A stretch of 64,000 nucleotides of DNA from contig NZ_MSGO01000036.1 in the NCBI RefSeq assembly GCF_001929375.1, positions 83,364-147,363 on the forward strand, in the 5' to 3' direction. The position numbers and the translations under genes are program-made. Of this stretch, positions 1 through 64,000 are shown piece after piece. The stretch is from Actinomyces oris. GTDB lineage: Bacteria; Actinomycetota; Actinomycetes; Actinomycetales; Actinomycetaceae. The notes below the pieces were generated by a model. That model did not search any database, was not told where the DNA came from, and saw nothing but the letters and a program-made list of their open reading frames with translations. Every line of letters begins with the position of its first letter. The first letter of the stretch is position 1.

Positions 1-64
1 TGGGAGGTAGGTGGTGTGTGCCGGGGGCGGCGGGCGCACCCCGGGCGGGCGCACCCCGGCCCGC

Positions 65-2164
65 CTACATGAGCATGGCGACGATGACCCTCGTGAGGGC
101 CGCCATGACCCATGCCGTGACGAACATGTAGGTGTAGGCGATGATCGGCCACTTCCAGGTGCCGGTCTCGCGGCGCATCGCACCGGCCGTGGCCATGCAC
201 TGCAGGGCGTAGACGAAGAACACCAGGATCGCCGCGATCGTGGCCGGGTTGAACAGCTGCTCCCCGGCCTTGTTGGTCAGGGTGTCCTTCTGGTAGGTCA
301 TCGTGGCCAGGTGCGCACCGGGGTCCTCGGGGTCCTCGGCGGCGGCGATCTGTCCGAGGGTGGCCACGAAGGTCTCGCGCGCCGCCAGCGAGGACAAGAT
401 CGCCACGTTGATGCGCCACTCGAAGCCCAGCGGCTCGAAGACCGGCTGGACCGCCTTGCCCCCCTTGGCCGCCCAGGAGTTGTCCATCGTGTAGGAGGTC
501 TTCTGGGCCTCCAGCAGCTTGCCGAGCTCCTCGGCGTCGGTGATGACCTGCCCGTCATCGCCCTTGACGGTGGAGGACTCCGGGTCCTCCACTGCCGCGG
601 ACACGGCCGCACACTCGGCGCTGGCGGAGCAGTGGGCGTTGAACTGCTCCTCGGAGCGCATGGGGACGTTGAGCAGCACCCACAGGATGACGGTGGTCAG
701 GGTGATGATCGTGCCGGCCTTCTTCACGAAGCCCATGCAGGCGTCCCACACCATGATGAGGACCGTGCGCGGCCGCGGCAGCCGGTAGGGCGGCATCTCC
801 ATGTAGAAGGGCAGCAGCACCCCGCCGCGGTCGGTGAGGCGCTTGACCACCCAGGCGGCCGCCATCGCGGAGACCGCGCCCAGCAGGTAGAGGGCGAACA
901 TGACGGTGCCGCGTGCGCCCAGCGGCCCGATCTTCGCGTCGGCGGGCACCATGATGGAGGTGAGTAGGACGTAGACGGGCAGGCGGGCCGAGCAGGTCAT
1001 CAGCGGGGCGGCCAGCATGGTGGCCACCCGGTCCTTGGCGCTGGGCAGGGTGCGGGTGGCCATGATCCCGGGGATCGCGCAGGCCAGCGAGGACAGCAGA
1101 GCCACGAAGGCCCGCCCCTCCAGCCCGGCCCGGCTCATGATCCGGTCCATGAGGAAGGCGGCGCGCGACATGTACCCCACGCCCTCGAGGAAGGCGATGA
1201 TGAGGAACATGATGATGATCTGGGGGACGAAGGTGAGCACCGAGCCCACACCCCCGATGAGACCATCCCCCAGGAGTCCGGCGATGAGCGGGTGGGACTC
1301 GTCGAGCCAGCCGTGCACGAGTCCGCCCAGGTACCCGAAGCCGTCCTCGATGGCGCCCTTGAAAGGCTCGGCCCAGGTGAAGATCGCCTGGAAGAAGATG
1401 TACATGATGGCGAAGAACACCAGGGACCCCAGGATGGGGTTGAGCAGGACCCGGTCGACGGCGGTCGTGATGCGGTCCTGCTGAGGCGCCTGGTAGTCGG
1501 CGGCGTCCAGGATGGAGTCGGCCCAGGAGGCCACCTCGGTGGGCGTCGTCGGCGCGGGCAGTGGCGGGCGCTGCCACTCTGAGAGCTCGGTGAGGCGCTC
1601 GCGCAGCTCTGGGATGCCGATACCGCGGTTGCCGATGACTCGCACGGCGGGGATCCCCAGGGCCTGCCCGAGAGCCGCCACGTCCAGACGCCCGGCGCGC
1701 CGCGTGAGCTCATCGGTCATGGTGACCACCAGGCAGGTCGGCAGCTCCAGGGACAGGGCCTCGGCGACGAAGTTCAGTCCTCGTCGTAGCGTCGTGGCGT
1801 CGATGACGACCACGAGCGCGTCGGGCACGGAGACGCTCTGCGAGGCGTTGGTGAGGACGTCGTGGACGATCTGCTCGTCGGGGCTGATCGGGTCCAGGGA
1901 GTAGGCGCCCGGCAGGTCCTCGATGGTCAGGCTGGTCTCGCCGATCCGGCAGGTCCCCAGCGAACGGGCCACGGTGACGCCGGGGTAGTTGCCGGTCTTG
2001 GCGTGCAGGCCGGTCAGGGCGTTGTAGATGGAGGTCTTGCCGGCGTTGGGGGCCCCGGCCAGGGCGACGCGCGGGGCGTCGGCCACCAGGGTCTTGGAGC
2101 TGGAGGACCCGCAGTGGCAGTCGGGGGCGCCGGCGACCTCGGAGGATGCGCAGTGGTCGCTCAT
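65..2164 (-). CDS. feoB: Ferrous iron transporter FeoB (copy 1)
   Basis: FeoB takes up Fe2+ across the cytoplasmic membrane with an N-terminal GTPase domain. The 699-residue protein has a Cys-containing leader (CHCG near residue 16), a G1 loop GAPNAGKTS near residue 37, a G3 motif DLPG, and a multi-helix membrane part with two Gate regions, including the conserved TCSARLPVY segment. The ATG at 2164 is chosen because it overlaps the feoA stop by 4 bases (ATGA), which indicates translational coupling. A longer frame upstream runs into feoA and has no family similarity. The protein closely resembles the second FeoB at 3407-5533, so the cassette is duplicated. The usual GNPN in G1 is GAPN here. 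Confidence 0.96.
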   Translation of the reverse strand: MSDHCASSEVAGAPDCHCGSSSSKTLVADAPRVALAGAPNAGKTSIYNALTGLHAKTGNYPGVTVARSLGTCRIGETSLTIEDLPGAYSLDPISPDEQIVHDVLTNASQSVSVPDALVVVIDATTLRRGLNFVAEALSLELPTCLVVTMTDELTRRAGRLDVAALGQALGIPAVRVIGNRGIGIPELRERLTELSEWQRPPLPAPTTPTEVASWADSILDAADYQAPQQDRITTAVDRVLLNPILGSLVFFAIMYIFFQAIFTWAEPFKGAIEDGFGYLGGLVHGWLDESHPLIAGLLGDGLIGGVGSVLTFVPQIIIMFLIIAFLEGVGYMSRAAFLMDRIMSRAGLEGRAFVALLSSLACAIPGIMATRTLPSAKDRVATMLAAPLMTCSARLPVYVLLTSIMVPADAKIGPLGARGTVMFALYLLGAVSAMAAAWVVKRLTDRGGVLLPFYMEMPPYRLPRPRTVLIMVWDACMGFVKKAGTIITLTTVILWVLLNVPMRSEEQFNAHCSASAECAAVSAAVEDPESSTVKGDDGQVITDAEELGKLLEAQKTSYTMDNSWAAKGGKAVQPVFEPLGFEWRINVAILSSLAARETFVATLGQIAAAEDPEDPGAHLATMTYQKDTLTNKAGEQLFNPATIAAILVFFVYALQCMATAGAMRRETGTWKWPIIAYTYMFVTAWVMAALTRVIVAMLM

Positions 2165-2544
2165 GGGAGTTGCTCCTGACGTGCGGGGGTGGCGGCCTGC
2201 TGCTCGGTGAGGGGCTCGACGACGTCGGCCTCGGCCTTGGTGAGGACCTCGACCTGGACCATGCGGGCCTCGTGGCGGCGCAGGCACAGCTCGTAGTCGG
2301 TGATGCGGTAGACCACCGGGTCGCCCAGCGGGGCGCGGCGCAACGGCGTCACGGTCCGACCGGGCACGAAGCCCAGGTTGCTCAGTCGCTTGGCGATGGG
2401 GTCGTCGGCCGTGTCCTCCCGCAGGCCAATGACCCGGCCGCTGGTCCCCAGGCGCAGATCGGACAGGGACGTGTGCGCGGAAGTCGGGGTGCCACCGGTG
2501 CCCGCCGGTGGTGTCGTGCCGTGGTGTGGGACTGCAGTCGCCAT
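2161..2544 (-). CDS. feoA: FeoA domain protein (copy 1)
   Basis: FeoA is a small cytoplasmic SH3-like protein needed for FeoB activity. This one has 127 residues with an N-terminal His/Pro/Thr-rich extension of about 35 residues. The core shows typical FeoA segments: LSDLRLGTSGRV, then KRLSNLGFVPG, and a C-terminal ELCLRRHEA strand. It starts at ATG 2544 with GAGGG about 4 nt upstream and is translationally coupled to feoB. The promoter region carries a DtxR-like box. Confidence 0.93.
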   Translation of the reverse strand: MATAVPHHGTTPPAGTGGTPTSAHTSLSDLRLGTSGRVIGLREDTADDPIAKRLSNLGFVPGRTVTPLRRAPLGDPVVYRITDYELCLRRHEARMVQVEVLTKAEADVVEPLTEQQAATPARQEQLP

Positions 2545-2616
2545 GTTGCCCTCGGAGCTCCTCGGATCCTTGAGTCTGTTATCGGTCTCGACGCGGGGGA
2601 GTGCATCGACTATGTC

Positions 2617-2639
2617 AGTCTAAGGTAAGGCTTTGCTAT
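2617..2639 (-). promoter_or_regulatory. feoA1 promoter with DtxR/IdeR-like iron box
   Basis: A TAGACT -10 hexamer (2622-2617, minus strand) is overlapped by a 19-bp element at 2621-2639 (TAAGGTAAGGCTTTGCTAT on the plus strand). It matches the actinobacterial iron-box pattern TWAGGTWAGSCTWACCTWA at most positions. A repressor bound here would cover the -10, giving iron-dependent repression. The same arrangement precedes the second feoA. The protein that binds it is inferred. Confidence 0.6.
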
Positions 2640-2710
2640 CGTCAGGTTTTTCGAGTCATCGACACAGGTCAGGGGACAGGTCAGGGAACGGGGTCCACGT
2701 CCGCAACACG

Positions 2711-2779
2711 CCGAGCCGGGCATTTTTCGCGTAGCCCCACAGAAATTCTGTGGGGCTACGCGAAAAATGCCCGGCTCGG
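2711..2779. repeat. Perfect 69-bp palindrome, dispersed element copy 1
   Basis: Two perfect 34-bp arms (2711-2744 and 2746-2779) flank a single base. The outer part reads CCGAGCCGGGCATTTTTCGC and continues into GTAGCCCCAC. A second, slightly diverged copy lies at 21309-21375. Here it sits downstream of the nfu gene and upstream of the feoA1 promoter. It could terminate transcription in either direction, but its length, symmetry and recurrence suggest a REP/MITE-like unit. Confidence 0.9.
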
Positions 2780-2786
2780 AGAAGAA

Positions 2787-3323
2787 TTACTCGTCGACCC
2801 GGCGGACCTCGACCAGCCAGGGGCAGCGGCGCCGCAGCAGGTGCTCGAAGCGCGCGTGCATCGTGATCTCCGCGGCCGGGCAGTGGTCGCAGGCACCCCC
2901 CATGGCGATCTCGACGACGCCGTCGCGCACCGAGTGCACCACGAGCGCGCCCCCGTGGCTGTTGACGAAGGTCCCCAGGGAGCCGTCGGCGATCTGCCGG
3001 GCGGCGGCCTCCAGGGCGTCGTCGGGGCCGGAGGCGTGGGCGGTGGCGGCGCCCTTCCACGACTTCGGGGCGCCCAGGGCGTCCACCAGCGCGGATCGCA
3101 CCCGGGCCCCCTCCGTGTGCCAGTCGTGGCCGGTTCCCAGGAGGGTGAGCACCCCGCCGCCGTCGACCCTCACCGAGCGCAGGGTGCCGTCGTCCATGAG
3201 CTTCTGGAGAAGCGCCGGGGCCTGGGCGACCTCCCCGGTGAAGGGCAGCAGGCCGTCGGGAATGACCCACCGCAGCACGTCGGGGTCCGGCGTGGTCGTC
3301 GGGTGCGTGGGAACGACGGGCAC
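2787..3323 (-). CDS. NifU C-terminal-domain (Nfu-like) protein in feo operon
   Basis: The C-terminal part shows the Nfu fold signature: an FVNSHGGALVVHSV strand, then GGACDHCPAA with a CxxC pair, which in this family holds or transfers a 4Fe-4S cluster. The N-terminal part (about 90 residues) is not recognised. The GTG at 3323 (178 residues) is chosen for the AGGAGAGG about 10 nt upstream and because it avoids overlap with feoB2, whose stop is 83 bases away. Following feoA2-feoB2 on the same strand, it occupies the place where other feo operons carry a small Fe-S protein (FeoC), so a role in iron-responsive control or Fe-S repair is plausible but inferred. Confidence 0.82.
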   Translation of the reverse strand: MPVVPTHPTTTPDPDVLRWVIPDGLLPFTGEVAQAPALLQKLMDDGTLRSVRVDGGGVLTLLGTGHDWHTEGARVRSALVDALGAPKSWKGAATAHASGPDDALEAAARQIADGSLGTFVNSHGGALVVHSVRDGVVEIAMGGACDHCPAAEITMHARFEHLLRRRCPWLVEVRRVDE

Positions 3324-3406
3324 GGGCGCCTCACCTCTCCTAATGTCCGGGGCGCCCCCAACGTCGGCGGGGGCGCCGTCCTGGTCACTGCTTCGTTCTG
3401 CTCCGC

Positions 3407-5533
3407 CTACATGAAGGCGGCCACGAGTGCGCGGCTGAGCGCCGCCATGACCCAGGCCATGACGAACATGTAGGTGAAGGCGATGATCGGCCACCTCCAG
3501 GTGCCGGTCTCGCGGCGCATCGCACCGGCCGTGGCCATGCACTGCAGGGCGTAGACGAAGAACACCAGGATCGCGATGACGGTGGCCGGGTTGAACAGCT
3601 GCTCCCCGGCCTTGTTCGTCAGGGTGTCCTGCTGGTAGGTCATCGTGGCCAGGTGCGCACCGGGGTCCTCGGGGTCCTCGGCGGCGGCGATCTGTCCGAG
3701 GGTGGCCACGAAGGTCTCGCGAGCCGCCAGCGAGGACAGGGTGGCGACGTTGATGCGCCAGTCGAAGCCCAGCGGCTCGAAGACCGGTTGGACCGCCTTG
3801 CCCCCCTTGGCCGCCCAGGAGTTGTCCATCGTGTAGGAGGTCTTCTGGGCCTCCAGCAGCTTGCCGAGCTCCTCGGCGTCGGTGATGACCTGTCCGTCAT
3901 CGCCCTTGACGGTGGAGGACTCCGGGTCCTCCACGGCCGCGGAGATGGCGGCGCACTCCTTGTTGGAGGCGCAGAAGGCCTCGAACTGGGCGTCCGAGCG
4001 CATGGGGACGTTGAGCAGCACCCACAGGATGATGGTGGTCAGGGTGATGATCGTGCCGGCCTTCTTCAGGAAGCCCTTGCAGGCGTCCCACACCATGATG
4101 AGGATGGTGCGCAGGCGGGGCATGCGGTAGGGCGGCATCTCCATGTAGAAGGGCAGCAGGATGCTGCCGCGGTCGGTGAGCTGCTTGACCACCCAGGCGG
4201 CCGCCATCGCGGAGACCGCGCCCAGCAGGTAGAGGGCGAACATGATCACGCCGCGCGTCCCGAAGGGACCGACCTTGGCTTTGCCGTCGACCGTCAAGGA
4301 GATCATGATGACGTAGACGGGCAGGCGGGCCGAGCAGGTCATCAGCGGGGCGGCCAGCATGGTGGCCACCCGGTCCTTCGTGGAGGGCAGGGTACGGGTG
4401 GCCATGATCCCGGGGATCGCGCAGGCCAGCGAGGACAGCAGCGCCACGAAGGCCCGCCCCTCCAGCCCGGCGATACTCATGACCTTGTCCATGAGGAAGG
4501 CGGCGCGCGACATGTACCCCACGCCCTCCAGGACGGCGATGATGAGGAACATGATGATGATCTGGGGGATGAAGGTGAGCACCGAGCCCACGCCCCCGAT
4601 GAGACCATCCCCTAGGAGCCCGGCGATGAGCGGGTGGGAGGCGTCGAGCCAGCCGTGCACGAGTCCGCCCAGGTACCCGAAGCCGCCCTCGACGGCGTCC
4701 TGGAAGGGGGCCGCCCAGGTGAAGATCGCCTGGAAGAAGAGGAACATGATCGTGAAGAACACGATGGTTCCGGGGACGGGGCGCAGCAGGACCCTGTCGA
4801 CCGCGGAGGTGATCTGGTCGCTCTCGGGGGCCTGGTAGTCGGCGGCGGCCAGCACCGAGTCGGCCCAGGAGGTGATCTCGTCTGGGTCGGTGGGCGGCGG
4901 CAGCGGGGTGCGCTGCCAGTTCTCGACCTGGGCGAGCTGGGCGCGCAGGTCGGGCATGCCGACGCCGCGGTGCCCGATGACTCGCACGGCGGGGATCCCC
5001 AGGGCCTGCCCGAGGGCTGCGACGTTGAGTCGACCGGTGCGGCGGCTGAGCTCGTCGGTCATGGTGACCACCAGGCAGGTCGGCAGCCCCAGGGACAGGG
5101 CCTCGGCGATGAAGTTCATGCCGCGCTGCAGCGTCGTGGCGTCGACGACGATGACCAGGGCGTCCGGGGCGCTGACCGTGGTCGAGCTCCCGGTGAGGAC
5201 GTCGTGGACGATCTGCTCGTCGGGGCTGATCGGGTCCAGGGAGTAGGCGCCCGGCAGGTCCTCGATGGTCAGGGTCTTGCCACCGACCTTGCAGGTCCCC
5301 ATCGACCGCTGGACGGTGACGCCGGGGTAGTTGCCGGTCTTGGCGTGCAGGCCGGTCAGGGCGTTGTAGATGGAGGTCTTGCCTGCGTTGGGGGCCCCGG
5401 CCAGGGCGATACGCGGGGCACCGGCCACCAGGGTCTTGGAGCTCGATCCGCAGTGGCAGTCGGCGCCGTCATAGGGCTGCTCGCAGTGCTGCGACTGCCC
5501 GGTGGCGTGCCGCGTGGTGTTGTGGGTGCTCAC
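3407..5533 (-). CDS. feoB: Ferrous iron transporter FeoB (copy 2)
   Basis: This is a 708-residue FeoB with the same architecture as copy 1: Cys/His-rich leader (CEQPYDGADCHCG), G1 GAPNAGKTS, DLPGAYSL, Gate Cys in TCSARLPVY, and ARETFVATLGQ in the second Gate. Long stretches are identical to copy 1, including the extracytoplasmic loop VEDPESSTVKGDD. The GTG at 5533 overlaps the feoA2 stop by 4 bases (GTGA). Retention of both intact copies suggests different expression or affinity. Confidence 0.95.
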   Translation of the reverse strand: MSTHNTTRHATGQSQHCEQPYDGADCHCGSSSKTLVAGAPRIALAGAPNAGKTSIYNALTGLHAKTGNYPGVTVQRSMGTCKVGGKTLTIEDLPGAYSLDPISPDEQIVHDVLTGSSTTVSAPDALVIVVDATTLQRGMNFIAEALSLGLPTCLVVTMTDELSRRTGRLNVAALGQALGIPAVRVIGHRGVGMPDLRAQLAQVENWQRTPLPPPTDPDEITSWADSVLAAADYQAPESDQITSAVDRVLLRPVPGTIVFFTIMFLFFQAIFTWAAPFQDAVEGGFGYLGGLVHGWLDASHPLIAGLLGDGLIGGVGSVLTFIPQIIIMFLIIAVLEGVGYMSRAAFLMDKVMSIAGLEGRAFVALLSSLACAIPGIMATRTLPSTKDRVATMLAAPLMTCSARLPVYVIMISLTVDGKAKVGPFGTRGVIMFALYLLGAVSAMAAAWVVKQLTDRGSILLPFYMEMPPYRMPRLRTILIMVWDACKGFLKKAGTIITLTTIILWVLLNVPMRSDAQFEAFCASNKECAAISAAVEDPESSTVKGDDGQVITDAEELGKLLEAQKTSYTMDNSWAAKGGKAVQPVFEPLGFDWRINVATLSSLAARETFVATLGQIAAAEDPEDPGAHLATMTYQQDTLTNKAGEQLFNPATVIAILVFFVYALQCMATAGAMRRETGTWRWPIIAFTYMFVMAWVMAALSRALVAAFM

Positions 5534-5925
5534 AGAGTCTCTCCCGTGTTCGGTGCTGCGGGGTCGTCGGCCGCGTGCCGTCCGGCCGGCCTGGGTTGGA
5601 GAATGATGCGGTTCTCGGCCTCCACGGTGGTGACCTGGATGAGTCGGGCCTCCTGGCGGCGCAGGCACAGCTCGTAGTCGGAGACGCGGTAGACCACCGG
5701 GTCCCCCATGGGGGCTCGGCGCAGCGGCGTGGCGATCCGACCGGGGACGAAGCCCAGGTTGCGCAGGCGCTTGACGAGGACGCCGCCGACGCCGTCGTCG
5801 AGCAGGCCGGTGATGCGTCCGCTGGTGCCGGGGCTCAGATCCGACAGTGCGAAGGTGGCGGCACCCGGCTCGGGAAGGTACGTGGTGCCGTCGGGAGCAC
5901 GGTGTCGTGGAACAGCGAAATCCAT
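5530..5925 (-). CDS. feoA: FeoA domain protein (copy 2)
   Basis: A 131-residue FeoA-type SH3-like protein with LSDLSPGTSGRI, KRLRNLGFVPG and an ELCLRRQEA strand. It has N- and C-terminal extensions of about 30 and 25 residues. ATG 5925 is preceded by GAGGA at a suitable distance. The first gene of the feoA2-feoB2-nfu operon, it is coupled to feoB2 by a GTGA overlap. A longer in-frame reading upstream has no family similarity and crosses the promoter. Confidence 0.92.
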   Translation of the reverse strand: MDFAVPRHRAPDGTTYLPEPGAATFALSDLSPGTSGRITGLLDDGVGGVLVKRLRNLGFVPGRIATPLRRAPMGDPVVYRVSDYELCLRRQEARLIQVTTVEAENRIILQPRPAGRHAADDPAAPNTGETL

Positions 5926-5965
5926 GGTGTCCTCGGGTCGACATGAAGAGGGCTTCGTCGATAGG

Positions 5966-5988
5966 AGTCTAAGGCAACGCTTCTCTGT
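5966..5988 (-). promoter_or_regulatory. feoA2 promoter with iron-box-like element
   Basis: TAGACT on the minus strand (5971-5966) is overlapped by TAAGGCAACGCTTCTCTGT (5970-5988, plus strand). The half matching the iron-box consensus is shared with the feoA1 promoter; the other half is weaker. A graded response relative to copy 1 is possible. Confidence 0.45.
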
Positions 5989-6146
5989 CTCACGGCAGGC
6001 CGGAGAGTGTTCTGCTTCAGTGTGAGCCTTCTGGCCGGAGGTGCGGTGGGACGGAGATGATTTCTTATAGAATCCTGGGAGCGGGGGTTGTGGTCGCTCC
6101 AGGTGGGACCCGATCGCGGAATTGGACCGTATAAAATGTGGTGCGA

Positions 6147-6194
6147 CCACTTCCTGCTTCTGCGGGGCGTTATTCTTGCGGAAGCAGGAAGTGG
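6147..6194. repeat. Stem-loop with 14-bp perfect arms
   Basis: Arms CCACTTCCTGCTTC (6147-6160) and its exact complement (6181-6194) flank a 20-nt loop. It lies about 160 bp upstream of the feoA2 -10 in an AT-richer stretch. It has no flanking T-run, so an operator or repeat remnant is as likely as a terminator. Confidence 0.6.
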
Positions 6195-6325
6195 CTGGTT
6201 GATAAGACGCCGGGGTGGTTGTGTGGGGATATTCCTGACTGAAGTCGAGAACTGTTCCCCTGTGTTCCGTGTCCTCGAGAGTCGTGAGGGGGCTTGAGGT
6301 GTCTGGTGAGGTGAGGAGGGGGATA

Positions 6326-6480
6326 GCCGGCGGAGGGGGTGGGCATGCTCTGGGTGCCCAAGTAGTAGACGAAGCCGGGCGGCACGATGAGGGGGGTGCG
6401 GACCGGCCGGGCGTTGACGTCCATTTGTCAGTGAGGCCTCCGCAGACGCCGAGCCAGATCTTGTTGGCGGAGCGGGCGGG
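6326..6480 (-). pseudogene. Possible PspC-domain remnant with frameshift
   Basis: Read on the minus strand, one frame gives ANKIWLGVCGGLTDK, which resembles the start of a PspC domain (GVCGGLA). The adjacent +1 frame continues MDVNARPVR and then FVYYLGTQSMPTP, which resembles the VDxxLVR and membrane portion. A frameshift separates the halves and the hydrophobic helix is shortened. No intact gene of this kind lies nearby. The similarity is by eye only. The rest of 5989-6770 shows no convincing gene. Confidence 0.35.
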
Positions 6481-6770
6481 TCAATCGAAGCCGGTAGAAT
6501 TCTGTGCTGTCATGTCGGACATTCTGCAATATCTGATGTGCTGGTGTCGCATTGGGGTTGCGGCTTGAATTAATCAGTGTCCAACAGGGGGTGGCTGGCT
6601 GGTGGGTATATCTATATGAGGCTTCTGTGTGCTGGAGGGGTGGGATGGATGTCAGCTTCCTTCCGCTTCCATGGGGTTAACCTTGGAAAATTCTCGAAAC
6701 TCGATGAGGGTGACGTGAACCTCCCCATGCTTCTCTCATATTAGGCCCGAAACCTCTTGTGAAAATAACA

Positions 6771-6837
6771 GAGGTGTGACGACGGCGCTGGAGAGGAGAG
6801 GACCTGCTGCCCCCTGACAGGTCCGTCGTCACACCTC
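6771..6837 (-). terminator. Terminator downstream of gatD
   Basis: Perfect 15-bp arms (6771-6785 and 6823-6837) enclose a smaller stem (GACCTG 6801-6806 with CAGGTC 6818-6823). Read on the minus strand, the stem is followed by the T-rich TGTTATTTTC. It lies 13 bp past the gatD stop. Confidence 0.75.
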
Positions 6838-6850
6838 GGCGTCGAGAAGC

Positions 6851-7606
6851 TCAGCGGGGCCGGGACATGGCCACGGCGCGGGCGCGCTCGGCCCAGGCGT
6901 CGTCGAGCGGCTCGGGCTCCCAGGCGGTGCCGGCGTGCTCGGCGGCGCGGGCCAGCAGCCAGTCGGCCACGGTCGGGTTCTTGGGCAGCAGGGAGCCGTG
7001 CAGGTAGGTGCCGATGACGTGGTGGACGCGCCCGCCCTCGGTGGAGTCCTTGCCGTTGTTGCCATCGCCCATGCGCACGGTGCCGAAGGGACGCGCGCCC
7101 GGCCCCAGGGTGGTCAGGCCGGAGTGATTCTCGTAGCCGACCACCGCGCCGAAGTCCTCGGTGTCCAGGGTGATGTTGCCGATGAGACGGGTCTCGCCGG
7201 CCACCGTGTGGGCGTCCATGAGGCTGATGCCGGGGATCTCCTGGCCCTTGGCCGTGGTGAAGCCGTGCCCGAAGAGCTGGTAGAGGCCGCAGATCGCCAG
7301 CATCGGGACGCCGTCGGCCGCCCAGGCCTTGAGGGTGGGGCCGACCTCGACCAGGTCCTCCTTGATGCGGTCCTGGCCGGAGTCCTGGCCGCCGCCGCCC
7401 ACGAGGATGTCGACGTCGTCGGGCAGCTCGTCGCCCGGGTCGTAGGAGAGGAGCTCGACGTCGTAGCCCTGCCACTGGGCGCGCCGCGCCAGCACGAGCG
7501 TATTGCCCCAGTCGCCGTAGATGTTCATGTCCCGCGGGTAGAGCTGGAGCAGGCGCAGGTGTCCGCGGGCGGGGCCGTCAGTGGTGTGCTCGTAGCGCGC
7601 GGTCAT
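6851..7606 (-). CDS. gatD: Lipid II isoglutaminyl synthase, glutaminase subunit GatD
   Basis: GatD is a class I (CobB/CobQ-like) glutamine amidotransferase that hydrolyses glutamine and passes ammonia to MurT, amidating the alpha-carboxylate of D-Glu in lipid II. The 251-residue protein has the nucleophile Cys near residue 106 (MLAICGLYQ) and the catalytic His near 203 (GTYLHGSLLPKNP). Its start overlaps the murT stop by 4 bases (ATGA), the normal murT-gatD coupling. A C-terminal tail of about 25 residues follows the core. Confidence 0.95.
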   Translation of the reverse strand: MTARYEHTTDGPARGHLRLLQLYPRDMNIYGDWGNTLVLARRAQWQGYDVELLSYDPGDELPDDVDILVGGGGQDSGQDRIKEDLVEVGPTLKAWAADGVPMLAICGLYQLFGHGFTTAKGQEIPGISLMDAHTVAGETRLIGNITLDTEDFGAVVGYENHSGLTTLGPGARPFGTVRMGDGNNGKDSTEGGRVHHVIGTYLHGSLLPKNPTVADWLLARAAEHAGTAWEPEPLDDAWAERARAVAMSRPR

Positions 7607-8913
7607 GACATGACCTCCTCAACGTCTGTCATCTCGCCCAGGATTGAGCGCAGGGCCAGCATCGCGGTGTAGGTGGTGAAGATCCGCATGGGGCGGTCGG
7701 CGTCAGTGGCGGCTCGGCGCATGAGGGCCACGGCTTTGCGCAGGTCGGGTTCGACGTCGGTGACCTCGACCTCGTCGTAGCGCAGCCGCAGGGCCATGTC
7801 CCAGGCCCGCACCCCGGTGACGACGGCGACCCCGCCGGCGCGCAGGGCCGAGAAGTCCACGTCCCACAGCCAGGACATGTCCCGGCCGTCGGCGTACTCG
7901 TCGTTGATGGCCACGACCACGACCTCGCCGGCCTGCGCCTGGGAGGCCGCCGAGAGCAGCCCCATGCGGAAGCCGGCCGGGTTCTTGACCAAGGAGAGCT
8001 GGACGGGGCGGCCGTCCAGGGTCAGCACCTCGCCGCGACCGAAGGCGGCCTGCACGGTGCCCAGGGTGGTCAGCAGGCCGGGCAGGTCGGCGTCCTCGCC
8101 CAGTACCTCCAGGACCACCCCGAGGGCGGCGCAGGCGTTGAGCAGGTTGTGGACGCCCGGGATGGCGAAGTCGACCTCGTGGGAGGCCCCGTCCACGCGC
8201 ACGGTGGCGCGCTGGCCGTCGATGGCCTCCAGGGTGACGCGCGGACTGGGGGCCTGGCCGGTTTGACGGGGGCTGACCATGCCGGTGCGCAGGTCGTCGT
8301 CGGACAGGAACAGGGAGCGCAGATCCTCCCCGGCGCCGAAGGAGACGACGCGGGCGCTGACGCCCTCCAGGAAGGCGGGGGCGGCCAGGCGCGGGTCGTC
8401 GCCGTTGAGGACGACGACGTCGCTGGTGGCCTTGGCGATGGAGTGCAGCAGGGAGGCGGTGTAGTCGATCTCGCCGAAGCGGTCGAGCTGGTCGCGCATG
8501 ACGTTGAGCAGGAGGCAAGCGCGCGGGCGGACCCGGGCCACGAAGTGCACGGCGTGGGCCTCGTCGAGCTCGAGGACGGCGATGTCGGCGTCCAGGTTGC
8601 CGGCGGCGTCGACCTCGGTGAGCAAGGAGGCGAGCACGCCGCGCACGAAGTTCGAGCCGGTCCGGTTGGTGAAGACCTTCAGGCCCTGCTCGCGCAGGAG
8701 CTGGACGACCATCTTGGTGGTCGTGGTCTTGCCGTTGGTGCCCGAGACCACGATGACGCCGTGGGGCAGGCGGCCGAGGGTGCGCTCCAGGAAACCGGGG
8801 TCGGTGCGCTCCATGACCAGGCCGGGGAAGGCGGTGCCGCCGCTGCCGCCGCCGCGCACGCGGGCGGCCAGGCGCGCTGTGCGGCCGAGGGCGACCGTAA
8901 GACGAGAACGCAT
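7603..8913 (-). CDS. murT: Lipid II isoglutaminyl synthase, Mur-ligase-like subunit MurT
   Basis: MurT activates the D-Glu carboxylate of lipid II with ATP and receives ammonia from GatD. The 436-residue protein shows the Mur ligase P-loop GTNGKTTTTK, the central domain signatures LNVMRDQLDRFGE and LNGDDP, and the C-terminal DUF1727 domain (VKNPAGFR, INDEYADGRDMSWLWDV). ATG 8913 has AGGAG 6 nt upstream. The Cys4 zinc ribbon found in the central domain of characterised MurT proteins is absent; the segment between FGAGEDLRSLF and HNLLNACAA has no CxxC pair. Confidence 0.95.
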   Translation of the reverse strand: MRSRLTVALGRTARLAARVRGGGSGGTAFPGLVMERTDPGFLERTLGRLPHGVIVVSGTNGKTTTTKMVVQLLREQGLKVFTNRTGSNFVRGVLASLLTEVDAAGNLDADIAVLELDEAHAVHFVARVRPRACLLLNVMRDQLDRFGEIDYTASLLHSIAKATSDVVVLNGDDPRLAAPAFLEGVSARVVSFGAGEDLRSLFLSDDDLRTGMVSPRQTGQAPSPRVTLEAIDGQRATVRVDGASHEVDFAIPGVHNLLNACAALGVVLEVLGEDADLPGLLTTLGTVQAAFGRGEVLTLDGRPVQLSLVKNPAGFRMGLLSAASQAQAGEVVVVAINDEYADGRDMSWLWDVDFSALRAGGVAVVTGVRAWDMALRLRYDEVEVTDVEPDLRKAVALMRRAATDADRPMRIFTTYTAMLALRSILGEMTDVEEVMS

Positions 8914-8966
8914 GGAACTCCTGCTGGCTGAAGAGGGGGCACCGACGATGCGATCGGGGCGCGGGT

Positions 8967-9020
8967 GCCCATGTGGGCGGCTGTTGGTGCCCATATGGGC
9001 GACAGCTGGGCGTCAGTCTA
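8967..9020 (-). promoter_or_regulatory. murT promoter and twin palindromic repeat in the leader
   Basis: A minus-strand TAGACT (9020-9015) is a likely -10, giving a leader of about 95 nt. The leader holds two copies of GTGCCCATRTGGGCG with palindromic cores GCCCATATGGGC (8989-9000) and GCCCATGTGGGC (8967-8978), spaced exactly 22 bp, or two helical turns. This resembles a tandem operator just downstream of the start point. No binding protein is known. Confidence 0.5.
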
Positions 9021-9108
9021 GGGCAGCGGGGCCGGTCACGGATGCGTCACGATGCTCACGTGGCCGGTGCGGGCCGCGAGGGACGGAGGCGCTCGCGGGG
9101 GCGGCGGC

Positions 9109-10719
9109 TCACCGGGGGACGACGACGTGCAGGGCGCCGTCCTCGACCTCGGCGCGCAGGGTGCGGGTGGAGCCGGCCGTGTCGCCGTCGAGCTCGAAGG
9201 GGACGGGACGGTCGGCTTCGATGAGGACCTTCCGGGCGCGGGTGAGGGTGAATCCCTCCATCTCCTGGCCGGTGAGGATCTGCGCCCCCAGGCGGGCCCA
9301 GTCCACGACCTTGCCGGGGCTGGCCAGGAGCAGGTCGACCAGGCCGTCGGAGGGGGTGGCCCGCGGGAAGAGCGTCATGCCGGCGGTGATGGTGCCGACG
9401 TTGCCCATGAGCGCCATGACCATCTGGCGGCGCACCGGGGGCGCGTCGTCGAGCGTGATGGTGGCGGTGAAGGGGTCGGGGACCGCGTTCTGGACGGCGG
9501 CCACCGCGTAGGCGCCCGAGCGGATGACCTTCTTCAGGCCTGAGTCGGTGGACTCCATGATCCGGGCGTCCAGGCCCATGCCGGCCATGACGACGAAGCG
9601 CTCCTGGCCGTCGTCGAAGGTGCAGGTGACCATGTCGATGGGCTTGAGGCGGCCGTGCAGGGCCAGGCGGATGGCGGCGTCGGTGTCCAAGGGGATGGAG
9701 AGGTTGCGGGCCAGGAGGTTGCCGGTGCCGGCGGGTATGAGGGCCATGGGCATCTCGGTGCCGGCCAGCTGGGAGGAGACGGCGCGCACGGTGCCGTCAC
9801 CGCCGGCCACCATGACCAGGTCGACGCCGGCCTCCAGGGCGCGGCGGGCCATGGAGCGGCCCGGGTCGTCGGGGGTGGTCTCCAGCCAGACGGTGGGCAG
9901 CCAGCCGGCGGCGCGCACCTCGGCGGTGACGCGACGGCGCAGGAGCGAGAGGTCGTCGAACTTGGTGGGGTTGTAGATGACGGCGGCGCGCTTCTCGCTG
10001 CTGGCGCGCGACAGGCGGCGGTTGACCCAGCTGGTGAGGATCGCGTCGATGCCGCCGACCCACAGGGCGAGGTTCGCGAAGGCGGCGCCCAGGAGGAAGC
10101 CGCCGATGAGGTCGCTGAGCGCGGCCAGGCCCATGTACCACTGGCCGACGGCGGTCACGGTGACGGCCGTGTAGCCCAGGAGGGTGCCGGCTGCGACCAT
10201 GGCGCTGCGGTGGTGGGCGCGCGCGAGGGTCACCAGGACCCAGGAGGCCAGGGTCATCGCCGTGATGTGCGCGTTGGGGTAGGAGTACTCGAAGGCGGCG
10301 ATGGAGTCGGAGAAGGTGGAGCCCGGGTCGGGGTGGGCCAGGTAGAGGGCGATGAGGTACTGGGTGGGGATGCCTGCGGCGGCGATGGTCAGCGAGACGC
10401 TCAGGTGGCGCATGCGGGCCGTGTAGGCGTAGGCGACCCCGGCCACGATGAGCCCGAGGACGAGGATGGGGTGGGTGAAGGTCGCGAAGGCCTCGGCGAG
10501 CTGCCCGGCGGCCGACCGAAGCTGGGCGTCGGGGGTCGGCAGGAGGACATCGATGGCGGGGGAGTGCCGTTTGGCGCAGGGGACGAGCGGCCCCGGGGCG
10601 CTCAGGTAGGTCCACACGAGGAAGGCCAGGGCGAAGCCGAAGCACAGGACGGCCTCGACGTACTTCAGGCGTCGTGGGGTCCGGGGGGAGGCGGCGGAGT
10701 CGCGTGGAGGCTGGTTCAC
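9109..10719 (-). CDS. Lipid kinase (DAGK-like) with N-terminal PAP2-like membrane domain
   Basis: The 536-residue protein is a fusion. Residues about 20-230 are multi-spanning and resemble a PAP2 membrane domain (YPNAHITAM in place of PSGH, WYMGLAALSDLIGG in place of the third motif). Residues about 245-536 are a YegS/DagK-type lipid kinase with AVIYNPTK, the phosphate-binding VMVAGGDGTVR, and IPAGTGNLLARNL. The kinase would phosphorylate diacylglycerol or a related lipid. The PAP2-like part lacks the His of motif 3 (LAALSD) and a clear KxxxxxxRP motif, so it is probably catalytically dead. The start is supported by GGAAAGGA upstream. Confidence 0.88.
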   Translation of the reverse strand: MNQPPRDSAASPRTPRRLKYVEAVLCFGFALAFLVWTYLSAPGPLVPCAKRHSPAIDVLLPTPDAQLRSAAGQLAEAFATFTHPILVLGLIVAGVAYAYTARMRHLSVSLTIAAAGIPTQYLIALYLAHPDPGSTFSDSIAAFEYSYPNAHITAMTLASWVLVTLARAHHRSAMVAAGTLLGYTAVTVTAVGQWYMGLAALSDLIGGFLLGAAFANLALWVGGIDAILTSWVNRRLSRASSEKRAAVIYNPTKFDDLSLLRRRVTAEVRAAGWLPTVWLETTPDDPGRSMARRALEAGVDLVMVAGGDGTVRAVSSQLAGTEMPMALIPAGTGNLLARNLSIPLDTDAAIRLALHGRLKPIDMVTCTFDDGQERFVVMAGMGLDARIMESTDSGLKKVIRSGAYAVAAVQNAVPDPFTATITLDDAPPVRRQMVMALMGNVGTITAGMTLFPRATPSDGLVDLLLASPGKVVDWARLGAQILTGQEMEGFTLTRARKVLIEADRPVPFELDGDTAGSTRTLRAEVEDGALHVVVPR

Positions 10720-10758
10720 GCTCGCTCGTCCTTTCCCCTGGGTGAGTTGTCGGGAGTC

Positions 10759-10764
10759 AGCCTA
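10759..10764 (-). promoter_or_regulatory. -10 box of the lipid kinase gene
   Basis: TAGGCT on the minus strand, giving a leader of about 33 nt that contains GGAAAGGA before the start codon. Confidence 0.45.
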
Positions 10765-11340
10765 GCCGGTGCGCCTGTGGGCGGTATGTGTCCCGGCCGT
10801 GCGGGGTGTGTGGGGCGGTCGCGGAATCTTGATTTCGGCGAGCAGAGGTGGCGCGATGTGAGCGGAGCGAAACTGTTTCCGTCAGCTTCGCGTGTTGTCT
10901 GACGAATTCGGTGACGTGCGAGTGCGCGTGAATGGCGCCGTCGGCCTTCATCGCCTGCGGGGGAGGTGGGAAATGGGTGCATTGAGGCTCATTCACAAGG
11001 CTAGCCGACGCCAGCATCTGCGCAGGTCACAGTACCTTCAACGGATGCTGTGAATAAGCCTCCTTGACTCTCACGGGAATCGACTCCAACAAGAAGCCCT
11101 TTACGATCAAGGCTAAGAGGCAGAAGAAGTAGCGGTCTGTGATTGAGCTGCACGCCTCGGCGTGACGTTGTGTCGGGTCCTGCCTGCCTTCGTGAGCAGG
11201 CAGGACCCGCGTCACGTCGTGTGAGCGCTCGGAATGGATGATCCGGCCCCTCCGGTCCGTCGCCGTGCGGCCCCTGCACGGCGGGACCGTCGACGTGGCT
11301 CGGATGTATCGCGGATGCGCGAGTGCAGGCGTCGAACGGT
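10765..11340. other. Non-coding stretch upstream of the lipid kinase gene
   Basis: I see no complete gene. A short plus-strand run around 11062-11132 reads as a Lys-rich peptide tail ending KAKRQKK-stop and may be the end of a lost gene. A hairpin is listed at 11161-11216. Base composition is more even than in the neighbours, which fits accessory or decayed DNA. Confidence 0.5.
11161..11216. repeat. Strong two-part stem-loop
   Basis: Inner arms GGGTCCTGCCTGC (11175-11187) and its exact complement (11196-11208) have an 8-nt loop. Outer arms CGTGACG (11161-11167) and CGTCACG (11210-11216) extend the stem. It could be a terminator for a lost gene; there is no clear T-run. Confidence 0.6.
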
Positions 11341-11752
11341 TCGACCATCAGGCGCAACGGGGCTACGTGTTGTGACGGTGGGCGGTCTGGTCGGCCGGTG
11401 AGTGCCTGGTGGCCCTTACGCCCCAGGCCGCGGGAGTGGTGGGCCTCGAGCGCCTGCGCGCCGAGGCGCTCACTTCCTAGGACCTCGCCGACGATGCGGA
11501 CGGCCTTGTCGCCGTCGATCGGTTCGGGCAGGTAGGCCTCGGCCAGCGCAGGAAAGTCCTCCAGCAGCTCAGCGCGACCCGCCGTCGGCCGGCGATGCCG
11601 TGCTCCACCAGGAGGGTCAGGTAGGGATCCTCCTACCGGTACTGGACCGCGATCGACAGTGTGTGGAGGGCGTCCTGGAGTTCATCGATTCGTCGGGACT
11701 GCTCCTCGACCCTGCGACGCAGCTCCTCGAGCTCGGTGCTGGGATCCGGCAT
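11341..11752 (-). pseudogene. Decayed small gene with coiled-coil start
   Basis: A perfect AAGGAGG lies 6 nt before ATG 11752. The first 39 codons form a charged heptad-rich helix (ELEELRRRVEEQSRR then IDELQDALHTL) and stop at 11633. Reading resumes out of phase with protein-like text (ELLEDFPALAEAYLPEP, then GDKAVRIVGEVLGSERLG and EAHHSRGLGRKGHQ) up to about 11341. Either this is a 39-residue peptide gene with unrelated DNA after it, or a frameshifted gene of about 130 codons. I prefer the latter. The family is not recognised. Confidence 0.45.
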
Positions 11753-11825
11753 GCGTGGCCTCCTTCCCGGTGGTGTCCCCACCTCAGGGTGGGACGTTCG
11801 GCCGGCAGTCTCGCCCCGGGCTCCC

Positions 11826-11940
11826 ACTGCACGAGGGTCGAGAGGCGCTGGCCGTGGGTTATGCGTACTGCACGAAGCCCCGACCCCCATGGAGTACGCC
11901 CGACGCTCGTGCAGTGGCTCCCGACATTCGTTCGTGCAGT
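11826..11940. repeat. Dispersed intergenic repeat, CGTGCAGT family, copy 1
   Basis: The 54 bases from 11826 align with 40637-40691 at roughly three quarters identity, sharing CACGAGGGTCG and a downstream GGGTT-TG-GTACT block. Each copy carries two direct ACTSCACG octamers followed by two inverted CGTGCAGT octamers (here 11826, 11867, then 11908, 11933). No coding potential is seen. A REP-like pair is plausible. Confidence 0.6.
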
Positions 11941-12005
11941 GCGGGCGTGGGCGTGACTGCGAAGCGAGAACCCCCGCGACCGAACACCCACGACGTGGGG
12001 TCGGG

Positions 12006-12647
12006 TTATGTGTAATTCCGGCGATCACGAGACCGGACGAAAGCCTTGGCATCGAGGCGAGTGTCCCAGGTGGTTACCCCTCGAGCTTTTAGTCGTTTGC
12101 ACCCTTGCCAGCCAGTAGTCTCGAGCCTCCCGCTGCTCTCGTTGCGATCGGTATCATACGTTTCCAGAACCGGGATGAGGTCGGTGTCATGGCTGGCGAG
12201 AATAACCACGTCATACGTTCCTTGCACTGCCTTGCGGTACGCGTCAAGAGCAGTGAGCACGTCCACTCCCTTCTCCTGCTTATTCCAATCGCCGACGGTG
12301 CTGTCCCACTGATAGCGCAGTGTTCGGTAGATGACCTTGACGCGACGGTCTCTTGTCCATTGGGATCTCTGTGCTTGGGATCGGCTGTACGCAATACTGT
12401 CGTGGCGGTTTGCGGGGGCGCCTCGGTAAACTGCGACGTGAGCGAGTTCTCCGATTGGGGGAAGGTCCGGAACTCTTGCCATCCACTGAGGTGCAAGGGC
12501 GGCTCGACGTCGTTCCATCACTTGCTCGGCGAAAAGAAGAGGGTGAATGAGAGTCTCATGTTTGGGAGTACCAGGCGGCGCAAAACAGTCATGGGCGGTG
12601 AGGTGAATATTTTGATAGTCGATGATGACGGCAACAGTGGCGGTCAC
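12006..12647 (-). CDS. NYN domain protein (PIN-like nuclease fold)
   Basis: NYN domains are PIN-like, metal-dependent RNases or nucleic acid processing enzymes. The 213-residue protein starts with the characteristic VAVIIDYQNIHL, has an internal EKGVDVLTALDAYR segment with conserved acidic residues, and VVILASHDTDLIPVLE, the third acidic motif. The C-terminus (TTWDTRLDAKAFVRS) fits the fold. The GTG start has AGGAGC upstream. GC content is visibly lower than in neighbours, and it lies between a decayed ORF and tRNA-adjacent repeats, suggesting acquisition. The substrate is unknown. Confidence 0.87.
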   Translation of the reverse strand: MTATVAVIIDYQNIHLTAHDCFAPPGTPKHETLIHPLLFAEQVMERRRAALAPQWMARVPDLPPIGELAHVAVYRGAPANRHDSIAYSRSQAQRSQWTRDRRVKVIYRTLRYQWDSTVGDWNKQEKGVDVLTALDAYRKAVQGTYDVVILASHDTDLIPVLETYDTDRNESSGRLETTGWQGCKRLKARGVTTWDTRLDAKAFVRSRDRRNYT

Positions 12648-12827
12648 GCTTGCTCCTAGAAGAAAAGGCTCGCCAGTCCCGGAGGACGGCGAGCAACTAT
12701 GCGACTAGTGTAAGCGGGTAGCCAGCGAACTGGCAAGACCTCGACGAAAATAGGATGTCTTGATGCTTGTGGGTTCCGTGTGTGCCCAAGCCCATGAGTT
12801 ATGGGGAGGGACGGTGACGTTCCCCGC

Positions 12828-13022
12828 CGGACGTCTCACGAGCAAGCTCATGGGTCCTCTCATCGTCGGGGTGCTCAGGCCTTCGGCCTTTCGACCCCTA
12901 CGCGTCGGAGACCTCATGAGCCAGCTCATGGGTTTCCTCCTTGGTCAGGGTATTCGGCCTGGCGGCCTCTTACCCCCTCCTCCTCGGACGTCTCACGAGC
13001 AAGCTCGCGGACGTCCTCGTCG

Positions 13023-13030
<8 letters not shown>
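12828..13030. repeat. Three ~78-bp tandem repeats abutting a tRNA 3' end
   Basis: Units start at 12828, 12906 and 12985 (spacing 78 and 79 bp) with CGGACGTCTCACGAGCAAGC or a variant, each with a small palindrome (CATGAGC-CA-GCTCATG in unit 2). Unit 1 at 12864-12873 and unit 3 at 13021-13030 share CGTCGGGGTG at the same offset of 36. In unit 3 those bases are the 3' acceptor end of tRNA-Pro. This looks like serial duplication at an attachment-type site. No integrase gene is present. Confidence 0.65.
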
Positions 13031-13096
<66 letters not shown>

Positions 13097-13375
13097 TGTG
13101 CAGCAGGCGACAGCATAGCCTCCACCCACCGCGGGGAGGAAATCGGATCGGCTGAGTCCTCCGTCACGTCGGTGTTCGCTCCCCGTCGGAACCCGGTTGG
13201 CCCGAGGCGCCCGCCGTGACAGGCTGCTCACGACCGGTCCACCTGCTGGCCCGCGCCCCGGCGCGTCTTGACGGGCCCAAGCCCGTCATCCTCGGGCCCC
13301 GTCCCGCTCGAAAGGCGCACGGGCTGGCAAGACTGAGGACACCCACCGAGCACCCGCCGCAGACAAGGAGCTCCC

Positions 13376-13924
13376 ATGCGCATCGAGGCCGTCGTCGGCG
13401 ACATCACCACCGAGAAGGTCGACGCCATCGTCAACGCCGCCAACAGCACCCTCCTGGGCGGAGGGGGAGTCGACGGCGCCATCCACCGCGCCGCCGGCCC
13501 CCGCCTGCTCGACGCCTGCCAGAAGGTGCGCGACACCGAGCTGCCCGACGGCCTGCCGGTCGGCCGCGCTGTGGCCACCCCCGGCTTCGACCTGCCCGCC
13601 GCCTGGGTCATCCACACGGTGGGCCCCAACCTCCACGCAGGCGAGGACGACCCCGCCCTGCTGCGCGCCTGCTTCGACAGCTCCCTGGAGCTCGCCATCC
13701 AGCTCGGCTGCACCGGCATCGCCCTGCCGGCCGTCTCCGCCGGCGTCTACGGCTGGCCGATCACCCAGGTCTCCGAGATTGCCGTGGCCAGGGCGCGCGC
13801 CGTCGAGCAGCTCTCCCACACCGATCCCGACGCCGTCGGCCGACTGGAGCTCATCCGCTTCGTCCTGTCCTCGCAGACCAACCACGAGGCCTTTGCCCGC
13901 GAGCTCGAGCGCCCCGAGGACTGA
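13376..13924 (+). CDS. Macrodomain protein (ADP-ribose binding / deacetylase type)
   Basis: Macrodomains of this type bind ADP-ribose and many hydrolyse O-acetyl-ADP-ribose or protein-linked ADP-ribose. The 182-residue protein is a single domain. It has VVGDITTEKVDAIVNAANSTL near the N-terminus, GGGGVDGAIHRAAG (the catalytic and diphosphate loop), and the second loop LPAVSAGVYGWP. It starts at ATG 13376 with AAGGAG 6 nt upstream. The 279 bases before it hold an 8-bp inverted repeat (TGACGGGC/GCCCGTCA near 13267-13287) that may be regulatory. Confidence 0.94.
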   Translation: MRIEAVVGDITTEKVDAIVNAANSTLLGGGGVDGAIHRAAGPRLLDACQKVRDTELPDGLPVGRAVATPGFDLPAAWVIHTVGPNLHAGEDDPALLRACFDSSLELAIQLGCTGIALPAVSAGVYGWPITQVSEIAVARARAVEQLSHTDPDAVGRLELIRFVLSSQTNHEAFARELERPED

Positions 13925-14083
13925 TGCGGCTCGCCGGCGGCTTCCCTCTGCCCTCTTCTCTTCCCCTCCCATCGAACCGTCGGGGACAGTCGACGCCGCC
14001 GGGGGAGGCATTCCATCGTGGCCGGGGGCATCTTGCGCGTCGGGGGACTGGAATCCCGTCCCCGTATGCGGGGACCGTCCCTC

Positions 14084-14089
14084 TACACT
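14084..14089 (+). promoter_or_regulatory. -10 box of leaderless SDR gene
   Basis: TACACT ends exactly 7 nt before the ATG at 14097, with no Shine-Dalgarno sequence. Confidence 0.55.
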
Positions 14090-14096
14090 CGCCCGC

Positions 14097-15002
14097 ATGA
14101 CCACCGACGCTCACCGCGGACACCCCTCCGCCGCTCCGGACTGCCACAGCGGCGCCGCCGGCACCATTGGCCCTGCCGGACGCGATCCCTTGCCGCTGGC
14201 GGGGCGCACCGTCCTGGTCACGGGCGTCAGCCGCCGCATCGGCATCGGCCACGCCATCGCCTGCCGCGCCGCCGACTACGGGGCGAGCATCGTCGCCCAC
14301 CACTACCGCCCGCACGACGCCTCCCAACCCTGGGGCGCCGACGACATCGACGCCGTCATGGCCTCCATCCGCACCCACCTGGTGGGCCCGGCCCGGCTCA
14401 TCGACATCCCCGCCGACCTGGCCACGCCCGGGGAGCCGGCCCGCGTCGTCGAGCAGGCCGTGGCCGCTGCCGGCCACCTCGACGCCCTCGTGTGCAACCA
14501 GGCCATGAGCAGCCCCGACGGGTCGCTCAGCGAGATGACCGAGGCCGTCCTGGACGCCCACTGGGCCGTCGACGCCCGCGCCTCCATCCTCCTGGCGCAG
14601 GCCTTCGCCGCCCAGGCGGGCTTCGCCCCGCCGGCCCCGTCTGGCTCCGCGCGCCGCCGCGGGTCCATCGTCTTCCTCACCTCGGGCCAGGGCCTGGGCC
14701 CCCTGCCCGGGGAGATCGCCTACGCCGCCGCCAAGGCCGCCATCGCCGGCCTCACCCCGACGATCTCCGATGAGCTCATCGACGTCGGCATCATCGTCAA
14801 CACGGTCAACCCCGGCCCCGTCGACACGGGCTACGTCACCGAGGCGGGCCGCGAGGCGACCGCCGTCATGTTCCCTCAGGGGCGCTGGGGCGAGCCCGAC
14901 GACGCCGCCCGCCTCATCACCTGGCTGCTCACCGACGAGGCCCGTTGGATCACCGGGCAGGTCATCAACTCCGAGGGCGGCTTCGCCCGCTGGCGCCGCT
15001 GA
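14097..15002 (+). CDS. SDR-family oxidoreductase
   Basis: The 301-residue Rossmann protein has the nucleotide-binding loop TGVSRRIGIGHAI near residue 43, CNQAMSS in the place of the NNAG motif, a Ser-containing strand IVFLTSGQGLG, and the catalytic YAAAKAAIAG. The C-terminal GQVINSEGGF is typical of enoyl-ACP-reductase-like and 3-oxoacyl-reductase-like SDRs. About 40 residues precede the fold. The ATG at 14097 fits a leaderless start; a longer frame upstream lacks similarity and overlaps the macrodomain gene. The substrate cannot be read from sequence. Confidence 0.9.
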   Translation: MTTDAHRGHPSAAPDCHSGAAGTIGPAGRDPLPLAGRTVLVTGVSRRIGIGHAIACRAADYGASIVAHHYRPHDASQPWGADDIDAVMASIRTHLVGPARLIDIPADLATPGEPARVVEQAVAAAGHLDALVCNQAMSSPDGSLSEMTEAVLDAHWAVDARASILLAQAFAAQAGFAPPAPSGSARRRGSIVFLTSGQGLGPLPGEIAYAAAKAAIAGLTPTISDELIDVGIIVNTVNPGPVDTGYVTEAGREATAVMFPQGRWGEPDDAARLITWLLTDEARWITGQVINSEGGFARWRR

Positions 15003-15078
15003 CTGCCGTGCCCAGGCGCCGGTGTACCTGTGCGCTCTGCCTGCCCCGTCCCACTGCGCGCGCCCTGCGGACCCCCAC

Positions 15079-15167
15079 ACACTTCGACCGAAACTTCAGA
15101 ATCGACGCGGCTCCGGGTCGATTCTGAAGATTCTGTTGAAGTGTTAGCGGGGCGCGGGTCGAAGTGT
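15079..15167. terminator. Nested hairpin between convergent genes
   Basis: An inner stem of 13-bp perfect arms (15094-15106 and 15117-15129, loop 10 nt) is flanked by an outer pair ACACTTCGACC (15079-15089) and GGTCGAAGTGT (15157-15167). A 16-bp direct repeat GAAGTGTTAGCGGGGC occurs at 15138-15153 and 15205-15220. It probably serves as the terminator for the SDR gene and for the oppositely directed phosphoesterase gene. Confidence 0.65.
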
Positions 15168-15230
15168 CGCGTGGGAAGGGTGCTGGGGGAGGGGCGGCTT
15201 GGTCGAAGTGTTAGCGGGGCAGCGCCGCCC

Positions 15231-16217
15231 TCAGGCCGGCAGCAGGCGCAGCAGCGTGGCCTCGGGCCGGCAGGCCAGGCGCACGGGCGTGTAGGGGCTC
15301 GTGCCGAGCCCGGCGGAGACGTGCAGGTACATGTGGTCGGCGGCCCGCGGGTCCCCGAGCCGGCCCGGCCACTGCGACAGTCCCGAGGCGCGCCCCCGGT
15401 CCAGGTCGCAGTTGGTCACCAGCGCCCCTACACCGGGCACGCACAGCTGCCCGCCGTGGGTGTGCCCGGACAGGACCAGGTCGACGTCGTCGGCCGACAT
15501 CGCCTCCAGGACCCGCCGGTAGGGGGCGTGCGTGAGCCCCAGCCGCAGAGCCCGGCCCTCGTGGCCGCGGATCGCCGGCAGGGAGGTGGCCGGATCCGCT
15601 GAGCCGGCGGCCTCAGGGGCGGGGAAGACATCGCGGTTCGCGTGCGGGTCGTCGACGCCGACCAGGTCGATGCGCCGCCCGCGCACGGTCAGCGAGCCGC
15701 GCCGGTTGGTCAGGTCCACCCATCCTCCGGCGGCCTGCAGGTCGCGGATCTCCTCCCAGGGCAGGGCCTCGATGTCCTCGTCGCGCACGCGGCTGGAGGC
15801 CGTGCGCGGGTCCCGGTGCAGGTAGCGCGTCGGCAGGCGGAAGACGGTGGAGCGGTAGTCATGGTCGCCCATGACGAAGGCCCCCGGCAGGCCCGTCAGT
15901 GGTTCGAGCGCCCGTCGCAGCGGCTCCAGCCCGGATGCCAGGGAGAGGTTGTCGCCGGTGTTGATGACGACGTCGGGCTGCAGCTGCGCCAGCCGGCGCA
16001 CCCAGGCGACCCGGGCCTCAGTGCGGCCCGTGAGATGGAGGTCGGCCAGGTGCAGCACCGTGAGGGGCGCCTCGTCGGCGGCGAGCACCGGCACGTCGAT
16101 GCGCCGCAGCACGGGGCACCTGGCCTCAATGAGGCTGTAGGCCAGCGTGGCCGCCCCCAGGGCGGCAGTGGTGCCGACGACGGACAGGGCGGCGCGACCG
16201 GCAGGGCAGGGCGTCAT
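15231..16217 (-). CDS. Membrane-anchored metallophosphoesterase (YkuE-type)
   Basis: The 328-residue protein has an N-terminal hydrophobic segment (about residues 9-27) that anchors it with the catalytic domain outside. Metal-binding motifs are in order: HLADLHL (DxH), NTGDN (GD), VMGDHDY (in place of GNHD), LTHAP, and GHTHGGQL. These place it among calcineurin-like phosphoesterases of the YkuE group. The Asn of GNHD is replaced by Asp. It lies 53 bases downstream of the PBP gene on the same strand, so co-transcription is likely. Confidence 0.9.
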   Translation of the reverse strand: MTPCPAGRAALSVVGTTAALGAATLAYSLIEARCPVLRRIDVPVLAADEAPLTVLHLADLHLTGRTEARVAWVRRLAQLQPDVVINTGDNLSLASGLEPLRRALEPLTGLPGAFVMGDHDYRSTVFRLPTRYLHRDPRTASSRVRDEDIEALPWEEIRDLQAAGGWVDLTNRRGSLTVRGRRIDLVGVDDPHANRDVFPAPEAAGSADPATSLPAIRGHEGRALRLGLTHAPYRRVLEAMSADDVDLVLSGHTHGGQLCVPGVGALVTNCDLDRGRASGLSQWPGRLGDPRAADHMYLHVSAGLGTSPYTPVRLACRPEATLLRLLPA

Positions 16218-16270
16218 GGGGAGTCGGGTCCTCTTCTGTGCAGTTGTGGTTCACTCGACGAGCACGTCGC

Positions 16271-18358
16271 TCAGTCGTGGGAGGGGATGGGGAGGACCGG
16301 GTCGTTGCCCACGGCCTGGGACATGTAGTCGCGCCACATCGGTACAGCCAGGTCGCTACCGTACATGATGCCAATGTAGTGCGGGCCGATCTGCTGGTAG
16401 TTGAGGGTCCGGGGGCTGCCGGCGTGACCGATCCAGACGGCGGTGGCCAGCTGCGGGGTGAAGCCCACGAACCAGGCGTCATTGTTGTCATCCGTGGTTC
16501 CGGTCTTGCCGCCGATCGGTCGGCCGAAGACGGCTTGCTGCGCCGTTCCGCCTCTCTGCGACGTGGCGGTCAAGGTGGTGGCCGTCAGGTCCGCGGCCCC
16601 TTGATCCATGGCCTGGGTGCAGTCCGCGCTGGGTACGGCCATGGAGGTGCCGTTGGCGTCCAGGATCCGGTCGATGGCGATGGGCTTGCAGTACTTGCCG
16701 CCGGCGGCGAAGGTCGCGTAGGCGTTGGCCATGCTCAGGGGCGGCACGTTCTGTGAGCCCAGCACGATGGAGGGACGGGGGTCCAGCTGGGTCCCGTCGG
16801 CCTTCGTCACTCCGATGGAGGCGGCGAAGCTGGTGACGTCGCAGACGTTGAGGCGGCTGAGCATCTCGGCGTAGGCGACGTTGATGGACAGCTTCGTGGC
16901 CTCGGTGACGTTGGTGGCGCGGTTGAGGGACGGGTCGACGTTCTTCGGGGCCCAGGTCGGGTCGTTGTTCTCCGGGGCGCAGGGAATGTCCCACTGGAAG
17001 GTCCTGGGGACGGCACTGAGCCCGGCGCCGGCGGAGTTCCCGTTCTTGAACCAGTCGGCCAGGATGAGGGCCTTGAAGGTCGATCCCGGCTGGAAGCCGA
17101 CGGTCCCGTCACTGAGCTCGATGCCGCCGTGCTTGGCGTCCGCGGCGTAGACGAGCTGGGTGTCAGAGCTGTCGGGGCCGCCGTCGCCATAGTTGCTGTT
17201 CTGGGCCAGCGCCTGAATCCGCCCCGTACCGGGCTCGATCGAGACAATGGTCGTGTCGGTTCCCGAGGCGTCGCCGGTGGGGACATTGGACTGGATGACG
17301 CTGTCCGCGGCGCTCTGGCGCTGGAGGTTCAAGGTGGTGGTGATCTTCAGCCCTCCGCGCGTCAGGAGCTGACGGCGGGAGGTGATATCAGGCCCGAAGT
17401 TCTCCGATCCGAGAATCTCGTTGACCACGTAGGTGCAGAAGTAGGCGGCGCTTCCCGCAGCACCGCATCCGGCCGGGGACTCCGAGACGTGCAGCATGCT
17501 CGCGATCGAGGTGGCGACGGCCTCGTCGTACTGCTGCTTGGTGATGAACTTCTCCTCCAGCATCTTGGAGAGCACCCAGTCCATGCGGTTCTTGGCCAGC
17601 TCCGGCTGGGTGACGGGGTCATAAGCGCTGGGGGCGTTGGTGGTGCCGGCCATGAGGGCGGCCTCGGCCACCGTCAGGTCCTTGGCCGACTTGCTGAAGT
17701 AGTGCCGGGCGGAGGCCTCGACCCCGTAGGTGGAGGGGCTGAAGGCGGCGATGTTGAGGTAGCCCTCGAGGATCTGCTGCTTGGAGTACTTCTGCTCCAG
17801 GCTGAGGGCGAACTTCATCTCCCGCAGCTTGCGGGCCACGGTGCTCTCGGTGGCGTCGCGGATGATCTTGTGGTCATCGTTCTTCAGGCCGGTCTCGATG
17901 AGCGTGTTGCGCACGTACTGCTGGGTCAGCGTGGACGCGCCCTGACGCGAGCCGCCGGCGTTGTTGGACACCAGGGCGCGCACCATGCCGGTGGGGTCGA
18001 CGCCCTGATGCTGGTAGAAGCGCTGGTCCTCGACGGCGACGATGGCGTTCTGCATGTTGACCGAGATCGAGCTTAGGGGCACCACGATGCGGTTCTCCGC
18101 GTAGAACTTGGTGATCTCGGTGCCGTCGGCCGCCAGGAGGGTGGAGATCTGGCTGGGCGGCTGGACGTTGAAGTCACTGGGGAGCTCCTCGAAGAGCTCG
18201 GCGGATGCCTTGGTCAGCGCTGCCGTGGCACCCACGAAGGGGGCGGCGAAGCCCGCTGACAGGACCCCGCCGACGCATGAGAGAGTCAGGAAGACCACGA
18301 GCATCGAGACGACCTGGGGTGGTGTCAGTGAGCGCCCGCGCGCAGAGGATTTCGCCAT
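16271..18358 (-). CDS. Class A penicillin-binding protein
   Basis: This is a bifunctional peptidoglycan synthase. The 695-residue protein has one N-terminal membrane helix (about 15-38). Its glycosyltransferase-51 domain contains AIVAVEDQRFYQHQGVD with the catalytic Glu near 110. Its transpeptidase domain has SxxK at 426-429 (GSTFK), SxN at 491-493 and KTG at 618-620. No PASTA domain is seen. The start ATG is 6 nt after a TAGGCT -10 box. It is divergent from whiB. Confidence 0.95.
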   Translation of the reverse strand: MAKSSARGRSLTPPQVVSMLVVFLTLSCVGGVLSAGFAAPFVGATAALTKASAELFEELPSDFNVQPPSQISTLLAADGTEITKFYAENRIVVPLSSISVNMQNAIVAVEDQRFYQHQGVDPTGMVRALVSNNAGGSRQGASTLTQQYVRNTLIETGLKNDDHKIIRDATESTVARKLREMKFALSLEQKYSKQQILEGYLNIAAFSPSTYGVEASARHYFSKSAKDLTVAEAALMAGTTNAPSAYDPVTQPELAKNRMDWVLSKMLEEKFITKQQYDEAVATSIASMLHVSESPAGCGAAGSAAYFCTYVVNEILGSENFGPDITSRRQLLTRGGLKITTTLNLQRQSAADSVIQSNVPTGDASGTDTTIVSIEPGTGRIQALAQNSNYGDGGPDSSDTQLVYAADAKHGGIELSDGTVGFQPGSTFKALILADWFKNGNSAGAGLSAVPRTFQWDIPCAPENNDPTWAPKNVDPSLNRATNVTEATKLSINVAYAEMLSRLNVCDVTSFAASIGVTKADGTQLDPRPSIVLGSQNVPPLSMANAYATFAAGGKYCKPIAIDRILDANGTSMAVPSADCTQAMDQGAADLTATTLTATSQRGGTAQQAVFGRPIGGKTGTTDDNNDAWFVGFTPQLATAVWIGHAGSPRTLNYQQIGPHYIGIMYGSDLAVPMWRDYMSQAVGNDPVLPIPSHD

Positions 18359-18364
18359 GGCGTC

Positions 18365-18370
18365 AGCCTA
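18365..18370 (-). promoter_or_regulatory. -10 box of PBP gene (leaderless-type)
   Basis: TAGGCT on the minus strand ends 6 nt before the ATG at 18358; no Shine-Dalgarno sequence is seen. Confidence 0.5.
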
Positions 18371-18874
18371 CGTGGAATCGCCTGGAGGATGCAGTGGCGT
18401 AGACCCTCTTCGGGCTGGGAAGACTCTTGGAGACCGGTCCGGCGCCTTCCTCTCGACGGGGGACGGGATGATTCGACCGCGTGGCGGGTGCTCGGCGGCG
18501 GGGCGACTCGGCCACATAGCGAGACAGCTCTGACGCTCAGGTAATTCTTAAGAAATGTCCAGGTGAGAGTCACGGTGGTATCACGATCCCTTGAGGGTGG
18601 ATGCGGCTCGGGCGTCGCCTGCCGCCCGTGAGAACTGGATTCTCCAGCCGTGGGAAAGGCAAGAGGGGTGGCGGGCTCGACGCCCGGCAATCGGCTCGCT
18701 ATCAGAGAACTCTCCTTGTTTGCGCTGATCGTCGGTACGTTGTCGGGGATTCGCTGGGATCGGATTGCTCGGGTCACAGGGTGAGGATTTGGTGTGTGAT
18801 GCTCGATTGCCATACGGTAACGACTGTGACGTGACCGACAACGGCGTCGGCCGTTGAATGAATCGGGAGTGAGC
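18371..18874. other. Divergent intergenic region, PBP / whiB
   Basis: About 500 bases without a convincing gene. It should hold the whiB promoter. TTGCCA at 18807-18812 and GTAACGACTGTGACGTGACC just after it are candidate promoter or Crp-like sequence, but no pairing is clear. Open frames here lack ribosome sites and coding bias. Confidence 0.4.
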
Positions 18875-19210
18875 ATGATTCAAGACGACCAGACCTGGGC
18901 GGCCCAAGCGGCCTGCGCCGCCGTCGAGCCTGACCAGCTCTTCGGCAAGGGCGCTGAGCAGCGCGACGCGAGATCACTGTGCTTCGCATGTCCGGTTCGC
19001 ATGGAGTGCCTGGCCGAGGCGCTCAACTCCGAGTCCAGCTTCGGCGTCTGGGGCGGACTGACCGAGCGGGAGAGGCGGGCACTGCTGCGCCGCTTCCCCG
19101 AGGTCGATGACTGGGGCCTGTGGCTCGAGCGCGAGGACGACGAGCTCGTCGCCGAGATCCACGCCCGTCGCGCCCCCCGCATCCTGGCTCGGGTGCGCTG
19201 CGCCTCCTGA
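18875..19210 (+). CDS. WhiB-family Fe-S transcriptional regulator
   Basis: Wbl proteins bind a redox/NO-sensitive 4Fe-4S cluster and interact with the primary sigma factor. The 111-residue protein has the four Cys at about 14, 36, 39 and 45 (C-x21-CxxC-x5-C), the GVWGGLTERERR turn, and a basic C-terminal HARRAPRILARVR. ATG 18875 is preceded by GGGAG at 5 nt; an upstream TTG is possible but has no ribosome site. Which Wbl subclass it belongs to cannot be fixed by eye. Confidence 0.93.
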   Translation: MIQDDQTWAAQAACAAVEPDQLFGKGAEQRDARSLCFACPVRMECLAEALNSESSFGVWGGLTERERRALLRRFPEVDDWGLWLEREDDELVAEIHARRAPRILARVRCAS

Positions 19211-19254
19211 AGGCCGCCCCGCGTTCCGTGCTTCCGGCGCCTGGCGGCGAGCCC

Positions 19255-19260
19255 TAGGCT
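19255..19260 (+). promoter_or_regulatory. -10 box of leaderless DUF4177 gene
   Basis: TAGGCT ends 7 nt before the ATG at 19268; no ribosome binding site is present. Confidence 0.55.
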
Positions 19261-19267
19261 GAGGCCC

Positions 19268-19459
19268 ATGACTGCATCTTCTGAGCCCGTATCCGCCGCG
19301 CCGACCACCTGGGAGTACGTCACCGTCCCCCTCATCACTCACGCCACCAAGCAGATCCTCGACCAATGGGGTTCTGACGGCTGGGAGCTCGTCCAGGTCG
19401 TGCCCGGTCCCTCCGGCACGGACAACCTCATCGCCTACCTCAAGCGCCCCCGCTCCTGA
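19268..19459 (+). CDS. DUF4177 domain protein
   Basis: A 63-residue protein with WEYVTVPLITHATKQILDQWG then GWELVQVVPGP, the DUF4177 pattern of an actinobacterial small cytoplasmic protein usually found next to Crp/WhiB/Nth genes, as here. Function is unknown. A terminator hairpin follows 28 bases after the stop. Confidence 0.88.
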   Translation: MTASSEPVSAAPTTWEYVTVPLITHATKQILDQWGSDGWELVQVVPGPSGTDNLIAYLKRPRS

Positions 19460-19487
19460 CGGGCCGCTGGGTGACACCAGCACGCAT

Positions 19488-19534
19488 GACGCCGCGCCTG
19501 CGGCCGGGTAGTACCGGACCGCAGGCGCGGCGTC
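19488..19534. terminator. Bidirectional terminator hairpin
   Basis: Perfect 16-bp arms (GACGCCGCGCCTGCGG, 19488-19503, and complement 19519-19534) have a 15-nt loop that can itself pair CCGG/CCGG. It lies between convergent DUF4177 and crp genes. Confidence 0.8.
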
Positions 19535-19616
19535 GTCTGTGTCGTTGATGCGGGTGTCAGCGCCCGGCGGCTCGTCCGGTGCACCGTGCCGAGGACTCGC
19601 GACCCGAGGCAGGACC

Positions 19617-20294
19617 TCAGCGGGCGCGACGGCGCAGGCGGTCGACGTCGAGCAGCGTGACGGCCCGGCCCTCCAGGCGGATCCAGCCGCGCGAGACGAA
19701 CTCGGCCAGCGACTTGTTGACCGTCTCGCGCGAGGCGCCCACCAGCTGGGCGAGCTCCTCCTGGGTGAGGTCGTGGGGGACGTGGACGCCGTCGTCGGTG
19801 GGCGAGCCGAAGCGGTCGGCCAGGTCCAGCAGGGCCTTGGCCACACGGCCGGGCACGTCGGAGAAGACGAGGTCCGCCAGCGCGGTGTTCGTGCGGCGCA
19901 GGCGCTGGGCCAGGGCGCGCAGCATGTCCTTGGCCAGCTGCGGGTGGGACTCCACGAAGGTCATGAGCTGGTTGTGGTCCAGCGTCAGGAGCTCGGTGGG
20001 GGCCACGGCGGTGGCGGTGGTGGAGCGCGGGCCCGGGTCGAACAGGGTCAGCTCGCCGACGATCTCGCCGGGGCCGAGCACCGCGAGCAGGTTCTCGCGG
20101 CCGTCGGCACTGGCGTGGCCGAGCTTCACCTTCCCGGAGAGGAGAATGTAGAGGCGGTCGCCTGAGTCTCCCTCGTTGAAGAGGGTCTCGCCACGGCGCA
20201 GAGTCGTCTGCGTCATCATGGCGCGCAGTTCCTCCTGCTCCTCCGGGCTCAGGCCCTCGAAGAGCGGGATCCTGGAGATAATGCTGTCTTCCAC
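19617..20294 (-). CDS. Crp/Fnr-family regulator (GlxR/Crp type)
   Basis: The 225-residue protein has a cyclic-nucleotide-binding domain (GDRLYILLSGKVKLG, DGRENLLAVLGPGEIVGELTLFDPGPR) with the phosphate-cassette residues of cAMP binders, a dimer helix, and a winged HTH with the helix QEELAQLVGASRETVNKSLAEF. The residues closely follow mycobacterial Crp and corynebacterial GlxR, global cAMP-responsive regulators. GTG 20294 is chosen for the AGGAGG 6 nt upstream. A possible self-binding site lies upstream. Confidence 0.93.
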   Translation of the reverse strand: MEDSIISRIPLFEGLSPEEQEELRAMMTQTTLRRGETLFNEGDSGDRLYILLSGKVKLGHASADGRENLLAVLGPGEIVGELTLFDPGPRSTTATAVAPTELLTLDHNQLMTFVESHPQLAKDMLRALAQRLRRTNTALADLVFSDVPGRVAKALLDLADRFGSPTDDGVHVPHDLTQEELAQLVGASRETVNKSLAEFVSRGWIRLEGRAVTLLDVDRLRRRAR

Positions 20295-20365
20295 GGAGAT
20301 CCTCCTGGTGGTTAGGGGGCTGGCATCCCGCATGCGGGAGCCCTCGGGTCTATCCTGCCACGGCT

Positions 20366-20381
20366 TGTGACCTGTGGCACG
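20366..20381 (-). promoter_or_regulatory. Possible Crp/GlxR site upstream of crp
   Basis: TGTGACCTGTGGCACG resembles TGTGA-N6-TCACA with two mismatches in the right half. It lies 72 bases upstream of the crp start, consistent with autoregulation. Confidence 0.35.
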
Positions 20382-20603
20382 CCGTCGAGCATTGTAGCCT
20401 CCGTGTGTTGCAGGTCAAAGGGAAGTGAGCAAAATCGAGTGCGTCGTGTGACACGGTCCCATCCGTGAGGTTGCGGGTCGGCGGCGGGATCGACTGCAAT
20501 GGCGGTCTGCGGAGGAGGGCCCGCTCTGAGCCGGGCCGAGGCCCGGAGGAGGGCTGCGGCGGCGCTGGGGGTGCTGTCGACGAGATCGCGGAGAGAGGAC
20601 ACA

Positions 20604-21272
20604 GTGCGCAGAGCAGAGAGCAGTGAGGCGACGGCCCCCGAGGCGGCCCGGCGCGCGGGCGCCGTCGACGACGAGCTCATGGCCCTCTACCCCGACGCCG
20701 CCTGCGCCCTCGACCACGACGGCCCCTTCCAGCTGCTCGTGGCCACCGTCCTGTCGGCCCAGACTACTGACGCTCGCGTCAACACGGTCACCCCCGAGCT
20801 CTTCGAGCGCTACCCCGACGCCGCCTCCCTGGGGGCCGCCCGGCGCGAGGACCTGGAAGCGATCCTGCGACCCCTGGGCTTCCAGCGGGCCAAGGCCGGC
20901 CACCTGCTCGGCATCGGGCAGACGCTCACCGAGCGCTTCGAGGGGCGGGTGCCGCGCAGCCGCGAGGAGCTCGTGGCCCTGCCGGGCGTGGGGCGCAAGA
21001 CCGCCAACGTGGTGCTCGGCAACGCCTTCGGGCAGCCCGCCATCACCGTGGACACCCACGTCGGGAGGCTCTCACGCCGCCTGGGGTGGACGACGTCGAA
21101 GGACCCGCTGCGCGTGGAGAAGGACATCGCGGCCCTGTGGGAGCCGTGGCGCTGGACCGACGGCTGCCACCGGCTCATCGAGCACGGGCGCCGGGTGTGC
21201 TCGGCCCGCTCGCCCCGCTGCGGCGAGTGCGCGCTGCTCGAGGCCGGGCTGTGCCCGCAGGTGGGGCTCTGA
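20604..21272 (+). CDS. nth: Endonuclease III (DNA glycosylase/AP lyase)
   Basis: Nth removes oxidised pyrimidines. The 222-residue protein has the helix-hairpin-helix LPGVGRKTANVV with catalytic Lys, the Asp in TVDTHVGRLSRRLGW, and a C-terminal 4Fe-4S Cys cluster. The last Cys spacing is C-x6-C-x2-C-x7-C instead of the common final x5. GTG 20604 is chosen for the AGAGAGGA upstream; the frame stays open further upstream without similarity. It is convergent with the hydrolase gene across a palindromic repeat. Confidence 0.93.
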   Translation: MRRAESSEATAPEAARRAGAVDDELMALYPDAACALDHDGPFQLLVATVLSAQTTDARVNTVTPELFERYPDAASLGAARREDLEAILRPLGFQRAKAGHLLGIGQTLTERFEGRVPRSREELVALPGVGRKTANVVLGNAFGQPAITVDTHVGRLSRRLGWTTSKDPLRVEKDIAALWEPWRWTDGCHRLIEHGRRVCSARSPRCGECALLEAGLCPQVGL

Positions 21273-21308
21273 GGGCGGAGCCTGTGCGGGCCGACGCCGA
21301 GCCGACGC

Positions 21309-21375
21309 CGAGCCGGGCATTTTTCGCGTAGCCCTACAGAAAAACGGTAGGGCTACGCGAAAAATGCCCGGCTCG
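21309..21375. repeat. Dispersed palindromic element copy 2
   Basis: Perfect 29-bp arms (21309-21337 and 21347-21375) with a 9-nt loop. The arms match the 2711-2779 element from CGAGCCGGGCATTTTTCGC through GTAGCCC, then differ at one base (T for C), and the loop is different. It sits between the convergent nth and hydrolase genes and is preceded by a GCCGACGCCGA duplication. Confidence 0.9.
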
Positions 21376-21380
21376 CGGCC

Positions 21381-22289
21381 TCAGGCGGTGGTGGGCGGGG
21401 CGACGTCGGCCAGGAAGGGCAGCAGGGCCCGGACGAACCCGGCCGGGGTCTCCTCCTGAGGGAAGTGGCCGGAGCGGTGGACCGTCACCTGACGCAGGTT
21501 GCCGGCCACGCGGTGGGTGTCGCGCGCGTACGCCTGAGCGGGCTGGACCGGGTCGAGCTCGCCCTGGACCGACAGGACGGGCACCGTCACCGGCTTGTCC
21601 AGGGCCGCCGTCTCCGCCCGGGACAGCACGAGGTTGCGCAGCGGCTCCAGGGCGCTGCGGGCGGCGCCGGGTCGCGACAGGAGGTCGGCGTAGTAGGGGG
21701 CCTCCTCGGCCACCGCCTCGCGTGTGTGCGGCCCGGCCCAGGAGCGCAGCAGGCCCTCCAGGGCGCTGCGGCTGCGCAGGCGGCGCTCGGCCAGGCCGGG
21801 GATCTGCAGACTCGCGTACTGCAGCGCCGGCCCGGACAGCGCCCGGGCCCGCAGCGAGCGCAGCGCGAGCGGGTGGGGAGCGCCGACCGGGACGATCGCC
21901 GTCGTCAGCTCCGGGGCCAGGTGCGGCAGCGCCCAAGCGATCTGGCCGCCGAGCCCCGCGCCCACGACCACGGCCCGTTCGTGCCCCAGGGACCGGACCA
22001 CGGCGGCCAGGTCCTGGGCGAGCGTCACCAGGTCATAGCCCGACGGCGGCCGGTCCGAGCCGCCGAAGCCGCGCAGGTCGAGGGCCGCCACGCGGTGCCC
22101 GGCCTGCGCCAGGGCGGGGATGACGTGGCGCCAGGTCCACCAGCACTCGGGGAAGCCGTGCACCAGGAGGGTCAGGGGGCCTGCTCCGGCCGGGGCCTCG
22201 GGGCCCGCCAGCGCGACATGGAAACGGGTGCCGCGGGCGGTGAGGTTGCGGTGGGTCCAGGGGCCGGGGCGATTGACGTCAACAGGCAC
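21381..22289 (-). CDS. Alpha/beta-hydrolase fold protein lacking the usual nucleophile
   Basis: The 302-residue protein has the fold of epoxide hydrolase/haloalkane dehalogenase relatives: oxyanion segment LVHGFPECWWTWRHVIPAL, DLRGFGGSDRP, acid region QGELDPVQP and catalytic-type His in HRSGHFPQEE. At the nucleophile elbow the expected GHDWGG or GHSxGG reads GAGLGG (residues 110-115), so the nucleophile position is Gly. It may be non-hydrolytic or use another mechanism. GTG 22289 lies 6 nt after TAGGCT. Confidence 0.85.
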   Translation of the reverse strand: MPVDVNRPGPWTHRNLTARGTRFHVALAGPEAPAGAGPLTLLVHGFPECWWTWRHVIPALAQAGHRVAALDLRGFGGSDRPPSGYDLVTLAQDLAAVVRSLGHERAVVVGAGLGGQIAWALPHLAPELTTAIVPVGAPHPLALRSLRARALSGPALQYASLQIPGLAERRLRSRSALEGLLRSWAGPHTREAVAEEAPYYADLLSRPGAARSALEPLRNLVLSRAETAALDKPVTVPVLSVQGELDPVQPAQAYARDTHRVAGNLRQVTVHRSGHFPQEETPAGFVRALLPFLADVAPPTTA

Positions 22290-22295
22290 GCCCGC

Positions 22296-22301
22296 AGCCT
22301 A
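22296..22301 (-). promoter_or_regulatory. -10 box of hydrolase gene (leaderless-type)
   Basis: TAGGCT on the minus strand ends 6 nt before the GTG at 22289. Confidence 0.5.
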
Positions 22302-22707
22302 CTGGCCAGCGCCCTGTACCGGCGACGGGGTACCCGGCACCGTCCGCGGAGCAATGCCTGCGTCGGCTCGACCTGCCCCGGCGGCGCCCCGTCTCCGCCC
22401 TTCTCCCGTGCGTCCACGACACCGCCGGAGGCAGGGAATGTCCAAAATGGAGACAAAGGCCGCGACGAGGCGGAGGACAAGGAAAGAGAACCGCATGATT
22501 CCGCGGTTCGGGTGACGGTGTGAGCGCCTGGATATCCGCTTTGTCACCGATATGGACATGCAGCGGGACGAATCGGCTCCCGGAGCCATGCCCGAGCCGG
22601 CGGTCGGACTCGATGTTGACACTGGTCGCGGATTGAGGGGTAGGGGCAGCCCAGCAGGGAGGTCGTCAGCGGGCGTTGGTGGAGGTGTCGTTGGTGGAGG
22701 GGCAGGG
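22302..22707. other. Intergenic stretch without a recognised gene
   Basis: About 400 bases between azlD and the hydrolase gene. A GGGGCAG-CCCAGCAGG-GAGG phrase around 22641-22662 is echoed at the azlD end (about 22697-22725), suggesting a small local duplication. No gene, RNA or strong terminator was seen. Confidence 0.4.
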
Positions 22708-23031
22708 TCAGCCCAGCAGGAGGCTGAGGGTCACGTACACGCCGGTGCCGCTGATGAGCGACAGCCCGATGGAGCGACGCCACAGGTGCAGGCCCGCCGT
22801 CGCCCCGATCCCGCCGGCGGCCGGCAGCCAGCTCGCCGGCGACAGGCTCACCCCGTTCAGCGTGTAGGCCACCAGGACGATCATGACCCCCAGCGGCATC
22901 GCCCGGGACAGGAAGGCCAGCAGCGCACTGTCCTGGCGCCCGCGCAGCAGCGCGAAGGGCACGATCCGGCACACGAAGGTGATGGCGGCGACGACCACGA
23001 CGGCGACCGCGATCTGCGGGTTGGTGAGCAT
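22708..23031 (-). CDS. azlD: AzlD-family branched-chain amino acid exporter subunit
   Basis: A 107-residue, very hydrophobic protein of about four helices with ITFVCRIVPFALLRGR and VMIVLVAYTLNG, typical of AzlD. AzlC and AzlD together form an exporter of branched-chain or related amino acids. ATG 23031 overlaps the azlC stop by 4 bases. Confidence 0.88.
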   Translation of the reverse strand: MLTNPQIAVAVVVVAAITFVCRIVPFALLRGRQDSALLAFLSRAMPLGVMIVLVAYTLNGVSLSPASWLPAAGGIGATAGLHLWRRSIGLSLISGTGVYVTLSLLLG

Positions 23032-23822
23032 CAGCTGTCCCTCCGCCCCGGCTCCGGCGCGCTCGCCCCGGGGCGGCGGCCGCGCCAGGCGTACAGTCCC
23101 GCGAGACCGACGGCGAGGATCACCAGCGCGGTCAGCAGCGCCGCCGAACCACCGATCGCCAGGCCGATCCCGCCGGCCACCAGCCCCACGCACAGCACCC
23201 CGATATCGGGGTGATTGCGCCAGTTCTCAATGGCCAGGACCACGAACAGGGACGTGAGCACGAAGCCGAGCAGCTCAATGCGCTCACCCACCGCGGAGGC
23301 CAGTGCCGTCCCGGCCAGCGCCCCGACGGTCGTGCCCGACACCCAGGAGGCGTGGCTGATCGCCTCCACACCCACCAGGTAGCGCCCGCTCATGGCCCGC
23401 CGGTCGCGCGCCGCCAGCAGCGCGTAGACCTCGTCGGTGATCGCGTGGACGGCGTAGAGGCGCGTGAGCGCCCTGCCCCGCACCCGCTCCAGGGGGAAGC
23501 CCAGCCCGTAGAAGACGTGCCGACCCGAGACGAAACCGGTGGACAGGGCGATGGTCGCCAGCGGCTCGCCGCCACCGGCCAGCGGCACCAGCAGCATCTG
23601 CATGGTCCCGGAGTAGATGACCAGGCTCCACAGCGGTGCCCACCACCAGGCCAGGCCCTCGGCGACCAGCAGCATCCCGGCCGCCAGCCCCAGCGTCACG
23701 TATCCGACGACGATCGGTACCGCGTCACGGGCCGCATCGGCGAGGGTCTGCATCCGCCGAACCGACGGCGCTCCCGTCCCTTCCGTCTCGGCGGACGGCG
23801 GGACGGCGTCGGGCTCAGTCAC
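23031..23822 (-). CDS. azlC: AzlC-family branched-chain amino acid exporter subunit
   Basis: A 263-residue polytopic protein with the AzlC signature: AVPIVVGYVTLGLAAGMLL, SLVIYSGTMQMLLVPL, SGRHVFYGLGFPLE and AVHAITDEVYALL. The GTG start at 23822 overlaps the preceding large membrane-protein gene by 8 bases, so the two are probably co-transcribed. There is a short disordered N-terminal leader. Confidence 0.9.
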   Translation of the reverse strand: MTEPDAVPPSAETEGTGAPSVRRMQTLADAARDAVPIVVGYVTLGLAAGMLLVAEGLAWWWAPLWSLVIYSGTMQMLLVPLAGGGEPLATIALSTGFVSGRHVFYGLGFPLERVRGRALTRLYAVHAITDEVYALLAARDRRAMSGRYLVGVEAISHASWVSGTTVGALAGTALASAVGERIELLGFVLTSLFVVLAIENWRNHPDIGVLCVGLVAGGIGLAIGGSAALLTALVILAVGLAGLYAWRGRRPGASAPEPGRRDS

Positions 23823-26730
23823 GAGGGCCGCGGCCGCCGTCCCGCTTGCGCTGCCCGGACCGGCGAGCCAGGTGGGCGACGACGGCGACCATGATCGTGA
23901 GCACGCCCATGAGGATGAAGCGGCCCGAGAGGCCGTCGTCCATGACGTAGGTGGACAGGGCCTTCCCCAGGTCGGAGTGGGCCTGGAGCCGTTCGACCGT
24001 GGGCCCGAGGACCGACTTGGTGACTCCCGGCATGAGGATGAAGGGCAGCCCGATGACCATGCTGATGGCGCCGACGACGAAGGCCCCCAGCGAGGAGCGC
24101 GAGATCATGAACAGGGCGGTGGCGCAGGCCGCGGTCCCGCCCAGGATCTCCAACGCCCCCATCGGGGAGGCGGCCGAGGGCCAGGCCGAGGGGTTGCCGC
24201 CGGTCAGGGTGGCGGCGCCGTCGTGCACGAGGAACCAGGCCACCGGGAACAGGACGATGGCGACGAGCACCCCGGCCCAGTGAGTCTCGACGCGCGAGCT
24301 CGGGGCGCTCAGCGCGCTGGCGCCCTTGAGGAGAATGGCGTCGTCGTCCTCGTCGGCACCGGTCATGGCCATGGCGGCCTGCCGGGCACGCGAGCGGCCG
24401 CGCTCCTCCGGGTCGTCGCTCTGAACGGCGTCGGCGCTCGCGGACAGACCCCGGGCGGCGGGGGCGGCTGCGAACCAGTCGGGCGTCTGCTGCGGGGAGG
24501 GGGCCGACGGCGAGGCTGCCGGTGCTTGGCGGTAGTCCCGGGCGCCCGTGGAGGCGGGGGCCGCCTGGGTTGACGGGGTCGACGGTGCCCACTCGGAGTG
24601 CGGCGTCGACCCCGCCGGAGCGGGGAGCGGCGTGCTGGCGGGTGCCTCGGGGCGGTCACCGGAGAGCTCGATGTACGGGGAGGAGAGGGCTTGGGGCGCC
24701 GACTCGGTGGAACGCGCCGAGGAGGCGCTGGCGGCGGAGCCCGTCCGGGCCAGCTGGGCCGCGGGGGTCGCCGGCCAGAACGGGGCCGAGGGGCGGTTGT
24801 CCGCGGCCGCGCTCACCGGCGCCTCCGGCTCGGCCGGTGACGTCGACGCGGTCACCGATGGCCCCGAGTCCGCTGACGGGGCGGCCGGTGTCGTCGTGGC
24901 CGCCGACGGCGCGGAGGGGACCACGAAGGCCGTCGCCGAGACGGCGGGGGCCTTGACGGGCGCGAAACCGTCATCGGTGTCATCGACGTCCTCAACGTCA
25001 TCGACGTCGGTTGCATCGGCCGTGTCGGCAGGCGTCTGGGAGCTGGAGGCCGGCGGAACCGGCGTCCAGGCCCGAGCGGCGGGGGCTGAGGAGGCTGGCG
25101 TCGAGGCGGTTGCCGACTGCGCAGCCTCCTCGGCATCGTCCTCGAGCTCGCCGTCGAAGTCGTCGAAGCCGTCGAAGTCGTCGAAGCCGTCGGTGTCGTC
25201 GAAGCCGTCGGTGTCGTTGTTGTCGGTGTCGTCCATGCCGACGGCGGCATCCGTGGTGCCGGTCGCGGTGGAGGGGGTCTGCGGGGTGGTGCCCGTGACC
25301 TCGTTCGAGGCTCGGGCCGCGCCGGTGGCCACCGAGACGGGCACGGCCCTCACGGCAGGGGAACCGGTCACGGGGGTGAGGTCGTCCCCCGCCTCAGGGG
25401 TGAGGTCGTCCCCCGCCTCAGGGGCGTCGAGGTCATCGGCTCCGGAGGGCTCCTCCGGCTGGGACGAGTCCTCGAAGTCATCGAACTCTTCAAGGTCTTC
25501 AAGGTCTTCGAAGTCCTCGAAGTCCTCAGCCTCGATGAGGCTCTGCGGCGCCGCAGGGTCCTCGGCGGTGTCCGCCACGGGCGCGCGTCCCTGAGTGCCC
25601 GCGGCCGCTGCTGACGCAGGCACCGCGGCGGCCGCTGTGGTCGGCCGGTTGACTGGCCAATCGTTCGGTGCGCCGGCCGACTGACGGGTGGGCTCGGTGC
25701 TCACTGCCGGGGCCTCGTCCTCGTCGTCCACCGCGGCGGGCGAGGGCGCCTCCGGGGCGGGGCCGGCGGAGCTGCTGAGGGCCGCAAACGTGCTGGCTGT
25801 GCTGTTGGCGGTAGCTGCGGTGGCCGCTGGAGCCGTCGTGGCTGTGGTGGCCGAGTCCTGAGGCTCCCCGGGCCGGGTGGGTTCAGGAGCCGTGGGCGTT
25901 GTGGCCTGGGCGGTGCCGGCCTCAACAGTCTCAGCACGGGCTTCCGAGGTGCCGGCGACCTCGGGGGATGCCGTCTCGGCCGTGGCCTCGGTGGCGACCG
26001 GTGCCGGCTCCTCCTCGACCTCACCGGGCTCCGACGACGGTGGAATCGACGGCGGCATGCCATTGGCAGCAGCGGTCCCGACGGCCGTCTCCACGACTGC
26101 GTCGTCGGCGGCGGGACGCAGCGGGGTCTGGGCAGGGCGGTCGGCCGGGAGGACGCCGCCGTGAAGGTCCTGGTGCACCAAGGACGTCGGCTCCTCGGAA
26201 GGAGTGCCGGCGTCCTCAGCCGCTTCATCGGCTGTGTCCGTGGCTGTGCCGGCGGCCACCCGGGCGGTGCTGGCGGCAGCCTTGGCGGCGGTCTTGACGG
26301 TTTCGACGGCCTGGGCGGCCCGGCTCGCGGCGGCGTCGGGGAAGGTCCCCTGTTCGCGGAGGTTCAAGGTGTCGATCTCGTCGTCAGCGGCCGGGTCCTG
26401 CTCGCCGGCCCCGTCACGGGCTGCGTCATCGGCCGTCTCGGCCTCATCGGCGTCGGCGGCACTGACCGGAGCGGCCTCGCGGTCCTGGGCCACCGGCGCC
26501 TGAGGCGCGGGGGAGGCGGCCGGGGAGACCTGGGAGACCCTGCCGGCGAGGCTCGCGAGGGAGGCCGGAACGAGGGCCTCATCGGCCAGGTTGACCGTCA
26601 CCTCTCCCGAACGGGGGTCCGTGGCCAGTGCCCGTGCGGTGGGCGTCGACGCCGCCTCCGAGGACGGGGCGACGTCGTCGGAGGCGGCGGGTGCCTGCGG
26701 TGCAGTGCGGTCTGTGTTGTCGGTGCTCAC
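23815..26730 (-). CDS. Very long acidic disordered protein with C-terminal 4-TM SRSSLGA domain
   Basis: 971 residues. Residues 1 to about 810 are Ala/Pro/Thr/Asp/Glu-rich low-complexity sequence. They include short tandem repeats (EAGDDLTP twice, from a 24-bp DNA repeat at 25377-25424; FDDFDG/FDDTDG runs; an EDFEDFEDLEDLEEF run). Residues about 814-958 hold four likely helices with ISRSSLGAFVVGAISM between helices 2 and 3. The motif recurs twice in the neighbouring 312-residue protein. No family is recognised. GTG 26730 has AGGAG 6 nt upstream. A surface or cytosolic scaffold role cannot be decided. Confidence 0.8.
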   Translation of the reverse strand: MSTDNTDRTAPQAPAASDDVAPSSEAASTPTARALATDPRSGEVTVNLADEALVPASLASLAGRVSQVSPAASPAPQAPVAQDREAAPVSAADADEAETADDAARDGAGEQDPAADDEIDTLNLREQGTFPDAAASRAAQAVETVKTAAKAAASTARVAAGTATDTADEAAEDAGTPSEEPTSLVHQDLHGGVLPADRPAQTPLRPAADDAVVETAVGTAAANGMPPSIPPSSEPGEVEEEPAPVATEATAETASPEVAGTSEARAETVEAGTAQATTPTAPEPTRPGEPQDSATTATTAPAATAATANSTASTFAALSSSAGPAPEAPSPAAVDDEDEAPAVSTEPTRQSAGAPNDWPVNRPTTAAAAVPASAAAAGTQGRAPVADTAEDPAAPQSLIEAEDFEDFEDLEDLEEFDDFEDSSQPEEPSGADDLDAPEAGDDLTPEAGDDLTPVTGSPAVRAVPVSVATGAARASNEVTGTTPQTPSTATGTTDAAVGMDDTDNNDTDGFDDTDGFDDFDGFDDFDGELEDDAEEAAQSATASTPASSAPAARAWTPVPPASSSQTPADTADATDVDDVEDVDDTDDGFAPVKAPAVSATAFVVPSAPSAATTTPAAPSADSGPSVTASTSPAEPEAPVSAAADNRPSAPFWPATPAAQLARTGSAASASSARSTESAPQALSSPYIELSGDRPEAPASTPLPAPAGSTPHSEWAPSTPSTQAAPASTGARDYRQAPAASPSAPSPQQTPDWFAAAPAARGLSASADAVQSDDPEERGRSRARQAAMAMTGADEDDDAILLKGASALSAPSSRVETHWAGVLVAIVLFPVAWFLVHDGAATLTGGNPSAWPSAASPMGALEILGGTAACATALFMISRSSLGAFVVGAISMVIGLPFILMPGVTKSVLGPTVERLQAHSDLGKALSTYVMDDGLSGRFILMGVLTIMVAVVAHLARRSGQRKRDGGRGPRD

Positions 26731-26824
26731 GAGGTCTCCTTACGCATGCACACGGTAGTAGTAGGGGCGGGGATGCCGGAAGGGGGCCGGTCAACTCCGG
26801 GACACGGAGTCGGGCATGGGACCC

Positions 26825-27763
26825 TCAGACGCCGGAGCGCAACCTGGCCAGCGCGTTGGCACGGCCCTGCCGGCGAGCTACATGTGCTCCCCAGCCGATC
26901 GCCATGAGCTCGATGCCGATGGCGGCGAGCACGACGGCGTTCGGGCCGTTAGGCAGGAGCCTGGAGACCAGGCGGCCGCCAGGGATCATATCGTTGCTGA
27001 GCGCGGGCACCGCGGCAAGAACGAGAACCGGTCCGATGACGCGCGCACCGAGGGTGGAGCGCGACGTCGAGGCGCCGGCCGCGGCCAGGGCCAGGAGGGA
27101 GACGAGGACGGCCGCCAGCAGCAACGGCCCGGTCTGGACGCCGGGGGCGACTGCTCGCAGGTAGGCGCGCGGCAGCAGGAAGGCCGCGAGCGCCAGGCCG
27201 GCGATGACCCAGGGCAGGGACAGGAGGTGGGCGCGTCGGCGCGAGGGGGGCGGTGTCGGAGTGGAGCCCACGGTCCGGTCGGCCTCGGTGAGGCGGAAGG
27301 CGGCGTGCCCCTGGGCGTGTCCGGCGCGGCGGGCCAGGCGCATCCCCCAGGAGCCGCCCAGCCACAGGCCCGCAAGGACGAGCATGAAACCGGTGCTGAT
27401 GAGCTGCTTCAGCCAGGGCTCGGTCAAGGAGGCCGCGTGAATGGGGGCCAGGAAGACCATCGTCTGGGCGGTCAGCGCGGTCAGTCCGGTGGCGAGCGCG
27501 CCCAGTGAGGAGCGGCTGGCGAACAGCACGGCGGCGGCCGAGGAGAGCAGCAGGAGGGCGCCGAGCAGCAGGCCGGTGCGCAGTATCGAGGTCTGGTCGG
27601 CGGCCAGACCCAGGAGGACGGAAGCACTCAGGGCGAAGAGGACTCCGACGACGGCGGTGAGCACGTAGTCGGGGCGGCGGCTGCGCGGTGGCCGACCCGA
27701 TGCGCCAGGGGTCGCAGGTGGCGGGCCGGAGCCCGGGGCGTGATGGGAGGGGGAGTCACTCAC
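26825..27763 (-). CDS. Membrane protein with two copies of the SRSSLGA domain
   Basis: 312 residues, Pro/Ser-rich N-terminus of about 35, then two blocks of roughly four helices. Block 1 has FASRSSLGALATGLTAL, block 2 has GASTSRSTLGARVIGPV, matching the single copy in the upstream-oriented neighbour's product. This looks like internal duplication. No known function. The GTG at 27763 is 7 nt from TAGACT, a leaderless-type start. A longer frame upstream is antisense to the Fic-like gene and rejected. It is followed 94 bases later by the 971-residue gene. Confidence 0.82.
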   Translation of the reverse strand: MSDSPSHHAPGSGPPPATPGASGRPPRSRRPDYVLTAVVGVLFALSASVLLGLAADQTSILRTGLLLGALLLLSSAAAVLFASRSSLGALATGLTALTAQTMVFLAPIHAASLTEPWLKQLISTGFMLVLAGLWLGGSWGMRLARRAGHAQGHAAFRLTEADRTVGSTPTPPPSRRRAHLLSLPWVIAGLALAAFLLPRAYLRAVAPGVQTGPLLLAAVLVSLLALAAAGASTSRSTLGARVIGPVLVLAAVPALSNDMIPGGRLVSRLLPNGPNAVVLAAIGIELMAIGWGAHVARRQGRANALARLRSGV

Positions 27764-27770
27764 CTGATCG

Positions 27771-27776
27771 AGTCTA
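27771..27776 (-). promoter_or_regulatory. -10 box of leaderless membrane-protein gene
   Basis: TAGACT on the minus strand ends exactly 7 nt before the GTG at 27763. Confidence 0.55.
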
Positions 27777-27868
27777 GGGGGTGCGCTCGCCTCGTGCTGG
27801 TTTCCTCGGGATGCGGGGCCAGGAGGCGCCTGTGGCTGCCGGTGACCGCGGTGTGCCACAGTGGGGGC

Positions 27869-28915
27869 GTGGTGCGATTGTCTGTGGGGATCGGGCCGTC
27901 GGAGCCCGGGGGGCCGAGGAGGCCCGTCGCGCGGGGCGTGGCGGGCCGGCCCGGCGTGTCGACCGGAGGGGCGAATACCGGTGGGGTCGGCGGAGGTGCG
28001 GCGGCCGGGGCGGTCGCCGACGGCGCCCCCGCGCCCGAGGGGCCTGCGCTGGAGGCGCTCAGGGCCGTGGCCGCCGACGAGCGGGTGCGCGCCGCTGAGG
28101 CGGCGGTGCGTGAGGCCTGCTCCGAGCTGCGCTGGAACGAGGTCCTGCGGCGCCGGTGGCGCGAGGCCCGCGCCGAGGCCGCGATCCGGGGCGCCATCGC
28201 CTCGGGCGGCGTCGAGGGGGCGGTGGTCTCCGCCGAGGTGCTGCGCGAGCAGGTGGCCGCCGGCTCCCTCACCCAGGCCGCCACCGGTGACCCGGGCCTG
28301 GACGCCGTGGCCGGGCTGTGGCGCGCCGGGACCCGACTGGTGGGCTGGATGCCGGACCTGGTGGGGCGGGGGCGACCGGTGGTGCCCCCGGCGCGCTCGC
28401 TGCTGGCGGCGCTGCACCGCGACGTCGTCGGTCCCCTGGCGGCCGGTGGCCGGGTGGGTCTGGAGGAGGTCGGCGTGCCGCGCTCCGGGCGGGTGCGCGC
28501 CCGGGAGGGCGGTCCGGGGGAGGCGCCGCAGGGCGAGGAGCTGACGGTGAGGCTGGCGGGGCTGGTCGATCTCATGGAGGCGCAGCGGGCACCGGCACTG
28601 GTTCGGGCGGCCATCGTCCACGCCGAGATGCTGGCGGCGCGGCCCTTCACCGCCGGGAACGCGGCCGTGGGGCGGCTGCTCGTGCGTCACCTCCTGGTGC
28701 GTGACGGGCTTGAGCCGACCGGTACGGCGGTCACCGACCTCTATCCCGGCCGGGTGCCGGCGGCCTACGCCGAGGCCGCCGGGGCCTACGCCTCGGGCAC
28801 CATGGACGGGGTCGTGGCCTGGGTGGTGTGGCAGGCCGAGGCGGTGCTCGCGGGGGTTCAGGAGGCTCAGCGCCTGTGCCGGGCGGTGCAGGCCGGCACC
28901 TGGCGGGCCGGGTGA
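27869..28915 (+). CDS. Fic/DOC-like protein with degenerate active site
   Basis: About 348 residues. The C-terminal half has a Fic fold signature: LVRAAIVHAEMLAARPF followed by TAGNAAVGRLLVRHLL. In active Fic AMPylases the motif is HPFxDGNGRxxR; here the His is Arg, the acidic residue is gone, and GNGR is spread to GNAAVGR, so AMP transfer is unlikely. Actinobacterial Tad clusters commonly carry such a Fic-like gene beside the HAD and Ssd genes, as here. The start is uncertain: GTG codons at 27869, 27872 and 27884 are all in frame. Confidence 0.75.
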   Translation: MVRLSVGIGPSEPGGPRRPVARGVAGRPGVSTGGANTGGVGGGAAAGAVADGAPAPEGPALEALRAVAADERVRAAEAAVREACSELRWNEVLRRRWREARAEAAIRGAIASGGVEGAVVSAEVLREQVAAGSLTQAATGDPGLDAVAGLWRAGTRLVGWMPDLVGRGRPVVPPARSLLAALHRDVVGPLAAGGRVGLEEVGVPRSGRVRAREGGPGEAPQGEELTVRLAGLVDLMEAQRAPALVRAAIVHAEMLAARPFTAGNAAVGRLLVRHLLVRDGLEPTGTAVTDLYPGRVPAAYAEAAGAYASGTMDGVVAWVVWQAEAVLAGVQEAQRLCRAVQAGTWRAG

Positions 28916-28973
28916 TCCCGGGGCGGACCCGGCGAACCCGGGGCGGGCCCGGCCCGAGGCCCGGCCGGAGGAC

Positions 28974-29912
28974 TCAGATGCCGCGAGTGCCGCGAGTGCC
29001 GTGCGGGCCGCGTCGGGCCATGAGCCAGGCGGCGGTGCCCCCGACGGCCAGCACGCCGGCCACGTGGGCGATCACCGAGGCTCGGGTCGACAGGCTCGGG
29101 GGCTCCCAGCGCGGCCGCAGCCGCACCGGGCGGGCGAAGTCGCGCACCGGCCAGTCCCGCTCCTGCGCCAGGCGCCGCAGGTCCCGGTCGGGGTTGACGG
29201 CGACCGGATGGCCGACGGCGCTGAGCATGGGCTCATCGGAGATGGAGTCGGAGTAGGCCCAGCACCGGGACGGGGCGATGCCGTGGGCGGCGGCGTCCTC
29301 GCGCAGCGCCACCACCTTCTCCGAGTGCAGCATGGAGCGGGAGATGCGTCCGGTGAACAGGCCGTCCTCGCCGACCTCCATGTGGGTGGCCACGGCCCGG
29401 TCTGCCCCCACGAGGCGGGCGATGGGGGCGACCATCTCGGTGATGGAGGCCGAGACCACCACGACGTCGTGCCCGGCCCGGCGGTGGCCCTCGATGAGGT
29501 CGAGGGCCTCGGCGTAGACGGCCGGTTCGATCGCCGTGGTCAGGGCGCCCTCGACGACCTCCACCAGGTCCCGGCGGCTGATACCGGCGGACATGAGGGC
29601 CAGATGCTCCATGAGGCTGCTGGAGCGCTGGGTGCCGGCGCCCACCAGGAGGTAGGGGATCTGGGCGATGAGCCCGTAGGCCAGGGCGCGGGAGGAGATG
29701 AGGCCGCTGCGCCGCATCGGGGTGCCCAGCGCCCAGGTCGACGACGTCGCCAGGATCGTCTTGTCCAGGTCGAAGTAGGCCGCCGCGCGGTGCCCGGCGG
29801 GGGGCGGGTCGGCAGCGGGGCGCTCCGGCGCCACCGGTGGGGCGGTCGGTGCCGTCACCGGTGACGTCGCTGGCATTCGGGAGGGGTCGCTTGCGCGGTC
29901 CTGCGCGCTCAT
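28974..29912 (-). CDS. HAD-IB (SerB-like) phosphatase with C-terminal membrane helix
   Basis: 312 residues. HAD motif I is AAYFDLDKTILA near residue 45, motif II VVVSASITEM, and motif III/IV CWAYSDSISDEPML, all intact. The C-terminus has a hydrophobic helix (IAHVAGVLAVGGTAAWLMA) followed by a basic tail. The N-terminal 40 residues are Ala/Pro-rich. Members of this family sit beside septum-site Ssd genes in actinobacteria. The substrate is probably a small phosphomonoester or lysophospholipid but is not evident. Confidence 0.88.
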   Translation of the reverse strand: MSAQDRASDPSRMPATSPVTAPTAPPVAPERPAADPPPAGHRAAAYFDLDKTILATSSTWALGTPMRRSGLISSRALAYGLIAQIPYLLVGAGTQRSSSLMEHLALMSAGISRRDLVEVVEGALTTAIEPAVYAEALDLIEGHRRAGHDVVVVSASITEMVAPIARLVGADRAVATHMEVGEDGLFTGRISRSMLHSEKVVALREDAAAHGIAPSRCWAYSDSISDEPMLSAVGHPVAVNPDRDLRRLAQERDWPVRDFARPVRLRPRWEPPSLSTRASVIAHVAGVLAVGGTAAWLMARRGPHGTRGTRGI

Positions 29913-30251
29913 GGACCCATCTCATCATGAGGGGACCTCCGGTGTCAGGTGTGTCAGCTCCGCGGTTGCCTCCGTCATCACCGCCGGCTCCCTGACCGGC
30001 CGCAGTCCTTCGCGGCGGGCGCGGGGCCACAGCCCCGTTTCTGCACCCCGTCTCCACAGGCCCGACGACGCCGCTGGGCGCAGCCGCGGGCGGGCCCGCA
30101 CCCTGGTGGGGACTCGCCCGCGGCGCCGCAGTACCGCCGCGGGGTACCGGCCGAGGAGCCGGGAGGGCGGCTGTGGCAACGGCCGCGGGAACGGCTGGCA
30201 GGCCGCGGGGAAGGACTCGGGACAACGTGGAGACATGTGAAGGAGAGGACG
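29913..30251. other. Divergent region between HAD and ssd genes
   Basis: About 340 GC-rich bases with no supported gene. An open frame continuous with ssd runs back through it but lacks a start with a ribosome site and resembles no protein. Promoters for both directions are expected here; none is clear. Confidence 0.4.
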
Positions 30252-31412
30252 ATGCCGGTGAGGATGCCCGTGAGGCAGACGCGCGTGCCCCCGGGGGAGG
30301 GCGGGGGACAGACCGGGCAGTGGGAGCAGTCGGAGGAGACACTGATCATTCCGGCAGCGGAGGAGCCCGGGGGTGAGACGGCGCCGGAGCAGGGGGAGAA
30401 GGACCCGACGTCGGGAGCGACGGATGGGGCCGGGGCGACGCAGGCAACCCGGGTCAGGCCGGCGACGGGGCGGAGGCCGGCGTGGGACGGCCGGGACGTC
30501 TCCTTCCCTCCCCTGAGACCCGCCGCCGACCGGCCTGCGCAGCCCGGTGCTGAGGCGCAGACGGGGGAGGGGACGACGGGCGCGGGGCGCACCGCCCAGG
30601 TCCTGGCCGTCACCGGTGCCCGCGGGGGCCTGGGGGCCAGCGTCCTGCTGCTGCACCTGGCGTGGGCGCTGGGACGCGCGGGCAGGCGGGTGGCGATGAT
30701 GGACCTCGACCCCACCGGCGGCCTGGACCTCCTGTGCGGGGAGAGCGTCCTGACCGGGCTGCGCTGGGCGGACCTGCCGGCCGAGGAGTCGGCCTTCCGG
30801 CCCGGTCACCTCGTCGGGGCCCTGCCCGTGTGGCACGCCATGCCGGTCCTCACCGGGGACGTGCGTGGAGGCCCCCTGCCCTGCGCGGAGGCGGTCCTGA
30901 AGGCCATGCGGGCCGAGCACGACGTCGTGCTGGTGGACCTGCCCCGAGGGGCACCCCCGCCCCCGGGCGCCGGGGTCCTCATCGTCACCGGGCTCGACCT
31001 GCGCTCGGCCATCGCCGCCGAGAGCATCGCCTCGCGACTGCGGGGCACGGCGCCCGCCGGTACCGACGCCGCCGACGCCCAGGCCGCCGACGCCGCCGCG
31101 GGGGTGCCGGTCTGGCTCGTGGCGCGCCAGGTGGGTGAGGACGTCGTCGTCGAGGACCTCGAGCTCATCACCGGCTGCCCGGTCCTGGGACAGGTCCCCA
31201 CCGACCGGGTCCTGGCCAAGCGGCTGGCCCTCGGGGAGGACCCGGTGCGGGCCCGCTCGGCCATCCGGCGCGCCGCGAGCGCCCTGGCCCGGGAGCTGCT
31301 GCCCCGGCTCGCCGGTGCCACGACGCCGGGGAGCCGGCCAGTGAGCCGGCCAGCAAACCAGTCAGCGAATCAGTCAGACCATCAGACGAGGAGGCAGTCA
31401 TGGTCCCGGTGA
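30252..31412 (+). CDS. ssd: Ssd/CpaE-like P-loop ATPase of the Tad cluster
   Basis: 386 residues. After a disordered N-terminal 120 residues comes a MinD/ParA-type ATPase fold: deviant Walker A TGARGGLGASVLLLHLAWAL (the usual KGG Lys is replaced by Ala), MMDLDPTGGLD, VVLVDLPRG and GCPVLGQVPTD. Ssd/CpaE proteins localise Tad pilus machinery or septum components. ATG 30252 has AGGAG 7 nt upstream. The C-terminal tail overlaps tadA by 13 bases. Confidence 0.87.
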   Translation: MPVRMPVRQTRVPPGEGGGQTGQWEQSEETLIIPAAEEPGGETAPEQGEKDPTSGATDGAGATQATRVRPATGRRPAWDGRDVSFPPLRPAADRPAQPGAEAQTGEGTTGAGRTAQVLAVTGARGGLGASVLLLHLAWALGRAGRRVAMMDLDPTGGLDLLCGESVLTGLRWADLPAEESAFRPGHLVGALPVWHAMPVLTGDVRGGPLPCAEAVLKAMRAEHDVVLVDLPRGAPPPPGAGVLIVTGLDLRSAIAAESIASRLRGTAPAGTDAADAQAADAAAGVPVWLVARQVGEDVVVEDLELITGCPVLGQVPTDRVLAKRLALGEDPVRARSAIRRAASALARELLPRLAGATTPGSRPVSRPANQSANQSDHQTRRQSWSR

Positions 31413-32656
31413 GTCCCGATCAACCCAGAGTCTCCGGTGGGACCGGGGCAGACGGCCCCGAGCTCGCCCGCGTCCGCAGTGCCCTGGCCCGCGGCGTGGG
31501 CCTGGAGGAGGCCCTCAACGACGCCGCCGCCCCCGCTACCGGACAGGTGGGGATGGCGCGCCTGGGGCAGAGGGTGCGCGCCGACGTCGACGGCGCCGGG
31601 CCGCTCCTCCAGCCCCTCATCGAGACCGACGGCGTCACCGACGTCCTCGTCAGCGGCGGGCGCACCTGGATCGACCGGGGGCACGGCCTCGAACCCGTCC
31701 CCGCCGCCACCATGGACGAGCCCGAGGTGCGGGCCCTGGCCGTGCGCATGGCCGCCTCCGCCCACAAGCGCCTCGACGACGCCTGCCCCGTCGTCGACGC
31801 CACCCTGCCCGACGGCACCCGCCTCAACGCGGTCCTGCCGCCCCTGAGCGCCGACGGCACCCTCATCAGCCTGCGCACCAAGCGCCGCCGTGGCTTCACC
31901 CTGGACGAGCTCACCGCCGCCGGCACCGTCGCCCCCGGACTGGACGAGGTCCTGGCCGCCCTCGTCACCGGCCGCGCCAGCTGCCTGGTCACCGGCGCCA
32001 CCGGCACCGGCAAGACCACCCTCCTGGCCGCCCTGCTCGCACTCGTCCCGGCCACCGAGCGCATCGTGTGCATCGAGGAGGCCAGCGAGCTGCGCCCCCA
32101 CCACCCCCACGTCGTCCACCTCCAGGAGCGCGGCGCCAACGTCCAGGGCGTCGGGGCGGTCTCCATGACCTCCCTGGTGCGCACCGCCCTGCGCATGCGG
32201 CCCGACCGGATCGTCCTGGGCGAGTGCCGCGGCCCCGAGGTACGCGACGTCCTCACCGCCCTCAACACCGGCCACGAGGGCGGCTGGGCCACCCTGCACG
32301 CCAACTCGCCCGCCGACGTCCCCGCCCGCCTGACCGCCCTGGGGGCGCTCGCGGGACTCGACGAGGCGGCCGTCGCCGCCCAGGCGGCCAGTGCCCTCGA
32401 CGCCGTCGTCCACCTGCGCCGGCAGGCCGGCACCGCCGGGGCACGCCGCTTCGTGGCCTCCATCGGCGTGCTGCGGCGCGAGGCGTCCCCGGCCGGAGCG
32501 GTCCTCATCTGCGAGGAGGCCCTGCACGTGACGGGCGACGGCCGCCTGAGCCCAGGCCCGGCCGTATCGGCGCTGCGGGAGCGGGTCGGTCCGCAGGTCT
32601 TCGCCCGCACCGGCCTTGACGGACTGCCCGACCCGGGGGAGAGGAGACCCACATGA
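31400..32656 (+). CDS. tadA: TadA/CpaF secretion ATPase
   Basis: 418 residues. This is a type II/IV secretion-type ATPase that powers Tad pilus assembly. It shows TDVLVSGGRTWIDRG, Walker A GATGTGKTT, the Asp box IVCIEEASELRP, Walker B DRIVLGECRGPE and the His box GGWATLHANSP. The start ATG 31400 has GAGGAGG 5 nt upstream. It overlaps tadBC by 4 bases. Confidence 0.95.
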   Translation: MVPVSPDQPRVSGGTGADGPELARVRSALARGVGLEEALNDAAAPATGQVGMARLGQRVRADVDGAGPLLQPLIETDGVTDVLVSGGRTWIDRGHGLEPVPAATMDEPEVRALAVRMAASAHKRLDDACPVVDATLPDGTRLNAVLPPLSADGTLISLRTKRRRGFTLDELTAAGTVAPGLDEVLAALVTGRASCLVTGATGTGKTTLLAALLALVPATERIVCIEEASELRPHHPHVVHLQERGANVQGVGAVSMTSLVRTALRMRPDRIVLGECRGPEVRDVLTALNTGHEGGWATLHANSPADVPARLTALGALAGLDEAAVAAQAASALDAVVHLRRQAGTAGARRFVASIGVLRREASPAGAVLICEEALHVTGDGRLSPGPAVSALRERVGPQVFARTGLDGLPDPGERRPT

Positions 32657-33963
32657 CCGAGACGGCCTGCATGACCGGCATGGCCTGCGTGGCGGTGGGC
32701 GTCGCGCCCCTGCCCCCGGCCGGGCACCTGGCCGGCCCGGCGGACGGACCGGTGCCCGGCGCCTGGATCGCGGCGGTCCTGGTCGCCCTGGCCGCCGCCG
32801 TGCTCCTGCTGCCGGCCCGCCGCGGCCTGCCCCGCGGCTTGACCACGGGAGCCTCCGCGGCCGAGGCTCGCCCGACGATGCGGCAGGCGGCGCTCACCGC
32901 GCTGCGCTCCCGACGCACCGGGGCGCCCGAACCGGACCTCGGCCTGCTGCTCACCGAGGTCGCCAGCCTCCTGCGCGCCGGCGCGACGGCGCAACGGGCC
33001 TGGACGCGCGCCTGCCGGCGCGCGGGTCTCACCGAGGGCGTCGAGCCCGACGAGGATGGTGTCCCACCGGTGCTGCGCGCGCTCGCGGACCTCCAGCACG
33101 ACTCGTGGCTGCCCCGATGGAGCGGCGGGCACCTGCACTGGCACCCGCCCCCAAGGGGGCAGCGGGCCCGGCAGAGGCGCGCCACCGCCGCCGGGGTGCC
33201 GGGCGCCGTCGCCTCCTGCCGCCTGTCGACCGCCCTGGGGGCGCCCCTGGCCGACATCCTCCAGACCGTGGCCGGCGGGGTGGCCGAGTCCGGTCGCGCC
33301 GAGGCCTCCCGGCGGGCCGCCCTGGCCGGTCCCCGCAGCACCGCCCGGCTCCTGGCCTGCCTGCCCGTGGTCGGCCTGGGACTGGGGATGCTCGTGGGCG
33401 CCGACCCCGCCTCCCTCCTGCTCGACGGCGGCGTCGGCAGCGCCGTGGGGGCGCTGGGCATCGGCCTCATGGTGGTGGGGCACCTGGTGACCAGGCGCCT
33501 CATACGCTCCGCAACGGCTGAGGGCGAGGTCGTCGACGAGGCCCTGGTCCTGGACCTGGCCGCCGCCGCCCTGAGCGCCGGGGCCTCGGTGCCCGGGGTG
33601 CTCACCGCCTTGGGCCAGGCCCTGGAGGAGGAGGGCCCCGGCGTCGTGGGGAGGGCCTTGCTGCTGGGCGCCCCGTGGGAGGAGGCCTGGCAGGCGCCCG
33701 AGGACGATCAGTGGAGGGCGCGGCGCTCCCGCCTGGAGTCCTGTCTGCGCCCCGGCTGGGAGGACGGGGCCTCACCGGCCGCCCTCCTGGAGGCGACGGC
33801 GGCGAGCCTGCGCGCGGGGCGGCACGCCCGAGACGAGGAGGCCGCCGAGCGCCTGGCGGTGCGCCTGGTCCTGCCGCTGGGCGCCTGCCACCTGCCGGCC
33901 TTCGTCATTCTGGGGATCGCGCCGGTCGTCGCCTCGGTCGGCATGAGCATGCTCACCGGGTGA
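32653..33963 (+). CDS. TadB-TadC fused membrane protein (two T2SSF-like halves)
   Basis: 436 residues. The N-terminal half (helix at about 37-56, then LGLLLTEVASLLRAGATAQRAW and a later helix pair) resembles TadB. The C-terminal half (EALVLDLAAAALSAGASVPGVLTALG, then RLVLPLGACHLPAFVILGIAPVV) resembles TadC, normally a separate protein. Both act as the inner-membrane platform. No Flp pilin, TadE or TadF gene follows; the next gene is unrelated. Confidence 0.85.
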   Translation: MTETACMTGMACVAVGVAPLPPAGHLAGPADGPVPGAWIAAVLVALAAAVLLLPARRGLPRGLTTGASAAEARPTMRQAALTALRSRRTGAPEPDLGLLLTEVASLLRAGATAQRAWTRACRRAGLTEGVEPDEDGVPPVLRALADLQHDSWLPRWSGGHLHWHPPPRGQRARQRRATAAGVPGAVASCRLSTALGAPLADILQTVAGGVAESGRAEASRRAALAGPRSTARLLACLPVVGLGLGMLVGADPASLLLDGGVGSAVGALGIGLMVVGHLVTRRLIRSATAEGEVVDEALVLDLAAAALSAGASVPGVLTALGQALEEEGPGVVGRALLLGAPWEEAWQAPEDDQWRARRSRLESCLRPGWEDGASPAALLEATAASLRAGRHARDEEAAERLAVRLVLPLGACHLPAFVILGIAPVVASVGMSMLTG

Positions 33964-34103
33964 AGGCGCCCCGTCCTGCCGGCGTCCTGTCTCGGTGGTG
34001 CCCCCACCCGCCCACCGGCCGAACCACCGTATGAGGCACGCCCAAGTGGGTACTCCTGCCCGCGCGGGTGCGCGAACCCCCGGCGGCCTGGCACGATGGG
34101 GAC

Positions 34104-34616
34104 ATGGCACTGTCGAAGAAGCTGCTGAGCCGCGACGAGGTCGTGGTGCGGCACATGCACACCCACATCAAGGTCCTCCTGTGGCGGTTCGTCGTTGAGA
34201 TCCTGCTGCTCGTGGTCGGCGTCGTCGCCTCGGTCATGGTCCCCGCCACCTGGCGGCCCTGGGGCATCCTGGCGATCTGGGTGGTGATCCTCGTGGTGAG
34301 CGTCCCCCTGCTGCTCCTGCCGTGGCTGCGGTGGTACCTGTGCACCTACACGATCACCACCAAGCGCATCATCACCCGCTCCGGCATCGTCAGCCGCATC
34401 GGCCACGACCTGCCCCTGACCCGGATCTCGGACATCCAGCTGGACAAGGACGTCACCGACCGCTTCTTCGGCTGCGGCACGCTGGCCCTGCAGACCTCCG
34501 CCGATGACCCGCTCCTCCTGCACGACGTCCCCCACGTAGAGACGGTCCAGGTGGAGATCTCCAACCTGATCTTCGACGACACCCAGGGCGCCATCGACGC
34601 CGACCCCCGCAGCTGA
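34104..34616 (+). CDS. Membrane PH-domain protein (YdbS/bPH2-like)
   Basis: 170 residues. Two adjacent helices (about 29-75) precede a bacterial PH domain: YTITTKRIITRSGIVSRIGHDLPLTRISDIQ, DRFFGCGTLALQTS, and an LHDVPHVETVQ strand. This layout is typical of DUF304/bPH2 proteins, often linked to envelope stress. CACGAT lies 6 nt before the ATG, so it may be leaderless; there is no ribosome site. Confidence 0.88.
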   Translation: MALSKKLLSRDEVVVRHMHTHIKVLLWRFVVEILLLVVGVVASVMVPATWRPWGILAIWVVILVVSVPLLLLPWLRWYLCTYTITTKRIITRSGIVSRIGHDLPLTRISDIQLDKDVTDRFFGCGTLALQTSADDPLLLHDVPHVETVQVEISNLIFDDTQGAIDADPRS

Positions 34617-34645
34617 GCGGCACGGAGCCGCAGATACGCAGAGAG

Positions 34646-34690
34646 ACGACGGCCGCCGGTTCCTCAGGGGGAGCCGGCGGCCGCCGTCGT
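34646..34690. terminator. Hairpin terminator between convergent genes
   Basis: ACGACGGC (34646-34653) pairs with 34683-34690 and CGCCGG (34654-34659) with 34674-34679, leaving a 3-nt bulge. It serves the PH-domain gene and ahpD. Confidence 0.7.
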
Positions 34691-34706
34691 GATCGTGGTG
34701 ATCGGG

Positions 34707-35237
34707 TCAGTCGAGGGTCTCGACGACGCTGACCGCCTGGGCCACACCGGTCAGGGTGGCGGCGATGCGCACGGCCTCCCAGACCTGCTCGGTGCTCAGG
34801 CCCTCGCCGCGAACCGTGGCCTCGTGGGCGGTCACGCACTTCTCGCAGCCGTTGATCGTGGACACGGCCAGGATCCACAGCTCGAAGTCGACCTTCTCCA
34901 CGCCGCCGGAGGTGCCCATGATGTTCATACGCAGGCCCATGCGCTCGTTGTCGTAGGCCGAGCCCAGGAAGTGGCGCGTGCGGTAGGCGACATTGTTCAT
35001 CGCCATGATGGAGGCGGCGCCCATGGCGGCGCTGATGGCCTCCTCGGACAGGTGGGTGCGGGCGTCCTCCATGACCTGGACCAGGACGGACTCGTTGCGG
35101 GTCGCGGCGGCCGCGGCCACGAAGGCGCCCCACTGCTGCTGCTCGGTCAGCGAGGAGGAACGGGACAGGGTGGACAGGTTCAGAGAGAGGTCCTTGGCCC
35201 ACTCGGGCAGGGCGGAACGCAGGTTGTCGATGCTCAT
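34707..35237 (-). CDS. ahpD: Alkylhydroperoxidase AhpD
   Basis: 176 residues with the AhpD CxxC at 131-134 ([11 protein letters not shown]), the His that follows, and the [13 protein letters not shown] helix. In actinobacteria AhpD reduces AhpC, replacing AhpF. It is the second gene of ahpC-ahpD with a 58-base gap. Confidence 0.96.
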
Positions 35238-35295
35238 GTGTTCTCGTTTCGTCGTCGTTCAGATAGTGAAGGTCAGGGGACGGGGCGGCGACCCG

Positions 35296-35874
35296 TCAGC
35301 TCATCTGGCTCAGGGCGTCGATGGTGGCGGCGCCGGCCTGCCAGTTGCAGGCGCACAGCTCGTCGGACTGAAGGGCGTCGAGCTGGCGCAGGACCTCCTC
35401 GGTGTTGCGGCCCACTGAGTCGGCGGTCACGGAGACCGACTGGATGACGTTGTGGGGGTCGATGATGAAGGTGGCGCGGTCGGCCTCACCGGTGGGGCGC
35501 TTGATGCCCAGGGCCTCGGTGAGCTCGCGGCCCAGGTCGCTGGCCATGGGGAAGGGCAGGTCCTGGAGCTTGTCGTGGCTGCGGCGCCAGGCGTAGTGGG
35601 TGTACTCGTTGTCCACCGAGACGCCCACGACCTCGCAGTCGCGGTCCTTGAAGTCCTGGTAGAGGTCGCCGAAGGCGGCGATCTCGGTGGGGCACACGAA
35701 GGTGAAGTCCTTGGGCCAGAAGAAGACGACGCGCCAGGTTCCGGCGGGGACCTGCGAGGAGACGGTGGTGAAGTAGTCCTCGGGCTTACTGGCCTCAACC
35801 TCCTTGAGGTTGCCGGGGACGACGGCGGTGAGCTCGTAGGCGGGGAACTGGTCTCCGATGGTGAGAACGGCCAT
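35296..35874 (-). CDS. ahpC: Peroxiredoxin AhpC
   Basis: 192 residues, typical 2-Cys peroxiredoxin: peroxidatic Cys near 61 in FTFVCPTEI, resolving Cys region ELCACNWQ near 174-176 (a CAC pair). It detoxifies hydroperoxides and peroxynitrite in the cytosol. ATG 35874 has AGGAGG upstream; longer in-frame sequence upstream is promoter and leader. Confidence 0.96.
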   Translation of the reverse strand: MAVLTIGDQFPAYELTAVVPGNLKEVEASKPEDYFTTVSSQVPAGTWRVVFFWPKDFTFVCPTEIAAFGDLYQDFKDRDCEVVGVSVDNEYTHYAWRRSHDKLQDLPFPMASDLGRELTEALGIKRPTGEADRATFIIDPHNVIQSVSVTADSVGRNTEEVLRQLDALQSDELCACNWQAGAATIDALSQMS

Positions 35875-35908
35875 GGGTGCCTCCTGAATCGTGCGAATCG
35901 TGGTGCGA

Positions 35909-35940
35909 GTTGGTGCGGGTCTGCGCTGACCCGCACCAAC
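35909..35940 (-). repeat. Hairpin in the ahpC leader
   Basis: Perfect 12-bp arms GTTGGTGCGGGT (35909-35920) and complement (35929-35940) with an 8-nt loop, about 35 bases upstream of the ahpC ATG. It could act as an mRNA stability or attenuation element. Confidence 0.6.
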
Positions 35941-36002
35941 CCGGGTCGGGTCGGGTCGGTGCGGGGCGGCTCCGTCGGTCCAACCGTAAGACGCCAGCCC
36001 CA

Positions 36003-36046
36003 TAGGCGCAACTAAAAGTTGTCCTATTTTTAAAAAGGCATGCCTT
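36003..36046 (-). promoter_or_regulatory. Palindromic operator candidates upstream of ahpC
   Basis: Two palindromes lie in the AT-rich block before ahpC. TAGG-CG-CAACT-AAA-AGTTG-T-CCTA is at 36003-36026. A perfect 12-bp AAGGCATGCCTT is at 36035-36046, the latter like DtxR/MntR-family half sites. Peroxide or metal control is inferred. Confidence 0.45.
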
Positions 36047-36145
36047 ATCTGGTGGTGTTGCGGTGACGCGGCCGGCTCCCGGCCGCTCGAGCCCGTAGGC
36101 CGGTCCCCTGAAGGGGTCCTGGGGCGTGCGGGGCCCGTCGGCGGA

Positions 36146-36991
36146 GTGCTTCTGCCGCCCGACCTGCTCATGATGCACATCCTGGACGCCACCGACCGGA
36201 TCCTGGTGGGCTCGGGCGGCGTCATGGCCATGCACTACGGATCGCTCCAGATGGCCGAGCGCTTCGCCACCCTGGCCACCCTCCATCCCGGCCGCGTCGA
36301 CATGGGTCTGGGGCGCGCCCCCGGTGGGGACATGCGTGCGGCCGCAGCCCTCAACCAGGGCCGCGTCATCGACCCCGACGCCATCAACGCCCTCATCGAG
36401 GAGACGGTCGCCCTCCTGTGCGACGACCTGTCGGCCACCCACCCCTACGCCTCCATCGAGGTCCGCCCCCGCCCGGCCCAGATGCCGGAGGTCTGGCTCC
36501 TGGGCTCCTCGGGCCAGTCGGCCGCCTGGGCCGGCACCCACGACCTCAACTACGCCTACGCCCAGTTCTTCACCGGCCGCCAGCAGGTCGAGATCATGAA
36601 CCACTACCGCGCCCACCTCCCCGAGAGTCCGGGCCGCGGATCCATCCACGGGGGCCAGGCCCTCTCCGCCCTGTGCGTCAGCGCCGCCGCCACCCGCGAG
36701 GAGGCCCGCGAGCAGGCCCTCGTGGCCGCCGACGCCCGTTTCAGCCTGCGCACCGGCCGCCCCATGCGCTTCCGCGACCCGGCCACCCTCGACGCCGCCT
36801 ACCGCGCCGAGGTCGAGCGCTACCTCGAGCGCGACACCGCCATCATCGCGGGCACCTACGACGAGGTCGCCCAGGCCCTGTCCTCCTTCGCCGAGAACCA
36901 CGGCACCGAGGAGGTCATGCTCATCAGCCACATCGACGACGTCGAGGTCAAGACCCGCCAGTACGCCGAGCTCGCCGCCCGCCTCCTGTGA
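36146..36991 (+). pseudogene. N-terminally truncated LLM flavin-dependent oxidoreductase
   Basis: 281 codons match bacterial luciferase-like monooxygenases from the middle of strand 2 onward: HILDATDRILVGSGGVMAMHYGSLQMAERFATLATLHPGRVDMGLGRAPG, WLLGSSGQSAAWAG, and a normal C-terminus. The first 60-70 residues of this family (the N-terminal strand and the AEHH segment) are missing. Sequence upstream, although open to beyond 36041, does not resemble them. It abuts the ahpC promoter, so a deletion probably joined the two. No ribosome site precedes GTG 36146. A short functional protein is less likely. Confidence 0.7.
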
Positions 36992-37054
36992 GCCGTCGGG
37001 CGCACCCGCGTCCTCCCGTGCGGCGGGGCGCCAGATATGGGCGGCGCCCCGCGT

Positions 37055-37060
37055 TACGGT
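37055..37060 (+). promoter_or_regulatory. -10 box of leaderless methyltransferase gene
   Basis: TACGGT ends 7 nt before the ATG at 37068. Confidence 0.5.
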
Positions 37061-37067
37061 CGGTCCC

Positions 37068-38756
37068 ATGAGCCCCGCTAGCGCCCGGTCCGCCTCTGAG
37101 CCGTCGTCCTCCTTCCCGCCTCCGGCGGCCACGCCCGAGCAGGCGGCGAGCCTGCGGGCGGACCTGGCCGACTCCGGCTGGGGTGTGGAGGCGGTGGCCG
37201 CCCTCCTGGGCGAGGCCGCCGATGCCGCCCTGCGCCGCGAAATCCGCCTACCCGCCCTGCGAGCCGTGCGCGCCGCCCTGGCGGGCGGGCAGGCCCCCTC
37301 GCCCATAGCCGTCCTGACCGCCCTGTTCATGCTCGGTGAGCCGGTCCCCACCACCGCCCTCGATATCGCCCTGCCCCGCACCGCTGCGGCGGGCGCCGCC
37401 GCCATCGGCCTGGTCGGCGAGCCCGATGAGACCGGATGCGTCCGCGCCCGTGCCGACCTGCGCCCCCACGAGGCCGTCGACGACGCCGGTGAGGTCCGCT
37501 GGTGGGTGGCCTCCGACCTGGGCGAGCTCGTCACCGGCCGTGCCCTGGCCCCCGACCACGTCCTGGGGGTCGGGGGCGCCGGGCTCACCCTGGCGTGCCT
37601 GACCCCGCGCACGCGGGTGGGCACTGCCCTGGACCTGGGATGCGGCTGCGGCATCCAGACCCTCTACCTGCTGCGTCACGCCGAGCACGTGGTGGCCACC
37701 GACATCTCCGCGCGCGCCCTGGCCTTCACCGCCTTCAACGCGGCCCTGGCCGGCGTGAGCGTCACCGGCGCTGCCGACGCCGCCCCCGGCTCCGACCTCG
37801 ATGTTGACTCCGAGGCTGCCACCTCCCCCGAGTCCTCCTCGGGCTCCGGCTGTCTGGAGCTCCTGCGCGGCTCCCTCCTGGAACCGGTGGCCGGCCGTCG
37901 CTTCGACCTCATCGCTTCCAACCCGCCCTTCGTCCTCACCCCGCCGGCGGTGCGCGAGGCAGGCCTGCCCCTCATGGAGTACCGCGACGCCGGCGGCCCC
38001 ATCCTGCCGGGGCTCGTCGCCGGTCTCGGCCAGCACCTCGAGCCCGGCGCGGTCGCCGTCATGCTCGGCAACTGGGAGCACCGGGGTACTGGCTCGTGGC
38101 GCGATGCCGTGGCCGCCTGGGTCCCCGAGGGGCTCGACGCCTGGGTCATTGAGCGCGAGCTCCAGGACCCGGTGGAGTACGCCACCATGTGGCTGCGCGA
38201 CGGCGGCCTGACCCCCGAGCGTGACGCTGAGGGCTTCGACGCCGCCCTGGAGGCGTGGATCGACGACTTCGAGGCCCGCGACGTGCGGGGCGTCGGCTTC
38301 GGCTACCTCATCGTCCACCGTCCCCGGCGCCCCCGCGAGCCCTGGTGCCTCCTGGAGGAGGTGAGCACCTCCGGTCAGGGGGTCCTGGGACCCCATGTCG
38401 CCGAGGTGCTGGAGGTGCGTGAGCAGCTCGCCGGTCTCGACGACGAGGCCGTCGCCGACCTGCGCCCGCTCCTGGCCCCCGACGTCACCGAGGAGCGTCA
38501 CCTCATCCCGGGGGCGGCCGAGCCCACGGTCATCCTGCTGCGTCAGGGCGGAGGGCTGGGGCGCGCTCTGCAAGCCTCGACGGTGGTGGCCGCGCTGGCC
38601 GGGGTGGCTGACGGCGAGCTGAGTGTCGGACAGGTCGCCTCCGCGGTCGCCGCGCTCAGTGAGCTGAACGCAGCCGACGCGCTCGCGCTGCGCGCGGAGA
38701 TGGTTGAGGCGGCCCGTCATCTTCTGACCACAGGATTCCTGCGTCTGGGAAAGTGA
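37068..38756 (+). CDS. Class I SAM-dependent methyltransferase (HemK/RlmG-like, DUF7059-type)
   Basis: 562 residues. The N-terminal about 170 residues match the helical domain found in actinobacterial relatives. The catalytic domain has the SAM loop ALDLGCGCGIQTLYLL near 190, VVATDISARAL, and the substrate motif FDLIASNPPF, as in enzymes that methylate amide or exocyclic-amine nitrogens. A Ser/Glu-rich insert (about residues 240-265) interrupts the domain. The C-terminal 150 residues are of unknown function. The target (rRNA or protein glutamine) cannot be assigned. Confidence 0.86.
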   Translation: MSPASARSASEPSSSFPPPAATPEQAASLRADLADSGWGVEAVAALLGEAADAALRREIRLPALRAVRAALAGGQAPSPIAVLTALFMLGEPVPTTALDIALPRTAAAGAAAIGLVGEPDETGCVRARADLRPHEAVDDAGEVRWWVASDLGELVTGRALAPDHVLGVGGAGLTLACLTPRTRVGTALDLGCGCGIQTLYLLRHAEHVVATDISARALAFTAFNAALAGVSVTGAADAAPGSDLDVDSEAATSPESSSGSGCLELLRGSLLEPVAGRRFDLIASNPPFVLTPPAVREAGLPLMEYRDAGGPILPGLVAGLGQHLEPGAVAVMLGNWEHRGTGSWRDAVAAWVPEGLDAWVIERELQDPVEYATMWLRDGGLTPERDAEGFDAALEAWIDDFEARDVRGVGFGYLIVHRPRRPREPWCLLEEVSTSGQGVLGPHVAEVLEVREQLAGLDDEAVADLRPLLAPDVTEERHLIPGAAEPTVILLRQGGGLGRALQASTVVAALAGVADGELSVGQVASAVAALSELNAADALALRAEMVEAARHLLTTGFLRLGK

Positions 38757-39081
38757 CGATGGACTGAATGAGGACTTGAGGGAAATGGATGATGGCGAAC
38801 GCCCGGTGGGTATGACTCCGTTCTGAGACATTTACGACTTTGACATTGTCTTTCCTTCGTCGTCGTCGTGATGTCCTCGTCATCAACGATATGCAACTGA
38901 AACCCTTTCCGTTCGGCGTCATTTCAAGCGAAAGTACCTCTGGGCTGCGGTGATGCGCGATTGTTGTTCCGTGAACCGCTTCTGAGGTGCTGGGGAGGAG
39001 GTCGAATGACCTAGATTCCTTAGCAGTCACTTTTTCGTGCGCTCCCCGCGCGCCCATCCCTCATGATCGGAATCCATCGGT
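38757..39081. other. AT-richer intergenic region
   Basis: About 325 bases with no convincing gene on either strand. CCTAGATT near 39010 is a possible -10 for the following gene pair. The composition drop and lack of structure suggest regulatory or decayed DNA. Confidence 0.4.
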
Positions 39082-39531
39082 ATGTCCCAGTCATCACGTC
39101 GCTCGCGGCGCGGGTGCAAAGGACTGCTGCACAGATTCTTTGCGGTGGTCGGTTCTCTTGCCGTCATCCTGGTGACCATGGTGTCGCTCCCGTGGACGGC
39201 ACCGTCCGCGGACGACGTTGTTTATGGAAGCAATAGGGACTATACGGCCGATGTCGGTGCGGCGGAGCGCTGGCCCGAACGTTCTCTGCAGGACGTCGTC
39301 GGTGCCGCCGGGGCGGATGCGCAGTTCACCGACGAGACCAGCGAGCTGGAGGTCCTCAGCCCATCGGCCGCTGCGGGGCAGGCTGCTGGAAACGAGGTCT
39401 CTCAGGCCCGGGCGTCTGCTCCTGCTGAGCGGCCGGGCCCGGGGATTGCCTCCCCCTACGGGCCGATCACCGAGGCCGCAGGCGATCAGGGGGAGGACCC
39501 GTTCAGTGGCCTGGAGGCGCGCGAGTCGTGA
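39082..39531 (+). CDS. Small exported or membrane-anchored protein of unknown function
   Basis: 149 residues: a basic N-terminus (SSRRSRRGCKG), one hydrophobic helix (about 18-38, FFAVVGSLAVILVTMVSLPW), then a Ser/Ala/Glu-rich tail with no recognised domain. The tail is probably outside the membrane. Its stop overlaps the next start by 4 bases, so it is translated together with the PAP2 phosphatase. The lack of a clear ribosome site makes the start somewhat uncertain. Confidence 0.65.
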   Translation: MSQSSRRSRRGCKGLLHRFFAVVGSLAVILVTMVSLPWTAPSADDVVYGSNRDYTADVGAAERWPERSLQDVVGAAGADAQFTDETSELEVLSPSAAAGQAAGNEVSQARASAPAERPGPGIASPYGPITEAAGDQGEDPFSGLEARES

Positions 39532-40583
39532 GCAGTCCCGCACAGGAATCGCTGCTGACCTCCTATTGGTTGGCGCGTGCAAGAACCTACGATCGGCTGG
39601 TGGCCTCCTTCCAGTCGCAGTCCTCCCTCTCTCTGGGACAGCTGCGCCTGCGCGGGGGCCTGCTGGCCGTGTCCTGCCTGGCGGCGACGCTCGGCCTGTG
39701 GGGACTGTTCGTGTTCACCCACACCGGCCAGGCCCTCGACGCCATGGCCCTGGAGGGCTCGGAGATCGGATCGCACTACGTGAGCGCCCACGCCCGCAGG
39801 CTCCTGTCGGTGGTGTCCATGCCGGCGGCGGTCGTCCTCGTGGTGACGATCCTCGTCATCGGCCTGCTGCGTCGCAGCCACCGGCGCGCCGTGTGGGCCG
39901 TCGTCGCCGTGGCCGGGGCCAACCTGACCACCCAGATCCTCAAGTACCGGATCCTGTGGCGGCCCGACTTCGACATCACCGAGCGCTGGGACAACGCCAA
40001 CACCCTGCCCTCGGGGCACACCACCATGGCGGCCTCCGCCGCGGTCGCCCTCATCCTGCTGTCCGGGCGGCGCTGGCGGCCTCTGTCGGCCTGGGCCGGG
40101 GGGCTGTTCACCATCGCCATGGGCTACTCCACCCTCGTGTGCCAGTGGCACCGCCCCTCCGACGTCCTGGCCGGGATCTTCGTGCCGGTGGCTTGGGGGG
40201 CCTTCGCCGTGGCCGGCGGGGCCTGGCGCGCCCCCTGGTCCCTACGCGAGGGGACCGGGGAGGAGGGCTCCGGTGAGGTGCCCGGACTGACCACCGTGGG
40301 GACGATTCCGGTGACGTCCGCCGGGCCGCGCCTGTGGCACCAGCTCGTCGGCAACATTCTGATGGCTGCTGCCGGCATCGTGTGCACCCTGGGGGCGCTC
40401 GGCCTGGGCACCTGGGTGTGGTGGCACCTGGACGGCCCGGAGACGCGCTGGCAGCTCTTCGGCGCCTACGCCACCGGGTCGGTGGCCGTCGTCGGCGTCA
40501 CCTGCCTGGCCCTGTCCGCGCTCGTCTCACTCACCGACTGGGGCCGCACCCGCCGCAAGCACGAGGCCCGCCACCGCGACTGA
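39528..40583 (+). CDS. PAP2-family membrane phosphatase
   Basis: 351 residues, about seven helices. The PAP2 motifs are intact: LKYRILWRPDF (KxxxxxxRP), LPSGHTT, and STLVCQWHRPSD for motif 3. The active site faces the outside, consistent with dephosphorylation of undecaprenyl-pyrophosphate or phosphatidate. The C-terminal third adds two helices and a basic tail. GTG start inside a 4-base overlap. Confidence 0.9.
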   Translation: MSSPAQESLLTSYWLARARTYDRLVASFQSQSSLSLGQLRLRGGLLAVSCLAATLGLWGLFVFTHTGQALDAMALEGSEIGSHYVSAHARRLLSVVSMPAAVVLVVTILVIGLLRRSHRRAVWAVVAVAGANLTTQILKYRILWRPDFDITERWDNANTLPSGHTTMAASAAVALILLSGRRWRPLSAWAGGLFTIAMGYSTLVCQWHRPSDVLAGIFVPVAWGAFAVAGGAWRAPWSLREGTGEEGSGEVPGLTTVGTIPVTSAGPRLWHQLVGNILMAAAGIVCTLGALGLGTWVWWHLDGPETRWQLFGAYATGSVAVVGVTCLALSALVSLTDWGRTRRKHEARHRD

Positions 40584-40636
40584 CGCCTACCCGGCGCCGT
40601 CGGGTACGTGCCCCCACCGAGGGGCGTTCGCCGTCT

Positions 40637-40747
40637 ACTCCACGAGGGTCGGGATCCACTGGTCAGGGGTTGTGTGTACTCCACGGAGGCCGGGCCTTCG
40701 TGCAGTACGCACAACCCTCTGCGAGTAGCACCCCGCCCCCGTGCAGT
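40637..40747. repeat. Dispersed intergenic repeat, CGTGCAGT family, copy 2
   Basis: Aligned with 11826-11940. Octamers ACTCCACG at 40637 and 40678 face CGTGCAGT at 40699 and 40740. The middle can form an imperfect hairpin around GGAGGCCGGGCC. It lies between convergent PAP2 and histidine-kinase genes and may also act as their terminator. Confidence 0.6.
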
Positions 40748-40748
40748 G

Positions 40749-42455
40749 TTACTCCTCGACGACGGCGGCCGGGAGCCTGACGCTGAAGGTGGTCCCGTGG
40801 TCCTCGGGTGCGGTGGAGGAGTCGACGTCGATGCTCCCGCCGTGGGACTGGACGATGGCCAGCGCGATCGACATGCCCAGGCCCGTGGAGCCGGTGCGCC
40901 GCTCGCGCGAGGAGTCGCCCCGGGCGAAGCGCTCGAAGAGCCGGTCGCGCACATCGGGAGCGATTCCCGGGCCGTCGTCGTGGATGCGCACGATGAGCGT
41001 GTCGCCCTCGCGGGCCAGCGTCGTGGTCACCTGGCTGCCGGCCGGCGTGTGGACCCGGGAGTTGGCCAGGAGGTTGACGACGACCTGGCGCAGGCGGGCC
41101 TCGTCACCGATGACCAGCGGAGGCTCGGGCAGGAAGTCCTCGGCCTCCGCCGCCGTGGCGTCGGCCGGCGGCTCCAGGACGGCCAGGTCCAGCTGCCAGT
41201 CGTGGTCGGGGCCGGCCGCGCGGGCGTCGGCCACCGTGTCCACCAGGAGACCGACCAGGTCCACCTCCTCGCGGCGCAGCTCGCGTCCGGCGTCCAGGCG
41301 GGCCAGCAGCAGCAGGTCCTCGACGAGCGCCGTCATCCGCACCGACTCGGAGTGCACGCGCTCCAGGGCGTAGGTGGCCTCCTCCGGCAGGTCGGCGTCG
41401 GCCCCCTCCCGGCGGATGAGCTCGGTGTAACCGCGGATCGAGGCCAGCGGCGTGCGCAGCTCGTGGGAGGCGTCGGCCACGAACTGGCGCACCTGCGTCT
41501 CCGAGCGCTGGCGCGCGGCCAGGGCGGACTCCACGTGCCCCAGCAGCGTGTTGAGGGCGCCGCCGACCTGCCCGACCTCGGCCGAGGAGCCCAGGTCCGC
41601 CTTCTCCACGCGGTCCTCAATGCTCACCTCGCCGCGCTCCAGCGGCTGAGAGGCCACACGGTGCGCGGTGCGGGCCACCCGCTCCAGGGGCGCCAGCGAG
41701 GAGCGCACCATGACCCGCCCGGCCAGGGCCACCACGAGGGCGCCCACCAGTGCCACTGCCAGCTCGATGAGCAGCTGGGTGCGGATGAGAGCCTTGTCCC
41801 CCTCCAGGGAGAGCCCGGTGATGACCGTGCTGCCCGAGGCCTCGTCGCGGGTGGCCACCACCCGGTAGCTGCCCAGGTGGTGCAGGTGCACGGTGACGGG
41901 GTGGTCCTGGTTGGCCTGGGACAGCAGCAGCCGGCAGTCCTCCTTGGAGATGGCCGCGTAGTGGCCGTTCTTGTCGATGTAGGCGGCGGCCTCGTTGCTG
42001 GAGGCCGACGTCTGCGTGGTGATGAGCGTCAGGGTCCCGGTGGACTGCCCGGCGGCGTCGAGGCCGGGAGGGACCCCCTCCTTGCCGGGGCCGCCGTCGG
42101 CCCCGCCCGCCCCGTCGGACTGGTCGCCCGGCTTGTCCTGGCCCTCCTGCGCCGCCTCCTTGGAGGCCTTCCTGGCCTCCTGCGTCAGGTCGTGGCGCTT
42201 GTCGGCGGCGCGCTGGGCGGCCGCCATCAGCTGACTGTCCGTGCGTGCCATGAGCGTGTGGCGCAGGCTGACGGTGGAGAAGGCGCTCATGACCGCCGCC
42301 ATGACCAGGACCAGCCCGAGCACCCCGACCACCAGCCGGGTGCGCAGGCTGCGAGGAGGTGTGAGGAGCGAGCCGGGCCGCCATGAGCGCAGGCTCATCC
42401 GCCGCCCGGTCGGTGCCGGTTGCCGGGGCGTCGGCGGGCGCTCAGCTGCGCTCAT
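40749..42455 (-). CDS. Sensor histidine kinase (PhoR-like)
   Basis: 568 residues. Helix 1 at about 41-60, an extracytoplasmic sensor of about 165 residues containing one Cys, helix 2 at about 227-250, then HAMP. HisKA with phosphoacceptor His331 (ADASHELRTPLASIRGY) and HATPase_c (NLLANSRVHTP, DDGPGI, GSTGLGMSIA) follow. Its start overlaps the response regulator gene by 14 bases. Pairing with a PhoP-like regulator suggests phosphate, pH or envelope sensing, but the signal is unknown. Confidence 0.94.
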   Translation of the reverse strand: MSAAERPPTPRQPAPTGRRMSLRSWRPGSLLTPPRSLRTRLVVGVLGLVLVMAAVMSAFSTVSLRHTLMARTDSQLMAAAQRAADKRHDLTQEARKASKEAAQEGQDKPGDQSDGAGGADGGPGKEGVPPGLDAAGQSTGTLTLITTQTSASSNEAAAYIDKNGHYAAISKEDCRLLLSQANQDHPVTVHLHHLGSYRVVATRDEASGSTVITGLSLEGDKALIRTQLLIELAVALVGALVVALAGRVMVRSSLAPLERVARTAHRVASQPLERGEVSIEDRVEKADLGSSAEVGQVGGALNTLLGHVESALAARQRSETQVRQFVADASHELRTPLASIRGYTELIRREGADADLPEEATYALERVHSESVRMTALVEDLLLLARLDAGRELRREEVDLVGLLVDTVADARAAGPDHDWQLDLAVLEPPADATAAEAEDFLPEPPLVIGDEARLRQVVVNLLANSRVHTPAGSQVTTTLAREGDTLIVRIHDDGPGIAPDVRDRLFERFARGDSSRERRTGSTGLGMSIALAIVQSHGGSIDVDSSTAPEDHGTTFSVRLPAAVVEE

Positions 42456-43188
42456 CGGTGCCGGCGACAGGCTTGAGGACGTATCCGACGCCGCGCATCG
42501 TGTGGATCATGGGCTCGCGGCCCTTGTCGATCTTGCGGCGCAGGTAGGAGATGTAGAGCTCGACGATATTGGCCTGCCCGCCGAAGTCGTAGTTCCACAC
42601 CCGGTCCAGGATCTGTGGCTTGGACAGGACCCGGCGGGGATTGCGCATGAGGTAGCGCAGCAGCTCGAACTCGGTGGCGGTCAGCTGGATCTCGTCGTCA
42701 CCGCGCCAGACCTCGTGGGAGTCCTCGTTCATGCGCAGGTCCCCGACCTCCAGCAGGGAGGTCCGCTTCTCCTCACTGGCCCCGGAGCGGCGCAGCAGGG
42801 CGCGCAGTCGGGCCACGACCTCCTCCAGGGAGAAGGGCTTGGTGACGTAGTCGTCGCCGCCGGCGGTCAGGCCTGCCACCCGGTCCTCGACGGCGTCCTT
42901 GGCCGTCAGGAACAGGACCGGCACGTTCGGGCGGTGGCCGCGCACTCGGCGCATGACCTCCAGGCCGTCGAAGTCGGGCAGCATGATGTCCAGGACGATG
43001 ACGTCGGGGTCGATCTCCTGGGCGGACCGGACGGCTGCGATCCCGGTTCCGGCGGTGGTGACCTCCCAGCCCTCATAGCGCAGGGCGGAGGCGAGCAGGT
43101 CGGCGAGCATCTGCTCGTCGTCGACGACCAGGACACGTAGGGGGGAGCCGTCGGCGCGGGTGAGGTTCTCGGTGGGGGCGTTAGTCAC
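42442..43188 (-). CDS. OmpR-family response regulator (PhoP-like)
   Basis: 248 residues. Receiver with VVDDE, phosphoacceptor Asp67 (VIVLDIMLPDFDG), FLTAKDAVEDRVAGLTAGGDDYVTKPFSLEE; winged-helix output with ATEFELLRYLMRNPRRVLSK and NIVELYISYLRRKID. The whole chain follows mycobacterial PhoP closely. First gene of the pair. Confidence 0.95.
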   Translation of the reverse strand: MTNAPTENLTRADGSPLRVLVVDDEQMLADLLASALRYEGWEVTTAGTGIAAVRSAQEIDPDVIVLDIMLPDFDGLEVMRRVRGHRPNVPVLFLTAKDAVEDRVAGLTAGGDDYVTKPFSLEEVVARLRALLRRSGASEEKRTSLLEVGDLRMNEDSHEVWRGDDEIQLTATEFELLRYLMRNPRRVLSKPQILDRVWNYDFGGQANIVELYISYLRRKIDKGREPMIHTMRGVGYVLKPVAGTDERS

Positions 43189-43490
43189 GTCGTCTATTCA
43201 ACAGGAAGGTGCTGTGCTCGACCACAGCGCGACCTGTGCTCCGACTGTGTTACCGATCTGAGACCCAACAGAGACGCGGCGGCGCGAGCGCTGTGACATG
43301 CTTAAGCGGTCATGCGTCTTGGTTGTTGATCCCCACATTCGCGTGCGCCAAAACGTTACTTCGTAGCGTAGTCCCATAGAGAGCGGCCCAGTGGTATCTC
43401 AGCCGTCCCCTCGTCCAGCGTGTCGCCGTCGATGAGTCGGCGTGGACCTTATTTCCCTCATATCCCTCATACAGCAACAGCAGGAGAGTC
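43189..43490. other. Divergent region, response regulator / PAS protein
   Basis: About 300 bases of lower GC with no gene. AGGAGA precedes the plus-strand start at 43491. A TCCCTCATATCCCTCATAC duplication (43450-43474 region) sits just before it. Confidence 0.4.
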
Positions 43491-44843
43491 ATGGAATACG
43501 TCGATGGCAACGAGCGCCGCTTCGGTGCCGAGGACCTGTTCTTCTCGACGACGGATACCAAGGGCGTCATTCGCAGGACCAACCGGGTCTTCGATTCGCT
43601 GTCCTGTTACAGCTCCGAGGAGCTCGTCGGCTCTCCGCACAACATCATTCGGCATGACGACATGCCCGTTGGAGCCTTCAAGCTCATGTGGGACGACCTC
43701 AAGCAGGGGCGCTGTTCCTGCGTCTACGTGCTCAATCGCGCCAAGGACGGGCGCGACTACTGGGTCTTCGCCACGATCGCCCCGCTGGCTGACGGCTACC
43801 TGTCCGTGCGCGTGCGCCCGACCAACTACGCCATGTTCACCCCCGTCAAGGAGATCTACGCCCGCGTGCGGGCCGCCGAGCGCGCCTACGCCGAGGAGGG
43901 CCACGGGCGCCGGGAGGTCGCCGAGCACGGTGCGGCGCTGCTGACCGAGGAGCTGGCGAAGCTCCAGTACCGCGACCTGCACAACTTCGCCCGGGCCGCG
44001 CTTCCGCGCGAGCTGGCGCTCCTGGTCGTCGAGGGCGTCCGGGTGCCGCCGCGCGCCGAGTCGGACGATCCCATGTCCGGCGTCCTTCAGGCCGTCGCCG
44101 CCATCGAGCGGGATACCGACGAGCTCATCCACCAGCTCGGCGAGTATCAGGAGCTCATCAACGGTCTGGGCTCCTGGGCCGACGGGGTGCGTTCGGTCAT
44201 CGACCGGGCCGACCGTGTGGGCTCCCTCATGGGGGAGGTGATCAGTCCCGACGCCGAGTCCTCCGTTCCCACCGTCTCCGAGCGCGTCAAGGAGCGCGGG
44301 GCTCAGGCCGTCGAGGTGCTGCGCCAGCTCAACTCCTCCCTCGTGGCGCTCTACGAGGCGGTCTCCGAGGTGCGCTTCCGCAGCTCGATGATGCGTCTGC
44401 ACACCCTCATGGCCGGCATCTTCGCCGCCGCCGTCCTGGACGGCCAGGAGGGGGAGTCCGCCGACGCCATCGGAGACCTCGCCGAGGCGATGCTCTCCGA
44501 CCTGGAGGAGCTCGTGCCCTCCTGCCGGGAGGCGGCGAACCTGGTCGAGCGCCTGGAGGGCGATCTTCGCTCCGTGGTCAGCAATCTCGACCGCGTCAAG
44601 CGGCCCTTCCAGCGCTGGATCCGCGCTCTTCAGGATGAGGGGGCCCAGGCGCTCGTCGAGGGCGTCGACGCCGAGGCCGCCCTGAGTGAGGCCGTCGCCG
44701 TGGGCGAGCAGGGCTTCCCGGAGACGGCCTCGCTGGCCGAGCTGGCCGCCAAGGCCCGCGGTGTCGTTGTGACCTTGGACGAGTCCGTCATCCGTCAGCG
44801 GGTGGCGACGGTTCGCGAGACCCTGAGTCACCTGGGGGAGTAG
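43491..44843 (+). CDS. Soluble Aer-type PAS protein with unrecognised helical C-terminus (A)
   Basis: 450 residues, no membrane helix. Residues about 10-120 are a PAS domain of the Aer aerotaxis class: FFSTTDTKGVIRRTNRVFDSL, GSPHNIIRHDDMP, MWDDL with Trp67, NRAKDGRDYWVFATIAPL. In E. coli Aer this domain binds FAD. The rest is almost entirely predicted helix with no MCP hairpin (no conserved E-rich tip), HisKA, GGDEF or HTH. It is followed by a paralogue at 45014. Redox or oxygen sensing is inferred; the output is unknown. Confidence 0.85.
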   Translation: MEYVDGNERRFGAEDLFFSTTDTKGVIRRTNRVFDSLSCYSSEELVGSPHNIIRHDDMPVGAFKLMWDDLKQGRCSCVYVLNRAKDGRDYWVFATIAPLADGYLSVRVRPTNYAMFTPVKEIYARVRAAERAYAEEGHGRREVAEHGAALLTEELAKLQYRDLHNFARAALPRELALLVVEGVRVPPRAESDDPMSGVLQAVAAIERDTDELIHQLGEYQELINGLGSWADGVRSVIDRADRVGSLMGEVISPDAESSVPTVSERVKERGAQAVEVLRQLNSSLVALYEAVSEVRFRSSMMRLHTLMAGIFAAAVLDGQEGESADAIGDLAEAMLSDLEELVPSCREAANLVERLEGDLRSVVSNLDRVKRPFQRWIRALQDEGAQALVEGVDAEAALSEAVAVGEQGFPETASLAELAAKARGVVVTLDESVIRQRVATVRETLSHLGE

Positions 44844-45013
44844 TTGGCAATATTCTACAAGACAGCTTCCACCTTATTGGTGACAATGCCATAAATCGTC
44901 TTCCGCGGGATCGCGCGTCTCACTACGTTCTTCTCGGCACTGTGTGAGGGGCTGAGGGAAATGGTCCTCTGGCGAGGTGCTCCCGCGAATTATTCACCCT
45001 GAAGGAAAGCACC

Positions 45014-46348
45014 ATGGAGTCACAGGTCGGTTACGAGCGTTTGTTCGATCCACAGGACATCTTCTTTTCCACCACGGATCTTAAAGGTGTCATTCAGAAC
45101 ACCAACCGGACATTCGACACGCTGTCGCGTTACTCGCGCGAGCGTCTTATCGGGGCTCCGCACAACATCATTCGTCACCTGGACATGCCGGCGGGTCTGT
45201 TCCGCCTCATCTGGGACGATCTGCAGGCTCGGCGCCCGGCCTGCGGATACATCACCAACCGTGCCGTGGACGGCCTGGACTACCGGGTCTTCGCCACCAT
45301 CGTGCCGCTGCGCCAGGGGTACCTGTCGGTGCGGATCAAACCGATGGACACTGCGACCAGGGAACGGGTCGAGGAGGTCTACCGCCGGGTGCGCGCCAAG
45401 GAGCGCGACCTGGAGGCCCGGGGCGCCTCGCGCCACCAGCTCGGTGAGTTCGGTGGTCGTGAGCTGGCCGCGGAGCTGGCGGCCCTGGGCTTCTCCCGCC
45501 TGTACGACATGACACTGGCGACCCTGCCGCGCGAGGTGGCCGCCCTGGTCGCCGCCGGGGTTCGCGTTCCGGCGGCCGCCCCCGAGGGGCTGGGTGCCGT
45601 GGCCCGGATCCTCAACGCGGTGGCCGCCATGGAGAAGGACACCGACGCCCTGGTCTTCGAGCTCGACGAGTACCTGCGCCTCATCACCACCATGGAGGCC
45701 ACCCACGACTCGGCCCGGGTGGTGGAGGCGCGGGTGAGGCGCATCGGCCAGCTCGTCTCCCACGACGTCGGCGACAGCGCCCAGACCAAGGTGCTCATGC
45801 TCAGTGAGCGCATCACCGAGTTCACCGGTGTCGCGGGCGCCGAGCTCAGCGGGCTGCCCTCGCGGCTCAGGGTCCTGCACCAGTCGGTCACCGAGCTGCG
45901 CTTCTCCGTGGCCCTCATGCGCCTGCTGACTCTCATGGTGGGGCGCTTCGCCCAGGCCATCCTCGATGGCAGCGAGGTGGACGCCGTGCACTCCCTGACG
46001 GACCTGTGCGAGGCGCTCGAGTCCGGCCTGCGCGGACTGGGTCCCGTGCTGCAAACCGTGAGCGGCCAGGTCGCTCAGCTCAACGACGCCCTGCACACCG
46101 TGACCTCCAGCCTGGACCGGGCGGTCCGGCGCCTGGGGCAGTGGGTGGACCTGCGCGGCGGCGGGGCCGGCTCCTCGGGCTCACCGATCATCGACGAGGT
46201 CGCCCAGCTCACCTCCCGCGGCTTCCCCGAGGTCCGTTCCCTGGCCGCGCTGGCCGCCGAGTGCCGCGGACTGCACCTGCCCTACGACGAGACCATCGCC
46301 GCTCAGCGCCTGGCCGCCGTGCGCAGCGCCCTGGCCGAGCTCGTCTAA
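45014..46348 (+). CDS. Soluble Aer-type PAS protein with unrecognised helical C-terminus (B)
   Basis: 444 residues, collinear with protein A along its whole length. PAS segment FFSTTDLKGVIQNTNRTFDTL, GAPHNIIRHLDMP, IWDDL (Trp67), NRAVDGLDYRVFATIVPL. The helical C-terminus shares ITTxE-type and LxVLHQSVTELRFSVALMRLLTLM-like stretches with A (compare VRFRSSMMRLHTLMAG). Its ribosome site is GAAGGAAAG. The Trp of DYWV in A is Arg here. The 170-base gap suggests separate or graded expression. Confidence 0.85.
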   Translation: MESQVGYERLFDPQDIFFSTTDLKGVIQNTNRTFDTLSRYSRERLIGAPHNIIRHLDMPAGLFRLIWDDLQARRPACGYITNRAVDGLDYRVFATIVPLRQGYLSVRIKPMDTATRERVEEVYRRVRAKERDLEARGASRHQLGEFGGRELAAELAALGFSRLYDMTLATLPREVAALVAAGVRVPAAAPEGLGAVARILNAVAAMEKDTDALVFELDEYLRLITTMEATHDSARVVEARVRRIGQLVSHDVGDSAQTKVLMLSERITEFTGVAGAELSGLPSRLRVLHQSVTELRFSVALMRLLTLMVGRFAQAILDGSEVDAVHSLTDLCEALESGLRGLGPVLQTVSGQVAQLNDALHTVTSSLDRAVRRLGQWVDLRGGGAGSSGSPIIDEVAQLTSRGFPEVRSLAALAAECRGLHLPYDETIAAQRLAAVRSALAELV

Positions 46349-46401
46349 GACGAAAGTCGTTCTCCCGGACACTGCCTGGTCGGAAAAGGTGGGGGGTGCG
46401 T

Positions 46402-46407
46402 TACAGT
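46402..46407 (+). promoter_or_regulatory. Candidate topA -10 box
   Basis: TACAGT about 160 bases before the topA start, within GCGTTACAGTCGG. No -35 is clear. Confidence 0.35.
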
Positions 46408-46569
46408 CGGCTGGGAACCGGCATGCGCCGACTCCCCACCGTCCCCTCGTCGGGGCCCCGGATCGCCCGAATCGTCACGATCACGCGGCGATCGCCGGGA
46501 CCTGCCGACAACCACCCGCAGACCCGCCAGCCGCGGCCAGCCGCGCACCACCCGTGAGGAAGGCTTTAC

Positions 46570-49506
46570 GTGTCCACCAAGCTCGTCATCGTGGAGTCCC
46601 CCAACAAGGTGCGCTCCATCGCCGGCTACCTGGGTCCGGAGTTCGACGTCGAGGCCTCCGTGGGGCACATCCGCGACCTGCCGCAGCCCTCCGAGCTGCC
46701 CTCCACCATGAAGAAGGGCCCCTACGGGAAGTTCGCGGTCGACGTCGAGGACGACTTCACCCCCTACTACGTCGTCAACCCTGACAAGAAGAAGACGGTC
46801 GCCCAGCTCAAGAAGGCCCTCAAGGACGCCGACGAGCTCTACCTGGCCACCGACGACGACCGCGAGGGCGAGGCCATCGCCTGGCACCTTCAGCAGGTCC
46901 TCAAGCCCAAGGTGCCGGTGCGCCGCATGGTCTTCACCGAGATCACCCGTGAGGCCGTCACCCGGGCCCTGGACAACACCCGCGAGCTGGACATCCACCT
47001 CGTCGACGCCCAGGAGACCCGCCGCATCCTGGACCGCCTCGTGGGCTACGAGGTCAGTCCGGTCCTGTGGCGCAAGGTCCGCGCGGGCCTGTCCGCCGGG
47101 CGCGTGCAGTCGGTGGCCACCCGACTCGTCGTCGAGCGCGAGCGCGAGCGCATGGCCTTCCGCTCCGCCTCCTACTGGGGGGTGGAGGCCACCTTCTCCA
47201 CCGTCCTGTCCGCCGTGGACGTCACCGCCCGCCAGGAGGCCTCCTTCACCGCTCGGCTCGTCACCCTCGACGGGCGGCGCGTGGCCACCGGACGCGACTT
47301 CAACGACGACGGCCAGCTGCGCCCCGCCGCGCTCAAGGCCTCCGCCGTCCACCTCCACCAGGTGGGGGCCACCGCCGTGGCCGAGGCCATCGGCCGGGGG
47401 GAGCCCCGCGTGGTCGGCGTGGAGGACAAGCCCTACAAGCGCCGCCCGGCCGCCCCCTTCACCACCTCCACCCTCCAGCAGGAGGCCTCCCGCAAGCTGC
47501 GCATGAACCCGCGCGAGACCATGCGCGTGGCGCAGGGCCTCTACGAGAACGGCTTCATCACCTACATGCGCACCGACTCCACGGTCCTGTCCGGCCAGGC
47601 CGTGGCCGCGGCCCGCTCGCAGGTGGCCGAGCTCTACGGGGCCGAGTACGTCCCCGAGCGCCCCCGCGTCTACGCCTCCAAGTCCAAGGGCGCCCAGGAG
47701 GCCCACGAGGCGATCCGCCCCGCCGGCGACCACTTCCGCACCCCGGCCCAGGTCTCCGGCGAGCTCACCGGCGCCCAGTTCCGCCTCTACGAGCTCATCT
47801 GGAAGCGGACCGTGGCCTCCCAGATGGCCGACGCCGTCGGCTCGACCGCCACGGTGAGCGTCGAGGTGCCGCTGACGCCGGTGGCCGGCGAGTCGCGCGA
47901 CTCCGGCCCCACCTTCTCCACGGCCGGCCTGACGGCGTCGGGCACCGTCATCACCTTCCGCGGCTTCCTGGCCGCCTATGAGGAGGGGCGCGACGCCGAC
48001 CGCTACCAGGACGACTCCGGCGCCACCGCCAAGGATTCCAAGGACGTGCGCCTGCCCGCGATGATCGCCGGTCAGGAGCTGGCCTCCCTGGCCGCCGAGG
48101 CCGCCGGCCACGCGACCACGCCGCCGCCGCGCTACACCGAGGCCTCCCTGGTCAAGGCCCTTGAGGAGCGGGAGATCGGCCGCCCCTCGACGTATGCGGC
48201 CACCATGTCCACCATCTCCGACCGCGGCTACGTCGACCACCGTGGGCAGGCCCTGGTTCCCACCTGGCTCGCCTTCGCCGTCACCCGGCTGCTGGAGGAG
48301 AACTTCACCGAGCTCGTCGACTACGACTTCACCGCCTCCATGGAGCGCGACCTCGACCGGATCGCCGCCGGCGAGGAGGACCGGGTCGCCTGGCTGCGGC
48401 GTTTCTACACCGGTCAGGGCGGCGCCGGCGCCCCGGAGGCCGCCCAGGTCGCCGCCTCGGGTGAGAACGACGCCGCGGCCGCCGCACTGCGCGCCCACGG
48501 GCTCAAGGGCCTGGTGGACAACCTCGGCGAGATCGACGCCCGCGCCGTCAACTCCATCGAGATCGGCGAGGGCATCACCCTGAGGGTGGGGCGCTACGGC
48601 CCCTACCTGGAGGACGCCGAGGGCAAGCGCGCCAACGTGCCGACCGACCTCGCCCCCGACGAGCTGACCGTGGACAAGGCCCGCGAGCTCTTCACCCGCG
48701 CCGCCGATGACGGCCGCGAGCTCGGCGTCGACCCGGTCAGCGGGCACGTCATCATCGCCAAGGACGGCCGCTACGGCCCCTACGTCACCGAGATCCTGCC
48801 CGACCCGGAGGAGACGACCGAGGCGAAGACGACGGAGACGGCGAAGACGACGGAGACGACGGAGACGGCGAAGACGGCAAGATCGACGAAGGCGAAGAAG
48901 ACCACCAAGGCCGCCAAGCCCAAGCCCCGCACCGCCAGCCTCCTGCGCTCCATGGACCTGTCCACCGTGACCCTGGAGCAGGCCCTGGACCTGCTGAGCC
49001 TGCCGCGCGTCGTCGGACAGGACCCGGAGTCGGGCGCGGACATCACCGCCCAGAACGGCCGCTACGGGCCCTACCTCAAGAAGGGCACCGACTCGCGCTC
49101 CCTGGAGACCGAGGAGCAGATCTTCACCGTCACCCTGGAGCAGGCCCTGGAGCTCTTCGCCCAGCCCAAGCGGCGTCGAGGACAGGCGGCCGCCCGCGGA
49201 CCGCTGCGCGAGCTGGGGCAGGACCCCGCCACTGACAAGCCGGTAGTCATCAAGGACGGCCGCTTCGGCCCCTACATCACCGACGGGCAGACCAACGTCA
49301 CCGTGCCCCGCAGCGAGGACCCGGCCACCATCAGCGCTGAGAGGGCCTTCGAGCTGCTGGCGGACAAGCGCGCCAAGGGCCCGGCCAAGAAGCGCACCAC
49401 CCGTAAGACCGCCGCCAAGAAGACGACGACAACGAAGAAGACCACCACCAAGAAGACCACTGCCAAGAAGGCGACGAGCAAGGCGGACGCCTCGACGGAG
49501 GGCTGA
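46570..49506 (+). CDS. topA: DNA topoisomerase I
   Basis: 978 residues, type IA topoisomerase relaxing negative supercoils. Toprim domain with IVESPNKVRSIAGYL and DDDREGEAIAWHL; catalytic Tyr332 in ENGFITYMRTDST. The C-terminus lacks zinc fingers and has four repeated YGPYL/GPYIT domains, as in actinobacterial TopA. These are interrupted by a Glu/Thr/Lys low-complexity linker (about 750-780) and end in a Lys/Thr-rich tail for DNA binding. The GTG start has GAGGAAGG upstream. Confidence 0.97.
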   Translation: MSTKLVIVESPNKVRSIAGYLGPEFDVEASVGHIRDLPQPSELPSTMKKGPYGKFAVDVEDDFTPYYVVNPDKKKTVAQLKKALKDADELYLATDDDREGEAIAWHLQQVLKPKVPVRRMVFTEITREAVTRALDNTRELDIHLVDAQETRRILDRLVGYEVSPVLWRKVRAGLSAGRVQSVATRLVVERERERMAFRSASYWGVEATFSTVLSAVDVTARQEASFTARLVTLDGRRVATGRDFNDDGQLRPAALKASAVHLHQVGATAVAEAIGRGEPRVVGVEDKPYKRRPAAPFTTSTLQQEASRKLRMNPRETMRVAQGLYENGFITYMRTDSTVLSGQAVAAARSQVAELYGAEYVPERPRVYASKSKGAQEAHEAIRPAGDHFRTPAQVSGELTGAQFRLYELIWKRTVASQMADAVGSTATVSVEVPLTPVAGESRDSGPTFSTAGLTASGTVITFRGFLAAYEEGRDADRYQDDSGATAKDSKDVRLPAMIAGQELASLAAEAAGHATTPPPRYTEASLVKALEEREIGRPSTYAATMSTISDRGYVDHRGQALVPTWLAFAVTRLLEENFTELVDYDFTASMERDLDRIAAGEEDRVAWLRRFYTGQGGAGAPEAAQVAASGENDAAAAALRAHGLKGLVDNLGEIDARAVNSIEIGEGITLRVGRYGPYLEDAEGKRANVPTDLAPDELTVDKARELFTRAADDGRELGVDPVSGHVIIAKDGRYGPYVTEILPDPEETTEAKTTETAKTTETTETAKTARSTKAKKTTKAAKPKPRTASLLRSMDLSTVTLEQALDLLSLPRVVGQDPESGADITAQNGRYGPYLKKGTDSRSLETEEQIFTVTLEQALELFAQPKRRRGQAAARGPLRELGQDPATDKPVVIKDGRFGPYITDGQTNVTVPRSEDPATISAERAFELLADKRAKGPAKKRTTRKTAAKKTTTTKKTTTKKTTAKKATSKADASTEG

Positions 49507-49591
49507 GGGGCCGCGGTGGTGGTGCTGGCCGCCGTCGCAGAATGTCCCTGTCTGCGCAAGCCGATTGCCCCGTGATCATCATCGCGGCCCG

Positions 49592-49623
49592 TGTCGCAGT
49601 TCTGCGACAGCACTGCGACAGGG
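49592..49623 (+). promoter_or_regulatory. Operator upstream of DUF3060 lipoprotein gene
   Basis: TGTCGCAG-TT-CTGCGACA (49592-49609) is followed by another CTGCGACA at 49613, 11 bp after the previous one. OmpR-type regulators often bind direct half sites at this spacing. The third half site overlaps where the -35 of TATTGT (49641-49646) would lie. A further GTCGCAG occurs at 49534. The same element precedes the OmpA lipoprotein gene. Confidence 0.6.
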
Positions 49624-49690
49624 AGAGGATACCCGGCCGGTATTGTATTTCTTGTACAACTCCCCACATGATTCCTGAGAGGAACCCATT

Positions 49691-50308
49691 ATGCGTCTGC
49701 CCAAGATCGTTCTCGCGGGTACCGCCGCCCTGGCCCTGACCCTGACCCTGGGCGCCTGCTCCTTGTCCGTCAACGGTTCCGGCTCCGGGGACTCCGGCAC
49801 GCCGGCCGCCCAGGCTGAGCAGAAGGACTCGCAGAGCACCGACTCCAAGGACTCGTCCAAGGCCGATGCCAAGGGGACCGCGACGGCCGACTCCCAGCCC
49901 TCCTCCGACGGCTCGGCTCAGGCCACCGCCGCCCCCAGCAACAAGGCCGGGGACAAGGATGATGACAAGGACGGCGACGACGCCCCCATCACGGATCCCA
50001 CCTGGAAGGACATTCAGAGCACGGGCCAGCGCACCGAGGTCTCCGGTGCCTACGTCGTCCAGGGAACCGGGAAGAGCTTCAACCTGGTCGGCGACCTCGA
50101 CACGCTGGCGGTTCAGGGCTCTGACGTCAAGATCGCCGCGGAGGACGTCGACACCCTCACCGTTCAGGGCTCCAACGTCACCGTCTACGCCCGCGACATC
50201 GACCACCTGACCATCCAGGGCTCCAACGTCACCGTCCACTGGCTGGGCGACGACCCGACGATCCAGGACTTCGGCTCCGGCAACACCACCGGGAAGCTCT
50301 CCCAGTGA
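49691..50308 (+). CDS. DUF3060 lipoprotein
   Basis: 205 residues. Lipoprotein signal peptide with lipobox LGAC (Cys about 23), a Ser/Asp/Lys-rich linker of about 80 residues, and a C-terminal beta-helical DUF3060 repeat: DTLAVQGSDVKI, DTLTVQGSNVTV, DHLTIQGSNVTV, ending IQDFGSGNT. It would be anchored outside the membrane. AGAGGAAC precedes ATG. It lies 7 bases before the response regulator gene, so it is probably part of its operon. Function unknown; a signal-modulating role is inferred. Confidence 0.88.
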   Translation: MRLPKIVLAGTAALALTLTLGACSLSVNGSGSGDSGTPAAQAEQKDSQSTDSKDSSKADAKGTATADSQPSSDGSAQATAAPSNKAGDKDDDKDGDDAPITDPTWKDIQSTGQRTEVSGAYVVQGTGKSFNLVGDLDTLAVQGSDVKIAAEDVDTLTVQGSNVTVYARDIDHLTIQGSNVTVHWLGDDPTIQDFGSGNTTGKLSQ

Positions 50309-50315
50309 GACTGCC

Positions 50316-51044
50316 GTGACCCAGCCCGCCGCACCGGTTCCGTCCGCCACCGTCCTGCTCGTCGACGACGAGGCCCCCATCCGCCGCTCACTGGGACCTT
50401 ACCTGGAGCGCGGCGGGTACCGGGTCCTGCTCGCCTCGGACGGGGTGGAGGCCCTGGACACCCTGGCCTCCTACCAGGTGGACATCATCGTCTCCGACGT
50501 CCTCATGCCCAGGATGGACGGGCGTGAGCTGGTGCGGCGGGTCAGGGCCGATGGGGCCTGGACCCCCATCATCCTGCTCACCCAGGTGGACGCCTCCTAT
50601 GAGCGGGTCTCGGCCCTTGATGACGGCGCCGACGACTACCTGTCCAAGCCCTTCGACCCCGCCGAGCTCGCCTCCCGGATCCGCGCGGTGCTGCGCCGCA
50701 CCCGCGGCGTTGCCCAGCCGCTGACCTCCGCCGCCCGGCTCGTGGCCGGGGAGCTGCTCCTGGAGCGGACCTCGCGGCGGGTGACCCTGTCGGGGCGCGA
50801 GGTGACGCTCACCCCGAAGGCCACGATGCTCCTGGACTACCTCATGAGCCATCCCGGAGAGCTCCACACCCGCGATGCCCTGCTGGCCTCCCTGTGGGGC
50901 ATCGACTTCGCCACCTCCACACGCGCCGTCGACCACCGCATCCGCGAGATCCGCCAGGCCCTGGGCGACGACGCCGCCCACCCCACCTACATCGAGACGG
51001 TCCCCTCCGTCGGCTACCGCTTCCGGGCCGAGGTCCGGGCATGA
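50316..51044 (+). CDS. OmpR-family response regulator
   Basis: 242 residues: receiver with LLVDDEAPIRRSL, phosphoacceptor Asp61 (IIVSDVLMPRMDG), Lys111 (DDYLSKPFD); trans_reg_C output with LTPKATMLLDYLMSHPGELHTRDALL and TSTRAVDHRIREIRQALG. The stop overlaps the kinase start (ATGA). The recurrent TGTCGCAG palindromes beside it are its likely targets. Confidence 0.94.
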   Translation: MTQPAAPVPSATVLLVDDEAPIRRSLGPYLERGGYRVLLASDGVEALDTLASYQVDIIVSDVLMPRMDGRELVRRVRADGAWTPIILLTQVDASYERVSALDDGADDYLSKPFDPAELASRIRAVLRRTRGVAQPLTSAARLVAGELLLERTSRRVTLSGREVTLTPKATMLLDYLMSHPGELHTRDALLASLWGIDFATSTRAVDHRIREIRQALGDDAAHPTYIETVPSVGYRFRAEVRA

Positions 51045-52300
51045 GCCTGCCGCCGATGCCGCCGCAGCTGCCGCCCTCGGTCCCGCCGCGCGCGGCGCCC
51101 GCGCAGGACGGCCGCATCAGCTTCCTGGGGCCGGCGGTGGACACGGGTGGTCCGCGCACCGTGCCGGTCACCCGGCCCGGGGCGCAGGCGGAGCAGTCCG
51201 TACAGCCGCCGAGCCACCCACTGGCGGGCCACCCGGGGAGCCGGCCGCAGCAGGTGGCCGCCCCTCAGCAACCGGTGGCCGAGCCCCGGCCTGTCGAGCC
51301 CTCGGCCGGGGTCGTCGCTGAAGCTGTCGCCGAAGCCGCCCCGACACATCCGGAACCCGCGACGGAGGGGCCCCGGCGGGCCACCTGGATCGGATGGGTG
51401 CTGGCGGTGGTGCTCGTTGCTGTTGCGGCGGCGGTCTCCTACGCGGCCTTCGGACTGGCCCCGGTGGTCATCTCGACGGCGGTGCCGCTGGTGGTGGCGG
51501 AGGCCGGGCTCGTTCTGCTGCTGCTCGCTCTGGCCGCGACGGTGATCCGCCGCAGGCTGCGGCTGGCGGAGCAGCAGGGGCGAGGCCAGGCCCAGGAGGA
51601 GGCCTGGTCCCGTCACCAGCAGTTCCTGCGCCGGCTGGACCACGAGCTGAAGAACCCGCTGACGGCGGTGCGGGCCGCCGTCGCCGACCTGCCGCAGGCC
51701 CCGCCCCACGAGCTGCAGGCCCGGGTCGACGTCGTCGACGCCCAGGCCCGCCGGATGGGGCGCTTGGTGACGGACCTGCGCAAGCTGGCCGACCTGGAGA
51801 CGGCCGCGCTCTCACTGGAGGACGTCGATATCGCCGAGACCGTCCACGACGCCGCCCAGGCGGTCGGTGAGGAGGGGGCGGCGCGTGGCGGCGGGCCCAA
51901 GATCCGCCTGGATCTGCCCCAGGTGCCGTGGCCGCTGTCGCATGTGCGCGGCGACGGCGACCTGCTGTACTCGGCCGTCTACAACGTCATCTCCAACGCC
52001 TCGAAGTACACCCAGCCCGGCGGGACCGTGGAGGTGCGCGGTCGGGAGGAGTCCGGCACCGTCACCATCGAGGTGGCCGACACCGGGATCGGGGTGCCGC
52101 AGGCCGACCTGCCGGCCGTGTGGAGCGAGCTGGCCCGGGCCGGCAACGCCCGGGGCCTGCCGGGCTCGGGGCTGGGGCTGGCGCTGGTGTCCACGATCGT
52201 GCGCCGCCACGGCGGCAGCGTACGCATGGCCTCCCGCGAGGGCGTGGGCACCCGGGTCTGGCTGAGCCTGCCCGTCGCGGGCCCGCCGGATATGTCGTGA
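51041..52300 (+). CDS. Sensor histidine kinase without extracytoplasmic sensor domain
   Basis: 419 residues. An N-terminal Pro-rich cytoplasmic stretch of about 110 residues, two adjacent helices (about 114-138 and 141-170) joined by a very short loop, then HisKA with His201 (RRLDHELKNPLTAV) and HATPase_c (NVISNASKYTQPGG, DTGIGVP, GSGLGLALV). This resembles intramembrane-sensing kinases, which often rely on a partner protein, here possibly the flanking lipoproteins. Confidence 0.93.
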   Translation: MSLPPMPPQLPPSVPPRAAPAQDGRISFLGPAVDTGGPRTVPVTRPGAQAEQSVQPPSHPLAGHPGSRPQQVAAPQQPVAEPRPVEPSAGVVAEAVAEAAPTHPEPATEGPRRATWIGWVLAVVLVAVAAAVSYAAFGLAPVVISTAVPLVVAEAGLVLLLLALAATVIRRRLRLAEQQGRGQAQEEAWSRHQQFLRRLDHELKNPLTAVRAAVADLPQAPPHELQARVDVVDAQARRMGRLVTDLRKLADLETAALSLEDVDIAETVHDAAQAVGEEGAARGGGPKIRLDLPQVPWPLSHVRGDGDLLYSAVYNVISNASKYTQPGGTVEVRGREESGTVTIEVADTGIGVPQADLPAVWSELARAGNARGLPGSGLGLALVSTIVRRHGGSVRMASREGVGTRVWLSLPVAGPPDMS

Positions 52301-52355
52301 TCGCATGACGGACCGGCGGCTGGGGCTGAAGAACCCGCCCTCACCCCGCCCTCAC

Positions 52356-52413
52356 CCCTGTCGCAGTCCTGCGACAGGGCAGGAATCAGGCGGCGACAGC
52401 GACTCAGTAACGT
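52356..52413 (+). promoter_or_regulatory. Operator and -10 of OmpA-type lipoprotein gene
   Basis: A palindrome with perfect 11-bp arms CCCTGTCGCAG (52356-52366) and complement (52369-52379) shares its core with the operator at 49592. A further GCGACA (52393) is 22 bp from the one at 52371. TAACGT (52408-52413) ends 7 nt before the ATG at 52421, a leaderless-type start. Confidence 0.6.
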
Positions 52414-52420
52414 TCTGGAC

Positions 52421-53506
52421 ATGACGAAAACACTCATCTCCCTGCCCTCCCTCGCCCTCATCACCGCCCTCGCGCTGAGCGGCTGCTCCCTGACCGTCGG
52501 AGGAGGTTCGTCGTCGCCGGCTCAGGGGCAGGAGACCGGGGTCGGTGCGGACTCCAGCAGCTCCGCGGGAAGCACTCAGGCCCCTGCCTCCGCCCAGGCG
52601 ACGGGAGCCTCCGGCTCCACGGGGCAGGCCGTCGCCGGCTACGAGCCCGGCCAGATTCCCCCGATCCCCATGATCGCGCTGCCCGACCTCAGCCTGCTCA
52701 CCCAGTCCACGGGCGCCTTCACCCCGGACCTGACACGCTCCATCACCTCCCAGCCCGGTATCACCGTCAGGCCCGCCCGCTGCGACGCGAACGGCTCGCT
52801 CGTCTCCGGCTCCACGGTCCTGGGCGGAGACGGCTCCATGACCACGAGCTCAGGAGCCACCGCAGTCACCAATAACGGTGACGGCTCAGGGACGTTCAAC
52901 GACGGCAGGGTCTCCATCACCAACAATGGTGACGGCTCGGGCACCTACTCCGACGGCAGGGTCTCCATCACCATCAACGGTGACGGCTCGGGCACCTACA
53001 GTGATGACCACCTCTCGGTCACCGTCAACGGCGACGGCAGCGCCATCGTCAACGGCTCCACGATCTCGGCCAAGCCGGTCCCCAAGGCGGGCAAGGTCGG
53101 CACCTTCCCCTCCATCGACGCCGCCAAGCCCGTGCAGTCCTGCGGCACCGTCATCACCCTGGAGGAGGGCGTCCTGTTCGACTTCGGCTCATCCGACCTG
53201 CGCGGCGAGGCCTCGACCACCTTGAGCAGCCTGGCCACCGTCCTCAAGGACTCCAAGGCCCCCAAGGTGCAGGTGCAGGGCCACACCGACTCCGTCTCCG
53301 ACGACGCCTTCAACCAGAAGCTCTCCGAGCAGCGGGCGCAGGCCGTCTCAAACGCCCTGAAGTCCGACGGCGTGTCCGCCGACCTGGAGGCCGTCGGCTA
53401 CGGCGAGACCAAGCCGGTGGCCCCCAACGAGAACCCCGACGGCTCCGACAACCCCGGCGGTCGCCGCCTCAACCGCCGCGTCGAGGTCTTCGTCCCGACT
53501 TTCTGA
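52421..53506 (+). CDS. OmpA-like lipoprotein with tandem repeats
   Basis: 361 residues. Lipobox LSGC (Cys about 22), Ser/Ala-rich linker, a middle region with three 17-residue repeats NNGDGSGTxxDGRVSIT (DNA 52868-53020), and a C-terminal OmpA domain: LFDFGSSDLRGEAS, VQVQGHTDSVSDDAFNQKLSEQRA, VGYGETKPV, NRRVEV. OmpA domains bind peptidoglycan, so it would tie membrane to wall. The preceding operator suggests control by the adjacent two-component system. Confidence 0.92.
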   Translation: MTKTLISLPSLALITALALSGCSLTVGGGSSSPAQGQETGVGADSSSSAGSTQAPASAQATGASGSTGQAVAGYEPGQIPPIPMIALPDLSLLTQSTGAFTPDLTRSITSQPGITVRPARCDANGSLVSGSTVLGGDGSMTTSSGATAVTNNGDGSGTFNDGRVSITNNGDGSGTYSDGRVSITINGDGSGTYSDDHLSVTVNGDGSAIVNGSTISAKPVPKAGKVGTFPSIDAAKPVQSCGTVITLEEGVLFDFGSSDLRGEASTTLSSLATVLKDSKAPKVQVQGHTDSVSDDAFNQKLSEQRAQAVSNALKSDGVSADLEAVGYGETKPVAPNENPDGSDNPGGRRLNRRVEVFVPTF

Positions 53507-53525
53507 GGTCTCACATCGCGGCCGC

Positions 53526-53531
53526 TACGCT
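53526..53531 (+). promoter_or_regulatory. -10 box of tmk (leaderless-type)
   Basis: TACGCT ends 6 nt before the GTG at 53538. Confidence 0.45.
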
Positions 53532-53537
53532 GGGGAC

Positions 53538-54311
53538 GTGACTCAGCCGCCCCCCGCCACGGCCCACCCCGGTCTGTTCATCTCCTTCGAGGGAGGTGAC
53601 GGCGTCGGCAAGACGACGCAGATCCGCATTCTCGCCGACCTCCTGACCGCAGCGGACGTGGACCACATCCTCACCCGCGAGCCGGGCGGCACGGAGCTCG
53701 GCGTCGAGATCCGCCGCCTCCTCCTGCACGGCGGGCACGTCGCCCCGCGCGCCGAGGCCCTCCTGTACGCCGCCGACCGCGCCCACCACATCGCCACCCG
53801 CGTGCGGCCCGCCCTCGAGCGCGGCGCCGTCGTCCTGGCCGACCGCTACCTCGACTCCTCGGTCGCCTACCAGGGCGCGGCCCGCTCTCTCGGCCCCCAG
53901 GAGGTCCGCGACCTGTCCCTGTGGGCCACCGAGGGACTCCTGCCGGACCTGACCATCCTGCTCGACGGCGACCCCGACCTGGCCGAGCGGCGCACCACCG
54001 GCCGCGGCGCCAAGGACCGTCTCGAGCAGGAGGGGGACGTCTTCCGCGCCGCCCTGCGCGAGCAGTTCCTCACCCTGGCCCAGGCCGAGCCCGAGCGCTT
54101 CGTCGTCGTCGACGCCGACCGGCCCGTCGACCAGGTGGCCGACGACGTCATCGAGGCCGTTGTCGCCGCCGTGCGCCGCCACGGCGTGCACCTCGCCCAC
54201 GGCGGGGCCCACCAGGGCGTGCTCCTGGGCCTGGAGGCCTTCGTGGAGGCCTTCGTGGAGGCCGCCGTCCGCCGTAGCGCCGCAGGGCCGGGCGAGGAGG
54301 TGCGCTCATGA
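53538..54311 (+). CDS. tmk: Thymidylate kinase
   Basis: 257 residues; phosphorylates dTMP to dTDP. P-loop FEGGDGVGKTTQ, DR-type motif VVLADRYLDSSVAYQG, and the LID region RTTGRGAKDRLEQEG. The C-terminal about 45 residues are a family-unusual extension ending in acidic helix repeats (EAFVEAFVEAAV). The 4-base overlap with holB is the common actinobacterial pairing. Confidence 0.95.
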   Translation: MTQPPPATAHPGLFISFEGGDGVGKTTQIRILADLLTAADVDHILTREPGGTELGVEIRRLLLHGGHVAPRAEALLYAADRAHHIATRVRPALERGAVVLADRYLDSSVAYQGAARSLGPQEVRDLSLWATEGLLPDLTILLDGDPDLAERRTTGRGAKDRLEQEGDVFRAALREQFLTLAQAEPERFVVVDADRPVDQVADDVIEAVVAAVRRHGVHLAHGGAHQGVLLGLEAFVEAFVEAAVRRSAAGPGEEVRS

Positions 54312-55561
54312 GCGTGTGGGAGGACGTCGTCGGCCAGGAGAGCGCCGTGGCCGCCTTCACCGCCGCGGCCCGGGCCGCCCGCCAGGCCGCCCAGCAGCGC
54401 GAGGCGCAGGCCGCCGCCGGTCTGGCCCCCGAGGAGGCGCGAGACGGGGTCGCGCGCCCGGGGGCGGCCTCACCGGCCGGGCTCGCCATGACCCACGCCT
54501 GGCTGGTGACCGGCCCACCCGGGTCGGGCCGCTCGAATGCCGCCCGCGCCTTCGCCGCCGCCCTGCAGTGCACCGGCCCCGTGCCCGGCTGCGGGCAGTG
54601 CAAGCCCTGCCGTGACGTCATGGCCGGCTCCCACCCCGACGTCGTGCGCCTGGCCACCGAGAAGCTCATCATCACCATGGAGGAGGTCAAGACCCTCATC
54701 GGTGAGGCACAGCGCCGCCCCTGGACCGGACGCTGGCGCGTCATCCTCGTCGAGGACGCCGACCGCATGGCCGAGCGCACCACCAACGTCCTGCTCAAGT
54801 CCATCGAGGAGCCCCCGCCCCAGACCGTCTGGCTGCTGTGCACCCCCAGCGCCGACGACGTCCTGCCTACCATCCGCTCCCGCTGCCGCCTGGTGACGCT
54901 GCGGATCCCGCCGGCAGACGCCGTCGCCGAGCTCCTCGTGCGCCGTGACGGCGCCGACCCCGAGCTGGCCGCCCGGGCCGCCCGGGCCAGCCAGTCACAC
55001 ATCGGGCTCGCCCGCCACCTGGCCACCGACGCCGGCGCCTGGGACCGGCGCCGTCGCCTCCTGCTCGCCCCGGTCTCCCTGCGCAGCGTCGGTGACGCCG
55101 TCCTGGCCGCCGCCTCCCTGGTGGAGGCCGCCGAGTCCGAGGCCAAGGAGGCCACCGCCGAGCGCGACGCCCGCGAGAAGGCCGAGCTCACCCGCGCCCT
55201 CGGCCTGGAGAGCGACGGGAAGATCCCAGCGGCCCTGCGCGCCCAGATCCGCCAGCTCGAGGAGGACCAGAAGCGCCGCGCCAAGCGCGCCCGCACCGAC
55301 GTGCTGGACCGGGCCATGATCGACCTGCTGTCCTTCTACCGCGACGTCCTGACCACCCAGATGGGCAGTGACGTCGAGCGCGTCAACCTCGACCTGTCCG
55401 AGGCCGTCGACCAGGCCGCCCGCACGACGAGCCCCGAGCAGTCCCTGGCCCGCATCGCCGCCATTGAGGAGTGCCGCAGCCGCCTGCGCTCCAACGCCGC
55501 CCCCCTGCTGGCCGTCGAGGCCCTCATGGTGCAGCTGCGGCCCCAGGCCGAAGGAAGGTGA
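54308..55561 (+). CDS. holB: DNA polymerase III delta-prime subunit
   Basis: 417 residues; clamp-loader component. AAA+ domain with P-loop variant VTGPPGSGRSNAARAF, a zinc-binding Cys set (CTGPVPGCGQCKPC), VEDADRMAERTTNVLLKSIEEPP, and SRC (TIRSRCRLV) in place of an arginine finger region. The delta-prime P-loop is usually non-catalytic; the Lys is replaced by Arg here. A charged coiled stretch (about 280-335) separates the C-terminal collar domain. Confidence 0.93.
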   Translation: MSVWEDVVGQESAVAAFTAAARAARQAAQQREAQAAAGLAPEEARDGVARPGAASPAGLAMTHAWLVTGPPGSGRSNAARAFAAALQCTGPVPGCGQCKPCRDVMAGSHPDVVRLATEKLIITMEEVKTLIGEAQRRPWTGRWRVILVEDADRMAERTTNVLLKSIEEPPPQTVWLLCTPSADDVLPTIRSRCRLVTLRIPPADAVAELLVRRDGADPELAARAARASQSHIGLARHLATDAGAWDRRRRLLLAPVSLRSVGDAVLAAASLVEAAESEAKEATAERDAREKAELTRALGLESDGKIPAALRAQIRQLEEDQKRRAKRARTDVLDRAMIDLLSFYRDVLTTQMGSDVERVNLDLSEAVDQAARTTSPEQSLARIAAIEECRSRLRSNAAPLLAVEALMVQLRPQAEGR

Positions 55562-55680
55562 GCGCCCAGCCCCGCCCGACCCACGGCGGGGCATGAAACC
55601 GACGTCGTAGGGCCCGGGCCACTGCCGGCGCAACCCCCCAAAACCAGGACGGCCGCGGCCAGGTGTGCAAGAGTCGTGAC

Positions 55681-56265
55681 ATGACCGTGACACAGTCCGG
55701 GGTCGAGGGCGGCGGCCACGCCGCTCGGTTCGAGCCGATCATCCGCAGATCGAGCCCGCAGGAGCGGGTCGTCGCCTGGGGACTCATCGCCGTCGGCCTC
55801 CTGGGGCTGGCCATCGGGCTGGCGATCATGACCTACGGGCAGTACCGGGGGATGCTCGCCTGTTTCGTCGTGGCGGCGCTGTGCCTCCTCATGGGCTACC
55901 CGACCCTGTGGCCGCGGACCGTCTTCGACCAAAGCGGCATCCACAGCAGGACGCTGCTGCGCTCCTACGACCTCGCCTGGCCCGGTTCCCGGGACGACTT
56001 CGACATCGCCCAGGAGCCCCGCCCCGCCCGCCGCATCGGCGGCGCGGGTCCGAGCGTGCAGGCGACAGTGCGCAGCGGGGCGGGCACGGTGGTGCTGGGA
56101 GGAATGACCGCTTGGGCTCTCACCGAGCCCAGGGCTCGTTTCCTCATGGAGGACGAGCTCGATCGGCTCTGGGCCTGGGCCGCCTCCTGGGGGCTGGTAC
56201 CCGCCGAGGACCCGGAGGGCAAGAGGACTCGCAGTGGGGAGGGAAACGGCCCATCTCATCCCTGA
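55681..56265 (+). CDS. Small membrane protein with PH-like C-terminus
   Basis: About 194 residues: two helices (about 30-72), then a beta-rich domain RTVFDQSGIHSRTLLRSYDLAWPGSRDDF and a final amphipathic helix (DELDRLWAWAASWGL), similar to PH-domain membrane proteins of actinobacteria. The start is uncertain: ATG 55681 or an in-frame GTG at 55663; neither has a clear ribosome site. Function unknown. Confidence 0.7.
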   Translation: MTVTQSGVEGGGHAARFEPIIRRSSPQERVVAWGLIAVGLLGLAIGLAIMTYGQYRGMLACFVVAALCLLMGYPTLWPRTVFDQSGIHSRTLLRSYDLAWPGSRDDFDIAQEPRPARRIGGAGPSVQATVRSGAGTVVLGGMTAWALTEPRARFLMEDELDRLWAWAASWGLVPAEDPEGKRTRSGEGNGPSHP

Positions 56266-56294
56266 GAGGGATCCTGCACCGGCTGGTCGGTTCA

Positions 56295-56300
56295 TATGAT
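56295..56300 (+). promoter_or_regulatory. -10 box of leaderless TAP-like gene 1
   Basis: TATGAT ends exactly 7 nt before the ATG at 56308, which favours that start over ATGs at 56296 and 56299 inside the box. Confidence 0.55.
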
Positions 56301-56307
56301 GCTGCTC

Positions 56308-57993
56308 ATGGAAACGAGAACGAAGCATCCTCCCAAGAATCGGCCTTATCGGTCCTCGCCCGCGGTCGTGGACGAGGCGAGAGGCTCCGGTGGCCTTCGA
56401 CGTCGTCGGGTGTCTGCTGGGGTGCTGGCGGCTGTGGCGGGTGTGTGCCTGGGGGTGGGGGCCGGTGTGGTTCCTGCTGCTGCGGTGCCCGCTGCGGGGC
56501 CGGCTCCGGCTGCGTCTTCCAAGGCGGCGGTGCCCAAGGGGCTGGAGTCCTTCTACGGTCAGAAGGTCGAGTGGTACGACTGTGTGGCCACCGGTGGGGT
56601 GGAGAGGTCTGCTGACAGGACCGGTTTTCAGTGCGCCAAGGTCAAGGTGCCGTTGGACTACTCCCAGCCCGATGGCCAGACCATTGAGATCGCGATGAAG
56701 AAGCACCTGGCCACCGGCTCGGTGCGCCAGGGCACCCTCTTCGTCAACCCCGGCGGCCCCGGCGGATCCGGGGTGGATACCGTCAGCACGATGGCGACGA
56801 CGACCTTCGCCGGCGTGCAGAGCTCCTACGACATCATCGGCTTCGACCCCCGCGGCGTCGGTGCCTCCACCGCCATCACCTGCACCTCCGACACCGAGGT
56901 GACGGCAATGGCGGAGGCCGCCCCGGTCAATGCCGCAGCCGGCGCCACGACATTCGAGCAGCGGGCCGCCGCCATCTCCGCGCAGTTCAAGAAGCTGGAG
57001 GCCAACTGCGCGGCGAACACCGAGCCGGCCGAGCTGCTCGACCATGTGGACACCGTCTCGGTGGCCCGGGATCTCGATGTCCTGCGAGCGCTGTCCGGGG
57101 ACCAGAAGCTCAACTACCTGGGCTTCTCCTACGGCACCTACCTGGGTGCCCACTACGCCGAGCTCTTCCCGGCCAACACCGGCCGCATGGTCCTCGACGG
57201 CGCCCTGGACCCCAGCCTGACCTACAACGAGCGCAGGCAGGGGCAGGCGCAGGGCTTCGAGCGGGCGCTGCGCAACTACGTCGCCTGGTGCCAGTCAGGA
57301 CAGGACTGTCCCCTCACCGGTGACACCGACGCCGGCGTCAAGCAGATCGGAGACCTCTTCACCTCGGCCAACCAGTCGCCCGTGCCCTCCTCGGGCCCGA
57401 ACCGCCCGGTGACGGGCGAGGACATGAAGCAGGTGATCGCGCTTCTGCTCTATTCTCCGGAGACTTCCTGGGAGACTGGCAATGAGGCCCTGGCGCAGGT
57501 CATCAACGAGCACGACGCCTCGATCTTCAGGACGATACTGACCCGGCTCGACGCGCAGCCCGCGGTCAGCACCGGTGCGATGATCGGCACCAACTGCCTG
57601 GACTACCGGGTCGAGGGCGATATGGCCACCTGGGCGGCGCAGAGCAAGGAGCTGGAGAGGATCGCCCCCCGCTTCGCCACCATCGCGGAGGCCGGCGACC
57701 TCGGCTGCCAGGCCTGGGGGCACAACGGGACCCGGCCGCCCAAGGCGCTCCACGCCAAGGGGACCGCGCCGATCCTCGTGATCGGGACGACCGGCGACCC
57801 GGCCACTCCGCACGAGTGGGCCGTGGCTCTGGCCGATCAGCTGGACTCCGGCCGGCTCCTCACCTGGGAGGGCAATGGCCACCTGGCCTATGCCAACCCC
57901 GCGCACGGTCCCTGCGTCACCAAGGCGGTCGACACCTACCTGCTCACCGGCACCATGCCCAAGAAGGGGCTGACGTGCCACGGCACGGAGTGA
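56308..57993 (+). CDS. Exported TAP-like serine peptidase (1)
   Basis: 561 residues, family of tripeptidyl aminopeptidase/SlpD-like secreted alpha/beta hydrolases. Signal sequence RRRRVSAGVLAAVAGVCLGVGAG, NPGGPGGSGVD oxyanion region, FDPRGVGAS, nucleophile Ser274 in LGFSYGTYLGAHYAELFP, a cap domain, TAP-like C-terminus with GTTGDPATP (Asp) and GNGHLAY (His). It probably trims peptides outside the cell. A 363-bp block (56401-56763) is nearly identical to gene 2. Confidence 0.93.
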   Translation: METRTKHPPKNRPYRSSPAVVDEARGSGGLRRRRVSAGVLAAVAGVCLGVGAGVVPAAAVPAAGPAPAASSKAAVPKGLESFYGQKVEWYDCVATGGVERSADRTGFQCAKVKVPLDYSQPDGQTIEIAMKKHLATGSVRQGTLFVNPGGPGGSGVDTVSTMATTTFAGVQSSYDIIGFDPRGVGASTAITCTSDTEVTAMAEAAPVNAAAGATTFEQRAAAISAQFKKLEANCAANTEPAELLDHVDTVSVARDLDVLRALSGDQKLNYLGFSYGTYLGAHYAELFPANTGRMVLDGALDPSLTYNERRQGQAQGFERALRNYVAWCQSGQDCPLTGDTDAGVKQIGDLFTSANQSPVPSSGPNRPVTGEDMKQVIALLLYSPETSWETGNEALAQVINEHDASIFRTILTRLDAQPAVSTGAMIGTNCLDYRVEGDMATWAAQSKELERIAPRFATIAEAGDLGCQAWGHNGTRPPKALHAKGTAPILVIGTTGDPATPHEWAVALADQLDSGRLLTWEGNGHLAYANPAHGPCVTKAVDTYLLTGTMPKKGLTCHGTE

Positions 57994-58066
57994 GCCCTCA
58001 AGGAACCGCCACGCTCCTGCCGACTCTCCACTGAGGATCGTCAGGGAGCGATGCGGGTTACTCATC

Positions 58067-58107
58067 ACCGTGGTTGGGGCGCTGGAGACAAGCGCCCCAA
58101 CCACGGT
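58067..58107 (+). terminator. Intrinsic terminator between TAP-like genes 1 and 2
   Basis: Perfect 17-bp arms (58067-58083, 58091-58107), 7-nt loop, followed by TCTTCTTC. Confidence 0.85.
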
Positions 58108-58163
58108 TCTTCTTCACTCTCAGATGCCTGCCCATGACGCACACACGTTCCGTTTACTGTTTG

Positions 58164-58169
58164 TAATAT
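58164..58169 (+). promoter_or_regulatory. -10 box of leaderless TAP-like gene 2
   Basis: TAATAT in an AT-rich patch ends exactly 7 nt before the ATG at 58177. Confidence 0.6.
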
Positions 58170-58176
58170 AACGTTT

Positions 58177-59919
58177 ATGAAAAATAGAGTGAATGAATCT
58201 TCCGGTCCGCGACGAGTCGCTCCGGGACGTCGTCGGGTGTCTGCCGGGGTGCTGGCGGCTGTGGCGGGTGTGTGCCTGGGGGTGGGGGCCGGTGTGGTTC
58301 CTGCTGCTGCGGTGCCCGCTGCGGGGCCGGCTCCGGCTGCGTCTTCCAAGGCGGCGGTGCCCAAGGGGCTGGAGTCCTTCTACGGTCAGAAGGTCGAGTG
58401 GTACGACTGTGTGGCCACCGGTGGGGTGGAGAGGTCGGCTGACAGGACCGGTTTTCAGTGCGCCAAGGTCAAGGTGCCGTTGGACTACTCCCAGCCCGAT
58501 GGTCAGACCATTGAGATCGCGATGAAGAAGCACCTGGCCACCGGCTCGGTGCGCCAGGGCACCCTCTTCGTCAACCCCGGCGGCCCCGGCTACTCCGGAG
58601 TGGACATGGTGGAGAGCAGCCAGACCCAGTTCTCACCCGCCCTCAACCAGGCCTACGACATCATCGGCTTCGACCCCCGCGGCGTCGGTGCCTCCACCGC
58701 CATCACCTGCGACGACGGCGCGGGCCAGCAGCCCGCCAAGGCCGCCCAGGGGGGCATGGGTGTCAACGACCCCCAGCCCGGCTCCCTCGCCGCCGACGTC
58801 GCCGGGGACGACCCCACCCCCTTCCGGGACGCTGAGAATCCTGCTGCCGACGGCGGAGCGGAGGGCGACATCGACTTCCCGACCCTGATCGGCGAGATCA
58901 CCAAGGACTTCAAGCAGGAGGAGGCCAACTGCGCCGCCCACACCAAGCCGGCCGGGCTGCTCGACCATGTGGACACCGTCTCGGTGGCCCGGGATCTCGA
59001 TGTCCTGCGGGCGCTGTCCGGGGACCAGAGGCTCAACTACCTGGGCTTCTCCTACGGCACCTACCTGGGTGCCCACTACGCCGAGCTCTTCCCGGCCAAC
59101 ACCGGCCGCATGGTCCTCGACGGCGCCGTCGACCCCTCCCTGTCACTGGGGGACCGGGCCGCCGGGCAGGCCAAGGGCTTCGAGACCTCACTGCGCACCT
59201 ACGTCGAGCAGTGCCAGTCCGGCCAGGCCGTCCAGGAGGGCCAGAACTGTCCCCTGACCGGTGACGCCGACGCCGGGGTGCAGCAGATCCGGGCCCTCAT
59301 CGCCTCGGCCGACAAGACGCCGCTGAAGACCTCGGACCCGAACGTCACCGTGGACGGCAGCACGATCCGCAGCGTCGTCCGCCGCCTCCTGTACTCCTCC
59401 GAGTACTGGCCCTTCCTCACCTACGCCCTCGACCAGGCCATCACCCAGAAGGACGGCTCCTACATCCAGGTGCTCTACGGGAAGGCGACGGCCGGAGGCA
59501 GCACCCCGACCTTCTACGCCGTCAACTGCCAGGACATCCCCGTCCAGGGCGACATGACCAGCTGGGAGAAGGAGTACCAGCAGATCCTCCAGAGCTCGCC
59601 AACCTTCGGCGCCTCCTTGGGCAACCAGGATGCGCGCTGCCAGGCCTGGGGGCACAACGGGACCCGCAAGCCCGCACCCATCCACGCCAAGGGGGCGTCC
59701 CCCATCCTGGTGGTGGGCACCACCGGTGACCCGGCCACGCCCTACGCCTGGTCCCAGGCCCTGGCTGATCAGCTCGAGTCCGGCCGGCTCCTGACCTGGG
59801 AGGGCAACGGCCATACCGCCTACGGGCGCTCGGGTCCCTGCGTCCACAAGCCCGTCGACGCCTACCTCATCAGAGGGACCATGCCCGAGGAAGGCCTGAC
59901 CTGCAAGAACGGACAGTGA
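58177..59919 (+). CDS. Exported TAP-like serine peptidase (2)
   Basis: 580 residues, same family and same signal peptide as gene 1 after the first 18 residues. Oxyanion region NPGGPGYSGVD, Ser292 in LGFSYGTYLGAHYAELFP, GTTGDPATPYAW and GNGHTAYGRSGPC. It differs from gene 1 in an acidic insert at about residues 180-230 (DVAGDDPTPF) and in the cap domain, which points to different substrate preference. It has its own promoter and terminator. Confidence 0.93.
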   Translation: MKNRVNESSGPRRVAPGRRRVSAGVLAAVAGVCLGVGAGVVPAAAVPAAGPAPAASSKAAVPKGLESFYGQKVEWYDCVATGGVERSADRTGFQCAKVKVPLDYSQPDGQTIEIAMKKHLATGSVRQGTLFVNPGGPGYSGVDMVESSQTQFSPALNQAYDIIGFDPRGVGASTAITCDDGAGQQPAKAAQGGMGVNDPQPGSLAADVAGDDPTPFRDAENPAADGGAEGDIDFPTLIGEITKDFKQEEANCAAHTKPAGLLDHVDTVSVARDLDVLRALSGDQRLNYLGFSYGTYLGAHYAELFPANTGRMVLDGAVDPSLSLGDRAAGQAKGFETSLRTYVEQCQSGQAVQEGQNCPLTGDADAGVQQIRALIASADKTPLKTSDPNVTVDGSTIRSVVRRLLYSSEYWPFLTYALDQAITQKDGSYIQVLYGKATAGGSTPTFYAVNCQDIPVQGDMTSWEKEYQQILQSSPTFGASLGNQDARCQAWGHNGTRKPAPIHAKGASPILVVGTTGDPATPYAWSQALADQLESGRLLTWEGNGHTAYGRSGPCVHKPVDAYLIRGTMPEEGLTCKNGQ

Positions 59920-60005
59920 CACCGGACCGTCCCCGCCCCCGGGGCCTCGATGGGAACTTCTTCCCACTCCGTCTCCAGGAGGAGGCCCCGGGCGGCTCGG
60001 CAGCA

Positions 60006-60011
60006 TAAGGT
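60006..60011 (+). promoter_or_regulatory. -10 box of leaderless TAP-like gene 3
   Basis: TAAGGT ends exactly 7 nt before the GTG at 60019, supporting that start over an in-frame codon at 59950. Confidence 0.55.
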
Positions 60012-60018
60012 TCACGTC

Positions 60019-61614
60019 GTGACTACTACGACTTCTCCCCGGCCTCGTATCAAGCCTCTGCTCGTGGCACTCGCTGCGCTTCTGGCCTGCGGGGGCCTGA
60101 CCGCCTGCCAGGACGAAACCGACATCAAGGCCTCGCCGGCAACGGCGTCGGCCTCGGCAGCGGTTCCGGCCGGGCTGGAGAGCTTCTACAACCAGAAGGT
60201 CTCCTGGTACGCCTGTGACAAGAAGGGGATGGCAGAGGCGAAGTCGGGGAAGGACACCGGCTTCACCTGCGCCAAGGTCAAGGTGCCGCTGGACTACAAC
60301 AACCCCGGCGGCGAGACGATCGAGATCGCGGTGAAGAAGCGGGCCGCCGGCGGGGACTCGGTCGGCTCGCTGTTCATCAACCCGGGCGGGCCGGGAGGAT
60401 CGGGCATCGAGCTGGTCGAAAACGTCGGTTCCTACTTCTCCAAGAACCTCACCAGCTCCTACGACGTCGTCGGCTTCGACCCGCGTGGCGTGGGCGCCTC
60501 CACGGCGGTCGACTGCCTGACCGACGCCGAGCTCGACGCCGAACGAGCCGGGGCGAACGACCCGGCGACCCCCTCGGCCACGGCCACCCAGGAGCGGGCT
60601 CAGAAGATGGGGGAGGCCTGCGCGTCGAAGACCAGCACCGCGGGGCTCCTGGACCACATCGACACCATCAGTGCCGCCAAGGACCTCGACATCCTGCGTG
60701 CGGTCGACGGCCAGCAGGCGCTCACCTACCTGGGCTTCTCCTACGGCACCTACCTGGGGGCCACCTACGCCGAGCTGTTCCCGGCCAACACGGGGCGGCT
60801 GGTCCTCGACGGCGCCGTCGACCCCTCCCTGAGCGCCGCGGAGCTGACCCTGGGGCAGGCCAAGGGCTTCGAGGCCTCGCTGCGGGCCTACGTGCAGAAC
60901 TGCCAGAGCTCCAAGCTGGGCTGCCCCCTGAGCGGGGACGTCGACTCCGGGGTCTCCCAGGTCCGCGAGCTCCTCGAGTCCACGAAGACGGCGCCGCTTC
61001 AGACCTCTGACGACAAGCGGCCGCTGACCTACGACCTGGCCGTTTACGGGGTACTGGGGTCGATGTACCAGACCCAGCTGTGGCCCTCCCTCACCCTGGC
61101 GCTGTCCCAGGCGATGGGCAAGGTGGGCAGTCCGGACGGAAGCGCGCTGCTGGCCATCGCCGACGCCGTCTCCTCCCGCCAGAGCGACGGCAGCTACTCC
61201 GGTAACGGCGCCGAGGCCCTCATGGCGGTCAACTGCCTGGACTACCCGGTCCAGGGGGACAACGCCTCCTGGGAGGAGGACGCCAAGGCCGTCAAGGAGG
61301 CCTCGCCCACCTTCGGCTCCCAGCTGCTCTACCCCGACGCCTACTGCCAGGGCTGGGGCCACACGTCGAGCCGCAAGCGCGAGAAGATCACGGCCTCCGG
61401 CGCCGCACCGATCCTCGTGGTGGGCACCACCGGTGACCCGGCCACGCCCTACGCCTGGTCCGAGGCCCTGGCCGACCAGCTCGAGTCCGGTCAGCTCATG
61501 ACCTGGAAGGGCAACGGGCACACCGCCTACGGACGCTCCAACGAGTGCGTCAAGAAGGCCGTGGACACCTACCTGCTCAACGGGACGATGCCGGACAAGG
61601 GACTCACCTGCTGA
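60019..61614 (+). CDS. Lipoprotein TAP-like serine peptidase (3)
   Basis: 531 residues from GTG 60019. Signal peptide with a lipobox GLTAC (Cys30), so membrane-anchored unlike the two neighbours. NPGGPGGSGIE, FDPRGVGAS, Ser241 in LGFSYGTYLGATYAELFP, GTTGDPATPYAW, GNGHTAYGRSNEC. More diverged from genes 1 and 2 than they are from each other. A longer in-frame start at 59950 would bury the lipoprotein signal. Confidence 0.92.
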   Translation: MTTTTSPRPRIKPLLVALAALLACGGLTACQDETDIKASPATASASAAVPAGLESFYNQKVSWYACDKKGMAEAKSGKDTGFTCAKVKVPLDYNNPGGETIEIAVKKRAAGGDSVGSLFINPGGPGGSGIELVENVGSYFSKNLTSSYDVVGFDPRGVGASTAVDCLTDAELDAERAGANDPATPSATATQERAQKMGEACASKTSTAGLLDHIDTISAAKDLDILRAVDGQQALTYLGFSYGTYLGATYAELFPANTGRLVLDGAVDPSLSAAELTLGQAKGFEASLRAYVQNCQSSKLGCPLSGDVDSGVSQVRELLESTKTAPLQTSDDKRPLTYDLAVYGVLGSMYQTQLWPSLTLALSQAMGKVGSPDGSALLAIADAVSSRQSDGSYSGNGAEALMAVNCLDYPVQGDNASWEEDAKAVKEASPTFGSQLLYPDAYCQGWGHTSSRKREKITASGAAPILVVGTTGDPATPYAWSEALADQLESGQLMTWKGNGHTAYGRSNECVKKAVDTYLLNGTMPDKGLTC

Positions 61615-61660
61615 TCATCTCGGGGTGCCCGCCGCGCCCGGCTCGCGCAGACCATGAGAT

Positions 61661-61745
61661 CGGCCCCGAAACGACGTGAATGTCGTCCGGGGCCGACTCC
61701 TCAACCGCCGAGCAGCACCGGCGCCGGTGCTGCTCGGCGGTTGAG
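61661..61745. terminator. Two back-to-back terminator hairpins
   Basis: Hairpin 1: CGGCCCCG (61661-61668) with 61688-61695 plus an inner ACGAC/GTCGT. Hairpin 2: a perfect 46-bp palindrome with no loop, 61700-61745, centred on CCGGCGCCGG. They separate convergent TAP-like gene 3 and ansA. Confidence 0.85.
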
Positions 61746-61753
61746 CGCCCGAC

Positions 61754-62752
61754 TCACTGGCTCAGCTCGCCGGCGATGGACCGTCCCATCCAGTGGGCCA
61801 GGTCGTCTCCGGCCAGTCCCTGCGAGAGCAGGAACTGGACCTTGGCGTAGGCGGCCTCCAGGGTCATGTCGCGGCTGCCGACGGCACCGCTGCGGGCCAG
61901 CGCGTCCCCGGCCTCGTAGTGCCCCAGGACGACCTCGGACTCCTGGCACTGGGAGGTGACGATGACGGCCGTCCCGGCGGCGATCACCCCTTGGACGACG
62001 TCGGTCAGCCCCGGCTCCTGGGAGGGCACGTTGCCGACTCCGAAGGCCCGCAGGATCACGGCCTCGGGCAGTGGCGTCAACAGCGCCTCCAGACGGGCCG
62101 CGGTGATGCCCGGGACCAGGTCGATCACGACGACGTCGTGGCGGGTGTAGGGGGCGGTGTCCTTCCAGCCGGCTCCCGACCACGCGGTCTGCGTCCACTG
62201 CCATGGGGCGCCGGCGGTGGCCAGAGGGGCCGCATTGGGGGAGTCGAAACCGGTGAAGGCCCACGAGGAGGACTTCGTCGCCCGGTTCCCGGCCAGGAGC
62301 CGATGACCGAAGAACAGCGCCACCCCGTCGAGGCGCCCGGAGGTTGCGGCCTGGAGCGCCCCGGTGACGTTCGCCGCTGCGTCGCTTCCCAGCACTCCGA
62401 GCGGGAGCTGGGAACCGGTGATGACGACGGGAACGCGCAGGTCCGTCAGCGCATAGGACAGGGCGGCACTGGTGTAGGCCATCGTGTCGGTTCCGTGCAG
62501 GACGACGAAGGCGGCCTGCGGGTCGGCAGCGGCGTGGGCGCGCAGGTCGTCCACGATCGCCTGCCAGGACAGCGGGGTGGCGTTCGAGGAGTCGATGAGC
62601 GGGGCCAGCGAGGTCAGGGACACCGAGCGCGCCAGGGGCGTGCCCGCCAGCTGCGAGTCGAGCCACCCCTCCAGATCCGCGCCGGGCACGAGGCCGTGAG
62701 GGGAGTCCACCATCCCGATGGTGCCCCCGGTGTAGGTGATGTGGACGTGCAT
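61754..62752 (-). CDS. ansA: L-asparaginase
   Basis: 332 residues; hydrolyses asparagine to aspartate and ammonia. Catalytic motifs: TYTGGTIGM near the N-terminus (first Thr) and VVLHGTDTMAYT (Thr-Asp), then TGSQLPLG. There is no signal peptide, so it is the cytoplasmic type. ATG 62752 has AGGAGG upstream. It lies 19 bases after the permease gene and is very likely co-transcribed with it. Confidence 0.94.
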   Translation of the reverse strand: MHVHITYTGGTIGMVDSPHGLVPGADLEGWLDSQLAGTPLARSVSLTSLAPLIDSSNATPLSWQAIVDDLRAHAAADPQAAFVVLHGTDTMAYTSAALSYALTDLRVPVVITGSQLPLGVLGSDAAANVTGALQAATSGRLDGVALFFGHRLLAGNRATKSSSWAFTGFDSPNAAPLATAGAPWQWTQTAWSGAGWKDTAPYTRHDVVVIDLVPGITAARLEALLTPLPEAVILRAFGVGNVPSQEPGLTDVVQGVIAAGTAVIVTSQCQESEVVLGHYEAGDALARSGAVGSRDMTLEAAYAKVQFLLSQGLAGDDLAHWMGRSIAGELSQ

Positions 62753-62771
62753 GGGTGCAGCCTCCTGCCGG

Positions 62772-64000
62772 TCAGGCCTCGTGCGTCGAGGCGGATGCGG
62801 CCCCGGCCACCTCGTCGGCGAGGACCTCGTCGAGCAGATCGCCCCGGATACGTCCCCGCACCGCGTACCAGCCCGCCACCATCATGACGACGACGATGGC
62901 GAACAGGCCCAGGGTCCAGCGTCCGGCCGGGTCGGCCACGTTCGAGACGACGACGATGGTGAAGAAGGCCAGGGCCGCGTAGTTGCTCCAGGGGGCGAAG
63001 GGCATCCGGTAGGCCGGCCGCACCTCCTTGCCCTCCTGCACCCGGCGCAGGAAGGCGAGGTGGGTGACGAGGATGGCTCCCCAGGTCCCGGCGATGCCGA
63101 TTCCGGCCAGGTTCATGACGATGTCGAAGGCGTCACCGGGCAGGTAGGCGTTGAGGACGACGCCGAGCAGCCCCAGGGAGGAGGTGATGATGATGCCCCC
63201 GGCGGGGACCTGGTGCTTGTTGAGTCCGGCCGCCACCCGAGGGGCCTCACCGGCCACCGCCATGGAGCGCAGGGTGCGTCCGGTGGCGTAGAGGCCGGCG
63301 TTGAGGGAGGACAGCGCAGCGGTGAGAACCACGACCTGGATGATGTCACCGGCGTAGGGGACACCGATCCCGGAGAAGAAGGTGACGAAGGGCGACTCGG
63401 TCTTCGAGTAGGACGTGTAGGGCAGGACCAGCGCCAGCAGCATGACCGAGCCGACGTAGAAGACGAAGATGCGCAGAATCATCGAGTTGATCGCCTTGGG
63501 CAGGATTTTCTCCGCGTCCTTCGCCTCTCCAGCGGCCACTCCTACCATCTCCGTGCCTCCGAAGGCGAAGACGACGCCGAGGGTCAGGGCGAAGACGATC
63601 GGGAGTCCTTCGGGGAAGAAGCCTCCGTTTCCGAGGATGTTGTGGGCGCCTGCGGTGATCGCCCCTCCGTCGGAGTCTGTTTCGGTGTGAAGCCCGAGAA
63701 CAATGGCGACAATGGCCGCCACCATGAAGGACACGATGGCGGCGACCTTGATGAGTGCGAACCAGAACTCGGCCTCCCCGAACATCTTGACGTTGAGCAT
63801 GTTGAGGATGAAGACCAGGACGAGTGCGATGAGCGCGAAGGCCCACTGCGGGACAACCTTCAGCGTCGTCCAGTAGTGGAGGTAGAGGGCCACGGCCGTG
63901 ATGTCGGCCATGACGGTGACCGCCCAGTCCAGGAAGAAGAACCAGCCGGTGATGTAGGCGCCCTTCTCGCCGAGGAACTCACGGGCGTAGGAGACGGATG
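62772..64000 (-). CDS. ansP: Amino acid permease, probably L-asparagine permease AnsP (5' end outside window)
   Basis: About 409 residues are visible; the N-terminus lies beyond the window, and the frame stays open to the last base (SYAREFLGEKGAYITGWFFF). APC-family transporter of about 12 helices: DITAVALYLHYW, PQWAFALIALVLVFILNMLNVKMFGEAEFWFALIKV, FAFGGTEMVGVAAGEAKD. The segments resemble mycobacterial AnsP, and its operon partner is asparaginase, which supports asparagine as substrate. Confidence 0.9.
   Translation of the reverse strand, partial: SVSYAREFLGEKGAYITGWFFFLDWAVTVMADITAVALYLHYWTTLKVVPQWAFALIALVLVFILNMLNVKMFGEAEFWFALIKVAAIVSFMVAAIVAIVLGLHTETDSDGGAITAGAHNILGNGGFFPEGLPIVFALTLGVVFAFGGTEMVGVAAGEAKDAEKILPKAINSMILRIFVFYVGSVMLLALVLPYTSYSKTESPFVTFFSGIGVPYAGDIIQVVVLTAALSSLNAGLYATGRTLRSMAVAGEAPRVAAGLNKHQVPAGGIIITSSLGLLGVVLNAYLPGDAFDIVMNLAGIGIAGTWGAILVTHLAFLRRVQEGKEVRPAYRMPFAPWSNYAALAFFTIVVVSNVADPAGRWTLGLFAIVVVMMVAGWYAVRGRIRGDLLDEVLADEVAGAASASTHEA

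Follow-up and report, generated by a model that had tools for sequence, protein, structure and literature searches.

Two tandem genes in a 64,000-nucleotide stretch of Actinomyces oris DNA (the window) encode proteins, A and B. We read these, with a probability of about 0.62, as redox sensors that use FAD, that derive from a soluble, single-chain Aer/MCP-like receptor and that have lost the coupling to CheA and CheW and act on another partner. They most likely work like a cytoplasmic Aer; by the tests that define these families they are neither Aer nor MCP, as neither a membrane anchor nor a HAMP domain was found in a hydrophobicity scan and in searches at E up to 1, and the curated cut-off of MCPsignal was not reached, A and B having no match to it at E up to 1. 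In each protein, a short neck of helices would link an Aer-type PAS domain to a four-helix bundle, formed by two hairpins of one chain, that may have arisen from an MCP signalling hairpin by tandem duplication. The redox state of FAD would alter the contact between PAS and neck, the neck would relay this change to the bundle, and the bundle, whether single or oligomeric, would dock on a cytoplasmic partner other than CheA or CheW. We infer the direction of signalling, as well as the existence and identity of such a partner in the genus.

Both reading frames are intact, in tandem and placed as in the initial annotation. Against congeners, the dN/dS ratio was 0.12-0.18 in all five comparisons made, four of A and one of B, a sign of purifying selection, and A and B thus look like real genes. 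The two proteins share 44% identity end to end over 449 columns of a pairwise alignment, and the genome of the window holds four family copies, the two further paralogues being found on contigs C69 and C6 (37% and 32% identical to A). The initial annotation had described twin soluble PAS proteins devoid of a membrane helix or known output domain, and this description held: a Kyte-Doolittle scan detected no hydrophobic segment in A or B, Pfam and NCBIfam searches at E up to 1 gave no match to HAMP, MCP, kinase-core, GGDEF or HTH domains, and no canonical output domain was found with Pfam, NCBIfam or PHROGs. Matches above noise in Pfam and NCBIfam correspond to PAS-type families or to whole-protein models covering the PAS part alone; weak matches to FliT, ZorA2 and TnpC were judged to be coiled-coil noise. 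No promoter-like site was found at the locus, and the single terminator-like site, within gene A, is at chance level.

Table 1. Features of the A/B locus (window coordinates)
Feature	Position	Strand	Basis
Histidine kinase of the OmpR-type regulator (HisKA, HATPase; HAMP slightly below cut-off)	40749..42455	-	Locus comparison, Pfam
OmpR-type response regulator, divergent, beside the pair	42442..43188	-	Locus comparison, Pfam
Gene A, Aer-type PAS and helical double-hairpin protein, 450 aa	43491..44843	+	ORF list, alignment, AlphaFold
A PAS domain, residues about 8-112; equivalents of Aer FAD contacts H50, R54, W67, N82, R107	43512..43826	+	AlphaFold, Foldseek to 8dik, mapping
A three-helix neck, residues 113-180, partly common to short PAS proteins	43827..44030	+	AlphaFold, alignment
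A hairpin 1, helices 194-250 and 259-316	44070..44438	+	AlphaFold, alignments
A RFRSSMMRLHTLMAGIFAAAVLDG, tail stretch well conserved family-wide	44373..44444	+	Family alignments
A hairpin 2, helices 324-383, 394-424 and 431-449	44460..44837	+	AlphaFold; counterpart found in relatives
Gene B, 444 aa, paralogue of A with identical layout	45014..46348	+	ORF list, alignment
PAS domain of B; the five FAD-contact equivalents as in A; I66 and R91 in place of M66 and W91	45035..45349	+	Alignment
B helical tail, homologous to the A tail	45350..46342	+	Alignment
Gene downstream of B, which we take to be topA-like	46570..49506	+	ORF list, locus comparison

The assignment of the PAS domains to the Aer type, also made in the initial annotation, was upheld by structure search, fold match and pocket residues. 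The motifs FFSTTD, PHNIIRH.DMP and NRA.DG are present in A and in B, the tryptophan equivalent to Aer W70 is kept in both, and that of DYWV is replaced in B, as noted before. The closest solved structures to A are those of Aer (8dik, E 8e-20; 31cj, E 1e-18), for the PAS part only, and the PAS domain of the AlphaFold model fits 8dik in Foldseek at 1.1 Å with 36% identity. The contacts of Aer with FAD are reported to include N85, H53, R115, R57, W70 and M69 (PMC9668731). H53, R57, W70, N85 and R115 are all conserved in A and B; across the 104 full-length rows of the family alignment, some of them near-identical, the equivalents of H53, R57, W70 and N85 are conserved in all and that of R115 in 103, and the M69 position is variable, with methionine in 69 rows and isoleucine in B. 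The position of Aer S28 is a glycine in A and B, a substitution reported to have helped stabilise the Aer PAS domain (PMC9668731). On these grounds, the PAS domains of A and B probably bind FAD, and A and B would be redox sensors.

The genes next to the pair could suggest that A and B feed the adjoining OmpR-type two-component system, the redox state of the bundle tuning the histidine kinase. The regulator and kinase genes together with topA flank the pair in all four pair loci examined (the window, L131, L217 and L218), and an accessory sensor, CvnF8, is reported to act on the histidine-kinase-like CvnA8 (PMC13343842). We nevertheless consider this unlikely, as no such genes appear within the 18 kb taken at two of the four B-only loci (L212 and L213), the other two paralogues of the genome are located elsewhere, and response regulators lie near family genes in only 7 of 43 neighbourhoods. 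They are at the same time the largest neighbour family shared in the clustering of these 43 loci, which gave no family-wide partner. Elsewhere in the window, a Tad-type pilus-like locus was recognised by eye about 10 kb upstream of the pair (29949-33960, ATPase at 31400-32653), with a PilT-family match below cut-off at G000:C36:115312. A second response-regulator gene and another ORF follow the topA-like gene (50316-52297), and at 56296-61611 three ORFs in a row (554-580 aa) begin alike and seem to encode secreted paralogues.

The helical nature of the tail, predicted earlier, was confirmed for A by an AlphaFold model computed from a 16-row alignment (mean pLDDT 88). The tail had also been called unrecognised, with a match to a canonical MCP signalling hairpin named as a finding that would speak against the annotation. 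The first claim stands insofar as no family matches the tail directly; it falls insofar as relatives exist. The A/B tail is collinear with the tails of a family spanning several phyla (332 columns, hhalign probability 99.6), and the better-kept members of that family match the MCP signalling hairpin (probability 97.6). The canonical hairpin is thus approached through intermediates, yet the tail itself is not one: compared directly with MCPs, actinobacterial tails scored 3.8 with all 54 rows, 4.4 for the genus and 11.4, on 23 columns, for the others. In the tip-bearing relatives, the MCP hairpin was matched twice within a single chain by profile comparison, and hairpin 1 matched hairpin 2 with a probability of 92.5 (about 1 for reversed controls). 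A profile mixing tip-bearing and tipless tails matched MCPs at 91.1 and 29.6 for the two hairpins, respectively. MCPsignal was detected in five of ten tip-bearing relatives (E 2e-6 to 7e-4, all below the curated cut-off), and the remaining five gave no match at E up to 1. The turn region of hairpin 1 in A is the site of the MCP-like tip in relatives; MCP-like tips are absent from A and B. No MCP chain was found among the Foldseek matches listed, which are PAS chains or multidomain chains aligned with poor rmsd. The A/B tail, tied to MCPs via the intermediates only, seems to descend, in eroded form, from a chemotaxis receptor.

Among the genomes scored, tips were confined to those with CheW. 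Selected copies from 46 genomes were scored, for each genome with a tip profile built without its own locus, and the tip-1 scores formed two groups, one at 14.2-60.4 bits and one that did not exceed 3.3 bits. The lowest scores of the tip-bearing group belong to L143 and L145, and the score of G746 is inflated because G746 and L136 are the same genome. CheW (PF01584) was detected in all 16 tip-bearing genomes versus 8 of the 30 tipless ones (Fisher p 8e-7, a statistic that ignores relatedness); the tipless group is entirely actinomycetotal, and 8 of the 16 tip-bearing genomes are Actinomycetota. This count leaves out L136, L134 (broken reading frame, no CheW match), 11 genomes with short PAS proteins only and 21 without a family match; CheW was present in 11 of 11 and 3 of 21 of the latter two sets. 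The tip-bearing relatives, all accompanied by CheW, probably serve chemotaxis. In the genome of the window, 100% complete by estimate, neither MCPsignal nor CheW had a match anywhere, which extends to the whole genome the earlier remark that no chemotaxis link is seen near the pair. Certain Actinomycetota have a soluble MCP gene that overlaps with a gene for a short Aer-type PAS protein (L125:7967-9489, L126:8460-9910), an arrangement that amounts to a split cytoplasmic aerotaxis receptor resembling CetA/CetB.

One could object that the tail is a generic coiled-coil scaffold of no MCP ancestry, and that the tip likeness of the relatives results from convergence of heptad patterns. The profile search indeed also retrieved coiled-coil chains of unrelated and designed proteins, A and B on their own match no MCP, and half of the ten tip-bearing proteins lack an MCPsignal match. 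This explanation is nonetheless improbable given that the tip motif of the relatives is in register with MCP tips in both hairpins of the profile alignment, that their hairpins match MCPs with probabilities of 79-98 when reversed sequences give 2-13, and that tips were found only in CheW-bearing genomes (16/16).

Within Actinomyces, the family was matched in 35 of 37 genomes, including that of the window, with no match in G011 and G013; 34 of these 35 have at least two matches, some of which are pieces of one gene. At the level of the order, at least 84 of 396 genomes match at E<=0.001 with an alignment as query. The match spans most of the length in at least 40; the remainder consists of partial matches, short PAS proteins and PAS domains of other kinds. 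In a sample of the phylum, at least 22 of 396 genomes match, at least 9 over most of the length. These counts are lower bounds, as at most four candidates were scored per genome in both searches. Among the best 80 matches, relatives with the same layout come from a Propionibacteriaceae MAG, Demequina, Solirubrobacter, a Thermoleophilia MAG and an 'Actinomycetes' MAG. Beyond this phylum, they come from Botrimarina and a Phycisphaeraceae MAG (which we take to be Planctomycetota), Didemnitutus and Opitutia MAGs (presumably Verrucomicrobiota), three Bdellovibrionales/Bacteriovoracaceae MAGs and one 'Proteobacteria' MAG; the Actinomyces dentalis locus L138 is also among these 80. In two genera of different families, copies lie between an rpoC-like gene and ribosomal-protein genes (L100:2144-8225, L095:7956-14455; gene names assigned by eye). 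A second Aer-type PAS gene, encoding 342 aa and seemingly degenerate, is located upstream of the family gene in Solirubrobacter phytolaccae (L149:8864-9889). Our literature search, in which coverage of subscription journals was sparse, returned no description or name for the family.

The initial annotation had proposed signalling by hetero-oligomerisation. When the 37 Actinomyces genomes were typed, by tree where locus sequence was available and otherwise by identity, 23 had A with an adjoining B, 4 had B only and 10 had neither. B adjoins A in every A-bearing genome, so that A possibly depends on B, and neighbouring Aer-type PAS genes recur in L144, L149 and L104. However, plain duplication would also yield adjacent paralogues, and the four genomes with B and no intact A, among them those of the loci L215, where a relic of A precedes B, and L212, where B lies away from topA, indicate that an obligate hetero-oligomer is not needed. 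The proposal in its obligate form is therefore improbable. Even less credible, and in our view very improbable, is that A and B are decaying, functionless remnants of a lost chemotaxis system, as the missing CheW and MCPsignal matches, the lost tips and the A relic in one congener could suggest: the low dN/dS in all five comparisons, the retention of two or more matches (some being pieces of one gene) in 34 of the 35 match-bearing genomes and the invariant FAD contacts argue against it.

In ten loci, nine from one genus and one from another family, a tipless family gene has a cvnD-like GTPase gene as its immediate neighbour on one side and a pilB-like gene on the other; this order was not seen in L045 and L048, members of the same clade. 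At L108, a cvnA-like kinase gene is followed by those for the roadblock, DUF742 and GTPase proteins, by the receptor gene and then by pilB, pilT and pilC, and the genes from kinase to receptor overlap or nearly touch. Pfam confirmed the four conservon parts of this locus and gave no sensor domain in the kinase. The accessory genes cvnE and cvnF are reported to accompany CvnA proteins without sensor domains, and CvnF8 to stimulate CvnA8 (PMC13343842). In these loci the receptor would, by analogy, supply the conservon G-protein system with its redox input. L219, from the same genus as L108, has the same operon without the receptor gene, indicating that the receptor is a module; its kinase likewise shows just one hydrophobic segment, from which it follows that a kinase of this kind can dispense with the receptor. 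In six Actinomyces genomes, PilT and DUF742 were not found over cut-off and CheW had no match, and the conservon-pilus system therefore cannot be the output there. PilT and DUF742 were also rejected as specific companions of the family: they exceed the cut-off in 18 and 14, respectively, of the 34 genomes with full-length copies, in 10 and 9 of the 11 that have just short PAS proteins, and in 4 and 8 of the 21 without a family match.

Compared with known systems, A and B share with Aer (8dik, 31cj) the PAS fold, the 36% identity of A to 8dik and the FAD-contact residues. Aer, however, has HAMP and kinase-control domains and regulates CheA (PMC9668731), whereas A and B are soluble, lack HAMP or a recognisable MCP domain and are encoded in a genome where CheW has no match. 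Two hairpins per chain are also reported for soluble single-chain MCP signalling domains, which occur naturally in Rhodospirillum centenum and in a small number of other cases and were engineered in Tsr~Tsr (PMC4692393), so the double hairpin per se is already known. The family differs from them by the FAD-type PAS domain and neck in front, and by tips that have diverged in the tip-bearing relatives and been lost in A and B. The split PAS/MCP receptors CetA/CetB also include a FAD-type PAS protein (PMC13401364), and the short relatives of A in L125 and L126 overlap a soluble MCP gene; A and B, in contrast, bear their own long tail and their genome has no MCPsignal match. With the conservon accessories CvnE (P450) and CvnF (GAF) (PMC13343842), the relatives of the ten loci share the position directly after cvnD and a CvnA without sensor domain (L108 alone examined), but they carry a FAD-type PAS domain and an MCP-like bundle instead of P450 or GAF. 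A and B themselves do not follow cvnD, and DUF742 had no match over cut-off in their genome, one of the six of the genus searched. In the literature searched, we did not find a FAD-type PAS domain ahead of a double hairpin, tips restricted to genomes with CheW, or the conservon-pilus operon.

MCP hairpins are commonly regarded as bound to CheA and CheW. A family that keeps a redox PAS domain and a bundle, and that is tipless in all CheW-less genomes sampled, would show how a chemoreceptor is re-wired, and it offers natural single-chain receptors for study. We tentatively propose, as a possibility held with less confidence than the reading of A and B itself, that the chemoreceptor bundle has been taken over by exaptation for a redox output independent of CheA, serving in one clade as the sensor of a conservon GTPase switch driving type IV pilus motors, a third type of accessory, and in Actinomyces, as four diverged copies, addressing other partners. 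The operon cvnB-cvnC-cvnD - receptor - pilB-pilT-pilC predicts that, in Actinomycetota, type IV pili are controlled by oxygen or redox state via a small GTPase, which would parallel the accessory role reported for CvnF8 (PMC13343842). For the genus Actinomyces, the analysis names four candidate redox sensors.
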